Positions 1 through 39,239 of a DNA stretch of 39,239 bases are shown here, in pieces; the stretch's first letter is position 1, and every line of letters begins with the position of its first letter. Origin of the DNA: a virus. Where the stretch lies: positions 1 to 39,239 of the IMG/VR virus record IMGVR_UViG_3300031507_000021; one strand, given 5' to 3'. The notes under the pieces are model-generated. The model ran no database searches, was not told the origin of the DNA, and saw only the letters and a list, made by a program, of their open reading frames with translations. A program made the position numbers and the translations under genes.

Positions 1-513
1 TGTGTTGCCATCGAAGTCATGCCAAGGCGTACCGGCCGGGATCGTCCGATAGGGCGGCACCGTCGACGTCAATGGTGCAGCGAGAGCCTGGCTCGGCGTC
101 ACGATGAGCAGTGGCGTCGGGTCTACGCCCGCTGTCGGCGCCGCCGAGAGCGTGAACTCGAGCCCGTTTTGTTGCACCCACACGGCCCCGCGCATGCCGT
201 AGAACTCGAGCTGCTCGAGCACGGCCAGCGGCGTGCCGGCGCGGCTCCACTGCGCCCATGCGTCGCGAAGGCGGATGCGGTAGGACGCCTCACTCTCGGC
301 CTGCCCTTGGATGAGGTTGCGATCGTTGCCGAGATGCGCGAGCGCATCGGATGGCGCCTCATCGGGATACGCCACCTTGCGCGCATCGTCGGCGTCGACA
401 ATCGTATCGTCGATGTATTGCGGCCAGCCGAGCGCTTCGGCCTGGCCATTGGGCCCGGCGACGAGGAACGGTATCGGCAGGCCGCGCCACCAGTCGACGA
501 ACGTAGAGCGCAT
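1..513 (-). CDS. gpI-like baseplate/tail protein, N-terminal part (continues at 39239)
   Basis: The ATG at 513 overlaps the TGA of the gpJ-like gene (ATGA). The frame stays open for 171 codons to base 1, where it runs off. It starts MRSTFVDWW and contains QAESEASYRIRLRDAW, a stretch typical of phage tail protein I-type baseplate proteins that act next to gpJ. Joined to base 39239 the frame continues without a break into the 143 residues encoded at 39239-38808. Those residues hold the typical C-terminal pattern: a conserved FRP segment, then GYP and WGDGHLWGG. The whole protein would be 314 residues. In the P2 paradigm gpI completes the baseplate where fibres attach, which fits a fibre gene being next on the circular map. 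Family assignment is by pattern and gene order. Confidence 0.75.
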   Translation of the reverse strand, partial: MRSTFVDWWRGLPIPFLVAGPNGQAEALGWPQYIDDTIVDADDARKVAYPDEAPSDALAHLGNDRNLIQGQAESEASYRIRLRDAWAQWSRAGTPLAVLEQLEFYGMRGAVWVQQNGLEFTLSAAPTAGVDPTPLLIVTPSQALAAPLTSTVPPYRTIPAGTPWHDFDGNT

Positions 514-1955
514 CAGACGGCCACGTAGCTCAGGGTGAGGGTCGGCGGATATACCGGGAGCACGAAGCTCGAGACGCTGCCGAGCACCAGGTTCGCCGCC
601 ACGCCGTTGATGGTCACACCGGTGCAGTCGACCACGCCGTCGATGGTCATGATGGCGTCGACTACCTCAGCGATGCGCACAACGCCGTTGACAGGGATCG
701 CCGCGACGTACGTCTGCAGCGACGTCACCACCGCCGCCTGCACCGTAGCGAGTTGCGCAACGAACACCGTCACTGTGGCCGCGATCGTGACCGGCGTTGT
801 CGTCGGCGACTGCACGATAGGGTTGTCGCAACCGCGAGCTCGCGGCGTGATGTAGGCTTGAATGGCGGCGATCGTCGCCGTCGGCAGCACGCCACCAGGC
901 CCCGAGACGATCACGTTCACCTTGTTATTGATCACCGCGTCAGGTACGACGGTGCACTGCGTCACCTGACTGCCGACGTCTGGGGTAGTCGTCGCGAGGA
1001 GCTGGTAGAGCCCTTGCGTCGGCACCACCGCGAGTGAGGCCCACCGATCGCGGCAGCGCTCCACCAGCGCCGCATCGCTCTCCAGATCGCTCCCTTGGCT
1101 CGTAATCCACGAGCCGGGGCAACTGACCAGGTACGTGTCGCCGGCCGCAAAGGAGGGGTTCGTGGCGCCGTTGGCGAGGGTGACCGTGATGCCCACACCG
1201 CCGATGTTCGCGAGCGTCGTCAGCGGTCCTGCGGCCACCGGCGTGCCGCCGTCGAGCGCATACGACCACGTGGCGACGCCTGCCTGGCCAGTTGACGTAA
1301 TCAGCACCAGGAGCGAATGCGGGCCCACGGGCGTGCCGCTCGGCGTGACCGTGCCCGTGCCTGAGCCGGTGTGCACCACGGCGTTGTATTGGGTCGCTGG
1401 GTTCGACAGCGACACGCCCGGGAGGGGCGTCGTGAGCAAGATGGTGGCGGTCGCGCTGTTGCTCGGCTCGAGGTACACCGAGCCGGCGAACTCGGCGCGC
1501 ACCGAGATCACGGCCGTGCCGGGGACCGCGCCCACGGCTGCTGGGATTGTGCCGCCGCCAGTGCTGAGATAGCTGCGGCCCGAGACGGTGAAGGTGAGCT
1601 TGAGCGGTGAGGCTGCCGTGTAGTTGTAAGCCCCATTCGAGGTATTGGACGCGGTGATATTGCCGGCGGTGAACGTCGCCGGGAGCTGGTCGAGATCGTA
1701 GATCTGATCTGCGGTGAGCGCGGTCCAGCCGGGGTAAAGGGGCGCGTAATCCAGGAGCGAGCCGCCGGCGATGGCCGGGATGTAGACGGCGCCGAAGTCT
1801 ACGATCGCCGTCGCCATGGCCATCAGGCGCGTGCGCTCGGTGCCGAACGGTTGCCAGGCGGTGACCGGGAACCCGGCGGCCTGGTAGTTCGCGAGGAGCG
1901 CGTTGAAGACTTGCTCTTTCGTGGGCGCAACCAAGAGCTCGGCGAGCGTCGTCAT
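513..1955 (-). CDS. Baseplate wedge protein, gpJ-like
   Basis: The protein has 480 residues; the ATG at 1955 overlaps the TGA of the gp25-like gene. Length and position between a gp25-like gene and a gpI-like gene fit the P2 gpJ/Mu gp47 family, the wedge component of contractile baseplates. The C-terminal third (about residues 290-480) reads like the family core, with DLESDAALVERCRDRWAS and a later hydrophobic beta-rich segment. An insert at about residues 220-290 (GVATWSYALDGG and then AAGDTYLV) resembles modules in the sheath and the tail fibre of this genome. I read it as a decorative surface domain (inference). No catalytic role is expected. Confidence 0.88.
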   Translation of the reverse strand: MTTLAELLVAPTKEQVFNALLANYQAAGFPVTAWQPFGTERTRLMAMATAIVDFGAVYIPAIAGGSLLDYAPLYPGWTALTADQIYDLDQLPATFTAGNITASNTSNGAYNYTAASPLKLTFTVSGRSYLSTGGGTIPAAVGAVPGTAVISVRAEFAGSVYLEPSNSATATILLTTPLPGVSLSNPATQYNAVVHTGSGTGTVTPSGTPVGPHSLLVLITSTGQAGVATWSYALDGGTPVAAGPLTTLANIGGVGITVTLANGATNPSFAAGDTYLVSCPGSWITSQGSDLESDAALVERCRDRWASLAVVPTQGLYQLLATTTPDVGSQVTQCTVVPDAVINNKVNVIVSGPGGVLPTATIAAIQAYITPRARGCDNPIVQSPTTTPVTIAATVTVFVAQLATVQAAVVTSLQTYVAAIPVNGVVRIAEVVDAIMTIDGVVDCTGVTINGVAANLVLGSVSSFVLPVYPPTLTLSYVAV

Positions 1956-2356
1956 GGGCCCCCCACGAGAATCGAGTAAGACGCCTGCGAGACGTTCATC
2001 GTCAGCGTGAACGGCCCGGTAGCGGCGGTGATTACGATCGTGATGGTCAGATCGCCGCCGCTGACGAACAGCGCCTGCACATCGGCGGCCTGTACCTCCT
2101 CATCCTTCTCGGCCTCGGCCTTGACTTGCGCCTTGAGCAATGCCAGCGACGACGGCGAGACGCGGCCGAGGAGGTACTGGCGCACGTCGAGGCCACCGTC
2201 CGCGCCGCTCGGGTCGACGGCGGCAAGGCCACCGCGGCGAGTCGTCAGGCGGCGCGCGACGCGTTCGCCGATGACGCGCGACGGGCTCGTGATGACCACA
2301 TCGACGAGGCCAGTGTCCGAGACGCACGCGGTGTCGAAGCCGTAGTCGGTCGCCAT
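1952..2356 (-). CDS. Baseplate protein, gp25/gpW-like
   Basis: This 134-residue protein lies directly upstream of gpJ with an ATGA overlap, the usual place for the gp25-like wedge protein. The N-terminus MATDYGFD, followed by a region with RVIGERVARRL and a charged helix (KAQVKAEAEKDEEVQ), fits a small lysozyme-fold wedge protein without active-site residues. In contractile phages this protein links the sheath initiator to the wedge. The call rests on size, order and weak pattern; a more general baseplate protein cannot be excluded. Confidence 0.65.
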   Translation of the reverse strand: MATDYGFDTACVSDTGLVDVVITSPSRVIGERVARRLTTRRGGLAAVDPSGADGGLDVRQYLLGRVSPSSLALLKAQVKAEAEKDEEVQAADVQALFVSGGDLTITIVITAATGPFTLTMNVSQASYSILVGGP

Positions 2357-2357
2357 G

Positions 2358-2900
2358 TCAGCCTCGCAACACGAAGTGACGCGACAATGAGGCGTCGACG
2401 ATGAACGCGTTGACGACGCCTGATTGCCACTGGACTTGGAAGGTGTGCGCGCCTGCCGTCAAGGCGAGCACGATCGGCATGTGCAACGTCTGGACGATAT
2501 TCTGCAGCACGCTGCTCGAGTGGATCAGTTTTGGCCCTTGAACCTGCACAACGCCGTCGACGCGCACCTGGAAGAACACGGCGTCGCTACCCGTCGCGAG
2601 GTTGTATCGGCACTGCACATGGGTATCGAGGACGTAGGTTCTCGCATATGGCACCGTCGGCGACCATGCCGCGCCCACGTTCGTCATCGCGAGCGGCGAC
2701 GTGCCGGCTCCCATATTCCCATCGTCGTGCAAGATCACCGGCACCGTCGTCACGGCGATGCCATCGATGTATGCGGCGGGTGCGAGGTTGCCGCCGGCGA
2801 TCGAGTCCTTGAGCGCGGTATATTTCGGATCGAGCGCAAACATGTTGTCGCCTGCCGCGGTGGCCATCGCAATCGCCGTCGCTGACGGAGTGAACGCCAT
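2358..2900 (-). CDS. Virion-associated protein of unknown function
   Basis: The product has 180 residues and I do not recognise a family. It lies between the hub/spike gene and the gp25-like gene, with gaps of only 1-3 bases, so it belongs to the baseplate transcript. The sequence is rich in Ala, Val, Thr and Gly with alternating hydrophobic residues. A beta-sandwich-like stretch at about residues 85-175 (FFQVRVDGVVQVQG, then AGAHTFQVQWQSG) is reminiscent of carbohydrate-binding or Ig-like accessory domains on virions. There are no signal peptide, membrane or catalytic motifs. A baseplate-decorating adhesin is one possible role (inference only). Confidence 0.6.
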   Translation of the reverse strand: MAFTPSATAIAMATAAGDNMFALDPKYTALKDSIAGGNLAPAAYIDGIAVTTVPVILHDDGNMGAGTSPLAMTNVGAAWSPTVPYARTYVLDTHVQCRYNLATGSDAVFFQVRVDGVVQVQGPKLIHSSSVLQNIVQTLHMPIVLALTAGAHTFQVQWQSGVVNAFIVDASLSRHFVLRG

Positions 2901-2903
2901 CGT

Positions 2904-4193
2904 CTACCCCGCCACCACGGTTGCGGTGTTGAGCGGCGAATTGGTGACCGGAACTCCCATCGAGTCGAACGCCCCCACGGTGAGCACAGGCGTCTTGGTG
3001 GGGCCGTTGCCGAGCTGCACGAGGGAACCCTTGACGGCTGTGGTCCCCGTCGCCTCGATGCTCACCGTCGCGCCCTTGACGGTCGCCGCTGCCGTGGCTT
3101 CGACGGTGGCCGTCGCGCCCTTGATCTTGATCTCGCCATCGGACGTGAGTGTCATGGACGACGCCGCGAACTCCACCTGATCGGCGTTGGCTACCCACTT
3201 GAGCGCGCGATCTCCCGAGAAGCCACAGCACACATACGGGCCCTCGGGATTGCCACCGTCCCAGCCGAGCAGCACCGTCGAGCCCAGCGTGAACTGGATT
3301 TTCGCGCCGGTGCCGACGCGCACGGGCACGCGCTGCAGGCCACCGAGTCGCGCCTCGTTCCGACTCCCTATCGGGCGCACGTCGACGCTGGCCAAGTCGG
3401 TCGCCTGCGCCACCACCTCGCATAGGTAGGTAGCGTAGTAGTCGACGCCCGCGAGCGCCTGCTGGGCGATGGTCTGCGTCGCCGCGCTCGTGCCGCGCTC
3501 CTGGTCTGGGAAGTCTACCCACACCCGCGAACGCAGCCGGCCCGAGTCGATGGTGTCCATGACCTGGCCGACGTTGCCGACGTTCGCCAGGCTCGCGCCC
3601 GGCTCCACGAATGGCGACTCGACGCCAAGGAGATACGAGCCGTCGTTCGGGTCGCGATTCATCACGTCGAACGTTGCCGAGCTGGTGGGCCACGTCTCTT
3701 CGCCGATCCACAACTTGCCATCCGAGAGCATGCGCAAGCTCATTGCAGGCGCCACGATGTCGAGCAGCGCGCGCAGGTTCCGCCGCACGCTGTTGCCGCC
3801 GAAGACGCTCCACGCGGTGAGATTCTGTCCGAGGAAGGACGGCGCGATGGTGCTCGAGAGCGTTTCACCCGAGTCCTGGCAAAGGCTATTGAGGACGTCG
3901 CGCACGTAGGCGCCAGGCTGCACGAAGCTCCGCGGCGAGCTCGGCTTGCTCATGCCGCCGGCGCCGCCGATCACGCGCACGTGCATCGCGTCGAGGAAAT
4001 GGCCGGCGCGATTCGGGTCAACGACGCCGTGGAGCTCGTAGCCGGCATCGGCCTTGAGCGTGACCTTGGTGCCGGGGGCGAAGCCGGAGTCCTCGACCTG
4101 ATCGAGAATCAGATCTGCGAACCACACGCCGATGAGCGGGCGCAGTACGACGCCGCTCACCACCGCTACGCCGTTGGCCGTCACGAGCGCCAT
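2904..4193 (-). CDS. Baseplate hub/spike fusion protein
   Basis: A 429-residue protein; the ATG at 4193 overlaps the preceding TGA. An open frame continues further upstream but would run inside the neighbouring gene. The N-terminal 270 residues (VLNSLCQDSGET, SLRMLSDGKLWIG) look like a gpD/gp27-type hub. A middle segment with PVRVGTGAKIQFTLGS and VLLGWDGG resembles the OB-fold of gpV-type spikes. The C-terminal 90 residues are a repetitive series (IKIKGATATVEATA, VKGATVSIEATG, VKGSLVQLGNG), typical of the beta-helix of a puncturing needle. Combining hub, OB-fold and needle in one chain is compact; most P2- or Mu-like phages use separate proteins. Domain limits are estimates. Confidence 0.7.
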   Translation of the reverse strand: MALVTANGVAVVSGVVLRPLIGVWFADLILDQVEDSGFAPGTKVTLKADAGYELHGVVDPNRAGHFLDAMHVRVIGGAGGMSKPSSPRSFVQPGAYVRDVLNSLCQDSGETLSSTIAPSFLGQNLTAWSVFGGNSVRRNLRALLDIVAPAMSLRMLSDGKLWIGEETWPTSSATFDVMNRDPNDGSYLLGVESPFVEPGASLANVGNVGQVMDTIDSGRLRSRVWVDFPDQERGTSAATQTIAQQALAGVDYYATYLCEVVAQATDLASVDVRPIGSRNEARLGGLQRVPVRVGTGAKIQFTLGSTVLLGWDGGNPEGPYVCCGFSGDRALKWVANADQVEFAASSMTLTSDGEIKIKGATATVEATAAATVKGATVSIEATGTTAVKGSLVQLGNGPTKTPVLTVGAFDSMGVPVTNSPLNTATVVAG

Positions 4194-4837
4194 CAGAGCG
4201 GCCCCAGGTTCTGCGTGTTGGTGGACGGCAACGGATAGGCGCCAGGGTCGAGGATGGAGCCGATGGCGCCGACCTCCGTCTTCGTGGCGTTCTTTTTGCC
4301 GGGCTTGCGGAACTCGATCGCGCGCATGCGGAAGCTGCCGATGCCTCGCTCGTCGATGTGTGGCCCGCCGCCGCCGACGAACTGCGCCGCCTTGATGTCG
4401 TGCATCGCGAATAGCGGATTCTGGACGTCGTACGCTGGTGGTGAGCCCTTGAACGCCGCCGGGAATAGGACCGGCCACAGCGCTGCGAGCGCCTTCAACT
4501 GCTCGGGCGTCCAGATCAGGAGCTCGATGTCGATGGGCACCACGTCAACGCCGTGGAACGTGACGCGCGCGCCGTCGGTGCCGGCTGGCTTCTTTTTGTC
4601 GAAGTCGCGGCCTTTGTCGAAGTTGATGCGGCAGATGCCCGGAGTGAACGGCCTCGTTGACGGCACGCCCAGGTAGATGAAGTCGAACGGGTTCGAGGCA
4701 TACGTCTCGCCCTCGAACCCCGGGCACCAGAGGGCGCCGTCTTCGCGCGTGTAGATGGGCTTACGCCAAAAGACGAACGACGCCTGTTGGGGCGGTGGGA
4801 AGGCATTGACGTACGGCGTGATGGGATCGCCGGCCAT
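4193..4837 (-). CDS. Tail/baseplate protein of unknown function
   Basis: The protein has 214 residues. Its ATG at 4837 overlaps the TGA of the tape measure gene and its TGA overlaps the ATG of the hub gene. It sits between tape measure and hub, the slot used for gpU/gpX-like or hub-associated proteins in contractile phages. Visible features are an aromatic N-terminal half (FVFWRKPIY, NPFDFIYLG), a segment around IELLIWTPEQLKAL, and a Pro/Gly-rich C-terminus. No LysM, lysozyme or membrane segment is seen. Context supports a role in joining tail tube and baseplate; the sequence alone does not establish it. Confidence 0.65.
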   Translation of the reverse strand: MAGDPITPYVNAFPPPQQASFVFWRKPIYTREDGALWCPGFEGETYASNPFDFIYLGVPSTRPFTPGICRINFDKGRDFDKKKPAGTDGARVTFHGVDVVPIDIELLIWTPEQLKALAALWPVLFPAAFKGSPPAYDVQNPLFAMHDIKAAQFVGGGGPHIDERGIGSFRMRAIEFRKPGKKNATKTEVGAIGSILDPGAYPLPSTNTQNLGPL

Positions 4838-6615
4838 CAGTACGCCGCCACTTGTGCGCCCTCGAGCGCGTGCGTCGTCGCCACATGCGTTGCGTCGGCG
4901 ACCTTGCGCGCGGTGTCCTCGTCGACGGCGCCGTGGAAGTTGAGCTCGATCTTCGGGATGTTGACCTCGACTTGCTTCGACGCGCCGCCGCTGCGCGTCT
5001 TCCTGTACGTGTTCTGCTCCTCCCTCGTCGTGGCGCTGGCATTGGTGAGTGCGATGCCGAGTCCAAGTGGGTTCATCGCGAGCGGCCCGCCGAAATCCCC
5101 TGTGATCGACTGATTGAATTGCTCCTCGGTCATGGATGCTTGGAGCTTGCGCGCGAAGACTTCGGGCGCGGCCTCCTTGATCTCCTTCTCGGTGGAGCGG
5201 GCCACGCGCTTGCGATCGACGGCGAGGCGATCGGCCGTGACCTGTGCCTTCTCGGCGGCGCCACCGGCGAATGCCTTCATCTCCCGGAACGCGAGGACCA
5301 TGTCCTCGATCGTGTCCAGGCTCGGCAAGAACGCGTCGGCGAGCTCGGCGGCGACGGTGATGAGTTGCTTCGTCACATCCACGGCCGTCTCGATGCCCTC
5401 CGCGAGCTTCTGCGCGGTGTCGGCCGGATCGCCGATGAGGCTGGAGATCTTCTCGAACATGGAGTCGAGCGCGCCTTGGATACGCTGTCCGGTGGGGCTA
5501 TCAGGATCGAGCCTCTCGAGCATTTGCCCGAGCAGTGCCGTCGTGCGCGAGAAAAGCGGCGAATTCAAGATCGTCTTGGCGAAGTCGTTCCACTTGCCCT
5601 TGAGCGCGGTCATGCGCGACTCGAACGTCTGTGAGTATTGCGCCATTCCGCTCCCGAGCTTCGCCCCTTGCGCCTTCTCAATGCCCTTGTAGACGGTGTT
5701 GAGCAGGAGCTGCGGGTCCATGTTGCCGCTCTCGGCGCGCTCTTTGGCCTCCTTTGACGTGACCTTGAGCTCCTTGCCGAGCGCGGCGTAGAAGTCCTTG
5801 ACGTTGAGCCCCATGTTCAGCAGGCCCTTCTCGTCGACGCCACCGCGTTGCTTGATCTTCGTGAACGAGCCTAGCAGCTCCTGCACGCGGCCCGCGTTGC
5901 CGCCTTGGCCCTCACCCGCGGCGATGTCGCCAGCGGCCGCGAACGCGGTGCGCGTGGCCTGCTGATTCATGCCCGCGCGGCGCATCGGAAGGAGCATGCG
6001 GCGAATTGTGTCGTCGCCGAACCCCGTCAATTTCGAGAACCGGCCTGCGTCCTCGCGGAACTCTTGGCCGCCTTTGGCCCCGAGGCTGAGCCGCTCGCCG
6101 AGCTGCAGCGTCTGCTCCTTGGCGCCCTCCTCGAACGCGGTCTTGAGGCCTTCGGTGAAGATGTCGACGGCCCTCTTGGCGCCGTCAATCATGCCGCTGA
6201 CGATGCCTGTGGCGACGTTGGCGAGGGCTGAGCCGAGGAACGCGGCCGACGTGAGCTTGCCGAAGCTCATGTGCTCACCCATGGACTGGCGATTGCCGGC
6301 GCGCTCATACGCCTTGTCATACATCCGCTGCCGCGAACGATCGGACGCTTGCGCGGCCCGCTGTTGCGCCCGCGCCGCCGAGAGTCCAACCTTCTCCCAC
6401 ATCTTGCCGAACGCGTCCGCTTGCTTCTTCTGCTCGCGCGCGGCGGCCATGCCCACCTGCCCGAGCTGCTTGCCGAGCCCGCCGAGCTCCTTGCCGCTCA
6501 CCGCCGCCTGCGTGCGCTTGGCCTGCGCCTCCACCTGGCGCAAGGCGTCGACGGCGCGCTTCCCGGGTTGGGAGACGCTGTCGACAAGCTTGAGGCCGAA
6601 GGTGAACTCCTCCAC
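4837..6615 (-). CDS. Tail tape measure protein
   Basis: A 592-residue protein with a GTG start at 6615, immediately after the TAG of the frameshifted chaperone. The first 150 residues are charged and coiled-coil-like (RQVEAQAKRTQAAVSGKELG, with AREQKKQADAFGK further on). Hydrophobic segments follow (AAFLGSALANVATGIVSG) and then FEEGAKEQTLQLGERLSLG. Tape measures set tail length and are threaded through the tube; they follow the tail chaperones in nearly all long-tailed phages, as here. The size is modest, suggesting a fairly short tail. No peptidase or lysozyme domain was noticed. Confidence 0.9.
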   Translation of the reverse strand: MEEFTFGLKLVDSVSQPGKRAVDALRQVEAQAKRTQAAVSGKELGGLGKQLGQVGMAAAREQKKQADAFGKMWEKVGLSAARAQQRAAQASDRSRQRMYDKAYERAGNRQSMGEHMSFGKLTSAAFLGSALANVATGIVSGMIDGAKRAVDIFTEGLKTAFEEGAKEQTLQLGERLSLGAKGGQEFREDAGRFSKLTGFGDDTIRRMLLPMRRAGMNQQATRTAFAAAGDIAAGEGQGGNAGRVQELLGSFTKIKQRGGVDEKGLLNMGLNVKDFYAALGKELKVTSKEAKERAESGNMDPQLLLNTVYKGIEKAQGAKLGSGMAQYSQTFESRMTALKGKWNDFAKTILNSPLFSRTTALLGQMLERLDPDSPTGQRIQGALDSMFEKISSLIGDPADTAQKLAEGIETAVDVTKQLITVAAELADAFLPSLDTIEDMVLAFREMKAFAGGAAEKAQVTADRLAVDRKRVARSTEKEIKEAAPEVFARKLQASMTEEQFNQSITGDFGGPLAMNPLGLGIALTNASATTREEQNTYRKTRSGGASKQVEVNIPKIELNFHGAVDEDTARKVADATHVATTHALEGAQVAAY

Positions 6616-7169
6616 CTACCGACTCCCCGTGGGCGGCGGCATGTGGTCGACCGCGTAGCAGTGGAAGATCTTGGCAAGCATCAGGTAGGCAACCTCCGCT
6701 TCTATGCTGACGTCACGATCGCCGTGAATCAGCGCCTTCAGTGCTACCGCTGCCGTCGCCAGGCCCTGTGAGTCGATGCAGTGGACTTGGTCCCACAGGG
6801 CTACAACTTTTTTGAGCGGAACTCGATCTGTTCTCCGGCTGCCTTCATGAGCTGATCTGCGAACCCGTCCACCATCGCCGGGCGCGCCTTGAACGCCTCC
6901 ATGCACTCTTCCCGCGCGGGCCAGCGGATTTGCGTAAGCGCGGCGTTCTCGACGGCAGCGCGCACGGCCCAGATCTTGTCGACGTCGTTCTTCGTCTCGC
7001 GCGCCTTGAACAGCTGCTCTGCGAAAATGCGGTATTCGCCACGCTCGGGTGCCGTCATGACGAAGCCCATGACCTGCTCCTCCGCGTCCATGGCCTCGAC
7101 GAGGAATAGCGCACGGCCCGGAAAGAGGGTGCGGATGGCCTCGAGCTTGTCATCAGTGGGTAGTGCCAC
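6616..7169 (-). CDS. Tail assembly chaperone, long form made by -1 ribosomal frameshift
   Basis: The zero frame ends at 6801. A -1 slip on A_AAA_AAG (6813-6807) lets translation continue in the overlapping frame to the TAG at 6618-6616. This adds 64 residues (VVALWDQVHC through PPTGSR) after the Ser-Lys-Lys, for a product of about 184 residues. The arrangement matches the G/GT (lambda) and E/E' (P2) tail chaperones, which bind the tape measure during tube assembly. The extension has no plausible start or Shine-Dalgarno of its own and ends directly at the tape measure start, as expected. The slip site and downstream stem-loop are listed separately. Frameshift use is inferred, not measured. Confidence 0.85.
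6763..6813 (-). promoter_or_regulatory. Programmed -1 frameshift signal (slippery heptamer plus stem-loop)
   Basis: On the minus strand the heptamer A_AAA_AAG (6813-6807) lies in the correct zero-frame phase (TCA AAA AAG). After a five-base spacer comes a perfect 8-bp stem, GCCCTGTG (6801-6794) with CACAGGGC (6770-6763), enclosing 23 bases. Within those, GGAC and GTCC could form a second small stem. The zero-frame stop (6803-6801) lies between the heptamer and the stem. Heptamer, spacer and stem together match the textbook layout of a bacterial -1 signal. Confidence 0.88.
6801..7169 (-). CDS. Tail assembly chaperone, short form
   Basis: This 122-residue protein starts at GTG 7169, chosen because AAGGAG stands seven bases upstream and the open frame further up is not protein-like. 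It is mostly helical and charged (FAEQLFKARETKNDVDKIW), as tail chaperones are, and lies between the tube and tape measure genes. It ends EFRSKKL at 6801, just after the slippery heptamer. In the lambda and P2 systems the short form is made in large excess over the frameshifted form, and neither is in the mature virion. Confidence 0.85.
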   Translation of the reverse strand: MALPTDDKLEAIRTLFPGRALFLVEAMDAEEQVMGFVMTAPERGEYRIFAEQLFKARETKNDVDKIWAVRAAVENAALTQIRWPAREECMEAFKARPAMVDGFADQLMKAAGEQIEFRSKKL

Positions 7170-7239
7170 GGGGTGTCTCCTTTGCTCCTCGGCTGTCGCG
7201 TGGGTGGCGACGGAAGCCGGGAGCGGTGGGTGGTGCGAG

Positions 7240-7731
7240 TTACGCCACAGGGTCTCCGAACAGGAGCACGCCCGCCTTGTAGATGCCGGCGATCGAGAGC
7301 TCGAACGGCGTCGTCGTCGCGTCGTTTCCGCGCTGATTATTGCCGGCGATATTGGTGATGGTGCAGCCAACGAGAGTGTCCTGGCGTGTGTCGGTGCCGC
7401 CGTTGACGCTGTACGTGATGCGGAGGTTGAAGAACACCGTCATGGCCGGGTAGAACCCGCCCTGCGTGATCTGGCTCAGCCAATCGTCGGCCTCGGACAC
7501 GAGCAGCTCGATGCTCCCCGAGCCCACGCCGTAGCCGCTGGTGACGCCCACTCGGCCGATCTGATTGCCTTGAACGATGCCCTTATCTTGCGCTGCGGCC
7601 CAATTGATGCCCTGAACCACGCCCTTTGGGAAAAAGAACGGGATTGAGCCGTAGACTTGCGCCGTCTCACCTTCCACGGCAAGGTCGGTGAAGCTAAACC
7701 GGACGCCGTTGTAGAGTGTCTGCTGAGCCAC
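7240..7731 (-). CDS. Tail tube protein
   Basis: The product has 163 residues and a GTG start at 7731, preceded by GGGAGG. It lies immediately downstream of the sheath gene and before the tail chaperones, the invariable position of the tube protein in contractile phages. The sequence is beta-rich (VRFSFTDLAVEG, SIELLVSEADDW, FELSIAGIYKAG) with no signal or membrane segment, consistent with the tube fold that stacks into hexameric rings inside the sheath. The family call rests on size and synteny. Confidence 0.8.
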   Translation of the reverse strand: MAQQTLYNGVRFSFTDLAVEGETAQVYGSIPFFFPKGVVQGINWAAAQDKGIVQGNQIGRVGVTSGYGVGSGSIELLVSEADDWLSQITQGGFYPAMTVFFNLRITYSVNGGTDTRQDTLVGCTITNIAGNNQRGNDATTTPFELSIAGIYKAGVLLFGDPVA

Positions 7732-7743
7732 GCGCGGCCTCCC

Positions 7744-9501
7744 TTACGCTGCCTGCAGGGTCATGCCGATGTTGACAATGACCTGTGTTGGATAGCCCCA
7801 CGGCTGCACCGCGACGTTGAAGATCAGTTGCCCCGTGCTGTAGATGTTGTTGGTGCGCGTCACCTGGCAACGCACCGCCACGGCGTTGCCGAGCGGCAGC
7901 GGCGCCACCGGCAAGCCCGCTTGCTCGGCCGTCGTCATCTTCGACTCGATCTTGATGGCGTAGTCCTCGCGGATGGTGCCCGCGATACCGTTGCGCGTCT
8001 GCGTCGGAATGCGCGCCAGCGTGTAGGGCCGCGCGTTCACGACGGCGATGCCGCTCGCCTGGTCGATGACGCGGGCGTTTGTGAACGGGTAGTAATCGCT
8101 CGTGGCGATGGTGGCCGTGAAGCCGCGATTGATGAACACCGCCGAGCCCGCGCCGTAGGTCTGCAGGCTCGTGATGCCCGCGTTGTAGAAGCTCAGGCCA
8201 AAGGCGAAGTCGTCGCGCACGCAAGAGGTGAACCCGGCCAGGCCGCCGAGCTCGACGGCGCCTAGATCTTCGGACGATTCGTTGGCCACCGATCGTCCGA
8301 TGGCACCCCACACGGCATTGCGACGGAACACGAGCCCCGAGAAGGCGCCGGTCATGATGCCATCGCCGGCGGCGGCGAGCACGTGCGGCGCACTCATACC
8401 CGCTCGAGCGGCGAGGATGACGCTGTCTGTGTCCGCTGAATCAACGATGACATCCCCGTTGTTGGGGAGGACCGTGCCCACCGTGGGCCCGCCAATGAGG
8501 AAGCGCGGGTAGATGTTCAGCGCATTGAACGCGAGCGCCTGCGTCTCGCCAGCGGCCACCAACGTCGCCCAGTCGGCGGCCGATGCCACCGCACCGACGA
8601 CGCCGATGAGCGAGGAACGGAAGCTGTTCACGAGCGGCCCCGAGAGCAGGGCGCATGCGGCCGTGAAGTCCGCGACGGTGAACGTCGGCGGCGCGGTGTT
8701 GAAGGTGTAGTAGTCGCCCTTGACGGCCACGCCGGTAAACCCGAGCACGATGCCCGTGCCTGGGATCGCATACGTCGCCGCGCTGGTGATGACCGCCGAC
8801 GTGCTGCCGCCGTTGTCGAGGCTGTAGGTGAATTGCGAGACGCCCACCACGCCGCCCAGCGTGATGGTGATGCGCACGCGGTAGGAGTCGACCGGCGAGG
8901 CCGCGAACGTCGGCACCGCCGGCGCCGGGGCGACCGGGCCGCTGGCGACGCCGAGCGGGGAGATCGTATAGGTGTCGCCGGCTGCATACGAGCCCGCGAT
9001 AGGCTTGACAGTCGCGAACGTGCCAGGAACCTGCACGCCCGCCGTCGCCCACGCGGCCTTCGACAGCAGGGGCGGGCTAGTGACCGTAACACCGCCGGTG
9101 GTGACGCCGAAGGTGAACTGGGCCACGTTGAGCGAGCCGGGCACGGTGCACGTCATGGTGATGGCGGCGGACGGGCCTGGCGTCGCAGTGATGGCGAGCG
9201 CACCGGTGCCCACCTTGGCGACGGCACCGATGCCACCTTGCGTCGTCGCCGGCAGCGGCATGATCTGGACGAGCGAGCCCGGCGATGCCTGCAGCACGTA
9301 GGTGACCATCTCGAGCAACTCGCCGCCCACGAGCGTGCGCGCGGCCATGACCGGATCGCCGAGGTTGTCGATGGTGTTGGCGACACCGCCGCCGGCGTTG
9401 TTGCCCAAGCAGCAACCCATGACGAGGATGGTGTTTTGATTCGACCCCGGCTGCAGGCCGAGGTTGCCGTCCAGAACGTTGACTTTGACCGGATAGGCCA
9501 T
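7744..9501 (-). CDS. Contractile tail sheath protein
   Basis: A 585-residue protein. The ATG at 9501 shares a base with the TAA of the preceding gene (TAATG); the open frame further upstream lies over other genes and was rejected. The C-terminal 250 residues look like a sheath core: FLIGGPTVGTV, a bulky middle, then VINARPYTLARI-like and IREDYAIKIESKM segments and a short beta-rich end. This shows the phage is a myovirus. The N-terminal half has two inserted beta modules: VAQFTFGVTTGG with AAGDTYTI (about residues 125-190), and VSQFTYSLDNGG with KGDYYTFNTAPP (about 235-290). They resemble inserts in gpJ and the fibre and probably project from the tail surface (inference). Confidence 0.88.
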   Translation of the reverse strand: MAYPVKVNVLDGNLGLQPGSNQNTILVMGCCLGNNAGGGVANTIDNLGDPVMAARTLVGGELLEMVTYVLQASPGSLVQIMPLPATTQGGIGAVAKVGTGALAITATPGPSAAITMTCTVPGSLNVAQFTFGVTTGGVTVTSPPLLSKAAWATAGVQVPGTFATVKPIAGSYAAGDTYTISPLGVASGPVAPAPAVPTFAASPVDSYRVRITITLGGVVGVSQFTYSLDNGGSTSAVITSAATYAIPGTGIVLGFTGVAVKGDYYTFNTAPPTFTVADFTAACALLSGPLVNSFRSSLIGVVGAVASAADWATLVAAGETQALAFNALNIYPRFLIGGPTVGTVLPNNGDVIVDSADTDSVILAARAGMSAPHVLAAAGDGIMTGAFSGLVFRRNAVWGAIGRSVANESSEDLGAVELGGLAGFTSCVRDDFAFGLSFYNAGITSLQTYGAGSAVFINRGFTATIATSDYYPFTNARVIDQASGIAVVNARPYTLARIPTQTRNGIAGTIREDYAIKIESKMTTAEQAGLPVAPLPLGNAVAVRCQVTRTNNIYSTGQLIFNVAVQPWGYPTQVIVNIGMTLQAA

Positions 9502-10040
9502 TACACGACTCCCGTCAGAACGACGTTGAAGGCCTCGTCGGTGATGATGGCCACCGGCGGCGCGGGCGGCGCGACAGGCGTCGGCACGAGGACGGTGAGC
9601 ACGAGCGCGCGGCCGTGGCGGACGAGCCCGCCGTCCATCTGCACCCACCGCTCCGCGAGCGGCTTGTAGTAGAGCCCACGTTGAATGTCGACAACGTCGA
9701 TGTATTGGGCCCGCTGATCTTGCAACGCCGCGAGGACGAGCACGCGCAGCGACTCGGTGGCGTCTACGTGGTCGATAGGCGTAGCCGTGGGCGAGGGATC
9801 GGCCGCCCACAGGTAGAAGTCGACCGTCTGTGAGATGCCCCATTGCGCCTCGACGGTGCGGTCGAAGTTGCCCGAGTAGGCCGGCGAGTCCTCGTAGGGC
9901 CCGCCCATGGGCACCATGACGACCATCGGCAGTGGCTGCCCCTGCGTGTGGACTTCCTCCTCGCCGTAGACCAGCGACACGCCGGTGAGCGCCTGCGACG
10001 CACGGAGCGCGCCGAACAGCGTCTTGAGCGGCCCGGCCAT
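9501..10040 (-). CDS. Tail terminator/neck-type protein
   Basis: The protein has 179 residues. Its ATG at 10040 overlaps the TGA of the gpG-like gene; the in-frame open sequence above that ATG lies over other genes. It starts MAGPLKTLFGALRAS and has a beta-rich middle with QTVDFYLWAADP. Its place between a gpG/gpS-like tail completion protein and the sheath is that of the Mu gp37/tail terminator group. Those proteins cap the tube or connect tail to head. The sequence itself gives no decisive motif. Confidence 0.6.
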   Translation of the reverse strand: MAGPLKTLFGALRASQALTGVSLVYGEEEVHTQGQPLPMVVMVPMGGPYEDSPAYSGNFDRTVEAQWGISQTVDFYLWAADPSPTATPIDHVDATESLRVLVLAALQDQRAQYIDVVDIQRGLYYKPLAERWVQMDGGLVRHGRALVLTVLVPTPVAPPAPPVAIITDEAFNVVLTGVV

Positions 10041-10447
10041 CAGCGCAGCATTTCTCGCACGGCGTCGGTGGCCGCGCTCTGAATCGGCTGCGCCCACAGG
10101 CCGAGGCCACGTTCCTGCTCGGGGAACATCTTGCGCGCCGGCATGACGCGCGTGCCAGCCTGGTGGAATTTTCCGTAACCGGCGATGCGCATGACGACCG
10201 TGGCCGAGCCCGGCACGTAGCGCGCGGTGAGGCTGCCTACGAGCTCGCCGGTGTCGCGCAAGATCGGATGGCCGTCGCCCTCGCGTTTCCTGCGTGCCCA
10301 GGCGTTGCCGTACGGGTCGCGTTGACTCACGAAGCCTGCGATGGCCGAGGCATGGCAAGCGTTCGCCACGTGCCCCCCAATGCGTTGGAAGACGTCCCCC
10401 GCGGCCAGGCCCTGCAGGCGCGCGATGAGCTCGTTCATGCCGGCCAT
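10040..10447 (-). CDS. Virion morphogenesis protein, Mu gpG / P2 gpS-like
   Basis: This 135-residue protein carries the hallmark of the phage virion morphogenesis family: DPYGNAWARRKREG followed by PILRDTGELVGSL, then YGKFHQAGTR, PARKMFP and a helical C-terminus. Family members act in tail completion and head-tail joining and are homologous to HK97 gp10-type proteins. The stop at 10040 overlaps the ATG of the next gene. The ATG at 10447 follows directly on the stop of the gp36-like gene. Confidence 0.85.
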   Translation of the reverse strand: MAGMNELIARLQGLAAGDVFQRIGGHVANACHASAIAGFVSQRDPYGNAWARRKREGDGHPILRDTGELVGSLTARYVPGSATVVMRIAGYGKFHQAGTRVMPARKMFPEQERGLGLWAQPIQSAATDAVREMLR

Positions 10448-10939
10448 CTACCACCAACTCCACGCGGAGAGCATCGCCATGTTCGCCGTCGTGCCGTCGC
10501 CGCGCGGGGTGAAGCCAACGGTGGGGTCACTGACCACGTAGTCGCCGGCGCGGTCGGAATCCGGCGGGAGGCCCGAGGAGTCGGCGTAGTTCGGGGTGAT
10601 CGTTTGCTTGGCCACGCCGTCGAGCCATGTGTCCGCCCATTCCTTGCGCGACGTCATCACCTGCCAGTCGGGTGCCGCAGGGTTGAAGCCGAGCGAGAAG
10701 TAGAGCGTGAACGCGGCCCGGTAGCAGACCACGAGCGTCAAGGCCATGTCCCATCCCTGCGGCGTCGTCTGCAGCGGGAGTACATACTGCGAGTTGAGGT
10801 AGGTGTCAGCGATGGACGATTCAGCCTGCAATGCCGCCGCGACGCAGCCGGGAGACGCAGCCTCGAACCGCGCGAAGGCAGCTGGCGTGATCGCCAGTTG
10901 CTGCATTTGCGCCTCGGTGGCGTACTGCGACTGCGCCAC
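10448..10939 (-). CDS. Head completion protein, Mu gp36-like (DUF1320 type)
   Basis: A 163-residue protein with a GTG start at 10939, three bases after the capsid stop. It opens MAQSQYATEAQMQQLA and continues with a helical region (AESSIADTYLNSQYVLPL, ALTLVVCYRAAFTLY). This is the pattern of the Mu gp36/DUF1320 family, head-tail connector (adaptor) proteins. Gene order capsid, gp36-like, gpG-like matches Mu. The C-terminal tail (about 40 residues) is Gly/Asp-rich and specific to this phage. Confidence 0.78.
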   Translation of the reverse strand: MAQSQYATEAQMQQLAITPAAFARFEAASPGCVAAALQAESSIADTYLNSQYVLPLQTTPQGWDMALTLVVCYRAAFTLYFSLGFNPAAPDWQVMTSRKEWADTWLDGVAKQTITPNYADSSGLPPDSDRAGDYVVSDPTVGFTPRGDGTTANMAMLSAWSWW

Positions 10940-10942
10940 GAG

Positions 10943-11890
10943 CTACGCTCCGCTGACCTTGATGGCCTTGAACCACAGGCCCGGGGCGGCGGCGCCACGA
11001 GCGCGACCGCCCATGTAGTAGCGATCTTCGAAGAACACCGTCGAGCTCGCGGGGTCGACGAGCGAAACGAGTTGCGGCGCCTCGCGCTCCTGCCACAACG
11101 CCGCGCGCAGCGAAGCCGAGCGATTGTCGAGGAGATACCAGACGGCCGTGGTGGGGTCGCCCGAGTCGGTGAGGTACTCGCTCACGACGACGTTGAACTG
11201 CCCCGCCCACACGTTCGACTGCGATCCGAACGTACCCGAAACGCCGTTCTTGCCTTCCGGGTAGAAGCTGGCGTTGGCGACCGTCAGCGCCGCGAACTGC
11301 AGCGACGGCGGCACGAGGATGGTCGTGCCGTAGCTGCCGAGCGGAATGCCATCGGGCCCCTTGAGCGTCATCAGCGCGGCTTGAGCGAGCGCGACGTTCA
11401 CCGCGTTGAGCGGCTTGGTGGCGAGACTGTTGGACTGCGCGCCCGTCTTCGCCTGCGGGTCAAGGTAGTGGTTCGTGGCGAACAGCGTGCGGCTGTCGTA
11501 GCAGATGGGGTTCGAGTTGAAGATGTTCGCGATCTGCTGATCGGGCAGAATGCGCGCGTTGCGTGCCAGGTTCGGAATCAGCATCGACGCGTAGATCGAG
11601 TACTGGTCATCCTCGAGATCGGTACGCTCGATCGAGAGCGTGTCTTCCCACTTGATGTTCGTGACCACGAACCCGTCGACAACGACGTTGTTGATGACGC
11701 GTGCGCCCGTCCACTGACGGAAGGCACCTGAGATCGTCTGCATGAACGGGTAGCGCTGGTCGCGCGTGTTCGACGGAATGCGTGTGCCCACCTGCTCGAG
11801 CAACGGCCCGGGCGTACCCATGTACGCCTCGGTGAACATGGTTGAGAACGACTGAAACATCGCGTCGAGATTCGCCTGATTGATGACCAT
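10943..11890 (-). CDS. Major capsid protein, Mu gpT-like
   Basis: The protein has 315 residues. The ATG at 11890 overlaps the TGA of the decoration gene, so I prefer it to an upstream in-frame start at 11914. It begins MVINQANLDAMFQSFSTMF and contains IPSNTRDQRYPFM, VNNVVVDG-like and FNSNPICYDSRTLFATNHY, all characteristic of the Mu gpT major head subunit. It assembles the icosahedral shell with the decoration protein encoded just upstream. There is no N-terminal scaffold; scaffolding probably comes from the protease gene product, as in Mu. Confidence 0.9.
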   Translation of the reverse strand: MVINQANLDAMFQSFSTMFTEAYMGTPGPLLEQVGTRIPSNTRDQRYPFMQTISGAFRQWTGARVINNVVVDGFVVTNIKWEDTLSIERTDLEDDQYSIYASMLIPNLARNARILPDQQIANIFNSNPICYDSRTLFATNHYLDPQAKTGAQSNSLATKPLNAVNVALAQAALMTLKGPDGIPLGSYGTTILVPPSLQFAALTVANASFYPEGKNGVSGTFGSQSNVWAGQFNVVVSEYLTDSGDPTTAVWYLLDNRSASLRAALWQEREAPQLVSLVDPASSTVFFEDRYYMGGRARGAAAPGLWFKAIKVSGA

Positions 11891-12297
11891 CAGAGCACCC
11901 CCAGCGAAACCCAAACGCCACCAGCATCAAACCCGGTGCAATTGCCGGCTGCCGAGCGGGTACCGGTGCCGTCTGCCTTCGCCACCGTGACATCGTCGAC
12001 GGTGAAGACGGGTTTGTTGACGCTCGCCTGGTCGACCGTGCCGTCGCTGGCCAGGTACGCCTCGCACAGGAGCACGTCGATGCTCACCGCGCCGTTCGCC
12101 CCGCCCGTGTTGTCGACGTCGGCGAGCGCCAGGCCGGCAGGGGCGAGCGCAGTACCGACACCGCCCGGGAGTGCCCAGCCGGTTACATCGGTGACGACCA
12201 GCGTGCCCTTGTAGATCTTGGCGTTGGCCTTGACCGCGAACGAGCGCATGGTGCGCACGCTACGGAACGACGTGTTACGCGAATTGGTGGCGGCCAT
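11890..12297 (-). CDS. Capsid decoration/cement protein
   Basis: The product has 135 residues; its ATG at 12297 lies at the stop of the protease gene. Small size, Gly/Ala/Thr-rich composition (LALADVDNTGGANGAVS) and a position between protease/scaffold and major capsid fit head decoration proteins (DUF2190-like or gpD-like), which trimerise on the capsid surface. The N-terminal SFRSVRTMRSFAV is basic. Assignment is from synteny and composition; no unique motif was seen. Confidence 0.68.
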   Translation of the reverse strand: MAATNSRNTSFRSVRTMRSFAVKANAKIYKGTLVVTDVTGWALPGGVGTALAPAGLALADVDNTGGANGAVSIDVLLCEAYLASDGTVDQASVNKPVFTVDDVTVAKADGTGTRSAAGNCTGFDAGGVWVSLGVL

Positions 12298-13298
12298 TAG
12301 CCTTCCTCCGACGTGGGGGCGTTGGCGCGCGCGGCGAGCGTCTGCGCCTTATGCTTTGCGACGGCCGCCGGGTCGGCGCCGATTTTCTTGATGAGTGCCA
12401 CCTGCTCAGCGCCGAACGCGGCGATGGTGGCATCAGGATCTTTCTTCGGCTCGCGAGCCTCGGCAGGCGCCTTGCGCAGGCAACGCAGCATCGTGCGCAG
12501 CGCGTCGGTGCCATGCTTGGCCTGCAGTTCCTCGAGCTCGGCGCGGCGCGCGGGCTCGACGCGGCCGTCCTTCACCGCCTCGTCGAGGAGCGTCTTCGTC
12601 TCGCCGGCGGCAACCGACGCCTTGAGCGTCGCGAGCTCATCGGCCAGCGTCTCGGTGAGCTCCGCACGCGTCTTGTACGCGTTCAGAATACCGAACGCCT
12701 CGGCCGTTGACTTGGCGCCGGCGAACGTGAACACGTCGCGCTCGAACGCCAGCATCGCCTTGAAGGCCGACAGGAGCTCGGCGGTGGTTTTGAGGCCGAG
12801 AGCCTCGAGAAGCTCTTCCATGAACGTCTCCCTCTTGGGTTCGTCTGCGCGCGCCACCAGCGGTGCAATCGCCTGCGTTGCGGGCCAATTCGTTAGCGCC
12901 ATCGGCATCAGGCGCACCGGGCGGCGCGTCTTGGCGTCAAGCTCCACCGTCGGTGAGAAGTAGCGGTATTCGCGCGCCTTGAGCATGGCGGCAGCCTTGT
13001 CGGTCCACCGCACGTTGCCCGCCCACAGGCCGTCTTCGCGCACCTCGGGAGTGAACCATCCCGCAGCCGGTGCCGGCGCGCCGTTCTTCTCGGACGCGAA
13101 CGTCTGGTGCTCGTAGTCGATCGCGAGCTCGATGCCGTGCGCGCCGAATGCCTTCATCACCGTCTCGGCGGCGCGCTCGTCCAGCACCAGGCGGCCCTTA
13201 AGCGTCTGCGTCTCGCCCCATGGCCAGATGCGGAACGCCGACGGGGCATCGGTGCCGTCGGGCAGTGGGAGCGTAAGCGAAACGACGATTCGGGCCAC
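12297..13298 (-). CDS. Prohead protease/scaffold, Mu gpI-like
   Basis: A 333-residue protein. The N-terminal 170 residues follow the Mu I-protein pattern: IELAIDYEHQTF, APAAGWFTPE, DGLWAGNVRWTDKAA and EYRYFSPTVEL. The Asp-Tyr-Glu-His segment and the Ser of YFSP are probable active-site parts. The remaining 160 residues are Ala/Glu/Lys-rich helices (ELEELQAKHGTDAL), expected for an internal scaffold processed during head maturation. The GTG at 13298 gives the best protein start. There is no clear Shine-Dalgarno and 89 bases separate it from the portal gene, so the start is uncertain. In Mu this protein degrades the scaffold before packaging. Confidence 0.85.
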   Translation of the reverse strand: MARIVVSLTLPLPDGTDAPSAFRIWPWGETQTLKGRLVLDERAAETVMKAFGAHGIELAIDYEHQTFASEKNGAPAPAAGWFTPEVREDGLWAGNVRWTDKAAAMLKAREYRYFSPTVELDAKTRRPVRLMPMALTNWPATQAIAPLVARADEPKRETFMEELLEALGLKTTAELLSAFKAMLAFERDVFTFAGAKSTAEAFGILNAYKTRAELTETLADELATLKASVAAGETKTLLDEAVKDGRVEPARRAELEELQAKHGTDALRTMLRCLRKAPAEAREPKKDPDATIAAFGAEQVALIKKIGADPAAVAKHKAQTLAARANAPTSEEG

Positions 13299-13387
13299 GC
13301 TTGGCCATGATGCGGGCGGGTATTGATTTTATTGCGTTTGCTCGGACGATTTTGATGCGGTGTCGTCGCTGATGCGTCGCTTGCGAG

Positions 13388-14884
13388 TTACTCGTCGGCC
13401 GGCTTCGCCGTCTCGCTGTTCGTGGGCTCGCTCTCGCTCGGCCCGTCTTCGCCGTCGCCATCCTTCGGAGGCTCGATCGGCGTGGGCTCGGTGGGTGGGT
13501 CATCGATGCCGCTGGGCACCAGCGTCGGGGTGTCGGTGCTCATGTTCTCCTCCTCCTCGGCTTCCGCCGCTGCGATTTCTGCCTCGCTCATGAGAACGTC
13601 GCCGTAGCCACGCTTCTCGAGGTACTTGCGAATGTGAATCGGCGCCTCGGCCGCCTTGAACGCGCCCAGCGCCTGCCCGATGATCAAGTCCGTCTTGGCC
13701 CGCTCGCTCTCGTCCTCGGGGGGCTCGATCTGCGGGCACAGGTACGGCGCCATGTTGCCGTCGCCGTCGGTGGCCGCGACGTAGGGCTTGACCACTTGCG
13801 TTCGCAGGACGCGGTAGATCTTGGCGTCGCCGCGTGTCAGGCGCAGAAGCGTCGACTCGCCGGCGTTCTCCTGCGTACCGAGGCCACCTTGGCCGTTCGT
13901 CGACTGCGACTGGCCGACGAACAGGATCGCAATCGAGTCGTTGCAGTGCTCTGCCAGCTTCTCGAAGCCCTCCCACGAGTTCGACGCCGCCTCGATGAGC
14001 TTGACGTCGAACTTGTTACCGTCGAGCCCCTGTGGCAAGCGGATGGTGGCCTCGTGCGCCAGATTCGCGAGCTGGCGAAGGAACGTCTTCTCGTCGGTAG
14101 GATCGCGCTCGACAGGGATGATGCCGGCGCGAATCGGCGTGCCGTGAATCTCCTGATGCCGCGCCCACCATGCCCGCGCCCAATAGCGCATGAGCCACGG
14201 TATGGCGAGCGCGCGCACGAGCGCAGCGTCCACCCACCCGAGCGGGCCGTAGGGCTCGTAGATGACCCACTCGGGGTCGCCCGCCTCGAGGACGATTTCG
14301 CCGCGGTTCTCCGTCTGCAGGCAATAGGCGCGCAGCGTCCAATCCCAGCGCAGGAAGCGGTTGTTCCACACGTAGATGGTCGGCAGTTCCTCGCCGTCCG
14401 CCGTCGTCATCTTGCGAACCTGGGCGATGCCCGTGCCGAGCATGAGGCCGTTCTTCAGGAGCTTGCCGACCTGGTGCGGCGGCAGGATGTCGTCGTTTCG
14501 CTCCTCGTAGTCCTCCGCGATGCGTCGGGCGCGGGCGGTGTCCTTGGCCGGCTCGATCTCGAGCGGCGCGCCTGTGAGCGCGTCGATGCGCTCCCACTGC
14601 TTGGCGCGCACTCGGTCGTCGCGCGTCATGGCGTCGGCGAGGTAGGCGGCGGCATAGAACTGCCCCTGCTCGAGCCCGGTGATGGCCGCGTTGACGGCTG
14701 CGACCATCGTCGGCGGCGGCACGCCGTACACTGGCAACTCGACAGCGGGCCCGTTGGGGTCGACGTGGTACGACGCCAGCGTGCCTACGGAGCTCGGTGC
14801 GGCGAATGTCAGCGCGGTGGACTGTTTCCCCTTGCCGCCGAAGAGACGACCCCACAGGCCCGGGCGTTGCGGTTGGCGAGGCAT
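13388..14884 (-). CDS. Portal protein, DUF935 / Mu gp29-like
   Basis: The protein has 498 residues; its ATG at 14884 comes three bases after the terminase stop. Diagnostic segments of the Mu-type portal family are visible: DALTGAPLEIEPAKD, LLKNGLMLGTGIAQV, YVWNNRFLRWDWTLR, EIHGTPIRAGIIP and ILFVGQSQSTNGQGG. The last 70 residues are acidic and Pro-rich (NMSTDTPTLVPSG), which looks like a disordered tail. The portal is the dodecameric ring through which DNA is pumped by the terminase encoded upstream. Confidence 0.92.
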   Translation of the reverse strand: MPRQPQRPGLWGRLFGGKGKQSTALTFAAPSSVGTLASYHVDPNGPAVELPVYGVPPPTMVAAVNAAITGLEQGQFYAAAYLADAMTRDDRVRAKQWERIDALTGAPLEIEPAKDTARARRIAEDYEERNDDILPPHQVGKLLKNGLMLGTGIAQVRKMTTADGEELPTIYVWNNRFLRWDWTLRAYCLQTENRGEIVLEAGDPEWVIYEPYGPLGWVDAALVRALAIPWLMRYWARAWWARHQEIHGTPIRAGIIPVERDPTDEKTFLRQLANLAHEATIRLPQGLDGNKFDVKLIEAASNSWEGFEKLAEHCNDSIAILFVGQSQSTNGQGGLGTQENAGESTLLRLTRGDAKIYRVLRTQVVKPYVAATDGDGNMAPYLCPQIEPPEDESERAKTDLIIGQALGAFKAAEAPIHIRKYLEKRGYGDVLMSEAEIAAAEAEEEENMSTDTPTLVPSGIDDPPTEPTPIEPPKDGDGEDGPSESEPTNSETAKPADE

Positions 14885-14887
14885 TGG

Positions 14888-16252
14888 CTAATCGTCCTCA
14901 TCGGCTTGGCTGCCGAGCGCGAACGTGAACTGCGGGCCCGTAAACGGTGCCTTGCCAAACGACGCGTAGCCTTCGCCCAGCATCAAGTCGGTGATGGCCC
15001 ACACGAGCGCATCCATGCGGCCCGGCGAGCTCGACACCTGCGGCGTGTACGTGCAGAGCTCGTCCTCGAGCCGCTCGAACCCACCGACGTGGTGGACGCG
15101 GCCTTGCTCGTAAAGCGCGGCTACGGGCTCGGCGCGCACAATCTTGCCGCGAGACGCGTGCACCGCGCGATACGCCACACGGCGGTCGATGAGCCTGATC
15201 AAATCCTCGATGATCTTCCCGCCGAAGTTGTCTTCCGCGACGAGGCGGTCACAGGCATAGCGGTGGTAGAGCTCGACCGCGCGCCTTCCCATCTCGTCTG
15301 GGGAGTAGCGGCCTGTGACGTCCTCGAGCACGAACGCGTGAATCGCCGGCTCGCCCTGGCACGAGCACATGGCCGTGCGCACTGCGATGATACCAGCCTC
15401 GTCGGCGGTGGCCTTGGCCGAGCCCGACGGGTCGACGGCCACAACGGTGCGCAGCCACGTATGCGGCGCCGTGCGGACGCGTGCCCGCTCGATAAGCCCG
15501 TACGTCCAGAGCGCGCCCTCGACGTCCTCGAGTATCTCGGCGTGCAGCTCCTGGCGGCCGAGGCGCGTTCCCTCATAGCGCGCCTTGATGGCCTCGAGAA
15601 ACGGGCCTGCCAGGTTCGGGGCGTTGTCGTAGGTGCTGCCGCGCGTGACCACCGTCGTCGGCGCCTTGGCGAGCTCGCGCACCAGCTTGACCGGCTTCGG
15701 TGTGCCGGTGACGACGGCGCGCGGGTCGGTGCCGAGGCGCAAGCCGAATTGCAGCATGTCCCACGCCTCCTGGCCGTAACGCCACGACGCAGGCTCGTCA
15801 GCCCATGCGCCGTCGTGCTGAGGACCACGCAAGCGCTCGGGCTCGTCGGCAGAGTAGAGCGTTGCCTGCGCACCGTTGGGCCACGTGATGCGGCGCTTCG
15901 ACGGCTCGTAGGTGGGGCGGAACCACCGGGGCGAGATGGCCATGATGCCCGACTCGCCTTCGGTCATGACGTCGCGCGCATCCGCTGCCGTCGGCGCCAC
16001 CAGCGCCAGGCGCCCGCGTCGACCGCTCTCGACCTCGGCACGCGCCCACTCGGCGCCGCAACGGGTCTTGCCGAAGCCGCGGCCCGCCAGCACGAACCAC
16101 GTCGACCAGGTGCCCGCCGGCGGGAGCTGCTCGGGACGTGCCCATGCGCGCCACTCGTACTTCAAGCGCTCGTGCGACTCCCGCGGCACCACCTCGAGCA
16201 CGCCAGCGACGCCCACGCGCTCGACAGCACGCTGCATGAGGCTGCGGCTCAT
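14888..16252 (-). CDS. terL: Terminase large subunit
   Basis: A 454-residue packaging motor. Walker A is GRGFGKT (residues 57-63), Walker B GAWADEP with Asp152 and Glu153, and a coupling-type VVTGTPKP follows at about 180-187. The RNase-H-fold nuclease half starts at VVAVDPSGS (Asp274) and continues with VLEDVTG (Asp311) and LVAEDNFGG. The ATG at 16252 overlaps the TGA of the small-subunit gene. Together with the circularly closing map this suggests headful packaging, though cos packaging cannot be excluded from sequence. It differs from the Mu gp28 terminase usually found with DUF935 portals in being closer to the COG5323-type enzymes. Confidence 0.93.
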   Translation of the reverse strand: MSRSLMQRAVERVGVAGVLEVVPRESHERLKYEWRAWARPEQLPPAGTWSTWFVLAGRGFGKTRCGAEWARAEVESGRRGRLALVAPTAADARDVMTEGESGIMAISPRWFRPTYEPSKRRITWPNGAQATLYSADEPERLRGPQHDGAWADEPASWRYGQEAWDMLQFGLRLGTDPRAVVTGTPKPVKLVRELAKAPTTVVTRGSTYDNAPNLAGPFLEAIKARYEGTRLGRQELHAEILEDVEGALWTYGLIERARVRTAPHTWLRTVVAVDPSGSAKATADEAGIIAVRTAMCSCQGEPAIHAFVLEDVTGRYSPDEMGRRAVELYHRYACDRLVAEDNFGGKIIEDLIRLIDRRVAYRAVHASRGKIVRAEPVAALYEQGRVHHVGGFERLEDELCTYTPQVSSSPGRMDALVWAITDLMLGEGYASFGKAPFTGPQFTFALGSQADEDD

Positions 16253-16563
16253 TTCGCGAGGCGCTCGAGCAGCGGCGTCAAGTCGAACGTCAGCGGCCCA
16301 CCGTCGGGCCCACTCATCGGCTGCGTGGGCTTGCCATAGACGCGGTCGAGAATCGCCTTGGCCGCCTTGATGCGAATCTCGTAGTCGGGCGCATCGGGGC
16401 TACCAGCGTCGAGCGCGTTGATGAGCGCCTTGGCTGCGCGCGGCGAGGCATGGACGAGCATCTCCATGACTTCGGGGTCGATGCGCTTGCGGCCGCCGCC
16501 GGGGTTGCCGAGAGCGAATTGCCCTCGAGAATCACGGCCGTTTTTGTCTCGATTGTCCGACAC
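16249..16563 (-). CDS. Terminase small subunit-like DNA-binding protein
   Basis: This 104-residue protein directly precedes terL with an ATGA overlap. It opens with a disordered, Gly-rich region (DSRGQFALGNPGGGRKR) of the DUF5681 type, common in terminase small subunits and packaging-associated proteins. A helical part follows (HASPRAAKALINAL, RIKAAKAILDRVYGKP). Such proteins recognise the packaging site and recruit the large subunit. The GTG at 16563 has only a weak ribosome-binding sequence, so a slightly different start is possible. Confidence 0.75.
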   Translation of the reverse strand: MSDNRDKNGRDSRGQFALGNPGGGRKRIDPEVMEMLVHASPRAAKALINALDAGSPDAPDYEIRIKAAKAILDRVYGKPTQPMSGPDGGPLTFDLTPLLERLAK

Positions 16564-16575
16564 TCGGCCACCAGC

Positions 16576-17154
16576 TTAGAACATGCGCCCAGGCGCATTG
16601 CGTTTGTGCTGGCGCGTGTCCCATGTCGCGCCGCATGCCTTGCATAGCCAACGCAGCTCGTAGCCACTGAACGCCGACCACGCCGTTTGCGCGATGAGAT
16701 GCTTCGGCGCCGGGCACCTGCATTTGCGCTCGAGCTCGGCGCCGGCGGGTCGCGACGGCAGCACCGTCGCTGATGCTTGCTTCGGCGCCATGTTCTTGCT
16801 CATCTCGGCGCCGGCGGCTCCTACCGCGTTGGCCACCTTCGCCTGCGCCCGTTGCGTGTCCTCGAACACCCGCTTCGCGTCGCGTCCCATCAGCACGCCC
16901 ACTTCCTCGAATGTGTGCTCGCCATCGTCCGCCACGTCAAGCGCGCATGTCTCGCCAAGCGCCTCCACGGCCACCGCAATGCTCTCGGCGTCCGCCTCGT
17001 CGAACGCTACCTGCGACCACAGGCGACCGTCCGAGGCCACGTTCAGGAGCAGGTGGTAGCGGCAGCTGACGTACGGGCACGGCCGCGGCCCACGGCGGCA
17101 CTCGGAACGTGACGCCGGCAGGACGCGCAGGCTGGTGGTGCCCCGGGCTATCAT
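16576..17154 (-). CDS. Sigma-region-4-like transcription regulator with zinc ribbon
   Basis: The protein has 192 residues. The ATG at 17154 overlaps the TGA of the preceding small ORF. The segment GPRPCPYVSCRYHLLLNV, then TCALDVADDGEHTFEEVG and FEDTQRAQAKV, resembles sigma-factor region 4 HTH proteins found on phages and plasmids (CALDVADxGxxTxxEVG pattern). The C-terminus has CRCPAPKH and CKACGATW, a probable zinc ribbon. It sits only 12 bases upstream of the terminase genes, the position expected of a late-gene activator. That role is inference from fold and place; the usual arginine-rich recognition helix is altered (GRDAKRVFED). Confidence 0.65.
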   Translation of the reverse strand: MIARGTTSLRVLPASRSECRRGPRPCPYVSCRYHLLLNVASDGRLWSQVAFDEADAESIAVAVEALGETCALDVADDGEHTFEEVGVLMGRDAKRVFEDTQRAQAKVANAVGAAGAEMSKNMAPKQASATVLPSRPAGAELERKCRCPAPKHLIAQTAWSAFSGYELRWLCKACGATWDTRQHKRNAPGRMF

Positions 17155-17408
17155 GCCGGCAGGGCCACGAGGCACCCATAACGTGGGCTAACCCGTTTCC
17201 GGCCATTTTCAGCCCAAATCCACCCATTCCCCTCGTCGCTGAGCGCGATTTCGCAAAAAGCTCCTCGACGGCAGGCCACCCATTTCCCGGCACCCATATT
17301 CCCTACGGGAATATGATGGGTGCTCGGGGAACAGGTGGGGCTTAGGATTCCCGGGAAACGGGTACACATTCCCCGAGCGTTTGGGAAACCGGTAACTCGA
17401 CTAGCCAT
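17151..17408 (-). CDS. Small ORF of unknown function spanning the palindrome cluster
   Basis: An 85-codon frame. The ATG at 17408 shares a base with the TGA of the ATPase gene (TGATG), and the TGA at 17151 overlaps the ATG of the sigma-like gene (ATGA). This double coupling argues that it is translated. Against it, codon third positions are far less GC-rich than in the neighbours, and the sequence (TGFPNARG, TRFPGILSP, VGNMGAGKW) matches no family I know. The interval also carries several palindromes and repeats, so it may be regulatory DNA that happens to be open. I hold both readings. Confidence 0.45.
   Translation of the reverse strand: MASRVTGFPNARGMCTRFPGILSPTCSPSTHHIPVGNMGAGKWVACRRGAFCEIALSDEGNGWIWAENGRKRVSPRYGCLVALPA
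17191..17394. repeat. Cluster of palindromes and repeats with TTCCC/GGGAA half-sites
   Basis: A perfect 9-bp-arm palindrome CATATTCCC-TAC-GGGAATATG lies at 17295-17315. It is flanked by GCACCCAT (17290-17297) and ATGGGTGC (17316-17323), which extend it to a 14-bp imperfect stem with a three-base bulge. TTCCCGGGAA (17348-17357) is a perfect 10-base palindrome. GGGAAACGGGTA (17353-17364) and GGGAAACCGGTA (17383-17394) are direct repeats exactly 30 bases apart, and ACCCGTTTCC (17191-17200) is an inverted copy of their core. This looks like a binding-site array for a regulator or replication protein, or a structured RNA between replication and late genes. Confidence 0.6.
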
Positions 17409-18598
17409 CACGTGTTCAGCCTATAGCCAGGAATGGGGTTGCGCCCTCGGTTGACCACTTCTTCAGCCACCAAGCGCGATGTAACGAGCCGCACAATGGC
17501 CTCCGCGATCACCTCATGCCGACGCTTGCACTTGGTCCGAATGTCCTTGGCCGTGAGCGGCTCGGTGGCTCCCTGCAGCGCCACGATGATGGCGTTTTCA
17601 ATCACGGCGTCGCGGTCACGTTGCGACTCGCCGTCGCCGTCCTCGTCAGCCTCGAGCCACAGCGTGTCGCCAGCGGGGCCGAGCGCGTTCTCGACGGTGA
17701 ACGTGAACGACTCGATCGATGGCGCGGCGCGGTGTTCGGGCGAGACGACGATGGCGTCGTCCTTGTGCGTGAGGTAGAGCGCCGAATCAACCCATCCGTG
17801 CAGCGCGCTCGAGCCGCGCAGGCGCTGGCCGGGGCGGCGTTTCGTCTCCGTCTCCTTCGCCATATGGTGGACGAGGCACACGGCGCAGTGGTGCTCGCGC
17901 TGCAGGACGCGGAGCGGGGCGAGCAGGGCGCTGACGATCTGCGCGTCGTTCTCGTCCTTGCCATGCAGGTCGCGCATCGGGTCGAGGCCGAGCAGCACCG
18001 GCTTGACCTTGGCGACGGTGCGCGCCAGCTTCGCCACCTGGCCCGGGTCGTCCAGCCTTAACGCCGGCACGTCGATTAGGTGCAGCGGGAGCGATGCCAG
18101 GTCGACGCCGAGGGCGCGGCACATGCGCGCGACGCGGTCGCGGGTCATCGCCGGCCGATCTTCGGCGTTGAACATCAGCACCGGGCCCTGTGCTACCTCG
18201 TAGCGGCCGAACACGGGCTTGCCGCTGGCGACGCACACGGCGAGTTGCACCGCGAGGAACGACTTGAACGACTTTGGCTCCCCGCCGATGATACCGACGC
18301 CCTCCCGCAGCCACAGGTCGTGCACGAGCCACTGCACCGGGCCCTCGTCGGGTACGGTGCCAATCTGCACCACGGGGAAGTCATCGGGCGCCGCGGCGGC
18401 GGGCGCTGGCGCATTCCACTCGGGCCGCCGCGGCTCACCGCTCCACTCGTAGTGCCCGTTGCTGCCGTTGCGCGCCTGCGCCTCTTCGCGCTCGGCGGCG
18501 GCTTGGCGTTCCTGTTCCTCGGCGTCGTGCGCGTCGTCGATCCATGTGCGATCGTCATCGAATGGCCGCTCATCGCTCACCGTCCGCACCTCGGGCAT
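17408..18598 (-). CDS. RecA-fold replicative ATPase (RepA / AAA_25-like helicase)
   Basis: This 396-residue protein starts at ATG 18598, inside the end of the DnaB-N-like gene; a longer open frame above it lacks protein character. After a 90-residue charged, Ala/Pro-rich leader come WLREGVGIIGGEPKSFKSF (Walker A, GGEPKSFKS), VLMFNAEDRP, KPVLLGLDPM (Walker B) and CAVCLVHHMAKE (sensor His-His). These are hallmarks of the RepA/RSF1010-type hexameric helicase and AAA_25 families. The C-terminal 80 residues resemble a winged helix (LTAKDIRTKCKRRHEVI, RLVTSRLVAEEVV). It probably unwinds DNA during phage replication together with the upstream protein. Confidence 0.8.
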   Translation of the reverse strand: MPEVRTVSDERPFDDDRTWIDDAHDAEEQERQAAAEREEAQARNGSNGHYEWSGEPRRPEWNAPAPAAAAPDDFPVVQIGTVPDEGPVQWLVHDLWLREGVGIIGGEPKSFKSFLAVQLAVCVASGKPVFGRYEVAQGPVLMFNAEDRPAMTRDRVARMCRALGVDLASLPLHLIDVPALRLDDPGQVAKLARTVAKVKPVLLGLDPMRDLHGKDENDAQIVSALLAPLRVLQREHHCAVCLVHHMAKETETKRRPGQRLRGSSALHGWVDSALYLTHKDDAIVVSPEHRAAPSIESFTFTVENALGPAGDTLWLEADEDGDGESQRDRDAVIENAIIVALQGATEPLTAKDIRTKCKRRHEVIAEAIVRLVTSRLVAEEVVNRGRNPIPGYRLNT

Positions 18599-18960
18599 TG
18601 TCGAACCTCGGCAGTGAGCCGATCGATGGCCGCCCGCGCCGCTGGCCTCGCGAGCAGCTCGTGCACGATGTAGCGGCGCACCCACGCCGCCCACTGCCCA
18701 GCGTGGAACACGTGCGACGCCACGAAACCCTGCGTCACGTGGTCACGCGCCAGCGCGGTAACCACAGTCAAGAATGCCTCATCAAACCCCAGGCTATCGT
18801 CTGGCACGAACGCCGGCGGATACAACTCGCCGGCGTCGGCAATGATTTGGAACAGCGCCCCATGCTCGGGCGCGAGAAAATGACGCGGCTCGAGCTCGAT
18901 ACGACGCGGCCACAAAAACAACGCGGCGAGTAAGCGCCGTTCGAGCTCGAGCCGTTCCAT
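18577..18960 (-). CDS. DnaB N-terminal-domain-like protein
   Basis: The product has 127 residues; its ATG at 18960 has AAGGAG ten bases upstream. The opening MERLELERRLLAALFLWP and the helical pattern that follows (LAPEHGALFQIIADAGEL, DEAFLTVVTAL) match the N-terminal helical domain of DnaB-type replicative helicases, which contacts primase. The ATPase domain is missing and is encoded next, overlapping by 22 bases, as a separate RepA-like protein. This suggests a two-gene helicase. A helicase-loader role is an alternative. The frame above 18960 runs into the pentamer array and was rejected as coding. Confidence 0.6.
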   Translation of the reverse strand: MERLELERRLLAALFLWPRRIELEPRHFLAPEHGALFQIIADAGELYPPAFVPDDSLGFDEAFLTVVTALARDHVTQGFVASHVFHAGQWAAWVRRYIVHELLARPAARAAIDRLTAEVRQCPRCGR

Positions 18961-18980
18961 TCTCCCATTGCTCCTTTCTT

Positions 18981-19490
18981 CGCCTGCTTCGCCAGACCTC
19001 GCCTCGCCAGACCACGCCGAACCGCGCCATGCCTGCCTCGCCGCGCCGTGCCCCGCCATGCCTCGCCAAGCCATGCCATACCGCGCCGGTCCAGACCCCG
19101 CCCAACCCCGCCATTCCTTGCCTGCCCCACCCGGCCGTGCCCGGTCGCGCCATGCCTCGCCAGTCCAAACCCCGCCTCGCCTGCCTGTCACGCCTCACCA
19201 GACCGCGCCCAACCAAGCCCCGCCCCGTCTGCCTTGCCTCACCGCGCCGTTCCATGACCACCTGACTCCGCCCCGCCTTGCCTGCCCAACCGAGCCACGC
19301 CTTGCCCGTCCTTGTCTCCCTTGCCTGCGGTGCCACACCAACGCCTCGCCGAACTCCGCCATGCCACGCCTGGCCTGCCCAACCGGACCGCGCCATTCAA
19401 ATCCCGACCACGCCCCTCCGCGCCTCGCCTTGCCTGCCTTGCCTGACCGCGCCGGGCCTTGCCTGCGCCTTGTCTCGCCTCGCCTGCCTA
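18981..19490. repeat. Pentamer-phased degenerate tandem repeat array, about 510 bases
   Basis: The plus strand is built from about 100 five-base units of the form (G/A/T)CCNN, mostly GCCNN: for example gcctc gccgc gccgt gcccc, with occasional phase slips. CC is nearly invariant and the other positions vary. The array fills the whole gap between a conserved phage gene and the DnaB-N-like gene. Because stops are avoided, all minus frames and several plus frames are open and spell Gly/Arg/Ala-rich five-residue repeats. I treat those as not genes. Function is unknown; replication origin, nucleoid-protein platform or recombination track are possibilities. Confidence 0.85.
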
Positions 19491-19967
19491 AGCAACCCGC
19501 AGCGTCGGCACTGCATCCGACAATCGCTCGAGTCGATAAACGATGTCATCAATCGACTCGCTCATGCCCAGCGCTGCAGCGAGGTTTCTAGCGCGCCGCA
19601 TCGCGGCGAGTGCTCGGCCGCATTCTTGCGCGATTACCGCCGACGCCATGTCCTCGTCGGATTGCACCCGCGGGAGCGAGATGTACCCGGCCTCACCGAC
19701 GCGATTAGTAGGGTTTTGAACATAGCCGACCGTCTTAATGGTTCGCTCCTCGAGCCTCACCTCGACGCGCACACTGCGAATGAGCGTGCGCGCCTGCTCG
19801 ATACGGTGCGCGTGGCCTGCCTTGGCGTCGTCCCACTCGAACCGATCATGGAATAGGTGAGCAGGATCCTGCGCCACGCGCACGACATCCTCGGGCAATA
19901 GCGCCCCGTCGTGCTTGTCGGCGATTCCCTCCAGTTCTCGGCGGATCTGATCTGGCGTCGGTGCCAT
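19488..19967 (-). CDS. Conserved phage protein of unknown function
   Basis: The protein has 159 residues with an ATG at 19967, three bases after the previous gene. The N-terminal half (MAPTPDQIRRELEGIADKHD, LLPEDVVRVAQDP, HDRFEWDDAKAGHAHRIEQA) is a pattern I recognise from many phage early regions, usually next to recombination or replication genes, but no function is known to me. It is soluble and helical, with no metal or nucleotide motif. The TAG at 19488 lies within the start of the pentamer array. Confidence 0.75.
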   Translation of the reverse strand: MAPTPDQIRRELEGIADKHDGALLPEDVVRVAQDPAHLFHDRFEWDDAKAGHAHRIEQARTLIRSVRVEVRLEERTIKTVGYVQNPTNRVGEAGYISLPRVQSDEDMASAVIAQECGRALAAMRRARNLAAALGMSESIDDIVYRLERLSDAVPTLRVA

Positions 19968-19970
19968 TGT

Positions 19971-20783
19971 CTACGCGCCCACCGTCGCCACCGGCTTCGC
20001 ATGTTGCTTGGTGGCGCCGTTCATGCCGCGACCCTCGCGGCGCACGCGCTCCGCGTCGAACCACGTCAAGAGGCGTTCGGTTTCCTCGTCGTATGGCTCG
20101 GGCTCGGCGAGCGCCTTGTCCTGCTCGACGATCCCCAACTTGCACACGCGCAAGAACTCGGGATCATCGGCGCTCACCAATTCAAACTGGCCGTTGGAGT
20201 CCGACCCCTTCTGCTGGCGCCAGTCGCCGATCCCTTGCGTCATGCCAGCAACGGCGAGCAGATTGAGAATCGTCTGCTCTTTGAGGATCGGCGTCATGAA
20301 GCGGAGTTGAAGGATGCACGCCCACTCCTCGAGCTTGGCGCGCGTGCGGATATCGGGCGCGCGATTGATGCCGCTCGAAATCACCGGCGCGCAGAAGATC
20401 TTCGGCACGCCGTAGATATCGACGCGATCGCCCATGACCCAAACGAGACGTCCGATCTGCGCCTTGGCCGCGCCTGGAATGTCGAGCGCAGCCGACGCGA
20501 GCGCCTTTTTGAAAGCTCCCGCCGGGAAGTTGAGCCGCGTTGGGTCGTCGTCGCCGCGATTCTGATATGTCGCGTTGCGATACTCCGCGTATGGATCATG
20601 TTTCAAATGCGCAGCCTTTTCAGCGGCATTCTTCTTAGGGGCAGGCATCAGCAACTCCTGCCGCGTTTTTTCGGACATGGCGTTGTAGATCAGACGCTTT
20701 CCGAGAATGCACACGTTAAGCACGCCCTGATTGAGCTTGAGTATCGAGATCTCCACAGAATCGACTGCCGGTTTTTTCATCAT
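19971..20783 (-). CDS. Conserved phage early protein, possible DNA-metabolism factor
   Basis: The product has 270 residues; an ATG-ATG start at 20783 follows GGAGG. Conserved-looking blocks are LGKRLIYNAMSEKTRQELL, KHDPYAEYRNATYQNR, FPAGAFKKALASAALDIPG, DIYGVPKIF and RTRAKLEEWACILQL. These mark a family often seen beside phage recombination genes but without an assigned activity. The basic C-terminus (RVRREGRGMNGATK) could touch nucleic acid. It is followed after three bases by another conserved phage protein. I cannot tell whether it is enzymatic. Confidence 0.72.
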   Translation of the reverse strand: MMKKPAVDSVEISILKLNQGVLNVCILGKRLIYNAMSEKTRQELLMPAPKKNAAEKAAHLKHDPYAEYRNATYQNRGDDDPTRLNFPAGAFKKALASAALDIPGAAKAQIGRLVWVMGDRVDIYGVPKIFCAPVISSGINRAPDIRTRAKLEEWACILQLRFMTPILKEQTILNLLAVAGMTQGIGDWRQQKGSDSNGQFELVSADDPEFLRVCKLGIVEQDKALAEPEPYDEETERLLTWFDAERVRREGRGMNGATKQHAKPVATVGA

Positions 20784-20817
20784 CGTCGTTTCCTCCCCGC
20801 CGTCCGTTTAGCTGCCC

Positions 20818-21060
20818 TCATCGCCACCATCCCCCACACCCACCCGCCGCCGGATACCTGCGCCGCCGCGCGAAACGTGCCTCGATACGAAATCGGTGCT
20901 CCTCGAGTGTCCGCCGCGATCGACGGCATTCGTCGAGGTTCCGCCGCACACGATCCACAATGTGCGCAATGCCGAGTACGAGCCACGTCAAGACAATCGC
21001 CACCGACGGGCACAAGAACACGCCGCAGATCGCCCACGTCATCAACTCCGCATCGCCCAT
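20818..21060 (-). CDS. Small membrane protein
   Basis: This is an 80-residue protein with an ATG at 21060 that lies inside the end of the upstream gene (19-base overlap). One strongly hydrophobic segment at about residues 8-32 (WAICGVFLCPSVAIVLTWL) is followed by a long Arg-rich helix (RVRRNLDECRRSRRTLEEH), so the basic tail would be cytoplasmic. No family is recognised. It could be an accessory membrane or lysis-timing protein, but nothing in the sequence settles that. Confidence 0.55.
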   Translation of the reverse strand: MGDAELMTWAICGVFLCPSVAIVLTWLVLGIAHIVDRVRRNLDECRRSRRTLEEHRFRIEARFARRRRYPAAGGCGGWWR

Positions 21061-21251
21061 CGACGTCGCTCCTCGATACGAAAGTGCAGCACCGTCTCGC
21101 AAAGGTCCCAGATCGCCTGCCTACGCGGCGTCAACGGCTTCCTTTCAGCAATCACGAAGCCAGCGGCGCAAGCCAACACGAGCGTCCCGAGATCGAGACG
21201 CAGGAGCAACTCGACGCACTCCTGTTGATTGACGTAGTCGCGCGTCGTCAT
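21042..21251 (-). CDS. Small protein of unknown function
   Basis: A 69-residue product whose ATG at 21251 overlaps the TGA of the RecU-like gene (ATGA). It contains a moderately hydrophobic stretch (LRLDLGTLVLACAAGFVIAE) that could be a membrane helix or a buried core, followed by a basic helix (RRQAIWDLCETVLHFRIEERRR). No family is recognised. Tight coupling to recU on one side and the membrane-protein gene on the other supports expression. Confidence 0.55.
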   Translation of the reverse strand: MTTRDYVNQQECVELLLRLDLGTLVLACAAGFVIAERKPLTPRRQAIWDLCETVLHFRIEERRRWAMRS

Positions 21252-22045
21252 CCGCGCCCTCCCTTCCACGTGCCCGGACGCCCCCGCTGTGCCTTGCGTG
21301 CGCGCCCGACGTTCGCCTCGAGCTCGCGTCGCGTGTACTCGTCGAGCCAGGCGATGTACGCGCCGTGATCGTCAGGCGACGGCCGCCGCGCCATGAGCTG
21401 CGCCAGGGTTTCGCCCTCGGCGCCCCTGCGGGCCCGCCGCTCAGCCCAGCGCTGATCACGGGCATCGTCGCGCGCGTACTGCTCGTCGAGCGAGATGACG
21501 GCGCCGGCGTCGCGCTCGGCCTTGACGCGTTCGTGCGCCCCGTCCAAGTCAGGATGTACGCCCCCGTCGAGGAAGTGCGTGTGCCGCTTCTCGCTGTCGA
21601 AGCGGTCGGTCTCGGGCAACCGCAGCCCGTAAGCGCGCGCCCAATCGAGCGATAGAGAGGCCCGCCACGGCGCGGCGAGAAAACGGTCGACCTGCGCCCA
21701 CGCCACCGCGTACACCTCGCCAACGCGCTTGTAGTCGATCACCAGCTGCACCTCGACGCCGAGGCCGACCAGGCCGCGCGCGGTCTTGATCTGCGCGCCG
21801 CTGAGGTGGTCGTCGTCGAGCGGAAAGCTCTCGCGCTCGGTCTCCTTGGCCTCGAGCGCGAGCGCCCTACCGCCGGCGCGGGCGCCGAGGAAATCGATCG
21901 GGGCCTCGCCCACGTAGTGCATGGCGCCGCCAGGGCCCGTGGCCACGCGCGGATACTGCCGCGCGAGCCAGGCGCGCCCCGATTTTGCGCACACGGCCGC
22001 CTCGTGCAGGATGCCGAGCTCGAGCGGCTTGCCGCGGCCGCTCAC
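21248..22045 (-). CDS. recU: Holliday-junction resolvase, RecU-like
   Basis: This 265-residue protein starts at GTG 22045, which overlaps the preceding TGA (GTGA). The first 160 residues follow the RecU/PD-(D/E)XK pattern: SGRGKPLELGILHEAAVC, a central GEAPIDFLGARAGGRALALEAKETE (metal-binding Asp and Glu-x-Lys, split here only for description), DDHLSGAQIKTARGLVGLG and VQLVIDYKRVGEVYAV. RecU cuts four-way junctions, which would resolve recombination intermediates before packaging. The C-terminal 100 residues (DLDGAHERVKAERD, RWAERRARRG) are charged and not part of the family. No independent promoter is visible; it is one link in the coupled leftward operon. Confidence 0.8.
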   Translation of the reverse strand: MSGRGKPLELGILHEAAVCAKSGRAWLARQYPRVATGPGGAMHYVGEAPIDFLGARAGGRALALEAKETERESFPLDDDHLSGAQIKTARGLVGLGVEVQLVIDYKRVGEVYAVAWAQVDRFLAAPWRASLSLDWARAYGLRLPETDRFDSEKRHTHFLDGGVHPDLDGAHERVKAERDAGAVISLDEQYARDDARDQRWAERRARRGAEGETLAQLMARRPSPDDHGAYIAWLDEYTRRELEANVGRARKAQRGRPGTWKGGRG

Positions 22046-22224
22046 CACCCACCGCCAAGTAGTCGCCGCACCGCGTCCCAGAAGACCGGGCGATACCACC
22101 CGGCGGCCGCTTCGGCATGCTGCAGCTTGCGAACCGTCGCGAACGCCAACCACTGCTCGAAGAACGCGAGGCGCGCGATCAGCCTCGCGGCGGCGAGTGG
22201 GCTCGAACGGCCGCCGGCGATCAC
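22042..22224 (-). CDS. Small helical protein, unknown function
   Basis: The product has 60 residues. The GTG at 22224 overlaps the upstream TGA, and its own TGA overlaps the GTG of the recU-like gene, so it is coupled on both sides. It is an Ala/Arg-rich helix with aromatic residues (ARLAFFEQWLAFATV, GWYRPVFWDAV). No family is recognised. Coupling and GC-rich codon use support it as a real gene. Confidence 0.6.
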   Translation of the reverse strand: MIAGGRSSPLAAARLIARLAFFEQWLAFATVRKLQHAEAAAGWYRPVFWDAVRRLLGGGW

Positions 22225-22475
22225 GACGCCACCCCCACGACGCGGTACAGGCTCCGCGAGCGGCTCACGAGCTCGTAATCGACGACGCCCCGCGCCTTGA
22301 GGTCGCGCAGGATGCGCCCCGGCGACTCGGGGGCGATCGTCGGCACCGCCCGCGTCACGTGGGCGCGCAGCTCGGCGGCGTTGAACATGACGCCGATGCG
22401 GGCGCGGCAGAACTCGACGACGAGGGCGCCAATGTTGTCGGCGACGCGCTCGAGGTGCAATTGCTGTTGCGTCAC
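22221..22475 (-). CDS. Small winged-helix-like protein
   Basis: This 84-residue product has a GTG at 22475 overlapping the upstream TGA (GTGA). The C-terminal half, with APESPGRILRDLKARGVVDY followed by SRSRSLYRVVG, has the shape of a winged-helix recognition helix and wing. The N-terminal half (DNIGALVVEFCRARIG, FNAAELRAHV) would supply the preceding helices. I infer a DNA-binding regulator or junction-binding accessory protein; no named family is evident. Confidence 0.6.
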   Translation of the reverse strand: MTQQQLHLERVADNIGALVVEFCRARIGVMFNAAELRAHVTRAVPTIAPESPGRILRDLKARGVVDYELVSRSRSLYRVVGVAS

Positions 22476-22720
22476 GGCCCACCGCCCACCGCCGGCGCGG
22501 GCTCGCAATCCTCGGGAAACGCCAACACGTGCCGCGCCCGCCGCGCGTCGTCGGCTGCATAGGGGTGGTGCCAACCCTCGACGCGGTGATCGAGCTCGAT
22601 CCACGCGCCAACGTCGCCGTGGCGAAGCCGCACGACCGTGCCGAGCATCGGCCGCGTCATAGGCCCGCCGTAAACCGTGTCGTGCACGACCACGCGTTGC
22701 CCGACGGTGAAGCGCTTCAC
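22472..22720 (-). CDS. Small SH3-like (KOW-type) protein
   Basis: The product has 82 residues and a GTG at 22720 overlapping the TGA of the zinc-finger gene. KRFTVGQRVVVHDTVYGG followed by MLGTVVRLRHGD and GAWIELDHRVEGW forms the alternating beta pattern of a small SH3-like barrel, often used for RNA, DNA or ribosome contacts. No specific family can be named. Confidence 0.6.
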   Translation of the reverse strand: MKRFTVGQRVVVHDTVYGGPMTRPMLGTVVRLRHGDVGAWIELDHRVEGWHHPYAADDARRARHVLAFPEDCEPAPAVGGGP

Positions 22721-22881
22721 GACGCACCGCCCCGCGCCGCTCGCAACGCCGGCGCGGCTGCGATTACCGCGAGTCGCGCCCGCAACTGCGCCGAATCAAG
22801 AGCCGCGCAGGCCCGCGAGCAGTACACGCGCCGTCGATTGACGCGCCGCAAACACGCGGCGCATTGATGCCGGATGCCCAT
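22717..22881 (-). CDS. Small zinc-finger-like protein
   Basis: A 54-residue product with an ATG at 22881 preceded by GGGAGG at five-base spacing, a strong ribosome-binding site. Four cysteines (Cys7, Cys10, Cys21, Cys25) in CAACLRR and VYCSRACAA suggest a treble-clef or MYND-like zinc site. The rest is an Ala/Arg-rich helix. It is the second gene of the leftward early set. Its size is below common gene-calling limits, so it may go unannotated in relatives. Confidence 0.62.
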   Translation of the reverse strand: MGIRHQCAACLRRVNRRRVYCSRACAALDSAQLRARLAVIAAAPALRAARGGAS

Positions 22882-22935
22882 GCCACCCTCCCGCCGCGCG
22901 CCAAGGCGCGGCCCACTACGCGAACGACAACGACG

Positions 22936-23232
22936 CTAGAAGAAAAACTGTGAAAACCAACGATACGTACGCGCGAACCACTTGCCCGTCGGCGCCGTTG
23001 ACGGCGTTGGCGTCACCGGCGATATCGGCGAGAGCGGCGTCAGCCTCGGCAAGGGCAAATCCGCGCGTAACGCGAGCTGCTCGAGACGATGCTCGAGCTG
23101 CCGCGCGAAGTTGCGCGCAGCGACGAGCACCATGACCGTCTCCAGCGACGGGCGGCGCTGGTAGTCCTCGTCGGCGAGGCTGATCGCCTCTTGCGAGAGC
23201 TCGAGCAACGCCGCCGAATTCGAGTCGCCCAT
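22936..23232 (-). CDS. Small helical protein with hydrophobic C-terminus
   Basis: The product has 98 residues; its ATG at 23232 is preceded by GGGAGGT. The first 60 residues are amphipathic helix (ALLELSQEAISLADED, RNFARQLEHRLEQLALR). A Pro/Thr-rich linker (LPRLTPLSPISPVTPTPS) follows, then a short aromatic end (WFARTYRWFSQFFF). The end could be a membrane anchor or a partner-binding peptide. No family is recognised. It is the second leftward gene after the Cro-like gene. Confidence 0.6.
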   Translation of the reverse strand: MGDSNSAALLELSQEAISLADEDYQRRPSLETVMVLVAARNFARQLEHRLEQLALRADLPLPRLTPLSPISPVTPTPSTAPTGKWFARTYRWFSQFFF

Positions 23233-23271
23233 GACGCCACCTCCCGAAACCGAGGAAAGACGTATCCGCCT

Positions 23272-23499
23272 CTACGCGCGGTGACGTGCCCGCTTGCGCC
23301 TGATCTGCCCGCGCTTGCGAATCGGGATTTTCTCGACGGTGATCTGCCCGTCGCTCAATTCAATTAAACGCACTAGCGCAACCCCCTGCGGCACATTGCC
23401 ACGCCTCCACCGCGAGGGTTGCGAAGCGTCCACCCCGCAATGCGCGGCGATCTGTGCGTTGCTCAACGCCGTCACGCTGAGCCATTCGGGGATTGTCAT
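23272..23499 (-). CDS. Cro-like HTH repressor
   Basis: The protein has 75 residues. The segment LSNAQIAAHCGVDASQPSRW is a helix-turn-helix of Cro/YdaS type, where SQPSRW is the recognition helix; a basic tail follows (PIRKRGQIRRKRARHR). It is transcribed leftward and divergently from the repressor-like gene at 23653, the classic lysis-lysogeny arrangement. Two operator-like 14-mers lie in the 153 bases between them. I infer that it turns down the lysogenic promoter and opens the leftward lytic genes. Confidence 0.78.
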   Translation of the reverse strand: MTIPEWLSVTALSNAQIAAHCGVDASQPSRWRRGNVPQGVALVRLIELSDGQITVEKIPIRKRGQIRRKRARHRA

Positions 23500-23540
23500 T
23501 CACGAAGCCTTGTATAGACACAACGTACAAGTCAAGAACT

Positions 23541-23635
23541 TTGTGTTTATGCAAGGTCGCTCACGTCGGTGACACCTGGCAGATACGTTAGGTCCGTGAT
23601 TTAAACGTGCTTTGACGCTCACTGTATTTATGCAA
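23541..23635. promoter_or_regulatory. Divergent control region with two operator-like sites
   Basis: The interval between the Cro-like and repressor-like genes holds TTGTGTTTATGCAA (23541-23554) and CTGTATTTATGCAA (23622-23635). Both share the right half of the perfect dyad TTGCAT-TT-ATGCAA found at 24875. A TTGACG at 23612-23617 is a possible -35 for the rightward repressor transcript, with the second site falling in the spacer; the -10 is weak. TTGTA and TACAA (23510-23531) form a further partial dyad near the leftward start. Repressor/Cro binding here is inferred from position and repetition. Confidence 0.65.
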
Positions 23636-23652
23636 GTATCGACGTCACTCCG

Positions 23653-24108
23653 ATGCCAAAGCTCAAACCATTACGACAAATCGATCTGGAGCGATTCGCG
23701 CGGCTCCTCGATGAGGCTGAAATTATCCGAGCGGACTTGGCGAGATTCGGACAGGTAGACCCGTCACAGCCGACGCATTGGCTGAAGGGGAGCACAATCC
23801 CTTCTGGAGATCGGATCGAAGAGATATGCGTTCGGCTGAACTGCTCGCCGCCGTATCTCTTCGGACGTTCAGAGGAGGAGATCCGCCACTACCTCATCGG
23901 CACAGTGCGTCGCGAGCTCGGCGAGCTGGCCGCGAACGTCCTCGAGTTAACTTGTGCTCAGACGTTGCGACAAATCGACGCTATAGGGACGCGTGGGAGC
24001 TCTGCGCTTCATGTAGACGGACCATCATCTCGGCGAGTCCCTCACGATCGCCAGCGACAAGAACAGCCACTGCCCCGTGCGAGTAAGCGTCGGCGGTCTT
24101 CGCCATAG
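23653..24108 (+). CDS. CI-like HTH repressor, C-terminus overrun
   Basis: A 151-residue frame from ATG 23653, without a clear Shine-Dalgarno. The first 110 residues contain an HTH resembling the Cro-like protein opposite (FGQVDPSQPTHWLKG, with SQPTHW as recognition helix) and then CVRLNCSPPYLFGRSEEE. No peptidase (LexA-like) domain is present, so it is not a SOS-cleaved CI. The last 40 residues (RVPHDRQRQEQPLPRASK) are basic, low-complexity and antisense to the receiver-domain gene. They look like overrun after a recombination that replaced the original end. Probably the lysogeny repressor (inference). Confidence 0.65.
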   Translation: MPKLKPLRQIDLERFARLLDEAEIIRADLARFGQVDPSQPTHWLKGSTIPSGDRIEEICVRLNCSPPYLFGRSEEEIRHYLIGTVRRELGELAANVLELTCAQTLRQIDAIGTRGSSALHVDGPSSRRVPHDRQRQEQPLPRASKRRRSSP

Positions 24109-24349
24109 AACGCGTAGCGATAGTTGCAATGGTAGGTGTATTTTTGCACCTCTGACGAACGGCGTCGAGCAAGTGCATACCGCAGCGACCCTCGATGTCG
24201 ACCACGCAAACGTCGAACGGGCGCGCATTGACCGCGCCGTCAGCCTCGAGAACGTCCAGGACGTGCACCTCGTGTGTCCCTTTGAGGACGCTCGTTCCCC
24301 ACGATAAGAGCCCAAAGTCGCGACTTACGATCAGCACCCTCATCCGCAT
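23981..24349 (-). CDS. Stand-alone receiver (response-regulator-like) domain protein
   Basis: This 122-residue protein reads as a CheY-like receiver domain. Beta-1 is MRVLIVSRD, the phosphoacceptor candidate Asp51 is in VCVVDIEG, PTIATIATRS carries the conserved Thr/Ser position (Thr79), and GAVAVLVAGDREGLAEM holds the last strand and helix. The canonical Lys after beta-5 is replaced (VLVAG in place of a YLxKP-type motif), and the first acidic pair is reduced, so phosphorylation is doubtful. There is no output domain. It is convergent with the repressor gene, overlapping its last 128 bases. Receiver proteins in a phage immunity region are unusual. Function is unknown. Confidence 0.68.
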   Translation of the reverse strand: MRMRVLIVSRDFGLLSWGTSVLKGTHEVHVLDVLEADGAVNARPFDVCVVDIEGRCGMHLLDAVRQRCKNTPTIATIATRSMAKTADAYSHGAVAVLVAGDREGLAEMMVRLHEAQSSHASL

Positions 24350-24387
24350 ACGGTGTTCCCCCGCAGATACTGCGCCGAGGCGACAAA

Positions 24388-24410
24388 ATAACCGCCAGAC
24401 AGTCGGTTAT
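24388..24410. promoter_or_regulatory. Inverted repeat upstream of the receiver-domain gene
   Basis: ATAACCG (24388-24394) and CGGTTAT (24404-24410) are perfect 7-base arms around nine bases. The site lies 39 bases upstream of the receiver-gene ATG on the minus strand, within the gene-free stretch 24350-24554, and is a candidate operator. The rest of that stretch shows only scattered GGGAAA/TTTCC words and no clear promoter. Confidence 0.45.
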
Positions 24411-24554
24411 CCAGCGTAATCGGGAAATGTTTTTCCGCGCAGTTTCCTACCGTCAGCGTTGTAGGGCGCGCATGGCATATAGCGCCGGGGTAGTGGGAAA
24501 CACCTTCTCATGGATGGTTTTACGAATTAGAGACATGACTAGGCTCGCCTGCCG

Positions 24555-24821
24555 GTGGTGTCACTGGCAGATTGTCTGCGTTCCCTTGGCGCGAACATCA
24601 GCGCAACGCGTGCTAGCGCAGGGCTGACACAACAACAGCTCGCCGAGCGACTACAACTCAGCGTCAAGTTCATCCAACACATTGAGTCTGGACGCGGTGC
24701 GCCGTCACTCAAGACGCTCGTGGCAATCGCCACGGCTCTCCGAACAACTCCCGACCGTTTGCTAATACCAACACAAGCCCCTTCGCCGGTCCGCGGCCGT
24801 CCGCCTAAGCGCCGCGCTTAG
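24555..24821 (+). CDS. XRE-family HTH protein with AT-hook-like tail
   Basis: The protein has 88 residues from GTG 24555 (a second GTG follows at once). It holds a standard HTH_3 fold: ISATRASAGLTQQQLAERL, then LSVKFIQHIESGRGAPSLKT and LVAIATALRTTPDRLL. The C-terminus VRGRPPKRRA carries an RGRP core typical of AT-hooks, giving a second, minor-groove DNA contact. It is encoded rightward between the receiver gene and the main rightward operon, whose upstream region has two operator-like sites. I infer a second immunity or early regulator. Confidence 0.8.
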   Translation: MVSLADCLRSLGANISATRASAGLTQQQLAERLQLSVKFIQHIESGRGAPSLKTLVAIATALRTTPDRLLIPTQAPSPVRGRPPKRRA

Positions 24822-24874
24822 CTCGCACACATCACAATACAACGTCCGCCGTAGCCGTCCGCAGCGACGGCAGA

Positions 24875-24923
24875 TTGCATTTATGCAACGATTGCTCTTG
24901 CAATCGTCGTTGTGTTTATGCAA
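24875..24923. promoter_or_regulatory. Operator pair and hairpin ahead of the rightward operon
   Basis: TTGCATTTATGCAA (24875-24888) is a perfect dyad and TTGTGTTTATGCAA (24910-24923) is identical to the site at 23541. Between them ACGATTGC-TCTT-GCAATCGT (24888-24907) is a perfect 8-bp hairpin. The three elements fill the 90-base gap before the first rightward gene, so one regulator probably controls both this operon and the divergent immunity promoters. This is inferred from repetition alone. Confidence 0.7.
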
Positions 24924-24932
24924 GATGTTTTT

Positions 24933-25181
24933 ATGACGACGCGATTGATGCTCCTAGGTCGCTACGCCTGCTCCGCGCATGGCTGCGTTGCTAAGACGGA
25001 AGGTTTCTACTGTGCGGCGCATCTCGAATTGTGCCCCGAGTGTGGCAACGAGACGGAACTCGGCACGCTAGTGGATGGCCGTTGTGACGACTGCGTGAAC
25101 GCGGCCTGCCGCCGCCCGGTGGATGATGGCGTGCGGTTCATTCAGGAGTGCATCTGTGGCCGTCACGCGGTGCGCTCGTGA
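24933..25181 (+). CDS. Small Cys-rich zinc-ribbon-like protein
   Basis: The product has 82 residues. ATG 24933 is preferred, because the in-frame GTG 24912 and ATG 24918 fall in the operator. Cysteines come as GRYACSAHGC, FYCAAHLELCPECG, DGRCDDCVNAAC and ECICGRHA, enough for two or three zinc sites. It is the first gene of the rightward operon. No family can be named; small zinc proteins in this position often act as regulators or host-takeover factors. Confidence 0.62.
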   Translation: MTTRLMLLGRYACSAHGCVAKTEGFYCAAHLELCPECGNETELGTLVDGRCDDCVNAACRRPVDDGVRFIQECICGRHAVRS

Positions 25182-25414
25182 GGGCGTTCGCGTGGGAGCG
25201 GGCGTGCGGCGACTGCCGGAACGTCTGGGACCTCCAGTACGAGGACGACGGCAGCACGGTCGCGAACGAGACCGACTCCGTGTGCCCCGACTGCGGCAGC
25301 ACCGCGGTGGAGCCGCTGGCGAAGGCGCAGGAGCGCGCCGAGCGACTCGCGGACGCCCCGAATGCGCGCGCTGATTACAAGTACGACCTGGCGCGCGACG
25401 GGGAGGTTGGCTGA
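25178..25414 (+). CDS. Small zinc-ribbon protein
   Basis: This 78-residue product has a GTG at 25178 overlapping the upstream TGA (GTGA). ERACGDCRNVWDLQY and SVCPDCGSTAVEPL give two CxxC knuckles separated by about 27 residues, a clear zinc ribbon like those in transcription or replication accessory proteins. The C-terminus is acidic and helical and ends Asp-Gly-Glu-Val-Gly, the same five residues as the next protein, because the DNA there is a 22-base repeat. Confidence 0.65.
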   Translation: MRAFAWERACGDCRNVWDLQYEDDGSTVANETDSVCPDCGSTAVEPLAKAQERAERLADAPNARADYKYDLARDGEVG

Positions 25415-25658
25415 TGATGAGCGACAAGGATTTTTTCAACGACAAGAGCCCTGTGGGTGATCGCGACACTCGACGCGAAGCGATCATCGACTACGCCTCG
25501 AATATCGAGAGCGAGATCTCGTCGCTCAAAATCGCCGTCGAGGAAAACGACCTTGCGCGGGCGCGCGAGAGATTCGAGGAACTTAAGGGGTGGATCGACG
25601 CCATCGACAATAACCTTTGCGAGCGAGAAGACGACGGCGACGGGGAGGTTGGCTGATG
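25395..25658. repeat. Two copies of a 22-base junction repeat
   Basis: Positions 25395-25416 and 25637-25658 are identical over 22 bases. Each copy holds the last codons of one gene (Asp-Gly-Glu-Val-Gly), the ribosome-binding GGGAGG, the stop TGA and the ATG of the following gene. Copying of the whole translation-coupling cassette suggests gene insertion or duplication by recombination at the junction. Confidence 0.8.
25414..25656 (+). CDS. Small acidic coiled-coil protein
   Basis: An 80-residue product. The ATG at 25414 shares a base with the previous TGA (TGATG) and GGGAGG stands nearby. The sequence is highly charged and helical (ISSLKIAVEENDLARARERF) with no Cys. Sequence and composition give no function. 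It ends in the repeated Asp-Gly-Glu-Val-Gly. Confidence 0.65.
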   Translation: MMSDKDFFNDKSPVGDRDTRREAIIDYASNIESEISSLKIAVEENDLARARERFEELKGWIDAIDNNLCEREDDGDGEVG

Positions 25659-25751
25659 GTCGTCTTCGTCGAAGAGTGCCGTGGCCCGGGCTGTGAGCGC
25701 GACGTGGACATGACCCGCGAATGCCGGTGTCTATTCGCGGAGCTTCGATGA
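25656..25751 (+). CDS. 31-residue Cys-rich peptide
   Basis: A short frame from ATG 25656, within the second 22-base repeat, so its ribosome-binding site is GGGAGG. Four cysteines (Cys8, Cys13, Cys23, Cys25) in VEECRGPGCERD and RECRCLF could form a single zinc site. Its TGA overlaps the ATG of the next gene. Despite its size, the borrowed start signal and coupling on both sides support it. Confidence 0.5.
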   Translation: MVVFVEECRGPGCERDVDMTRECRCLFAELR

Positions 25752-26173
25752 GTAGGGGCTGCGCGGTGTTCAAGGGTACGCGTCGATTCTGCGGGAACTG
25801 CGGATTCAATCGCGGCATTCACCGCCGGTGGCGCGTGCTGGACGGCGGCAAGGAGGAGATCATGGCTGCGACGAGCGAGATGGGCGAGAGCTCGGCGAAC
25901 GAGCACCGACAGGCTGCGACGACGATCGGCGAAGCGCTCCAACTCTCCGGGCCTGGCGCGCTGGTTTACATGACGGTGCCCGACTACGAGAAGTGGGAAG
26001 CGCTCAAGGAGCTTGCCGGCGCGCCGGTGCGGTTGTCCCAGTTGGGCGGCTGGGAGAACGTTTGCGAGACGATCGAACTGCACCGCGGCGACATGACGTT
26101 GAAGGCGCATGGCCCGCTGCGCCCGGCGACCATGGCCGACCTGGTTCGCCTCCGCGCTCAGGAGCGGGGCTGA
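25748..26173 (+). CDS. Unknown protein with N-terminal Cys motif
   Basis: A 141-residue frame from ATG 25748 (ATGA overlap). An N-terminal part (KGTRRFCGNCGFNRG) has a CxxC knuckle. An in-frame ATG at 25862 has a stronger AAGGAGG six bases upstream, so a 103-residue product starting MAATSEMGESS may also or instead be made. The body includes ALVYMTVPDYEKWEALKEL and a final basic helix. No family is recognised. Confidence 0.6.
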   Translation: MSRGCAVFKGTRRFCGNCGFNRGIHRRWRVLDGGKEEIMAATSEMGESSANEHRQAATTIGEALQLSGPGALVYMTVPDYEKWEALKELAGAPVRLSQLGGWENVCETIELHRGDMTLKAHGPLRPATMADLVRLRAQERG

Positions 26174-26310
26174 TGGGCCGCATCGTCATCGACCGCTCCG
26201 GCGCAGCTCGCCGGCCTGCACCACGCGGGCGTCTGGTGATGGTCGTGCTCGGGGCTATCGCCTTCTACCTCATTGGATATGCGGCTGTTGCCGCTTTGAA
26301 AGGACGTTGA
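26173..26310 (+). CDS. 45-residue membrane protein
   Basis: ATG 26173 shares a base with the preceding TGA. A basic start (RSGAARRPAPRGR) is followed by one hydrophobic helix (LVMVVLGAIAFYLIGYAAVA) and a short Lys-Gly-Arg end. That topology suits a single-pass inner-membrane protein with a cytoplasmic N-terminus. It is in the early rightward operon. A holin-like role is possible but unsupported. Confidence 0.55.
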   Translation: MGRIVIDRSGAARRPAPRGRLVMVVLGAIAFYLIGYAAVAALKGR

Positions 26311-26312
26311 AC

Positions 26313-27194
26313 ATGGCCGAGAAAGTTACCGCCTTGGAATCCATCCGCACGCCGCAGACGTCGGCGATGGCCGCCTATGAGCCGCGCAGCTTCGACGAGG
26401 CCATGCGCCTCGCCACCGTCTTTGCGGCGTCGGGCCTGCTCGGCGAGGTGCGGAACGAGGCAGCGGCGCTGCTGGTGATGGCGACCGGCGCCGAGCTGGG
26501 AATCAGCGCCACCACCGCGCTGCGCTCGATCTACATCGTCAAGGGCAAGCCGATGATGTCGTCCGACTTGATGGTGGGCTTGTGTATCAAGCGCAAAGAC
26601 GTGTGCGAGTACTTCATCTGCACCGAGTCGACCGACCAGCAGGCGACCTACCAGACGAAGCGCGTGGGCGTGAACAATCCCATTACGCACACGTTCACTA
26701 TGGCCGATGCGCAGCGGGCGCGGTTGGCCGGTGGCGGCGAGTCGATGTATGCGAAATACCCCAAGACGATGCTTCGGCACCGCGCCGCGGCCGAGCTCGC
26801 GCGCCAGGTGTACCCCGACATCGTGCTCGGCCTGTACTCGGACGCTGAGAAGGACGACTTCGAGGCGATCGACGTGACACCAGCGCCGCAACTGGTGACC
26901 GAGCCGGTGCACACGCAGGATGCCGACGACGTGGAGATCGAGGGCGCCATGGCTCGGTGGAAAGCGGCGCTGAAAAACGCCGTCACCGTCGCCGAATGCG
27001 ACCGCGTGCGCCGCGAAGTCAAGGCCCGCCTACATGAGGACTCCCCGCAGTACCAGGCGATGGTCGAGCTCTACAGGGCGCGGGTGACGGTGCTCAAGAC
27101 GGCCCACAAGCGGCCAGCGGTAGCGGCCCCCGCCGAGCCGCAGCCACAGGATGGTGAGATCGTGACCGATCGCCAGCCTGGCGAGGACGGCTGA
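26313..27194 (+). CDS. RecT-like single-strand annealing protein
   Basis: The protein has 293 residues; its ATG at 26313 has AAAGGA eight bases upstream. SFDEAMRLATVFAASGLLGE, MATGAELGISATTALRSI, VKGKPMMSSDLMVG, then FTMADAQRARLAGGG and YAKYPKTMLRHRAAAELAR form a pattern seen in phage RecT-like annealing proteins. The last 90 residues are charged and variable. It is followed two bases later by a PD-(D/E)XK nuclease, the expected exonuclease partner. The pair would drive recombination-dependent replication or repair, with the RecU-like resolvase of the leftward operon finishing junctions. Family call by pattern. Confidence 0.68.
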   Translation: MAEKVTALESIRTPQTSAMAAYEPRSFDEAMRLATVFAASGLLGEVRNEAAALLVMATGAELGISATTALRSIYIVKGKPMMSSDLMVGLCIKRKDVCEYFICTESTDQQATYQTKRVGVNNPITHTFTMADAQRARLAGGGESMYAKYPKTMLRHRAAAELARQVYPDIVLGLYSDAEKDDFEAIDVTPAPQLVTEPVHTQDADDVEIEGAMARWKAALKNAVTVAECDRVRREVKARLHEDSPQYQAMVELYRARVTVLKTAHKRPAVAAPAEPQPQDGEIVTDRQPGEDG

Positions 27195-27196
27195 TC

Positions 27197-28324
27197 ATGC
27201 GCCGCCTGCCGACAGCGTCGCAGTTGCCCCGGGCGTTCCGCTGCGCGGCGTCGGAGGCGCTGCCCCACTTCCAGTCGACGTCCGACGTCGGCAAGAAAGG
27301 CACGACCGTCCACCGATTCATCGAGACGGCGCGCAAGGCAGGGCGCGACGTGGCGCTGGCGCAAGTGGCCGAGGATGACGCACACGCGTTCTGCGAGGCG
27401 GTGCCGCTCGACCAGTTGCCGACAGGCGGCAGCCACGAGCTCGCCTTGGCCTGGGATTACGAGTCCGACACGGCGCGCGCACTCCCCAGCATTGGACACC
27501 GCGACTACGAGGACGCGACGCCAACCGAGTACGTTGGCACCGCCGACTACGTGGGCCGCGACGGCGCCAGCGTCGTCGTCCTCGACTGGAAAACGGGCCA
27601 CAAGTATCTCGGACCCGCGCACGAGTCGCGGCAACTGCGTATGCTGGTGCTGGCGGCAGCGCGGCTCGAAGGAGTCGACGAGGCCCGCGGTGGCTACTGC
27701 TTTCTCCGCGAGGATGGCAGTTACTCGTTCTCGTGGGCGAGCTTCGACGCCTTCGACCTTGCCGAGATCGCCGATGAGTTGCGCGACCTTGTCTCAACGC
27801 TCGAGGACGCGCAGACGGCGGCGGACGGGCGCGACCCCGCCGCCTGCCACGAGGGCGAGTGGTGCGACTACTGCCCGGCATTCAATAGCTGCCCGGCCAA
27901 GATGCAGCTCGCGCGCGCCATCGGCAGCGGCGATGCGCTGAAAGAGTTGACCAGCATCGAGCGGACGATAGCGACCGCGAGCGACGCCGAGCTCGCGGCG
28001 GCGGTGGTGCGGCTCGAGCGCTACGACGACGTAGCCGAGCGCGTGCGCCGGGCGGTGCGGGCGCGGGCAGCGATGCAGCCGATCGAGCTGCCCGATGGCC
28101 GTCGGCTGGGCGCCGTTCCGTGGCCATTCACGTGCATCAAGCCCGACGTGGCCTATGAGACGGTGCGCGAGCTCCACGGTGAGGCGGCGGCAGAGGTGGC
28201 GGTGCCGCGCAAGGCGACGCTGGGCGCGCTCAAGAAGCTGGGCGACGAGACGGTGGCCGAGGTCGAGCGGCGGCGTGGGGTGATAACGGGCTCCAAACCA
28301 CAAGTGAGGGTGCACCGACCATAG
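27197..28324 (+). CDS. PD-(D/E)XK nuclease, RecB/Cas4-like, with probable Fe-S cluster
   Basis: This 375-residue protein contains GTADYVGRDG followed by SVVVLDWKTGHKY, the D...DxK core of the RecB nuclease family, and then SRQLRMLVLAAA, the conserved Gln motif. KGTTVHRFIE supplies the first-motif His. Cysteines at FRCAAS (near the N-terminus) and at EWCDYCPAFNSCPAK fit the four-Cys Fe-S site of Cas4/AddB-type nucleases. The C-terminal 120 residues are helical and phage-specific. It is probably the 5'-3' exonuclease partner of the annealing protein. A CRISPR role is not suggested; no cas1/cas2 or array is present. Confidence 0.82.
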   Translation: MRRLPTASQLPRAFRCAASEALPHFQSTSDVGKKGTTVHRFIETARKAGRDVALAQVAEDDAHAFCEAVPLDQLPTGGSHELALAWDYESDTARALPSIGHRDYEDATPTEYVGTADYVGRDGASVVVLDWKTGHKYLGPAHESRQLRMLVLAAARLEGVDEARGGYCFLREDGSYSFSWASFDAFDLAEIADELRDLVSTLEDAQTAADGRDPAACHEGEWCDYCPAFNSCPAKMQLARAIGSGDALKELTSIERTIATASDAELAAAVVRLERYDDVAERVRRAVRARAAMQPIELPDGRRLGAVPWPFTCIKPDVAYETVRELHGEAAAEVAVPRKATLGALKKLGDETVAEVERRRGVITGSKPQVRVHRP

Positions 28325-28419
28325 CAGCACCGCGGTCGAAGGAAGGATCCCCGGGGTGTTCCGCGTCGCCATACGCATCTCCCGTCCCGGGTCTGAGTTC
28401 GACGCTCAGCGACCGCACG

Positions 28420-28599
28420 ATGGACGACCTAACGACATACTCACCGTGCCAGTGCGTGGTGTGCGGGGAAATGGTGATGACGCAGCACAAGGACTGCACG
28501 CCACCACCGCCGCCGCGGTCGGTGCTCGAGGGCGTCGTGATGTTGGGGATGCGGCGGCAATTGATTGCCAGGTTGTCGCGAAAGCGGAGGGCACCTTGA
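28420..28599 (+). CDS. Small Cys-rich protein ending in the 60-base repeat
   Basis: This 59-residue product starts at ATG 28420. TYSPCQCVVCGEMV and a later Cys suggest a zinc knuckle, followed by a Pro run. Its last 19 residues (from LGMRRQLIA to RRAP) are strongly basic and identical to the end of the protein ending at 29545, because both are encoded by the 60-base direct repeat. The TGA overlaps the TTG start of the next gene. Confidence 0.6.
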   Translation: MDDLTTYSPCQCVVCGEMVMTQHKDCTPPPPPRSVLEGVVMLGMRRQLIARLSRKRRAP

Positions 28600-28603
28600 G
28601 CAA
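28544..28603 (+). repeat. 60-base direct repeat, copy 1
   Basis: Positions 28544-28603 are identical to 29490-29549 over 60 bases. The repeat carries the basic C-terminal codons of one gene, GGAGG, the stop TGA and the overlapping TTG start (TTGAGCAA) of the next. In this copy the TTG opens a 191-residue frame. Confidence 0.92.
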
Positions 28604-29171
28604 CGTGGCCGAGCAGATCGAGGCGCTGGTCGAGACGTTCGCCCGGAAGATTGCGGCGCAGGCGATCGATATCGCCGAGCAGAATGGGCGCGCCGACCAG
28701 CTCCAGCGCGAGCTCGATGCCCTGCACGCCGAGATCGACGAACGGAGGCGCCGCTACTTCCTGGTCGCTGATGCAGTCGCCCGAGAGAGCGAATCGGCCG
28801 AGCAGTTGGCGCATATCGCGCGGCAGACACGCGCCGACCTCGCCGCCGCGAACGAGGAGATCGCGCGGATGCGTGACGCATGCCTGCAACACGTCCACGG
28901 GGATGTCCACACCGCCACCAAGGCGCGGCTGGGGCAGGCGGTCGACTTTCTGCACCGCGTGGCGAAGCTTCTACCTGATCACGTGCTCGACGAAGCCGAC
29001 GCCATCCTCGCCGACGCCGACAGCAAGGATGCGGGCGAGGCGTGGCGCGAGTTGGAAGCGGTTTACGAGGCGTCGAAACGGAATCGCGAGCGTCATCGAT
29101 GGCAGGATTACGCGATCCTGGATAAAGCACTGGCCGCTGTCGACGCGCGGCGCAGGCAAGGTGCCAAGTGA
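28596..29171 (+). CDS. Coiled-coil protein, unknown function
   Basis: The product has 191 residues from TTG 28596, chosen for its GGAGG at five-base spacing; the in-frame open region upstream overlaps another gene. It is almost entirely helical (QIEALVETFARKIAAQAID, LQRELDALHAEIDERRR, ADLAAANEEIARMRD) with a single Cys. A C-terminal ILDKALAAVDARRRQ resembles the end of the 50-residue protein at 29580. No known family. Confidence 0.65.
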   Translation: MSNVAEQIEALVETFARKIAAQAIDIAEQNGRADQLQRELDALHAEIDERRRRYFLVADAVARESESAEQLAHIARQTRADLAAANEEIARMRDACLQHVHGDVHTATKARLGQAVDFLHRVAKLLPDHVLDEADAILADADSKDAGEAWRELEAVYEASKRNRERHRWQDYAILDKALAAVDARRRQGAK

Positions 29172-29545
29172 GCGGACACCTCCGATCATCTCGTCCGACG
29201 GCCGCGCAACTACTGGCCGCTGAGCGCGCCGCCCACAAGCGCACGAAGGCCGAGCTGGCGGAGGCGCGACGTCAGGCGACGTACGAACAAGAGCGCGCTA
29301 ACGAATGGGACGACACGGCCAGCGCCATGCGCGCCGAGAGCGACGCGGCCCTGGCCAAGCTCGCAAGCGTCGAGGCCGATGCGGCGGCGATGCGTCTCGT
29401 ATTGGAGCGCCAACCCCACATCTGCACCGACGATTGCGCCGAGTGCGCGGACATTCGCGCCGCTGAATCAGGCACCGCCGGCCGCGCCCTGGGGATGCGG
29501 CGGCAATTGATTGCCAGGTTGTCGCGAAAGCGGAGGGCACCTTGA
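29168..29545 (+). CDS. Coiled-coil protein with Cys knuckle and repeat-encoded basic tail
   Basis: This 125-residue product has a GTG at 29168 overlapping the upstream TGA. A helical body (KRTKAELAEARRQATYEQE) is followed by PHICTDDCAECADIRA, a Cys cluster, and then the repeat-encoded tail LGMRRQLIARLSRKRRAP, shared with the protein ending at 28599. Two otherwise unrelated proteins thus share one basic C-terminus. Confidence 0.62.
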   Translation: MSGHLRSSRPTAAQLLAAERAAHKRTKAELAEARRQATYEQERANEWDDTASAMRAESDAALAKLASVEADAAAMRLVLERQPHICTDDCAECADIRAAESGTAGRALGMRRQLIARLSRKRRAP

Positions 29546-29549
29546 GCAA
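29490..29549 (+). repeat. 60-base direct repeat, copy 2
   Basis: Identical to 28544-28603. Here the TTG start inside the repeat opens only a 13-codon frame before a TGA, unlike copy 1, so the downstream gene seems to have been lost or truncated after duplication. Confidence 0.92.
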
Positions 29550-29579
29550 TGGGCTCTCAACAGCTACGTTTGCTCCGAC

Positions 29580-29732
29580 GTGACGACGCGAGAGAACCTG
29601 CGGGCGCTGCGCGAACATCTCGGGCTTGGCGATATCGACGGCGGCGAGTCGTGGGAAGTCGACAAGCTTTACGAAGCGATGATCACGGCGCGCGAAGCCC
29701 TGGCCGCGGTCGACGAGAAAGGCGGCGGGTGA
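29580..29732 (+). CDS. 50-residue protein, possible remnant of a duplicated gene
   Basis: The frame runs from GTG 29580 to TGA 29732, without a clear Shine-Dalgarno. ENLRALREHLGLGDID and then LYEAMITAREALAAVDEKGG are helical. The end resembles the last residues of the 191-residue protein that follows repeat copy 1 (ALAAVD). I infer that a duplicated copy lost most of its interior. Its TGA overlaps the next ATG, so translation through here is still coupled. Confidence 0.45.
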   Translation: MTTRENLRALREHLGLGDIDGGESWEVDKLYEAMITAREALAAVDEKGGG

Positions 29733-29914
29733 TGGCAATTAGGAAAGACTATCTCTTCAAGCGCGACGGTCGCACATTGCTCATGCTCGATCCTGACACG
29801 CTCGAGGAAGTGGGCCGATTCGAAACGCCGGAAAACTTCACCATGGCTGAGGCTGAGACGGTTTTCCGCGTACTCCTGGCTGAGGCTCGCAAGCGGGAAA
29901 TCGGACCATCATGA
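29732..29914 (+). CDS. Small protein of unknown function
   Basis: A 60-residue product with an ATG at 29732 overlapping the preceding TGA and an ATGA overlap with the next gene. MAIRKDYLFKRDGRTLLML followed by LEEVGRFETPENFTMAEAE is a compact alpha/beta sequence without Cys or membrane segment. No family is recognised. Confidence 0.6.
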   Translation: MAIRKDYLFKRDGRTLLMLDPDTLEEVGRFETPENFTMAEAETVFRVLLAEARKREIGPS

Positions 29915-30036
29915 CCGGCGCCGACCTCATCGACCGTGCGCGCCGGGCTCGCAAGGCCATCGGCGCCGTCGCGCTGCTGTTCGCGCCCATGCTGGTGGGG
30001 ATGCTGCTGATCAAGCGGCGCAGGCGTGGCACATGA
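29911..30036 (+). CDS. 41-residue membrane protein
   Basis: The ATG at 29911 overlaps the previous TGA (ATGA). A basic N-terminus (IDRARRARKAIG) leads into a hydrophobic helix (AVALLFAPMLVGMLLI) and a basic end (KRRRRGT). Its TGA overlaps the ATG of a second small membrane protein. Paired small membrane proteins can be holin/antiholin, but this pair lies in the early operon without an endolysin. Confidence 0.55.
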   Translation: MTGADLIDRARRARKAIGAVALLFAPMLVGMLLIKRRRRGT

Positions 30037-30194
30037 AATCTCGCGCGGACTTCTGGCGCGACGTCGCCGTCGCGGGCGCGCTCATCTTATCGGTGCCGGG
30101 CGTGGCGTTCTTGCTCGTCGCGGCAGCGGTGGCCGTCGTGCTGCTCGCGCCGACGATCGCGATTGCGCTGGCGCTCGACGAGGGCGAGTCGTGA
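30033..30194 (+). CDS. 53-residue membrane protein
   Basis: The ATG at 30033 overlaps the preceding TGA and its own TGA overlaps the GTG of the next gene. After a short polar start (MKSRADFWRDVAVAG) the rest is one long or two short hydrophobic helices (ALILSVPGVAFLLVAAAVAV onward) with an acidic end. The function is unknown; with the 41-residue protein it forms a candidate two-component membrane pair. Confidence 0.55.
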   Translation: MKSRADFWRDVAVAGALILSVPGVAFLLVAAAVAVVLLAPTIAIALALDEGES

Positions 30195-30529
30195 CCCCGA
30201 CGCGCATTGCCGAGCTGCGCGCGCTGTGTGCGGCGGCGACGGCGGGCCCCTGGGAGGTTGACGGCGATGGTCGCGACGTTTGCGGGTTCAGGGAACGACT
30301 CGGCGGCGCCAGCGGACGACCTCCATACGAGATCACTGAGAACAACGGATTCATGCGCAACGACATGGCCGCTGATGCTGCCTTTATCGCCGGCGCACGC
30401 ACTGCCCTACCGGAGGCGCTGGACGAGATTGAGCGGTTGCGGGCGACGCTCAAGCGTATTGCAACCGGCGACGCGCTCGACCCTGATACGTGGGCGGCCG
30501 TCGCTCGCGCTGCATTGGGTGAATCGTGA
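30191..30529 (+). CDS. Phage early protein, ead/Ea22-like
   Basis: This 112-residue product has a GTG at 30191 (GTGA overlap). It begins IAELRALCAAATAGPWEVDG and continues NDMAADAAFIAGARTALPEAL and then LDEIERLRATLKRI. This combination, an opening ATPGPW-like motif with DAxFIAxARxxLP and a final helix, is very common in small phage proteins of the Ead/Ea22-like group. Their role is not established. The middle is Gly-rich. Confidence 0.7.
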   Translation: MTPTRIAELRALCAAATAGPWEVDGDGRDVCGFRERLGGASGRPPYEITENNGFMRNDMAADAAFIAGARTALPEALDEIERLRATLKRIATGDALDPDTWAAVARAALGES

Positions 30530-30708
30530 GCCTCGACGCTGACGCTACGGCGATCGTCTCGCGCCTGATCGTGAAGCTCGAGGAGGCCGCCGCCGAGATC
30601 GTGGCCCTGCGCGCGGAACGCGATCACGTGCGCGACGAGCTCTTGCGCATGCTCGTTGAACTCGAGGCGATTAGCGCCGAGTTGAACAGGAAACAGGGAG
30701 GCGGGTGA
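30526..30708 (+). CDS. Small coiled-coil protein
   Basis: A 60-residue product with a GTG at 30526 overlapping the previous TGA. It is one continuous charged helix with heptad-like spacing (LIVKLEEAAAEIVALRAER, LLRMLVELEAISAELNR). It is probably dimeric; no function can be given. GGGAGG at its end serves the next gene. Confidence 0.6.
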   Translation: MSLDADATAIVSRLIVKLEEAAAEIVALRAERDHVRDELLRMLVELEAISAELNRKQGGG

Positions 30709-31118
30709 TGGACGTCGCGATCACAGTCTTACACCATGGAAAAATCCCGCAGTACACGACGCCTGACGCTGTGGGCCTCGAGTGCTACGCCTCGGAACCT
30801 GCGATCGTCCCGATGCGCGGCGGCCGCGTGCAAGTGCAGCTCGGGTTCGTGATCGCGATTCCCGCCGGATTCGTGGGCATGATCATGCCGCTCGAGGCCA
30901 TGGCGATCCGTGATGGCGTGTTCCCACTGCCGCGCACGATCGACGCGGGCTATCGCGCGCCGATCAGCGCGCTCCTCCTCAACGCGAGCGATTGGCCGTG
31001 CGAGATCGAGACGGGCGCCCGCGTATGCCAGCTCGTGATCATGCCGGCGGCGCGCGTCTCGCTCGGGTTGATTGGCGATCAGAACACGGCGGTGCGCGGG
31101 CGACGAGGCGGGCGATGA
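30708..31118 (+). CDS. dUTPase-like protein with eroded active site
   Basis: The protein has 136 residues. It follows the trimeric dUTPase layout: AVGLECYAS (motif I), FVGMIMPLEAMA (motif II), RTIDAGYRAPI (motif III) and GARVCQLVIMPA (motif IV). Motif II lacks the usual Arg-Ser-Gly (PLEAMA), motif I has lost its Asp, motif III has Ala for Gly, and the Gly-rich motif V is missing. Catalysis is therefore doubtful. Phage dUTPase-fold proteins can act as regulators by binding partners, which is a possible role here. Confidence 0.7.
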   Translation: MDVAITVLHHGKIPQYTTPDAVGLECYASEPAIVPMRGGRVQVQLGFVIAIPAGFVGMIMPLEAMAIRDGVFPLPRTIDAGYRAPISALLLNASDWPCEIETGARVCQLVIMPAARVSLGLIGDQNTAVRGRRGGR

Positions 31119-31555
31119 ACCCGATGACAGAGATGGGGGTGCAGCCGATGCGTTTCTACAGCCCAGCGGAAATCGCGGTGCGCCTCAATCGTTCGCGCCG
31201 CCATGTCTACCGACTCATCGCATGCGGTAGGCTACCGCACATCGCGGACGGGGAACGTAGCGTACGTATTTCCGAAGAACAGTTCCAACGATTCATGCGG
31301 GAGAATGAGTGCGACTCTACCAGAGGAAGAAACACGGCACGTGGTGGTGCGAATTCTACAACGCCAGGGGCGAGCGAATTCGAGTCACGACGAAATGCAA
31401 GGACGCGCGGGCAGCCGAGCTCGCCGCCCGCCAGCTCGAACGAGACGCCCACGATCCGAATCGTCCAGCCGAGGACGCGCCCTCGTATCCGGTCACTGCC
31501 GCTCTCGAGCACTTCATCCACCACGGGTGCCCAGAAGTCGCCGACGCCACGGTAG
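31115..31555 (+). CDS. Excisionase-like HTH protein, tail overruns the integrase gene
   Basis: A 146-residue frame with an ATG at 31115 (ATGA overlap). Residues about 12-64 form an HTH_17/MerR-like domain: MRFYSPAEIAVRLNRSRRHV, YRLIACGRLPHI, VRISEEQFQRFM. These are typical of phage excisionases and DNA-bending proteins next to integrase genes. The remaining 80 residues (Ser/Arg/Pro/Thr-rich) lie in a second frame of the integrase gene and probably arose by loss of an original stop. Whether the tail is functional is unclear. Confidence 0.7.
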   Translation: MNPMTEMGVQPMRFYSPAEIAVRLNRSRRHVYRLIACGRLPHIADGERSVRISEEQFQRFMRENECDSTRGRNTARGGANSTTPGASEFESRRNARTRGQPSSPPASSNETPTIRIVQPRTRPRIRSLPLSSTSSTTGAQKSPTPR

Positions 31556-32607
31556 GCATGTACGTCGAGAAATCGGGCCACCTCAAGCGCCTGGTCGGCT
31601 CCCGCGACATCTCCGAACTTCAAGACATCTCCATCATGCAGGGCTACATCAAGCAGCGCCTCGACGAGGGCGCCGCAAAGTCGACCATCCGCAAAGAGCT
31701 GGTGACGATGCGGCAGACGCTCTACGCCGCGCTCGAGAGCAAGCGAATCACCTTCGATCCTCGCATGTGCTTTCCCCGGTTCAAGGCGCCGTACAAGCCG
31801 AAGGAGCGGTGGCTTACGCCCGACGAATTCACGCGGCTCGTGTCTGCGTTTCAGCCGTGGGAGGAAGGCGACGATCCTGCCCTCAAGAGGCAAGGCGCCC
31901 CGCACCGCCAGTTGTGGCTCGTCCTCGCCGTCTACACCGGCGGCCGTGACTCCGAGATCGATGGCCTGCGGTGGGAGGACGTCGACTGGAAGGGGCGCAT
32001 GATTCGCATCCGCGGCACCAAGACGCGAACGCGGGATGTGACCGCCGGTTCAGATCGCACGATTCCGCTACAGCCCGTGCTCGCGGAAATCCTCGGCCGC
32101 AACCGGCAGCCCAGAGGGCACATCGTGGGGGAGTGGCTCAACGTGCGCCGGGACCTTCACGCGGCCTGCGGCCCGCGCCGCGCCAACATCCCGCCGTGCT
32201 CGCCGAACGACCTGCGCCGCACCTTCGCCACCTGGTTGGCGGGCATGGGCGTCTCCGAGGGAACGGTGGCCAAGATGCTCGGCCACAGCTCGAGCGCGAT
32301 GGTGCGGAAGGTCTACGCCCAGATCGAGAGATCTAGCATGGCTCGCGATCTCGCGAAGCTCTCAGGGGCGTGTGTCATTAGTGTGCCAAACAATGGCGCA
32401 GAACAGGCGAGCGAGGCGTTGGTGTCACAAGAGTCGCTCGGGAAACTAGCGGAAATCCTTACTAACCCAGTGCTCGGACCCGGAATCGAACCAGGGACAC
32501 GCGGATTTTCAATCCGAATACCTACCTTGAAATCTATCAGGAAATCGCTCGGAATTGACGCGTGTGCCATTAGTGAGCCATCAACCCGCGTCCGACGTCG
32601 AGCCTAG
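31309..32607 (+). CDS. int: Tyrosine integrase with attP inside its 3' end
   Basis: This 432-residue protein starts at GTG 31309, five bases after GGGAG. It has an N-terminal arm-binding part, a SAM-like core-binding domain (about 60-160) and a catalytic domain. Catalytic residues are Arg213 (TGGRDSEIDGL), Lys238 (RGTKTR), Asn300 in place of the usual His with Arg303 (NDLRRTF), His326 (MLGHSS) and Tyr336 (VRKVYAQ). Residues about 388-403 (NPVLGPGIEPGTRG region) are the antisense translation of tRNA-Phe, the attP core. The last 29 residues lie beyond it, so integration would exchange the C-terminus of the protein. It is the last gene before a strong terminator. Confidence 0.93.
   Translation: MRLYQRKKHGTWWCEFYNARGERIRVTTKCKDARAAELAARQLERDAHDPNRPAEDAPSYPVTAALEHFIHHGCPEVADATVGMYVEKSGHLKRLVGSRDISELQDISIMQGYIKQRLDEGAAKSTIRKELVTMRQTLYAALESKRITFDPRMCFPRFKAPYKPKERWLTPDEFTRLVSAFQPWEEGDDPALKRQGAPHRQLWLVLAVYTGGRDSEIDGLRWEDVDWKGRMIRIRGTKTRTRDVTAGSDRTIPLQPVLAEILGRNRQPRGHIVGEWLNVRRDLHAACGPRRANIPPCSPNDLRRTFATWLAGMGVSEGTVAKMLGHSSSAMVRKVYAQIERSSMARDLAKLSGACVISVPNNGAEQASEALVSQESLGKLAEILTNPVLGPGIEPGTRGFSIRIPTLKSIRKSLGIDACAISEPSTRVRRRA
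32471..32516 (-). other. attP: attP core: 3' half of tRNA-Phe(GAA)
   Basis: Read on the minus strand, 32516-32471 is a tRNA 3' half. It holds the anticodon loop TTGAAAA with its 3' stem, variable loop GTGTC, the T-arm CCTGG-TTCGATT-CCGGG, and acceptor bases TCCGAGCA ending at the discriminator. It differs from E. coli tRNA-Phe at only a few places. The 5' half is missing, so this is not a working tRNA. It is the identity block by which a tyrosine integrase phage recombines into the host tRNA-Phe gene and restores it. Confidence 0.9.
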
Positions 32608-32716
32608 CCACCCGCCGCGCCGCCGCGAACACGTCACCGCCCCGCCCGTTGACACCCGCCCGCGCCGGCGCTACAACCGAGGTACCCGCTTCCCCCCGAA
32701 TCGGTGCTGTGCCGAG

Positions 32717-32750
32717 AAACCCGAGGACCCCACGCCTCGGGTTTTTCCTT
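32717..32750 (+). terminator. Rho-independent terminator after int
   Basis: AAACCCGAGG (32717-32726) pairs perfectly with CCTCGGGTTT (32735-32744) around an eight-base loop, followed by TTCCTTTT. It ends the rightward int transcript. On the minus strand the stem is followed by only three T and then CTC, so it would be weaker in that direction. Between 32608 and 32902 I see no gene besides this. Confidence 0.88.
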
Positions 32751-32902
32751 TTCAGGCCACCGCCGCCACACCCATCGTCAACCGCGACAGCAAGCCCGCC
32801 AAGGCTCGCGGTGGCTCGGCCGGTGTCAGGGCATGCGCCGCCCGAAAAGATCGAACGGGCGCCGGCGCCGTTGTCTACAGTGTTGGCCATGGGGGGGCGG
32901 CG

Positions 32903-33073
32903 ATGATTCGAGCGCGGCGATATGTGTGGGGGCGGCCGGTGCAGCGCGAGTACCTCACGCCCCGCGGCGATTTCGTCCGCGAGTACTGGACGGGTTATGG
33001 CCACCTGTATCGGACGGTGCAGCTCATGGCGAACGTCGAAGAGATCACCTTGACGGTGGGTCTATCGGCCTAG
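32903..33073 (+). CDS. Small protein of unknown function
   Basis: The product has 56 residues from ATG 32903, preceded by a GGGGGG run. MIRARRYVWGRPVQREYLTP with VREYWTGYGHLYRTV is basic and Tyr-rich, and no family is known. It lies beyond the int terminator, so it needs its own promoter. Its TAG at 33071-33073 shares CTAG with the stop of the opposing RTX lipoprotein gene. The isolated position suggests an accessory (moron) gene. Confidence 0.55.
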   Translation: MIRARRYVWGRPVQREYLTPRGDFVREYWTGYGHLYRTVQLMANVEEITLTVGLSA

Positions 33074-34134
33074 CACGTCGACTCGCACGCGGCCCCGATC
33101 GGCGTGCAGCAATCAACGCCCGTGCCGCCGCTCGACGCGCCCACGCCGGCATCTTGGAATAGGCGATCATTGCCCGAGCCACCGCCAAGCAGATCGTCTC
33201 CGTCGCCACCGTCGAGCGTGTCGTCGCCATTGCCGCCAAGCAGCACGTCGTCGCCCGAGCCACCGTCGAGCAAGTCGTTGCCGTCGCCGCCCTGGATGGT
33301 ATCCTCGTCGGCCTCGCCGAACAGACGATCGTCGCCCGCGCCGCCCTCAATCTCGTCAACTCCGACACCGCCATGCAGCTCGTCGAGGCCAGCGCCGCCG
33401 CTCACGAAGTCGTTGCCGCTCTCGGCATAGATCAGATCGTTGCCGTCGCCGCCAAAGAGCGAGTCGTCGCCAGGCCCGCCGTAAACCGTATCGTCACCCG
33501 CGCCAGCGTCGGATGCGTCGTTGCCTTCCTCGAGGAACAGCGTGTCATTGCCAGCGCCGCCGAGCACGAGATCGTCGCCCCCGCCGGTATAGATGACGTC
33601 GTCACCTTCGCCAGCGTCGACGGCATCGGCCCCGCCGAGCAGGATCACAATGTCGTCACCGGGGCCAGCCAGCACGAGATCGTGTCCGCCGCGACCGATG
33701 ATCGTATCGTCCCCCTGTAGGCCCACGAAGCAATCGTCGGCCCCAGTTCCGACGAGCACGTCGTTGCCGGCGGTACCCGTGATCACGACATAACCCGGCG
33801 GGCACGAGGTGGGGATTTGCGGCGTCGGCGTGCATTGCGGCGTGGGAATGTCGGGCGGCGGTGGGGGCGGTGGCGTCGCCATATCGGCGAGCGGCGGCGT
33901 GGCCATGTCGACAACGGGCGGCGTGGCCATGTCGGCAGGCGGCGCAGGGCACATGTCTCGCGGCGGCGGGTGGTGGTGCGAGGCGAGGATCGCTTGCGCC
34001 TCGCGCACGCGCGCCGTCTCAGCGGAGCTCAGCGGAGCCGAGGAGACACTACCTACCGCGTCGCCGCCAAGATCGCCAGGCGTGCAGGCGGCGAGCGCAA
34101 GCGCACACGGAATCACGAAGCGGATGCGTTGCAT
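33070..34134 (-). CDS. RTX-repeat lipoprotein (accessory 'moron' gene)
   Basis: A 354-residue protein whose ATG at 34134 has AGAGAGGT upstream. The signal peptide ends in a lipobox (MQRIRFVIPCALALAAC, Leu-Ala-Ala-Cys), so it is lipid-anchored outside the cytoplasm. A linker follows with three DMATPP units and a Pro run. Then come about 23 consecutive nine-residue RTX units (GDDTLDGGD, GNDLLDGGS and variants), which in other proteins fold as a Ca2+-bound beta-roll. The C-terminus has a Cys pair (VDCCTP). Such surface lipoproteins are normal for Myxococcota chromosomes but not for phage virions. I infer lysogenic conversion, perhaps surface masking or superinfection exclusion. It lies downstream of the fibre block with 83 bases between. 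Confidence 0.85.
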   Translation of the reverse strand: MQRIRFVIPCALALAACTPGDLGGDAVGSVSSAPLSSAETARVREAQAILASHHHPPPRDMCPAPPADMATPPVVDMATPPLADMATPPPPPPPDIPTPQCTPTPQIPTSCPPGYVVITGTAGNDVLVGTGADDCFVGLQGDDTIIGRGGHDLVLAGPGDDIVILLGGADAVDAGEGDDVIYTGGGDDLVLGGAGNDTLFLEEGNDASDAGAGDDTVYGGPGDDSLFGGDGNDLIYAESGNDFVSGGAGLDELHGGVGVDEIEGGAGDDRLFGEADEDTIQGGDGNDLLDGGSGDDVLLGGNGDDTLDGGDGDDLLGGGSGNDRLFQDAGVGASSGGTGVDCCTPIGAACESTC

Positions 34135-34217
34135 GGTGCACCTCTCTGTGTGCGCATCCTACCCGGTGTGCTCACAGGCGTCGGTGTCCCACATGACGCT
34201 TTTCGGTTGACTTTAGG

Positions 34218-34502
34218 TCAGGGCGTCACATGTCCGCCGGCAATCGCGTTCGCCAACATCGCATCGAAGTGGCCGAACACCTCGGTCATGTCGCCGAGCA
34301 GGTTCGCGGGCGACGTCGGGCGAATCTGGACGCCGTTCTCGTAGATGCCGCTCCCGTCCGCTTTCATGGTGTACGTGTGAAAGCGGACGGGCACGTCGCT
34401 CGGGTTCAGGAAAACGAACGTGAAGTCATAGTCGCCGTCGTCGCGAAACAGGACGGAGCGCAGTTTCGTCGTCCACGTGATCGAAGTCGTGATAGTGGCC
34501 AT
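34218..34502 (-). CDS. Fibre-associated protein of unknown function
   Basis: This 94-residue product starts at ATG 34502, 18 bases after the fibre gene. It is beta-rich (SVLFRDDGDYDFTFVFLNP, VRFHTYTMKADG) with a helical end. It closes the fibre block and could be a fibre cap or assembly factor. No family is recognised. Confidence 0.6.
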   Translation of the reverse strand: MATITTSITWTTKLRSVLFRDDGDYDFTFVFLNPSDVPVRFHTYTMKADGSGIYENGVQIRPTSPANLLGDMTEVFGHFDAMLANAIAGGHVTP

Positions 34503-34520
34503 TGGCTCCTCGAGCTCGCG

Positions 34521-35996
34521 TTAAACGACAGGTTGGGTCGACGTGAGCACCCACGCCGGCACGCCGAGGCGATCGTCCCACGTGAATTGCTGCACGATGA
34601 TCGCGTTCGCACCGGCGGCGAAAGTAGCGTTGCCGTTGAACCTGACGTTGGCGCCCCACCCGCCGATCGTGAAGGTGCCGGCGGTGCCGTCTTTGAGCCA
34701 CACGATCGTGCAGGTTTCGCCGGCAGCGCCAGCAACCAGGGTAGGTGCTGTGACGTTGGCGGTGACGGGCCCGAAGTGGATCACGTTGCACGTCGTCGGA
34801 TCGAGCGCCGGCGTCGCCGAGAACGCGACGAGTTGTGTGCCGCGCAAGATGCGCTTGCCGGCGAGCGTGCGCCACCGCGTGCCGACCAGGCCGAAGTCGC
34901 GCGTGCCGTCGGCGTCGGGCAAGATCTGATTACCCGCGAACACCGCATTACCCGAAGTCATGCTGAACGTGCCGGTGCCGTCGCTCCATCCGATAACGCC
35001 AGCGTTGACCGAGCAGGCCGCAGTACCGTATGCGAGCGACGCGCCCGCGGCCGTCGACAGCGACAGAGCCGACGAGCCACCGCCATCGACGAGCTTGACG
35101 CCGTCGGTGCTGTTGATGCGCGCGTTCAAGAGGTTCGTGTTGTTGTTGGCGATCTGGAATAGCGAGGCTGTCGCGTTGGCCAGCGTCGTCGAGGAGTTGA
35201 TGCGCACGCCAACCGTCGAGGCGCCGTCGGCGACGTTCGGCTGCAGCGTCATTCCGATCGTGTTGGTGGCGCCTTGCGATGAGCTGCGCAGTCGGAAAGC
35301 GGGGAACACGCCCATGTCGCCGCCTTGCAACCACAGCGCATAGGCATTCGTGATCGTGGCATTCGTGCCCGAGTTAGGCCCGCCGCTGATCGCTACCGTC
35401 GCGGCGCTGCTGATCGTGCTCGCGCCCACAAAAGCATATGTCGGCGCCTGGAAATACACGTGGCGTTGCGTCGAGAAGTTACCCGTCGCGAACTCGTAAA
35501 CCTGATTGAGGTTGAAATTGCACGCGAGATACTCCGTCGACGCTGTCATATTCGTGGCGGCGGCGCCCGAGACGCGAAACGCCGAGGTTGCCGTCACGCC
35601 CGACTGCACCGCTTGCGTAACGCGCAACCCGGTGCACTGCACGTTGGCGAGTAGGGTGTTGACGCCGCCGACGAGCAAACTCGTCGTGTTGGCGCCCGTG
35701 AACAGGCCCGCCGCGCCGCTACCCGACAAATCGAGCGTGTTACCCGCCGCCGTGAACTGGCTATTCGCCACCGTCCCCGTGCCCGTCGCCACAGGCAAGC
35801 GGCCCGACGTGAGCGAGCCGGTAATGCCACCACCGCCCGCCGCGCCGAGCGTGGTCTCGCTGTTGTCGACGTTGCGCGCGACCACGCCGACGCCTGTCTT
35901 GTAGTAGATGCCGGCGACGCCACTCGGGCCTTGCCACGAGGCGCTACCCGTGGCCATTTGCACGCCGCTGTCGGCTCGGAACGGTTTGATGGCCAT
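34521..35996 (-). CDS. Tail fibre protein
   Basis: The protein has 491 residues; its ATG at 35996 lies next to the stop of the preceding gene. A virion-attachment-like N-terminus (MAIKPFRADSGVQMATG) is followed by long Gly/Ala/Thr/Asn-rich beta repeats (GSLTSGRLPVATGTGTVANS, SGNAVFAGNQILPDADG). DADGTRDFGLVGTRWRTLAG carries the LGxxxxRWxxL signature widespread in fibre and appendage proteins. The C-terminal 100 residues form another beta domain (FTIGGWGANVRFNGNATF). No intramolecular chaperone catalytic dyad was seen. It probably takes part in host contact with the fibre at 37519. Confidence 0.82.
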   Translation of the reverse strand: MAIKPFRADSGVQMATGSASWQGPSGVAGIYYKTGVGVVARNVDNSETTLGAAGGGGITGSLTSGRLPVATGTGTVANSQFTAAGNTLDLSGSGAAGLFTGANTTSLLVGGVNTLLANVQCTGLRVTQAVQSGVTATSAFRVSGAAATNMTASTEYLACNFNLNQVYEFATGNFSTQRHVYFQAPTYAFVGASTISSAATVAISGGPNSGTNATITNAYALWLQGGDMGVFPAFRLRSSSQGATNTIGMTLQPNVADGASTVGVRINSSTTLANATASLFQIANNNTNLLNARINSTDGVKLVDGGGSSALSLSTAAGASLAYGTAACSVNAGVIGWSDGTGTFSMTSGNAVFAGNQILPDADGTRDFGLVGTRWRTLAGKRILRGTQLVAFSATPALDPTTCNVIHFGPVTANVTAPTLVAGAAGETCTIVWLKDGTAGTFTIGGWGANVRFNGNATFAAGANAIIVQQFTWDDRLGVPAWVLTSTQPVV

Positions 35997-36260
35997 TTAC
36001 ACCCTCTTGATTTCCAGCGTCTCGAGGTTGATGCCTTCGTCGGCGCCATCGCCAATCGAGTACTTTTCCTTGAGCTCGCCGTAGAGCTCGGCCACCACCT
36101 CGAGAGCCTTGTTTGCCACCTCAGCGGCGTCGTGCGCGGCACGGATAGCGGCCTCCGAGCGGAGCTTGGCGATCTGCAAGCGCATCGCGTCCAGTTCGGC
36201 GACGTGCGTAGGCAACTCCACGAGGTGCAGCTCGGCGGGCGCGGTCGTCTCGTCGCTCAT
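35997..36260 (-). CDS. Small helical protein in the fibre block
   Basis: The product has 87 residues; its ATG at 36260 overlaps the upstream TGA (ATGA), so the open frame above it is ignored. It is almost wholly helical (LDAMRLQIAKLRSEAAIRAA, VANKALEVVAELYGELKE) and acidic. Small helical proteins beside fibre genes are often assembly chaperones; that role is only suggested by place. Confidence 0.6.
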   Translation of the reverse strand: MSDETTAPAELHLVELPTHVAELDAMRLQIAKLRSEAAIRAAHDAAEVANKALEVVAELYGELKEKYSIGDGADEGINLETLEIKRV

Positions 36261-36493
36261 GTGCCACTCGCGATCAGTTCGACCAGGCCGGTAAAGCGGC
36301 CCGACGTTTCGACCGTGCAGCCTGCGGCGGTGAGGCTCGCGGCAGGAATGTCTACGGCTACCGCGCCGCCGGTATCCGAGATCTGCACGCCAGCCGAAAC
36401 CAGCAACGGCGCCGAGCTGAACGGCGCCGACCACGTGATGGCGACGCTATCTTCGGCGCCCGTGAATGTCGCAATCGCTGTCTGAATGGCCAT
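36257..36493 (-). CDS. Small beta module resembling an insert in gpI
   Basis: The product has 78 residues with an ATG at 36493. MAIQTAIATFTGAEDSVAIT with FSSAPLLVSAGVQISD and then CTVETSGRFTGLVELIA looks like the module in gpI encoded at 39239 to about 39000 (DTATITWPLVF, VGVPSDSVIITIDG, WSGSVAVIAYATG). A free-standing copy of a baseplate-decorating module suggests that these units move between tail proteins. Its TGA overlaps the ATG of the helical protein gene. Confidence 0.62.
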   Translation of the reverse strand: MAIQTAIATFTGAEDSVAITWSAPFSSAPLLVSAGVQISDTGGAVAVDIPAASLTAAGCTVETSGRFTGLVELIASGT

Positions 36494-36577
36494 ATCTATC
36501 AACCCCTTATGCGTGCGGCAATTTGTCGCATGGCGCAGGCTCAACTTTTCGGCGTGGAGTCCGATAACATCCACAGG

Positions 36578-36952
36578 ATGCGAGTGGCGTTGGTGGCGTT
36601 GGTGGCGCTGGTGGGTGCATGTCATTCGTCGGCGTTGCCCATTGGCAATCCTTCCGACATGCCGCCGGTTGATGCTGAGATGATGGCCGCCGATACGGCC
36701 GCTGCACCGCCGCCAGATACCGCCGAGCCGCCCGATGACACCGACAAGGCGTGCGGCGGGGCGGGCCAACCGTGTTGCGCAGAGGGTATGTCCTGGCTCC
36801 CATCGTCCGCGCATCTGTTGCAGGGCGTCGGCTCGTGCGGCGGCGGGCTCGCTTGTGCGCAGTCGGCGTGCCCGCCGCGCTCGACGTGCCTCGACGGACG
36901 CTTCAACGCCGAGTGGAATACCGTTTATGTCACCTACTGCACCGCAGATTAA
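36578..36952 (+). CDS. Cys-rich lipoprotein
   Basis: This 124-residue product starts at ATG 36578; the earlier in-frame start lacks a signal peptide. The lipobox is in MRVALVALVALVGACHSS (Val-Gly-Ala-Cys). An Asp/Pro/Ala-rich linker (AADTAAAPPPDTAEPP) follows, then CGGAGQPCCAEG and GGGLACAQSACPPRSTC. This Cys-Cys pattern is frequent in secreted proteins of Myxococcota. It is on the plus strand, opposite to the surrounding fibre genes, and paired with the next lipoprotein 15 bases on. Probably a lysogenic-conversion gene. Confidence 0.75.
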   Translation: MRVALVALVALVGACHSSALPIGNPSDMPPVDAEMMAADTAAAPPPDTAEPPDDTDKACGGAGQPCCAEGMSWLPSSAHLLQGVGSCGGGLACAQSACPPRSTCLDGRFNAEWNTVYVTYCTAD

Positions 36953-36967
36953 GACTTGGAGGCCAAC

Positions 36968-37522
36968 TTGAACGCTCACACTGTCGTCATCCTCGTTCTG
37001 CTCGCCGCTGGCTGCACGCCCGAGCCCGCGCCAACTGCCCCGCATGATATGGGCGGTGACATGGCGGGTAGCCTGGCGATCGGAGACCTGGCTCGAGTCC
37101 TGGGCGACATGACGCCAGCCACGTGTGCGTGGGACGCATCGACGCCGCCAATATCCACTGGCACGATGCCCATCTCTTCGGCGTACGTGCTCGGCGCGCA
37201 GCAATGCATGGTCCTCGCCGACGCCCTCTACATCGATCGTCGGCGCGACGATCGTACTGAGGAGCAACTCTATTTCTACCCGCAGACAGCCACAGCGAAC
37301 GGGATTCGCGTGTTCTATCGGTCGATCGGCGACGGGAAGACCCTCCCTGAGATCACGTGCGAGCAATGGAACGGAACAGCGACGATCACCGCCACGCCCG
37401 CCGGCCGACGCGTCACGGTCGATCTGCAATGCTCCGAGATCAACGCCGGTCACCATTTTTGGACACTCGACATGACGCCACCGATCACGCTCGTGCGCGG
37501 TACCTTCGATTTTCCCAACTAG
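36968..37522 (+). CDS. Lipoprotein of unknown function
   Basis: The product has 184 residues from TTG 36968, chosen because GGAGG (36958-36962) stands five bases upstream. MNAHTVVILVLLAAGCTPEP is a signal peptide with the lipobox Leu-Ala-Ala-Gly-Cys or an equivalent. The mature part has MGGDMAGSLAIGDLARVLGD and a beta-rich C-terminal domain (EEQLYFYPQTATANGI, WNGTATITATPAGRRV) with a few cysteines. It follows the Cys-rich lipoprotein in one short operon. Its TAG shares CTAG (37519-37522) with the opposing fibre stop. Confidence 0.72.
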   Translation: MNAHTVVILVLLAAGCTPEPAPTAPHDMGGDMAGSLAIGDLARVLGDMTPATCAWDASTPPISTGTMPISSAYVLGAQQCMVLADALYIDRRRDDRTEEQLYFYPQTATANGIRVFYRSIGDGKTLPEITCEQWNGTATITATPAGRRVTVDLQCSEINAGHHFWTLDMTPPITLVRGTFDFPN

Positions 37523-38808
37523 AGTACCGGCACGGAGAGCTCGTAGTTGGCGCTGATGAATAGCGGCCCCACGAACTGCGTATTATCGGTGACTGATGGG
37601 CTCGCCGCGATCTTCTGACCAAACGTGAACTTCAGCGCCGTAGTGGGCAGATTAGTCGTAATGGTGGCCGCGAGGGCGCCATTGATAAAGAACCTAGCGC
37701 ATGGGCCAGTAGGAGCGGCTGAGCCCACCAACTCAATACCGAATCTCGTTGTATTCGTCGTCGCAGCGATGCCGCTATCGACCGTGGTGGTAACTGTTGC
37801 CGCCATCGCATTGCACTGCCAATTCGCCTGACCGGAGGCGCGACTAAAAGACACCCCATCGGTAAAAGCATTGACGACAGACACCCAGCGATTGCGGCTT
37901 GGTTGGTTCCCGCCGCCCATGCCGGCATATTGGGTGCAATTTGTAACGCCAACAGAATTGATTTTCCCATACCAGTTGAATGCCAGCGTTACCCCAGAAT
38001 GGGGGAATATCATGCAAGCATATTGCCCTAACCAAGCATCGGCCGTGGCGCCTGTCGAGGGTAGAACAGATGCCGATGAAAATGGAAACAGCGACGATGC
38101 GTCGAGTCCCAATTGATACGTGGCGCCTGTTCCTGGTACTGAAATATCAAACACCCAAGATGGGGCGACGGGAATCGGAACAACCGGGGCAGATACTGAA
38201 CCAACAACCCCGGTAGGATTTGGCCAATACTCCTTGTAGAGCAGGTTCCTTGAGTTGTAGTACCCGTTGTGATCGACCGCAGATCGAGCGTTGCCCGCCG
38301 GATCGTTCCATTGCGCCAGCGGCGTAAACGCGGAGCGAAACGTCGCCGTACCCAACGCGGTGAGCGTCCCGACGAACGCAAGCGTGATTCCGCTCGTCGC
38401 GTCCACCATGCTCGCGGCCGTCGTTTGCGTCGCGCCGTAGGTGGCGCCGCCGTCGATCGACGTCTTGAACGTCGCCACGCCCACCGCGCCGCCCGCCTGA
38501 ATCTGCACGACGAACCGCGTGCCGTCGGCGATATGCGCCGAGCCCGATGGCGTGACGGTGCCTCCGAAGGTGAGAAGCACTGGGTTCGTGAACCCGCTCG
38601 CGGTCGCATTGAGCACGGGCAGCTCCGGCCGCGACGACGCCATGATGTGCCCGATAAAGTCCGCGGGAACCATCATGGCCTGGGCTACGCTGGCTGCATT
38701 TGCAGCATCGCCATCGGACGGCAGCACGACGACAGGAATTGCGCCGGGAGCTGGTGCCGGCGAGGGCGTGCGGGCGGCAGTTGGGCTGCCTGTGTAGTTC
38801 GACGGCAC
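37519..38808 (-). CDS. Tail fibre / receptor-binding protein
   Basis: This 429-residue protein starts at GTG 38808, which overlaps the TAG of gpI (TAGTG); the open frame above it lies inside gpI. After a Pro/Ala-rich start, MMVPADFIGHIMASS precedes a beta module (GVATFKTSIDGGATYG, then GITLAFVGTLTALG) like those in sheath and gpJ. The C-terminal 220 residues (FDISVPGTGATYQLGLDASS, FGIELVGSAAPTGPCARFF) look like a lectin-type tip. Base composition falls noticeably in that half, a sign of separate origin. Its place directly after gpI, as in P2/Mu-type phages, supports host recognition. Confidence 0.8.
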   Translation of the reverse strand: MPSNYTGSPTAARTPSPAPAPGAIPVVVLPSDGDAANAASVAQAMMVPADFIGHIMASSRPELPVLNATASGFTNPVLLTFGGTVTPSGSAHIADGTRFVVQIQAGGAVGVATFKTSIDGGATYGATQTTAASMVDATSGITLAFVGTLTALGTATFRSAFTPLAQWNDPAGNARSAVDHNGYYNSRNLLYKEYWPNPTGVVGSVSAPVVPIPVAPSWVFDISVPGTGATYQLGLDASSLFPFSSASVLPSTGATADAWLGQYACMIFPHSGVTLAFNWYGKINSVGVTNCTQYAGMGGGNQPSRNRWVSVVNAFTDGVSFSRASGQANWQCNAMAATVTTTVDSGIAATTNTTRFGIELVGSAAPTGPCARFFINGALAATITTNLPTTALKFTFGQKIAASPSVTDNTQFVGPLFISANYELSVPVL

Positions 38809-39239
38809 TAGAACACCCCCAATAGTTGCGTGACTGAACCACCCCACAGATGCCCGTCGCCCCATTTTAGGGCCGCGGGATAACCCCACGTACTCCCCGA
38901 TGCGATAGAGGAGACGCTCATGCACAGGGCGTTGGGGCGAAACGTGATGATGATGCGCTTGATCGCACCGGGCGATGCGACGGTGAAGACGTTGAAAGGA
39001 TCGACGCCGGTGGCATACGCGATCACGGCAACCGAGCCTGACCACGCGGCGGTGGATTGCAGCGTAATGCCCGAAGTCGTCTTACTCGCGCCGTCGATCG
39101 TGATGATGACGGAATCCGACGGCACGCCCACGAGCACGTGGTAACTGGTATCGGCGAACACGAGCGGCCAGGTGATAGTGGCGGTGTCGGAATTGACGAA
39201 GTTCGCCGTCGTGATGGACGAGAACGTCCATGTCGGCAT
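38808..39239 (-). CDS. gpI-like baseplate/tail protein, C-terminal part (joins 513..1)
   Basis: 143 codons ending with TAG at 38810-38808. The frame begins with an ATG at the very last base of the window, but it continues in phase from the 171 codons ending at base 1. I therefore read it as the rest of gpI. The first 75 residues (NSDTATITWPLVFADTSYHV, GSVAVIAYATG) resemble the free module at 36257-36493. The last 65 residues (GAIKRIIITFRPN, STWGYPAALKWGDGHLWGG) match the conserved end of gpI-type tail proteins. Confidence 0.75.
   Translation of the reverse strand: MPTWTFSSITTANFVNSDTATITWPLVFADTSYHVLVGVPSDSVIITIDGASKTTSGITLQSTAAWSGSVAVIAYATGVDPFNVFTVASPGAIKRIIITFRPNALCMSVSSIASGSTWGYPAALKWGDGHLWGGSVTQLLGVF

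What the first reader, a model, noticed from the sequence alone, without database searches (positions are those of the whole stretch)
18981..19490. A 510-base array with strict five-base phasing and degenerate units
Roughly 100 units of (G/A/T)CCNN fill the gap before the helicase genes. The non-CC positions vary widely but the phase is kept with few slips. That is unlike a simple microsatellite and suggests selection for helical phasing of CC (two units are nearly one DNA turn) or for a protein that reads it. Its location before the replication genes makes an origin or a polymerase/nucleoid track plausible.
Basis: partly seen in the sequence, partly recalled or inferred. Interest (0 to 1): 0.8.

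Follow-up and report, generated by a model that had tools for sequence, protein, structure and literature searches.

The report
Phage guide-RNA array of VIPR type
The odd five-base repeat is almost certainly a bank of guide RNAs that a temperate bacterial virus makes for a small CRISPR-like protein encoded just upstream, probably to silence competing viruses; this kind of system (VIPR) was first described in a 2026 preprint.

Summary
The array is real: about 18985-19488, 107 parsed units, 74 canonical on the minus strand against 22.6±3.4 in shuffles. Read in the direction of transcription it is (GGYNN)n, with GGY fixed and NN variable, broken about every 10 units by a four-base unit, mostly GGCA. 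It begins in the stop codon of a minus-strand gene pair. The first gene (19971-20783) belongs to phrog_4652, the family of the SUSP1 Vipr protein (PDB 36pp, profile E=2e-20); its model has the Cas7/Csm3 RAMP fold (Z about 10). The second (19488-19967, phrog_15946) is the putative Vap. A blind DNA scan for the array pattern alone stopped at 120 viral contigs; 93 carry a Vipr homologue in the DNA held, always on the array's strand. This matches VIPR, the RNA-guided DNA-binding system of PMC13142463, whose vrRNAs are GGY/NN repeats read with a one-base skip. The origin, helical-phasing and nucleoid-track readings have no support. Slightly new is the anatomy: many GGCA-punctuated arrays with guide-sized blocks of 7-12 units and no structured tail between them. 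Targets are not established; one tentative in-frame match exists.

The parts
18985..19488 (-). vrRNA (guide) array: (GGYNN)n with four-base punctuation units, mostly GGCA; first base is the last base of the vap stop codon
   Evidence: same kind of array in relatives
19971..20783 (-). vipr gene, 270 aa, RAMP (Cas7-like) fold with GxGxWR glycine-rich loop
   Evidence: phrog_4652, same family as SUSP1 Vipr; profile without it E=1.8e-42; PDB 36pp SUSP1 Vipr by profile E=2.3e-20; model pLDDT 88.8, Csm3-like Z 10
19488..19967 (-). putative vap (accessory) gene, 159 aa
   Evidence: phrog_15946, conserved beside vipr and array in 78 of 120 array loci; fold unassigned
19380..19434 (-). candidate guide block B1, 11 units between GGCA units
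19127..19181 (-). candidate guide block B6, 11 units; tentative target in L138/L141
19038..19122 (-). candidate guide block B7, 17 units (perhaps two guides)
18989..19033 (-). candidate guide block B8, 9 units
18577..18960 (-). gene downstream of the array (127 aa, no family match), not part of the system as far as known

Best explanation
The array is the vrRNA (guide RNA) array of a VIPR system carried by a temperate tailed phage or prophage. Shown here by sequence: the GGYNN array, a Vipr-family RAMP gene and a conserved Vap-family gene form one co-directional unit, and this combination recurs across many viruses. Inferred from the characterised systems: the minus strand is transcribed with vipr and vap; the transcript yields guides of about 7-12 units, probably bounded at the GGCA four-base units; Vipr subunits coat each guide as Cas7 coats crRNA, holding the GGY triplets out of pairing and presenting the NN dinucleotides; the NN letters pair with double-stranded DNA as NNxNNx (one-base skip, usually the wobble base of a gene) and silence that gene, most likely in competing phages or prophages.
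For: Array composition GG-Y-NN on the operon strand. Vipr family membership by PHROG with SUSP1 Vipr, by held-out profile E=1.8e-42, by profile hit on PDB 36pp 'SUSP1 Vipr protein' E=2.3e-20, and by template-free model with Csm3/Cas7 RAMP fold. Blind array scan: 93 of 120 loci hold Vipr, 95 Vipr hits on the same strand and 0 on the opposite, 32 of 36 where 2.5 kb or more flanks both sides. Blocks of mode 9-10 units fit the 9-16 repeats of one vrRNA in PMC13142463. NN composition fits codon positions 1+2 best (489 of 500 bootstraps), as the one-base skip predicts.
Against: Expression, RNA binding and silencing were not tested. No target is established for the window; broad searches gave no excess over shuffled guides. 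No structured 3' tail like that of SUSP1 vrRNA was found in the array. The Vap is of another family than SUSP1's (phrog_15946 versus phrog_5926). The window array is less regular than most (74 of 107 units canonical). Single-sequence similarity to SUSP1 Vipr is weak (E=1.1). The dinucleotide observed/expected test did not favour the sense codon frame.
Confidence: 0.95

Rival explanations
1. A replication origin or helically phased DNA track: GG/CC every half turn bends DNA or loads a replication protein.
For: Lies between a phage gene and a helicase gene; period 10 is near one helical turn.
Against: In other viruses the array lies beside vipr and not beside replication genes. Four-base slips every 10 units or so would break helical phase. 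Strand is always that of vipr (95 to 0).
Confidence: 0.02
2. A degenerate microsatellite or neutral slippage product, or a repeat-coding gene.
For: Tandem Repeats Finder sees weak period-5 and period-10 stretches; chance ORFs cross the array.
Against: Slippage gives identical neighbours; here NN varies freely while GG is fixed. Arrays of this kind lie beside one gene family in many viruses. Pentamers with four-base slips keep no reading frame.
Confidence: 0.01
3. A vrRNA array whose protein uses it for self-regulation or for host genes and not against rival phages.
For: No rival-phage target is established for the window.
Against: In PMC13142463 most assigned targets of two clades lie in satellites or prophages. 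No window guide has a good match in the window itself in the general scan.
Confidence: 0.1

Closest known systems
VIPR (Viral Interference Programmable Repeat) systems, e.g. Escherichia phage SUSP1 and the Pseudomonas fulva prophage (PMC13142463; PDB 36pp)
   Same: Vipr-family RAMP protein of about 200-270 aa, small accessory gene beside it, GGY/NN pentamer repeats on the same strand, temperate phage setting.
   Different: One long contiguous array with GGCA units between blocks instead of separate vrRNAs each with a structured tail; C-rich Y (GGC more than GGT); Vap of family phrog_15946 instead of phrog_5926. May correspond to the 'staggered arrays' that the paper mentions; its supplement was not available.
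VIPR-like loci of Mycobacterium cluster F1 phages (Quico, DRBy19, Donkeykong) and Gordonia phages (UmaThurman, Pipp, ODay, Ecliptus)
   Same: Same two protein families and GGCA-punctuated GGYNN arrays.
   Different: In the F1 phages the array lies upstream of vipr, in the window downstream of vap; sequences of guides differ.
CRISPR-Cas class 1 (type III Csm3/Cas7)
   Same: Fold of the RNA-coating backbone subunit; array of guides.
   Different: No cas operon and no repeat-spacer array; guide letters are dispersed in pentamers.

Membership tests
VIPR | Vipr protein: RAMP homologue related to SUSP1 Vipr | tested here: met
VIPR | Tandem GGY/NN (YNNGG) repeats in noncoding DNA beside vipr | tested here: met
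VIPR | Minimal locus of vipr plus a vap gene, phage-borne | tested here: met
   vap-family neighbour phrog_15946 conserved in 78 of 120 array loci; phage genes in window. That this family is one of the paper's vap1-6 could not be checked.
VIPR | 9-16 repeats per vrRNA | tested here: inconclusive
   blocks between four-base units: mode 9-10, mostly 7-12 in the collection; 4-17 in the window. Real transcript ends unknown.
VIPR | Structured invariant 3' tail on each vrRNA (type II) | tested here: inconclusive
   none seen between blocks; fold no better than shuffles; other VIPR types differ in architecture
VIPR | vrRNA is expressed and binds Vipr | not testable with these tools
   needs small-RNA sequencing and pull-down
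VIPR | DNA recognition with the one-base skip | tested here: inconclusive
   NN composition fits codon positions 1+2; one tentative target; general target scans without excess
CRISPR-Cas class 1 | CRISPR repeats with spacers and cas genes | tested here: not met
   no near-identical long repeats in the array; neighbouring genes have no PADLOC match

The most novel reading that the evidence does not exclude
GGCA-punctuated, tail-less contiguous arrays are a distinct VIPR architecture in which a four-base unit in a GGCRN-GGCA-GGCRN context marks guide boundaries (a processing or capping signal read by Vipr or Vap), so that one transcript yields many guides without separate tails, and blocks are gained and lost rather like CRISPR spacers.
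Probability: 0.35. Interest if true: 0.65.

Novelty: new member of a known kind. Interest (0 to 1): 0.45.

Why it matters
It places one of the newest RNA-guided systems in an unstudied phage and shows that long GGCA-punctuated guide arrays are common in environmental viruses (the scan stopped at 120 contigs). It gives hundreds of candidate guides, a simple DNA signature for finding more, and a testable rule for where one guide ends and the next begins. If many guides can be matched to targets, they would record which phages compete in nature.

Tried and rejected
Rfam: no match in the window or in eight other loci, most with arrays. NCBIfam and PADLOC have no model for the family. RNA fold of the array: no better than shuffles (z -1.1). 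Target search of 687 guides against 1.27 Mb of held viral DNA with skips 0-3: no excess over shuffled guides. F1 and Gordonia guides against parts of Che8, Giles and Bxb1: nothing. Window blocks B1, B5, B7 and B8 (19380-19434, 19190-19229, 19038-19122, 18989-19033) in viral contigs: B8 none; B1 out of frame; B7 hits do not extend; B5 hits fill the whole pattern and cannot be checked by extension, and most are not in an open frame, so all are taken as chance. Other window guides against the phage with the tentative B6 match: nothing. B6 in 396 actinobacterial genomes: one further hit, as expected by chance. Coding signature of NN: supported by composition, not by observed/expected dinucleotides. 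Vap fold: no significant PDB match. First search with the downstream gene 18577-18960 found no relatives.

Full report
OBSERVATION. The region 18981-19490 holds a true period-5 array. On the minus strand it reads GGYNN. Of 107 parsed units 74 are exact GGYNN, against 22.6±3.4 in dinucleotide shuffles. Thirteen four-base units interrupt it, eight of them GGCA. The array starts in the last base of the TAG stop of the gene 19967->19488 and ends about 25 bases before the start of the gene 18960->18577.

CONTEXT. The window is a 39-kb virus record with terminase, portal, integrase, RecT-like, exonuclease and repressor genes, so a temperate phage or prophage. The host is unknown; the terminase is about 50% identical to those of phages from several phyla. 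The minus-strand order is 20783->19971 (phrog_4652), 19967->19488 (phrog_15946), array, an unassigned gene, an AAA_25 helicase.

RELATIVES. Blastn with the array found similar arrays in Mycobacterium cluster F1 phages. These lie beside genes of the same two families. tblastn of the F1 phrog_4652 protein found it in only 33 of 50,697 phage records, including Gordonia phages and a cyanophage. All four Gordonia loci and the cyanophage locus examined carry GGYNN arrays.

IDENTIFICATION. A paper search found PMC13142463 (bioRxiv 2026, version 2), which describes VIPR: a RAMP-fold Vipr protein, an accessory Vap, and vrRNAs of YNNGG repeats that guide binding to double-stranded DNA with a one-nucleotide skip and repress competing phages. 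The SUSP1 gene beside its GGYNN tracts is phrog_4652, the family of the window protein. A profile of Viprs made without the window and its four nearest relatives finds the window protein at E=1.8e-42. A profile with it finds PDB 36pp, 'SUSP1 Vipr protein', at 2.3e-20. The template-free model (pLDDT 88.8) is a Cas7/Csm3-like RAMP, Z up to 10.1; one of the three significant matches among viral models is named 'Cas system-associated RAMP superfamily protein'. Single-sequence similarity to SUSP1 Vipr is weak, so the assignment rests on profiles, fold and context together.

ASSOCIATION TEST. Of these, 93 have a Vipr homologue in the DNA held and 98 have Vipr or Vap. All 95 Vipr hits are on the array's strand. 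Among the 36 loci with 2.5 kb or more on both sides, 32 have Vipr. The window's closest Vipr relatives, about 50% identical, are L134-L137, L035, L052, L056 and L068. L134, L137, L035, L052, L056 and L068 carry recognisable arrays, L135 a degenerate one, and none was seen in L136.

ANATOMY. In the collection the four-base unit is GGCA in 899 of about 1060 cases. Blocks between such units hold mostly 7-12 pentamers, mode 9-10, close to the 9-16 repeats reported for one vrRNA. Around GGCA the neighbouring units are constrained: their first N is a purine in about 87-90%. In L035 the guides are separated by a repeated non-GGY handle that follows GGCA. In F1 phages whose vipr region is 98-99% identical the arrays differ by insertions and replaced stretches. 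I infer that GGCA marks guide boundaries; this is not shown. The paper mentions staggered arrays with overlapping vrRNAs, which may be this type; its supplement was not available to me.

CODE. NN composition in 4978 interior units fits codon positions 1 and 2, sense strand, better than any other frame in 489 of 500 bootstraps, and the window's own units fit its own genes best in that frame too. This agrees with the published rule that the skipped base tends to be the wobble base. It is not conclusive, because the signal is in base composition and not in dinucleotide preference.

TARGETS. Guide 19127-19181 (B6) matches a viral gene (L138) and its homologue in an actinobacterial assembly (L141) at 20 of 22 bases with one-base skips, in an open reading frame. 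Nine units were required by the search; of the two units outside the pattern one matches. The 13 other genome hits are of the kind expected by chance, and no second guide matches that phage, so this stays tentative. Other guides gave nothing convincing, and general searches gave no excess over shuffles.

VERDICT. A VIPR locus with a long vrRNA array: a new member of a known, very recently described kind. Its function in this phage, silencing of competing mobile elements, is inferred from the characterised members.

Noticed in passing
L035 4050-4280 (-): A close Vipr relative has guides separated by a repeated handle of about 25 bases (GGCATGGGTGAACGTGAAGTGACGC), intermediate between contiguous GGCA arrays and vrRNAs with separate tails.
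   Followed up: partly
L103 12350-13545, L125 6723-8007, L081 2156-2938: Very long arrays (about 0.8-1.3 kb, some 15-25 blocks) in single viral contigs.
   Followed up: partly
L005, L006, L007 (Mycobacterium phages Quico, DRBy19, Donkeykong), about 2965-3000: The array of these phages ends in GGCTGGGCAACCAGCC, a perfect hairpin with a GCAA tetraloop, perhaps the 3' cap of the last guide.
   Followed up: no
L105 1029-1673 and 3217-3936: Two Vipr homologues on one viral contig, with two arrays.
   Followed up: no
window 33070-34134 (-): Reading frame with many GGxGxDxL repeats like those of RTX calcium-binding proteins, near the integrase end of the phage.
   Followed up: no
window 21248-22153 (-): Holliday-junction resolvase family match (phrog_843) upstream of vipr on the same strand.
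   Followed up: no

Follow-up and report, generated by a model that had tools for sequence, protein, structure and literature searches.

A pseudo-receiver gene beside the CI-like repressor gene in the immunity region of a phage

Regulators and dyads of the immunity region

In the window, a single virus record of 39,239 bases taken whole, a cro-like gene (23272–23499, minus strand), three dyads, a cI-like gene (23653–24108, plus strand), a gene for a receiver-like protein (23981–24349, minus strand), an xre gene (24555–24821, plus strand) and two further dyads follow one another, ahead of an early operon. The CI-like HTH repressor (151 residues) matches HTH_3 (E 5e-4) and the phage repressor families phrog_8 and phrog_4, and also DicA, weakly; no peptidase domain is matched in it by Pfam. 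The Cro-like protein, encoded divergently from it, is a small HTH protein of 75 residues, which matches the CII-like family phrog_3638 and, weakly, DicC. The recognition helix is common to these two proteins (11 of 26 residues identical, pairwise E 1e-4, pattern VD-SQP--W--G), and they have the pattern of a putative CI/Cro pair; a divergent repressor-like pair with repeated dyads between the genes is the layout of a CI/Cro immunity region. The XRE-type protein (88 residues, HTH_3 E 3e-14), whose gene is divergent from the receiver gene, gave no alignment with the CI-like protein and is therefore taken as a separate regulator. An earlier, sequence-only reading had located a receiver-domain protein inside the phage immunity region, between a repressor-like gene and an XRE gene and convergent with the former. 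The location is supported by the CI-like/Cro-like pair and the repeated dyads, the placement between the two genes is confirmed, and the convergence takes the form of a tail-to-tail overlap of 128 bp.

The dyads occupy two gaps, three of them lying between the cro-like and cI-like genes and two between xre and the rightward early genes. The consensus, TTGYRTTTATGCAA, was derived from the five sites themselves. It is matched exactly at 23541–23554, at 24875–24888, which is a perfect palindrome (TTGCAT-TT-ATGCAA), and at 24910–24923, with one mismatch at 23622–23635 (all on the plus strand) and with two mismatches at 23510–23523 (minus strand). When up to two mismatches are allowed, these five are the places found in the window, and 20 Markov controls have none or one each. 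The short core TTTATGCAA does not stand out in this way: with no more than one mismatch allowed over the whole window, it is observed 4 times where 1.5 are expected, and 7 of 100 shuffles reach 4. We infer that the CI-like/Cro-like pair binds these dyads as its operators. Immediately ahead of the early genes, in the stretch 24875–24933, there is an 8-bp hairpin with a dyad on either side. This hairpin, 3' of the XRE gene (24888–24907, plus strand), is a possible terminator, with terminator-like sites in the region being no more frequent than by chance. The listed start of the first early reading frame (GTG at 24912) falls inside a dyad, and therefore the true start is probably the downstream ATG at 24933.

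Promoter and terminator scans of the region gave results at the level of chance. A search for hairpin terminators gave none for leftward transcripts in 23401–23990 and none for rightward cI transcripts ahead of xre in 24101–24560. Each transcript would therefore be antisense to the other gene.

The window has no repeats at its ends, and no Rfam families or tRNAs were matched in it. Its leftward genes (terminase, portal, protease, tail sheath, baseplate) and its rightward genes (RecT, exonuclease, dUTPase, tyrosine integrase) are the content from which we read it as a temperate contractile-tailed phage. The closest relatives of its terminase, found in MAGs, in uncultivated contigs and in phages from many phyla, do not single out the Myxococcota host assumed in the sequence-only reading. 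That the right end (33–39 kb) is host DNA was considered and rejected, at least for the last gene: in the relative L200 (5319–7502) a homologue of the right-end gene (37519–39045) follows a homologue of the left-end gene (1–513), and therefore the window looks like permuted phage DNA, perhaps a circular or near-complete phage genome. Among the likely tail-end genes there is one (33070–34134, minus strand) for an RTX-type calcium-binding nonapeptide repeat protein with 10 repeat stretches (PF00353, E 1e-51), which could be a tail or adhesion protein.

Fold and active site of the receiver-like protein

The gene at 23981–24349 is an intact ATG-to-stop frame of 122 codons. Its codon usage is neutral (-0.07 bits per codon), the antisense +0 frame scores -0.03 bits per codon but contains 3 stops, and the coding statistics do not decide between the strands. 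The description of the product as a stand-alone, CheY-like protein is upheld by a profile match that is weak and yet well above chance. Pfam PF00072 gives 19.7 bits (E 1e-3), which does not reach the curated cut-off of 30.2. The best matches in the PDB are receivers, FleR (E 0.0014) and RssB (E 0.0045), and the best in NCBIfam is RssB (E 0.0068), with TctD and LuxO, and also carbamate kinase (E 0.05), among the further matches. A profile of our own was made from 25 bacterial receivers of three genomes, after 5 of the 30 family loci, cut by contig ends, had been dropped. It scores the protein at 24.5–25.0 bits, whereas the maximum of 2000 residue shuffles is 7.9 bits and the next best of the 378 six-frame stretches of at least 60 residues in the window reaches 2.7 bits.

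The structure predictions are in agreement with these matches. AlphaFold gave no good model from the single sequence (pLDDT 36.8); when 15 other sequences, receivers or receiver-like, were supplied as an alignment, it gave a model at pLDDT 90.3 that has the (βα)5 fold of receivers. This model superimposes on 2qxy_A with a Z score of 18.3 and an rmsd of 1.7 over 115 residues, and the best 50 matches of each of Foldseek and VIA-align are all receivers or receiver-bearing chains. Since the input alignment leans to this fold and biases the model, the model is to be taken as consistency, not as proof. The reading frame is real, and its product is a protein of predicted receiver fold.

Most residues of the phosphorylation site are not retained when they are compared with those of the 25 receivers, in all of which five active-site positions are conserved or conservatively replaced. 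Asp51 is kept, as had been noted earlier, and aligns with Asp in 25 of 25. The lysine after β5 is lost, also as noted, being Ala99 in place of a residue that is Lys in every one of the 25. The acidic metal-binding pair, of which the first position is Asp or Glu and the second Asp in all 25 references, is replaced by Ser9 and Arg10, and the switch threonine (Thr or Ser, 25/25) by Ile77. Four of the five positions are thus lost and only Asp51 is left. Outside these positions, the proline at D+4 in the β3–α3 loop (Met-Pro) is deleted together with its neighbour, the tyrosine at K-3 is Val96, and the small residue at T+1 is kept (Ala78). The sequence-only reading, which had named the lysine as lost, understated the apparent decay: the acidic pair, the threonine and the Met-Pro loop are also gone. 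A pseudo-receiver is defined as a computationally identified receiver without key phosphotransfer residues, and the lost positions are described as serving metal and phosphoryl binding and coupling, in the text of a 2025 review (PMC12632262). By this definition the protein, its Pfam match lying under the curated cut-off, is a predicted pseudo-receiver.

Because both metal-binding acids, the threonine and the lysine are gone, phosphotransfer from a host kinase is unlikely. Control of lysogeny through phosphorylation of Asp51 by a host kinase would be in keeping with the retained Asp51 and the small residue at T+1, and is nevertheless highly improbable given the replacement of both acidic ligands, the threonine and the lysine, the deletion of the proline at D+4 and the loss of the tyrosine at K-3. 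Of the earlier interpretation, the stand-alone receiver-like protein in the immunity region therefore stands, and the sensing of a host kinase by phosphotransfer is disfavoured, Ser9/Arg10, Ile77 and Ala99 being in the places of required residues. Binding of another protein, rather than a phospho-switch, would likely be the mode of action of this pseudo-receiver.

It is possible that the partner is a host protein. The pseudo-receiver may bind, unphosphorylated, a host kinase, a response regulator or a receiver-binding adaptor as a decoy or heterodimer partner, and would then alter the behaviour of the host during lysogeny or infection. This is in line with the receiver fold extending over the full length of the model, with the RssB and FleR receivers being the best single-sequence relatives, and with pseudo-receivers acting via protein partners, as described in the text of PMC12632262. 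However, the protein has no close match to one host regulator, the best identities being about 30%, and the gene lies between the operator clusters beside the switch genes, not in a cargo region; we rate this reading as somewhat unlikely.

The loss of most catalytic residues could also mean that a host receiver gene was captured recently, now serves no function and is decaying. The absence of relatives among the sampled phages (see below) and the G+C content around 23.4–25.2 kb, which at 0.56–0.60 is below that of most of the phage, are compatible with such an origin. The lower G+C is, however, common to the receiver gene and the adjacent regulator genes, the frame is intact with a start codon and GGGGGAA before the ATG, and the hydrophobic core pattern is retained, with a pLDDT of 90 when a receiver alignment is used. 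A gene in decay is accordingly judged to be quite unlikely.

Relatives and other phage receivers

Close relatives of the pseudo-receiver, as sought with exact short peptide patterns, are found neither in IMG/VR nor in the GTDB species genomes. In 50,697 phage records there is no relative even at E 10, and plasmids are matched only at E 0.7 or worse. At E ≤ 0.01 the query matches five places in 4 of 16 genomes; four of these are receivers and one is, by our own reading of its translation, a HisF-like barrel. Neither PF00072 nor the pseudo-receiver is matched in any of 50 terminase-related viral records, which were drawn from 80 fetched loci and exclude 27 contigs under 10 kb as well as L078, L079 and L080. 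In the fetched stretches of all 80 loci, no receiver is found with our own profile at E 0.01 and no match to the pseudo-receiver at E 1e-3. Little weight attaches to this absence, since these loci contain no counterparts of the window's early genes. The late-gene relatives L002 (terminase 87% identical), L003, L004 and L006 have no counterpart of the region around the pseudo-receiver gene. Searches of IMG/VR with the CI-like protein, RecT and the exonuclease gave no relatives, the helicase query gave two contigs that both end before the region, and the XRE query gave two distant contigs in which our receiver profile finds nothing near the score of the pseudo-receiver.

Receivers are encoded by other phages. 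Several phage proteins in BFVD are named response regulator or CheY, and CDS-30 of Alteromonas phage V22 is a CheY-like or response regulator protein described as the product of an auxiliary gene rather than of a gene for immunity. Many receiver matches in the phage collection fall, by our own reading, in records that resemble host DNA. The stand-alone receivers of the viral contigs L205, L210 and L217 keep the acidic pair, the Asp and the Lys, unlike the protein described here. Nearest to it in style among the fetched loci is a receiver-like protein with a degenerate pocket and a short loop in L141 (18908–19264), which we take to resemble FlbD-type regulators. In the phage-classed contigs L203 and L204 (about 2983–3681), a canonical receiver is followed by repeated hydrophobic segments, an unusual receiver–membrane fusion. 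Phage-borne receivers as such are therefore not new; what is new here is that a predicted pseudo-receiver is encoded within the switch region of a phage. A receiver of a phage immunity region is not among the literature matches listed, several of the queries being broad, so that a report may exist.

The bacterial pseudo-receivers of PMC12632262 share with this protein the profile-recognised receiver fold and the missing key phosphotransfer residues. It differs from them in being phage-borne and stand-alone, in the shortened β3–α3 loop and in the location of its gene among immunity genes; the main text of that review makes no use of the words phage, prophage or virus.

A possible input to the lysis–lysogeny switch

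The arrangement of the region has two known counterparts. In phage lambda, rexA and rexB lie between the operator clusters beside cI and are co-transcribed with it. The likeness of the window to lambda includes the divergent CI-like and Cro-like genes, the three dyads between them and the second dyad cluster before the other early operon; the difference is that a convergent pseudo-receiver gene and xre are found in place of rexAB. A gene that lies between two candidate operator clusters and adjoins the CI-like gene, like rexA and rexB, might be lysogenic cargo that the lysogen expresses to exclude superinfecting phages or to defend itself in another way. The gene runs against cI, however, and is thus not co-transcribed with it as rex is, and the pseudo-receiver has no match among the PADLOC defence families, so that we hold cargo of this kind to be unlikely.

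The second counterpart is the TF–smORF module, as described in the text of PMC10432266 for VqmA–Qtip of VP882, TF72–smORF72 and the XRE–LuxR–smORF of Aeromonas phages. There, a transcription factor (an XRE protein in some) switches on a small gene that is transcribed away from its own, and the encoded product inactivates cI non-proteolytically. Like these modules, the window has a cI-type repressor and a regulator gene that diverges from a small gene lacking close relatives; the published smORFs are without homologues in the same account. An A. popoffii smORF is about 150 nt upstream of xre (PMC10432266), and here 205 bp separate the divergent starts. The divergent layout is thus present; activation of the small gene and inactivation of cI would, by analogy, be the corresponding functions here. 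Several features are unlike those reported in PMC10432266. No peptidase domain is matched in the CI-like protein of the window. The published loci are located between repA and telN, or close to par, in phages that are linear and plasmid-like, while this phage has an integrase. Two published smORFs, of 171 and 156 nt, are given there as having no predictable domains, whereas the protein here has 122 residues and a predicted receiver fold, a difference that is counted against the antirepressor explanation given below.

The position of the gene, divergent from xre and between the operator clusters, suggests an input module of the lysis–lysogeny decision, and the best explanation is a small protein controlled by XRE that acts against the CI-like repressor; it is put forward tentatively, as possible rather than probable. 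In such a module the receiver fold would be retained as a binding scaffold and not as a phospho-switch. The XRE protein would switch on the receiver-like gene, and the pseudo-receiver would bind the CI-like repressor without proteolysis and so tip the prophage into lysis. An antirepressor would be useful, since the CI-like protein has no matched peptidase domain. Leftward transcription of the receiver gene would continue antisense across the CI-like gene in the direction of the Cro-like gene and so strengthen the switch, in line with the leftward terminator search, which gave none in 23401–23990; rightward transcription of cI would likewise cross the receiver gene antisense and reach xre. The relationship to receivers, the lost phosphorylation residues, the order of the genes and the repeated dyads are observed, while we infer the activation by XRE, the binding of the repressor and the antisense effects.

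The receiver and XRE genes diverge from an intergenic region of 205 bp (24350–24554). Counted against this antirepressor explanation are that no XRE site is demonstrable in this region, that the sigma-70 scan found no promoter and that the codon usage of the receiver gene is neutral. The region does contain a 7+7 inverted repeat (ATAACCG/CGGTTAT) and GGAAA-N4-TTTCC; its palindromes are at the level of chance, as 13% of shuffles reach the observed longest arm and 26% the observed number. The more specific proposal, in which the XRE-controlled pseudo-receiver is a phosphorylation-independent antirepressor that binds the CI-like protein and the mutually antisense arrangement forms a lysis–lysogeny input of a kind absent from the literature matches listed, is on present evidence doubtful.

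The 2025 review (PMC12632262) calls the switching of bacterial pseudo-receivers a mystery, and according to PMC10432266 it has been difficult to find the stimuli that induce prophages independently of SOS. Here, a predicted single-domain pseudo-receiver of 122 residues is encoded beside one candidate target, the CI-like protein, and one candidate controller, the XRE protein, so that a small reporter system would give access to both questions.

Follow-up and report, generated by a model that had tools for sequence, protein, structure and literature searches.

In the myxobacterial phage Mx8, attP lies inside the integrase gene (int), and integration replaces 112 C-terminal residues of the protein by 13, according to two later papers that cite the original Mx8 work (PMC6070905, PMC4701971). 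These papers describe the modified Int as less active (PMC4701971) or altered in specificity (PMC6070905), not as dead. The deposited Mx8 sequences place the core and six repeats within intP (D86464), and uoi (positions 4991 to 5215, encoding a PF12728 protein) overlaps the start of int at position 5208 (AF396866). Islander names the Mx8 and SSV integrases as extending across attP (PMC4383910). The end of int is also exchanged in the P2-like Burkholderia phage AP3, where integration at tRNA-Arg trades the last 33 nt of int for 15 tRNA-side nt (PMC5247547). Archaeal SSV-type integrases target tRNA genes and carry the attachment site within the integrase gene, which integration splits into Int(N) and Int(C) and inactivates (PMC8371274). 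In the Streptococcus ICEs integrated in rumA, the att site lies in the gene of a serine integrase whose C-terminus is exchanged on integration into a protein-coding target (PMC4701971). In mycobacteriophage BPs, the gene that contains attP encodes the repressor, and integration shortens the C-terminus of the product from 136 to 103 aa, the viral form carrying an ssrA-like degradation tag (PMC4557955).

We examined a comparable locus in a 39,239-bp IMG/VR virus record (IMGVR_UViG_3300031507_000021; 65.7% GC), hereafter the window, which is the whole stretch of DNA that was analyzed. We propose, with a probability of about 90% for the mechanism as a whole, that the 3′ end of int doubles as the phage attachment site. 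Recombination by Int between attP and the tRNA-Phe gene of the host would take place in the anticodon loop, and the phage half would rebuild the host tRNA upon integration. The window has genes for a terminase, a portal, a head protease, a sheath, and a baseplate, and we therefore regard its phage as a contractile-tail phage. No terminal repeat was found in the 39,239 bp. There is also no intact tRNA gene within the whole window, as is expected where attP and not an integrated end is present. Beside attP, on the minus strand, lies a gene for an RTX calcium-binding nonapeptide repeat protein (positions 33070 to 34134; PF00353, 10 stretches, E = 1e−51), and its surroundings hold long minus-strand ORFs (34521 to 39045) with no family matches.

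The integrase gene in its phage (attP) form occupies positions 31309 to 32607 of the plus strand, begins with GTG, and encodes 432 aa. The ORF matches PF00589 (Pfam search, E = 8e−19), and a match to phrog_1 covers residues 4 to 354. By Foldseek comparison of the AlphaFold model, the catalytic core and the N-terminal domains are similar to those of lambda Int (1z1b) and of Tn1549 Int. The catalytic set consists of R213, K238, N300, R303, H326, and Y336, with N300 in place of H; R213, K238, R303, H326, and Y336 are conserved in Int relatives. Both the catalytic residues and the fold are thus those of a tyrosine recombinase. The model is confident to about residue 345, the ordered body reaches about residue 353, and residues 354 to 371, 391 to 405, and 421 to 432 have pLDDT values below 50.

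The sequence anatomy of the attachment site can be read directly from the window. The core (positions 32469 to 32516, minus strand) is the 3′ half of a tRNA-Phe(GAA) gene, from the anticodon stem to the 3′ end, and is identical over 48 of 48 bp to the host tRNA-Phe(GAA) gene in a Myxococcales MAG. Exact matches to 41 nt of the core occur in only two Myxococcales MAGs among 84,980 genomes. Positions 32471 to 32516 (minus strand), which comprise the anticodon loop TTGAAAA, the variable loop, the T-arm, and the acceptor 3′ strand, are identical to the Salmonella/E. coli tRNA-Phe at 42 of 46 positions (E = 7e−8 in 2.3 Gb). Against the Rfam tRNA model the core scores 20.5 bits; the gathering score is 29, and a lower value is expected where only half a tRNA is present. 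The core is in frame with int codons 388 to 403 (positions 32470 to 32517), which are followed by 29 more residues until a TAG stop. An earlier note on this DNA had read 32471 to 32516 as an attP made of a tRNA-Phe 3′ half within these codons; the host identity and the arm repeats described below bear out the first part of that claim, and the reading frame confirms the second. As for the point of exchange, tRNA-Phe core copies with unrelated 5′ flanks have in common only the stretch that begins at C32/T33 of the anticodon loop and continues to the 3′ end, and CGGA and TCCG, a core-type inverted repeat, are kept around TTGAAAA. On these grounds, we infer a crossover (overlap) in the anticodon loop, TTGAAAA (plus-strand TTTTCAA; positions 32506 to 32512, minus strand), within which the exact crossover base would fall. 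Anticodon-loop crossover is an abundant class in Islander (PMC4383910), and the locus, with its anticodon-loop site and tRNA-targeting integrase, fits Islander class A, given a core read from sequence and junctions taken from relatives.

Within int, the core is flanked by a 21-nt direct repeat. The P′-arm copy (GCGTGTGCCATTAGTGAGCCA; positions 32560 to 32580, plus strand) lies inside int in the phage form, and the P-arm copy (GCGTGTGTCATTAGTGTGCCA; positions 32368 to 32388, plus strand), a candidate Int arm-type site also inside int, matches it at 19 of 21 positions. A weaker third copy (GTGTCACAAGAGT; positions 32422 to 32434, plus strand) matches at 10 of 13. The P/P′ pair scores 15, and the shuffled maximum is 10. 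Most of 20 related attP-form integrases carry arm repeats exceeding the shuffled control, and these repeats are therefore likely arm-type sites; relative to the core, they lie at −64 to −124 and at +43 to +98 in the attP-form relatives. The P′/P repeat of one chromosomal island (G001, see below) is not significant. The whole attP, core and both arms, sits inside the 3′ end of int. Since both the P and P′ arms are in the window, the record represents a free (or concatemeric) phage form and not an integrated copy. A repeat scan also detected a terminator-like inverted repeat (CCCGAGG...CCTCGGG, followed by TTTTTCCTTTT; positions 32714 to 32747, plus strand), and a stricter scan did not call a terminator-like hairpin there. 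Being on the P′ side, this hairpin would be severed from int upon integration. At the other end of int, an ORF at positions 31115 to 31555 (plus strand) encodes an HTH_17 (PF12728) protein, a domain also found in Mx8 Uoi. We consider it a candidate excisionase, since its position is that of Mx8 uoi: it overlaps the 5′ end of int by 247 nt in a different frame. Homologous HTH genes overlap or adjoin int in two genomes of relatives, G004 and G005 (L018, L020).

The reading frame, the attL forms in hosts, and a grafted host tRNA delimit a C-terminal tail that is particular to the phage form, namely residues 404 to 432 (IPTLKSIRKSLGIDACAISEPSTRVRRRA) and the TAG stop (positions 32518 to 32607, plus strand). 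When the palsa-type tRNA-Phe of a host is grafted onto the core, these residues become CSTS. Integration would then shorten Int from 432 to about 407 aa, 29 residues giving way to four and the lysogen protein ending in FSIRCSTS, and excision would bring the long form back. At attL, int would lie antisense to the tRNA, lose its own 3′ end, the P′ arm, and the terminator-like hairpin, and stop at a TGA antisense to the tRNA D-arm. With that hairpin gone, int in lysogens would transcribe the tRNA antisense. The earlier note had expected the last 29 or so residues to be replaced by host-derived ones. A changed C-terminus stands, but a host tail of equal length does not, because the D-arm of the host tRNA supplies an in-frame TGA, so that residues 404 to 432 would be truncated to C-S-T-S-stop. 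In the AlphaFold model, the prophage form retains R213, K238, R303, H326, and Y336 as well as all well-ordered residues. Given the low pLDDT values of the C-terminal stretches, it would therefore lose only the tail, which is largely disordered by prediction.

We sought relatives in the order of the MAG and then more widely across the phylum. The order-level search recovered Int relatives of 45 to 48% identity adjoining tRNA-Phe. At four loci of this order, int enters the tRNA-Phe core antisense. The junction is complete in three (G001, G002, and G004), where int ends in ...GFS[IV]RCST[SC]-TGA and the TGA is the antisense of the tRNA D-arm TCA; at the fourth (G005:C97), a contig end inside the core interrupts int. 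The integrated form is present in 14 distinct chromosomal cases, in all of which int runs antisense into an intact tRNA-Phe, tRNA-Met, or tRNA-Lys gene and stops at the D-arm TGA. Among them, one int belongs to a conjugative element (TraC/TraG, TrbI), another to an 8.1-kb island that encodes histidine kinases, and a third to the 38,992-bp prophage described below. This tRNA-Phe island (L008, positions 8708 to 13205, palsa_1104) carries a KaiC-like double ATPase and two histidine kinases, and no phage genes were seen in it. A second group of relatives (type B) has the same tRNA-Phe core and an int that ends 250 to 530 bp before it; the tail is therefore not a general requirement. A lysogen of the window phage itself was not found in these searches. 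The search of host genomes for prophages beside tRNA-Phe(GAA), as the earlier note had advised, thus had a divided outcome: related int genes occur at tRNA-Phe in the predicted attL form, but the closest collinear prophage sits at tRNA-Met.

Several contigs of G003 and G005 (L012, L013, L015, L016, L017, and L020) bear tRNA-Phe 3′-half copies, and their contig ends set the break exactly at TGAAAA. This pattern suggests that different elements stand in tandem at a single tRNA-Phe gene in the same genome. In two other bacterial assemblies (L044 of G100 and L246 of G391), int contains a tRNA-Met half and reads beyond the core, and no intact tRNA is present; these are the attP-like or array-internal form.

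Re-joining the ends of two integrated elements restores a long form of int. In the G001 island, tRNA-Phe stands at one end and a copy of its 3′ half lies 8,096 bp away, giving attL and attR. Once the ends are joined, the int ORF gains 18 residues over the integrated form and ends in ...GFSIRGRSAVRVRSHGATQPRTVPVGK. The second element is a prophage in G247, with 38,992 bp between tRNA-Met and its 3′-half copy. It is collinear with the window phage, sharing about ten homologous proteins in the same order (among them TerL, portal, sheath, baseplate-region genes, and exonuclease). Its int ends in ...DYDSPALTS in the chromosome (459 residues, attL) and in ...DYDSSGASLPAPKKSRETSGEAATVTHVSRRRAG when the ends are joined (484 residues, attP; +25 aa), the joined attB is an intact tRNA-Met, and its arm repeat is a perfect match of 19 nt. 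No other case comes as near to showing directly what we propose for the window phage, which we infer to integrate in the same way. In G379 and G304, prophages carrying TerL relatives were rejected as collinear cases, since they share just TerL and a distant int.

A half-tRNA embedded in int is found at 20 attP-form loci, including the window, and at 4 or more further loci, which amounts to about 25 phage or island integrases. The targets number at least eight (tRNA-Phe, -Met, -Lys, -Asn, -Arg, -Leu, -His, and -Val). Searches of viral_contigs with the exact core and with Int alone gave no match, and relatives there were reached instead with an alignment built from host loci. One viral contig (L231) has an apparently intact tRNA-Leu (TAA) wholly within the int ORF, on the opposite strand. 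In a tree built from the catalytic region, about 10 changes are required to account for the embedded state, and well supported branches force 6 or more of them (L010 was counted as none only since its contig ends in the core). The tree thus indicates that the attP-in-int trait has been gained or lost repeatedly.

Phage-form tails are 11 to 62 aa long, and all 19 fall within 11 to 65 aa, versus 20 of 40 other frames (Fisher’s exact test, P = 7e−5, uncorrected for relatedness). Their last 10 residues are more basic than those of other frames (P = 0.001, uncorrected for relatedness), like other int C-termini. A basic DNA-binding extension was rejected as a description of the whole tail, whose K+R fraction is 0.205 versus 0.207 in other frames. 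In distant pairs, tail dN/dS is 0.4 to 1.1, either near the body value or near 1, and conservation of the tail sequence was dropped on these values. We also considered a ClpX/MuA-like C-terminal degron in the phage form, prompted by the endings RVRRRA (window), SRRRAG (G247), and RRRIAG (L055). With the pattern fixed before the second set was fetched, 8 of 22 tails carried it in the discovery set and 1 of 5 in the test set, and the candidate was dropped. The D-arm stop holds for all 14 chromosomal cases and for all Phe and Met cases. As a general selected feature it was rejected: the attP-form int genes for Asn, Arg (two), His, Leu, and one Lys would read on across the tRNA.

Compared with Mx8, the window locus has the same layout: int encloses the core and the repeats around it, its coding sequence runs antisense to the 3′ portion of a tRNA, the C-terminus of Int is replaced on integration, an HTH_17 gene (uoi in Mx8) overlaps the start of int, and the hosts are myxobacterial. 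The new 3′ end of int is observed in relatives and would arise in the window phage. Mx8 was thus the right system for the earlier note to invoke (PMC6070905, PMC4701971). There are also differences. The Mx8 core runs from the T-arm to the 3′ end (best match tRNA-Asp) whereas the window site is at the anticodon loop, the exchange in the window phage would be 29 residues for 4, the window phage is of a contractile-tail type, and similarity to the Mx8 Int family is undetectable (BLASTP E = 0.82). Grafting the Asp tRNA of a relative onto Mx8 int gave no stop, the M. xanthus gene being absent from the genomes sampled. Because the arrangement is shared by integrases without BLAST similarity, we regard the locus as varying the Mx8 theme within an integrase lineage of its own. 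The exchange is shorter in AP3, and its target is a different tRNA. In SSV-type elements the catalytic gene is split, but here the entire catalytic domain is on the attL side and only the predicted disordered tail would be lost. The degron-like ending of the window Int, in turn, was unconfirmed on test, unlike the tag of BPs, and the rumA ICEs differ in integrase class and target.

That the tRNA-like sequence is a chance resemblance, or a tRNA-derived relic unrelated to integration, is refuted by the 48-bp identity, its position, the arm repeats, and the same arrangement at real junctions in many relatives. The earlier note had further suggested that integration could be one-way until the phage supplies intact Int. 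Such suicidal integration, in which the prophage Int would be inactive and excision would require the Int of another phage, is true of archaeal SSV-type integrases (PMC8371274). We consider it improbable here, since no part with a known catalytic role is lost: the attL gene is not split, keeps all catalytic residues and ordered domains, changes in a part predicted to be disordered, and is an intact ORF in 14 chromosomes. Type-B relatives, whose int stops short of the same tRNA-Phe core, and the modified Mx8 Int, reported as less active but not dead (PMC4701971, PMC6070905), also speak against it.

Two further readings concern what the swap does. Through genome compaction, attP may simply have drifted into the 3′ end of int, both Int forms being alike and the swap having no regulatory role; we put this a little short of an even chance. 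It agrees with a tail that is predicted to be disordered and evolves fast, with the D-arm stop frame unused in the Asn, Arg, His, Leu, and one Lys cases, with type-B int genes that stop before the same core, and with embedded and adjacent states that interchange at least six times on the tree. It fits less well with the narrower range of phage-form tail lengths than of other frames, with the basic last 10 residues, and with the Mx8 precedent of altered Int activity. Slightly under even odds, too, we hold a switch of the Mx8 kind, in which the long form would favor integration and the short lysogen form, less active or changed in specificity, would stabilize lysogeny until excision. C-terminal tails tune tyrosine recombinases, lambda Int being an example, and the anatomy is the same as in Mx8, down to an HTH_17 gene that overlaps the beginning of int and to repeats surrounding the core within int. 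Yet no constraint on the tail sequence was detected, and the integrases show no detectable similarity by BLAST. A difference in activity or specificity between the two Int forms, such as that described for Mx8, is plausible.

Until now, the integrase of Mx8, which rewrites its own C-terminus, has passed for an oddity. The same arrangement is now found in a lineage with no detectable similarity to Mx8 Int. Its carriers are phages, a conjugative element, and small islands, and its tRNA targets number at least eight. It is accordingly wrong to annotate the phage and prophage forms of int as a single protein, and the natural pairs of embedded and adjacent sites offer a means of asking whether integrase activity is under the control of the C-terminal swap. 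Tentatively, and with more doubt than confidence, we suggest that a large set of integrases of Myxococcota phages and islands repeatedly put attP in int, with the antisense host tRNA giving the lysogen stop, and that the 11- to 62-aa tail may be a real, length-constrained regulatory extension. If so, integration itself would switch the form of the integrase across many tRNA targets.
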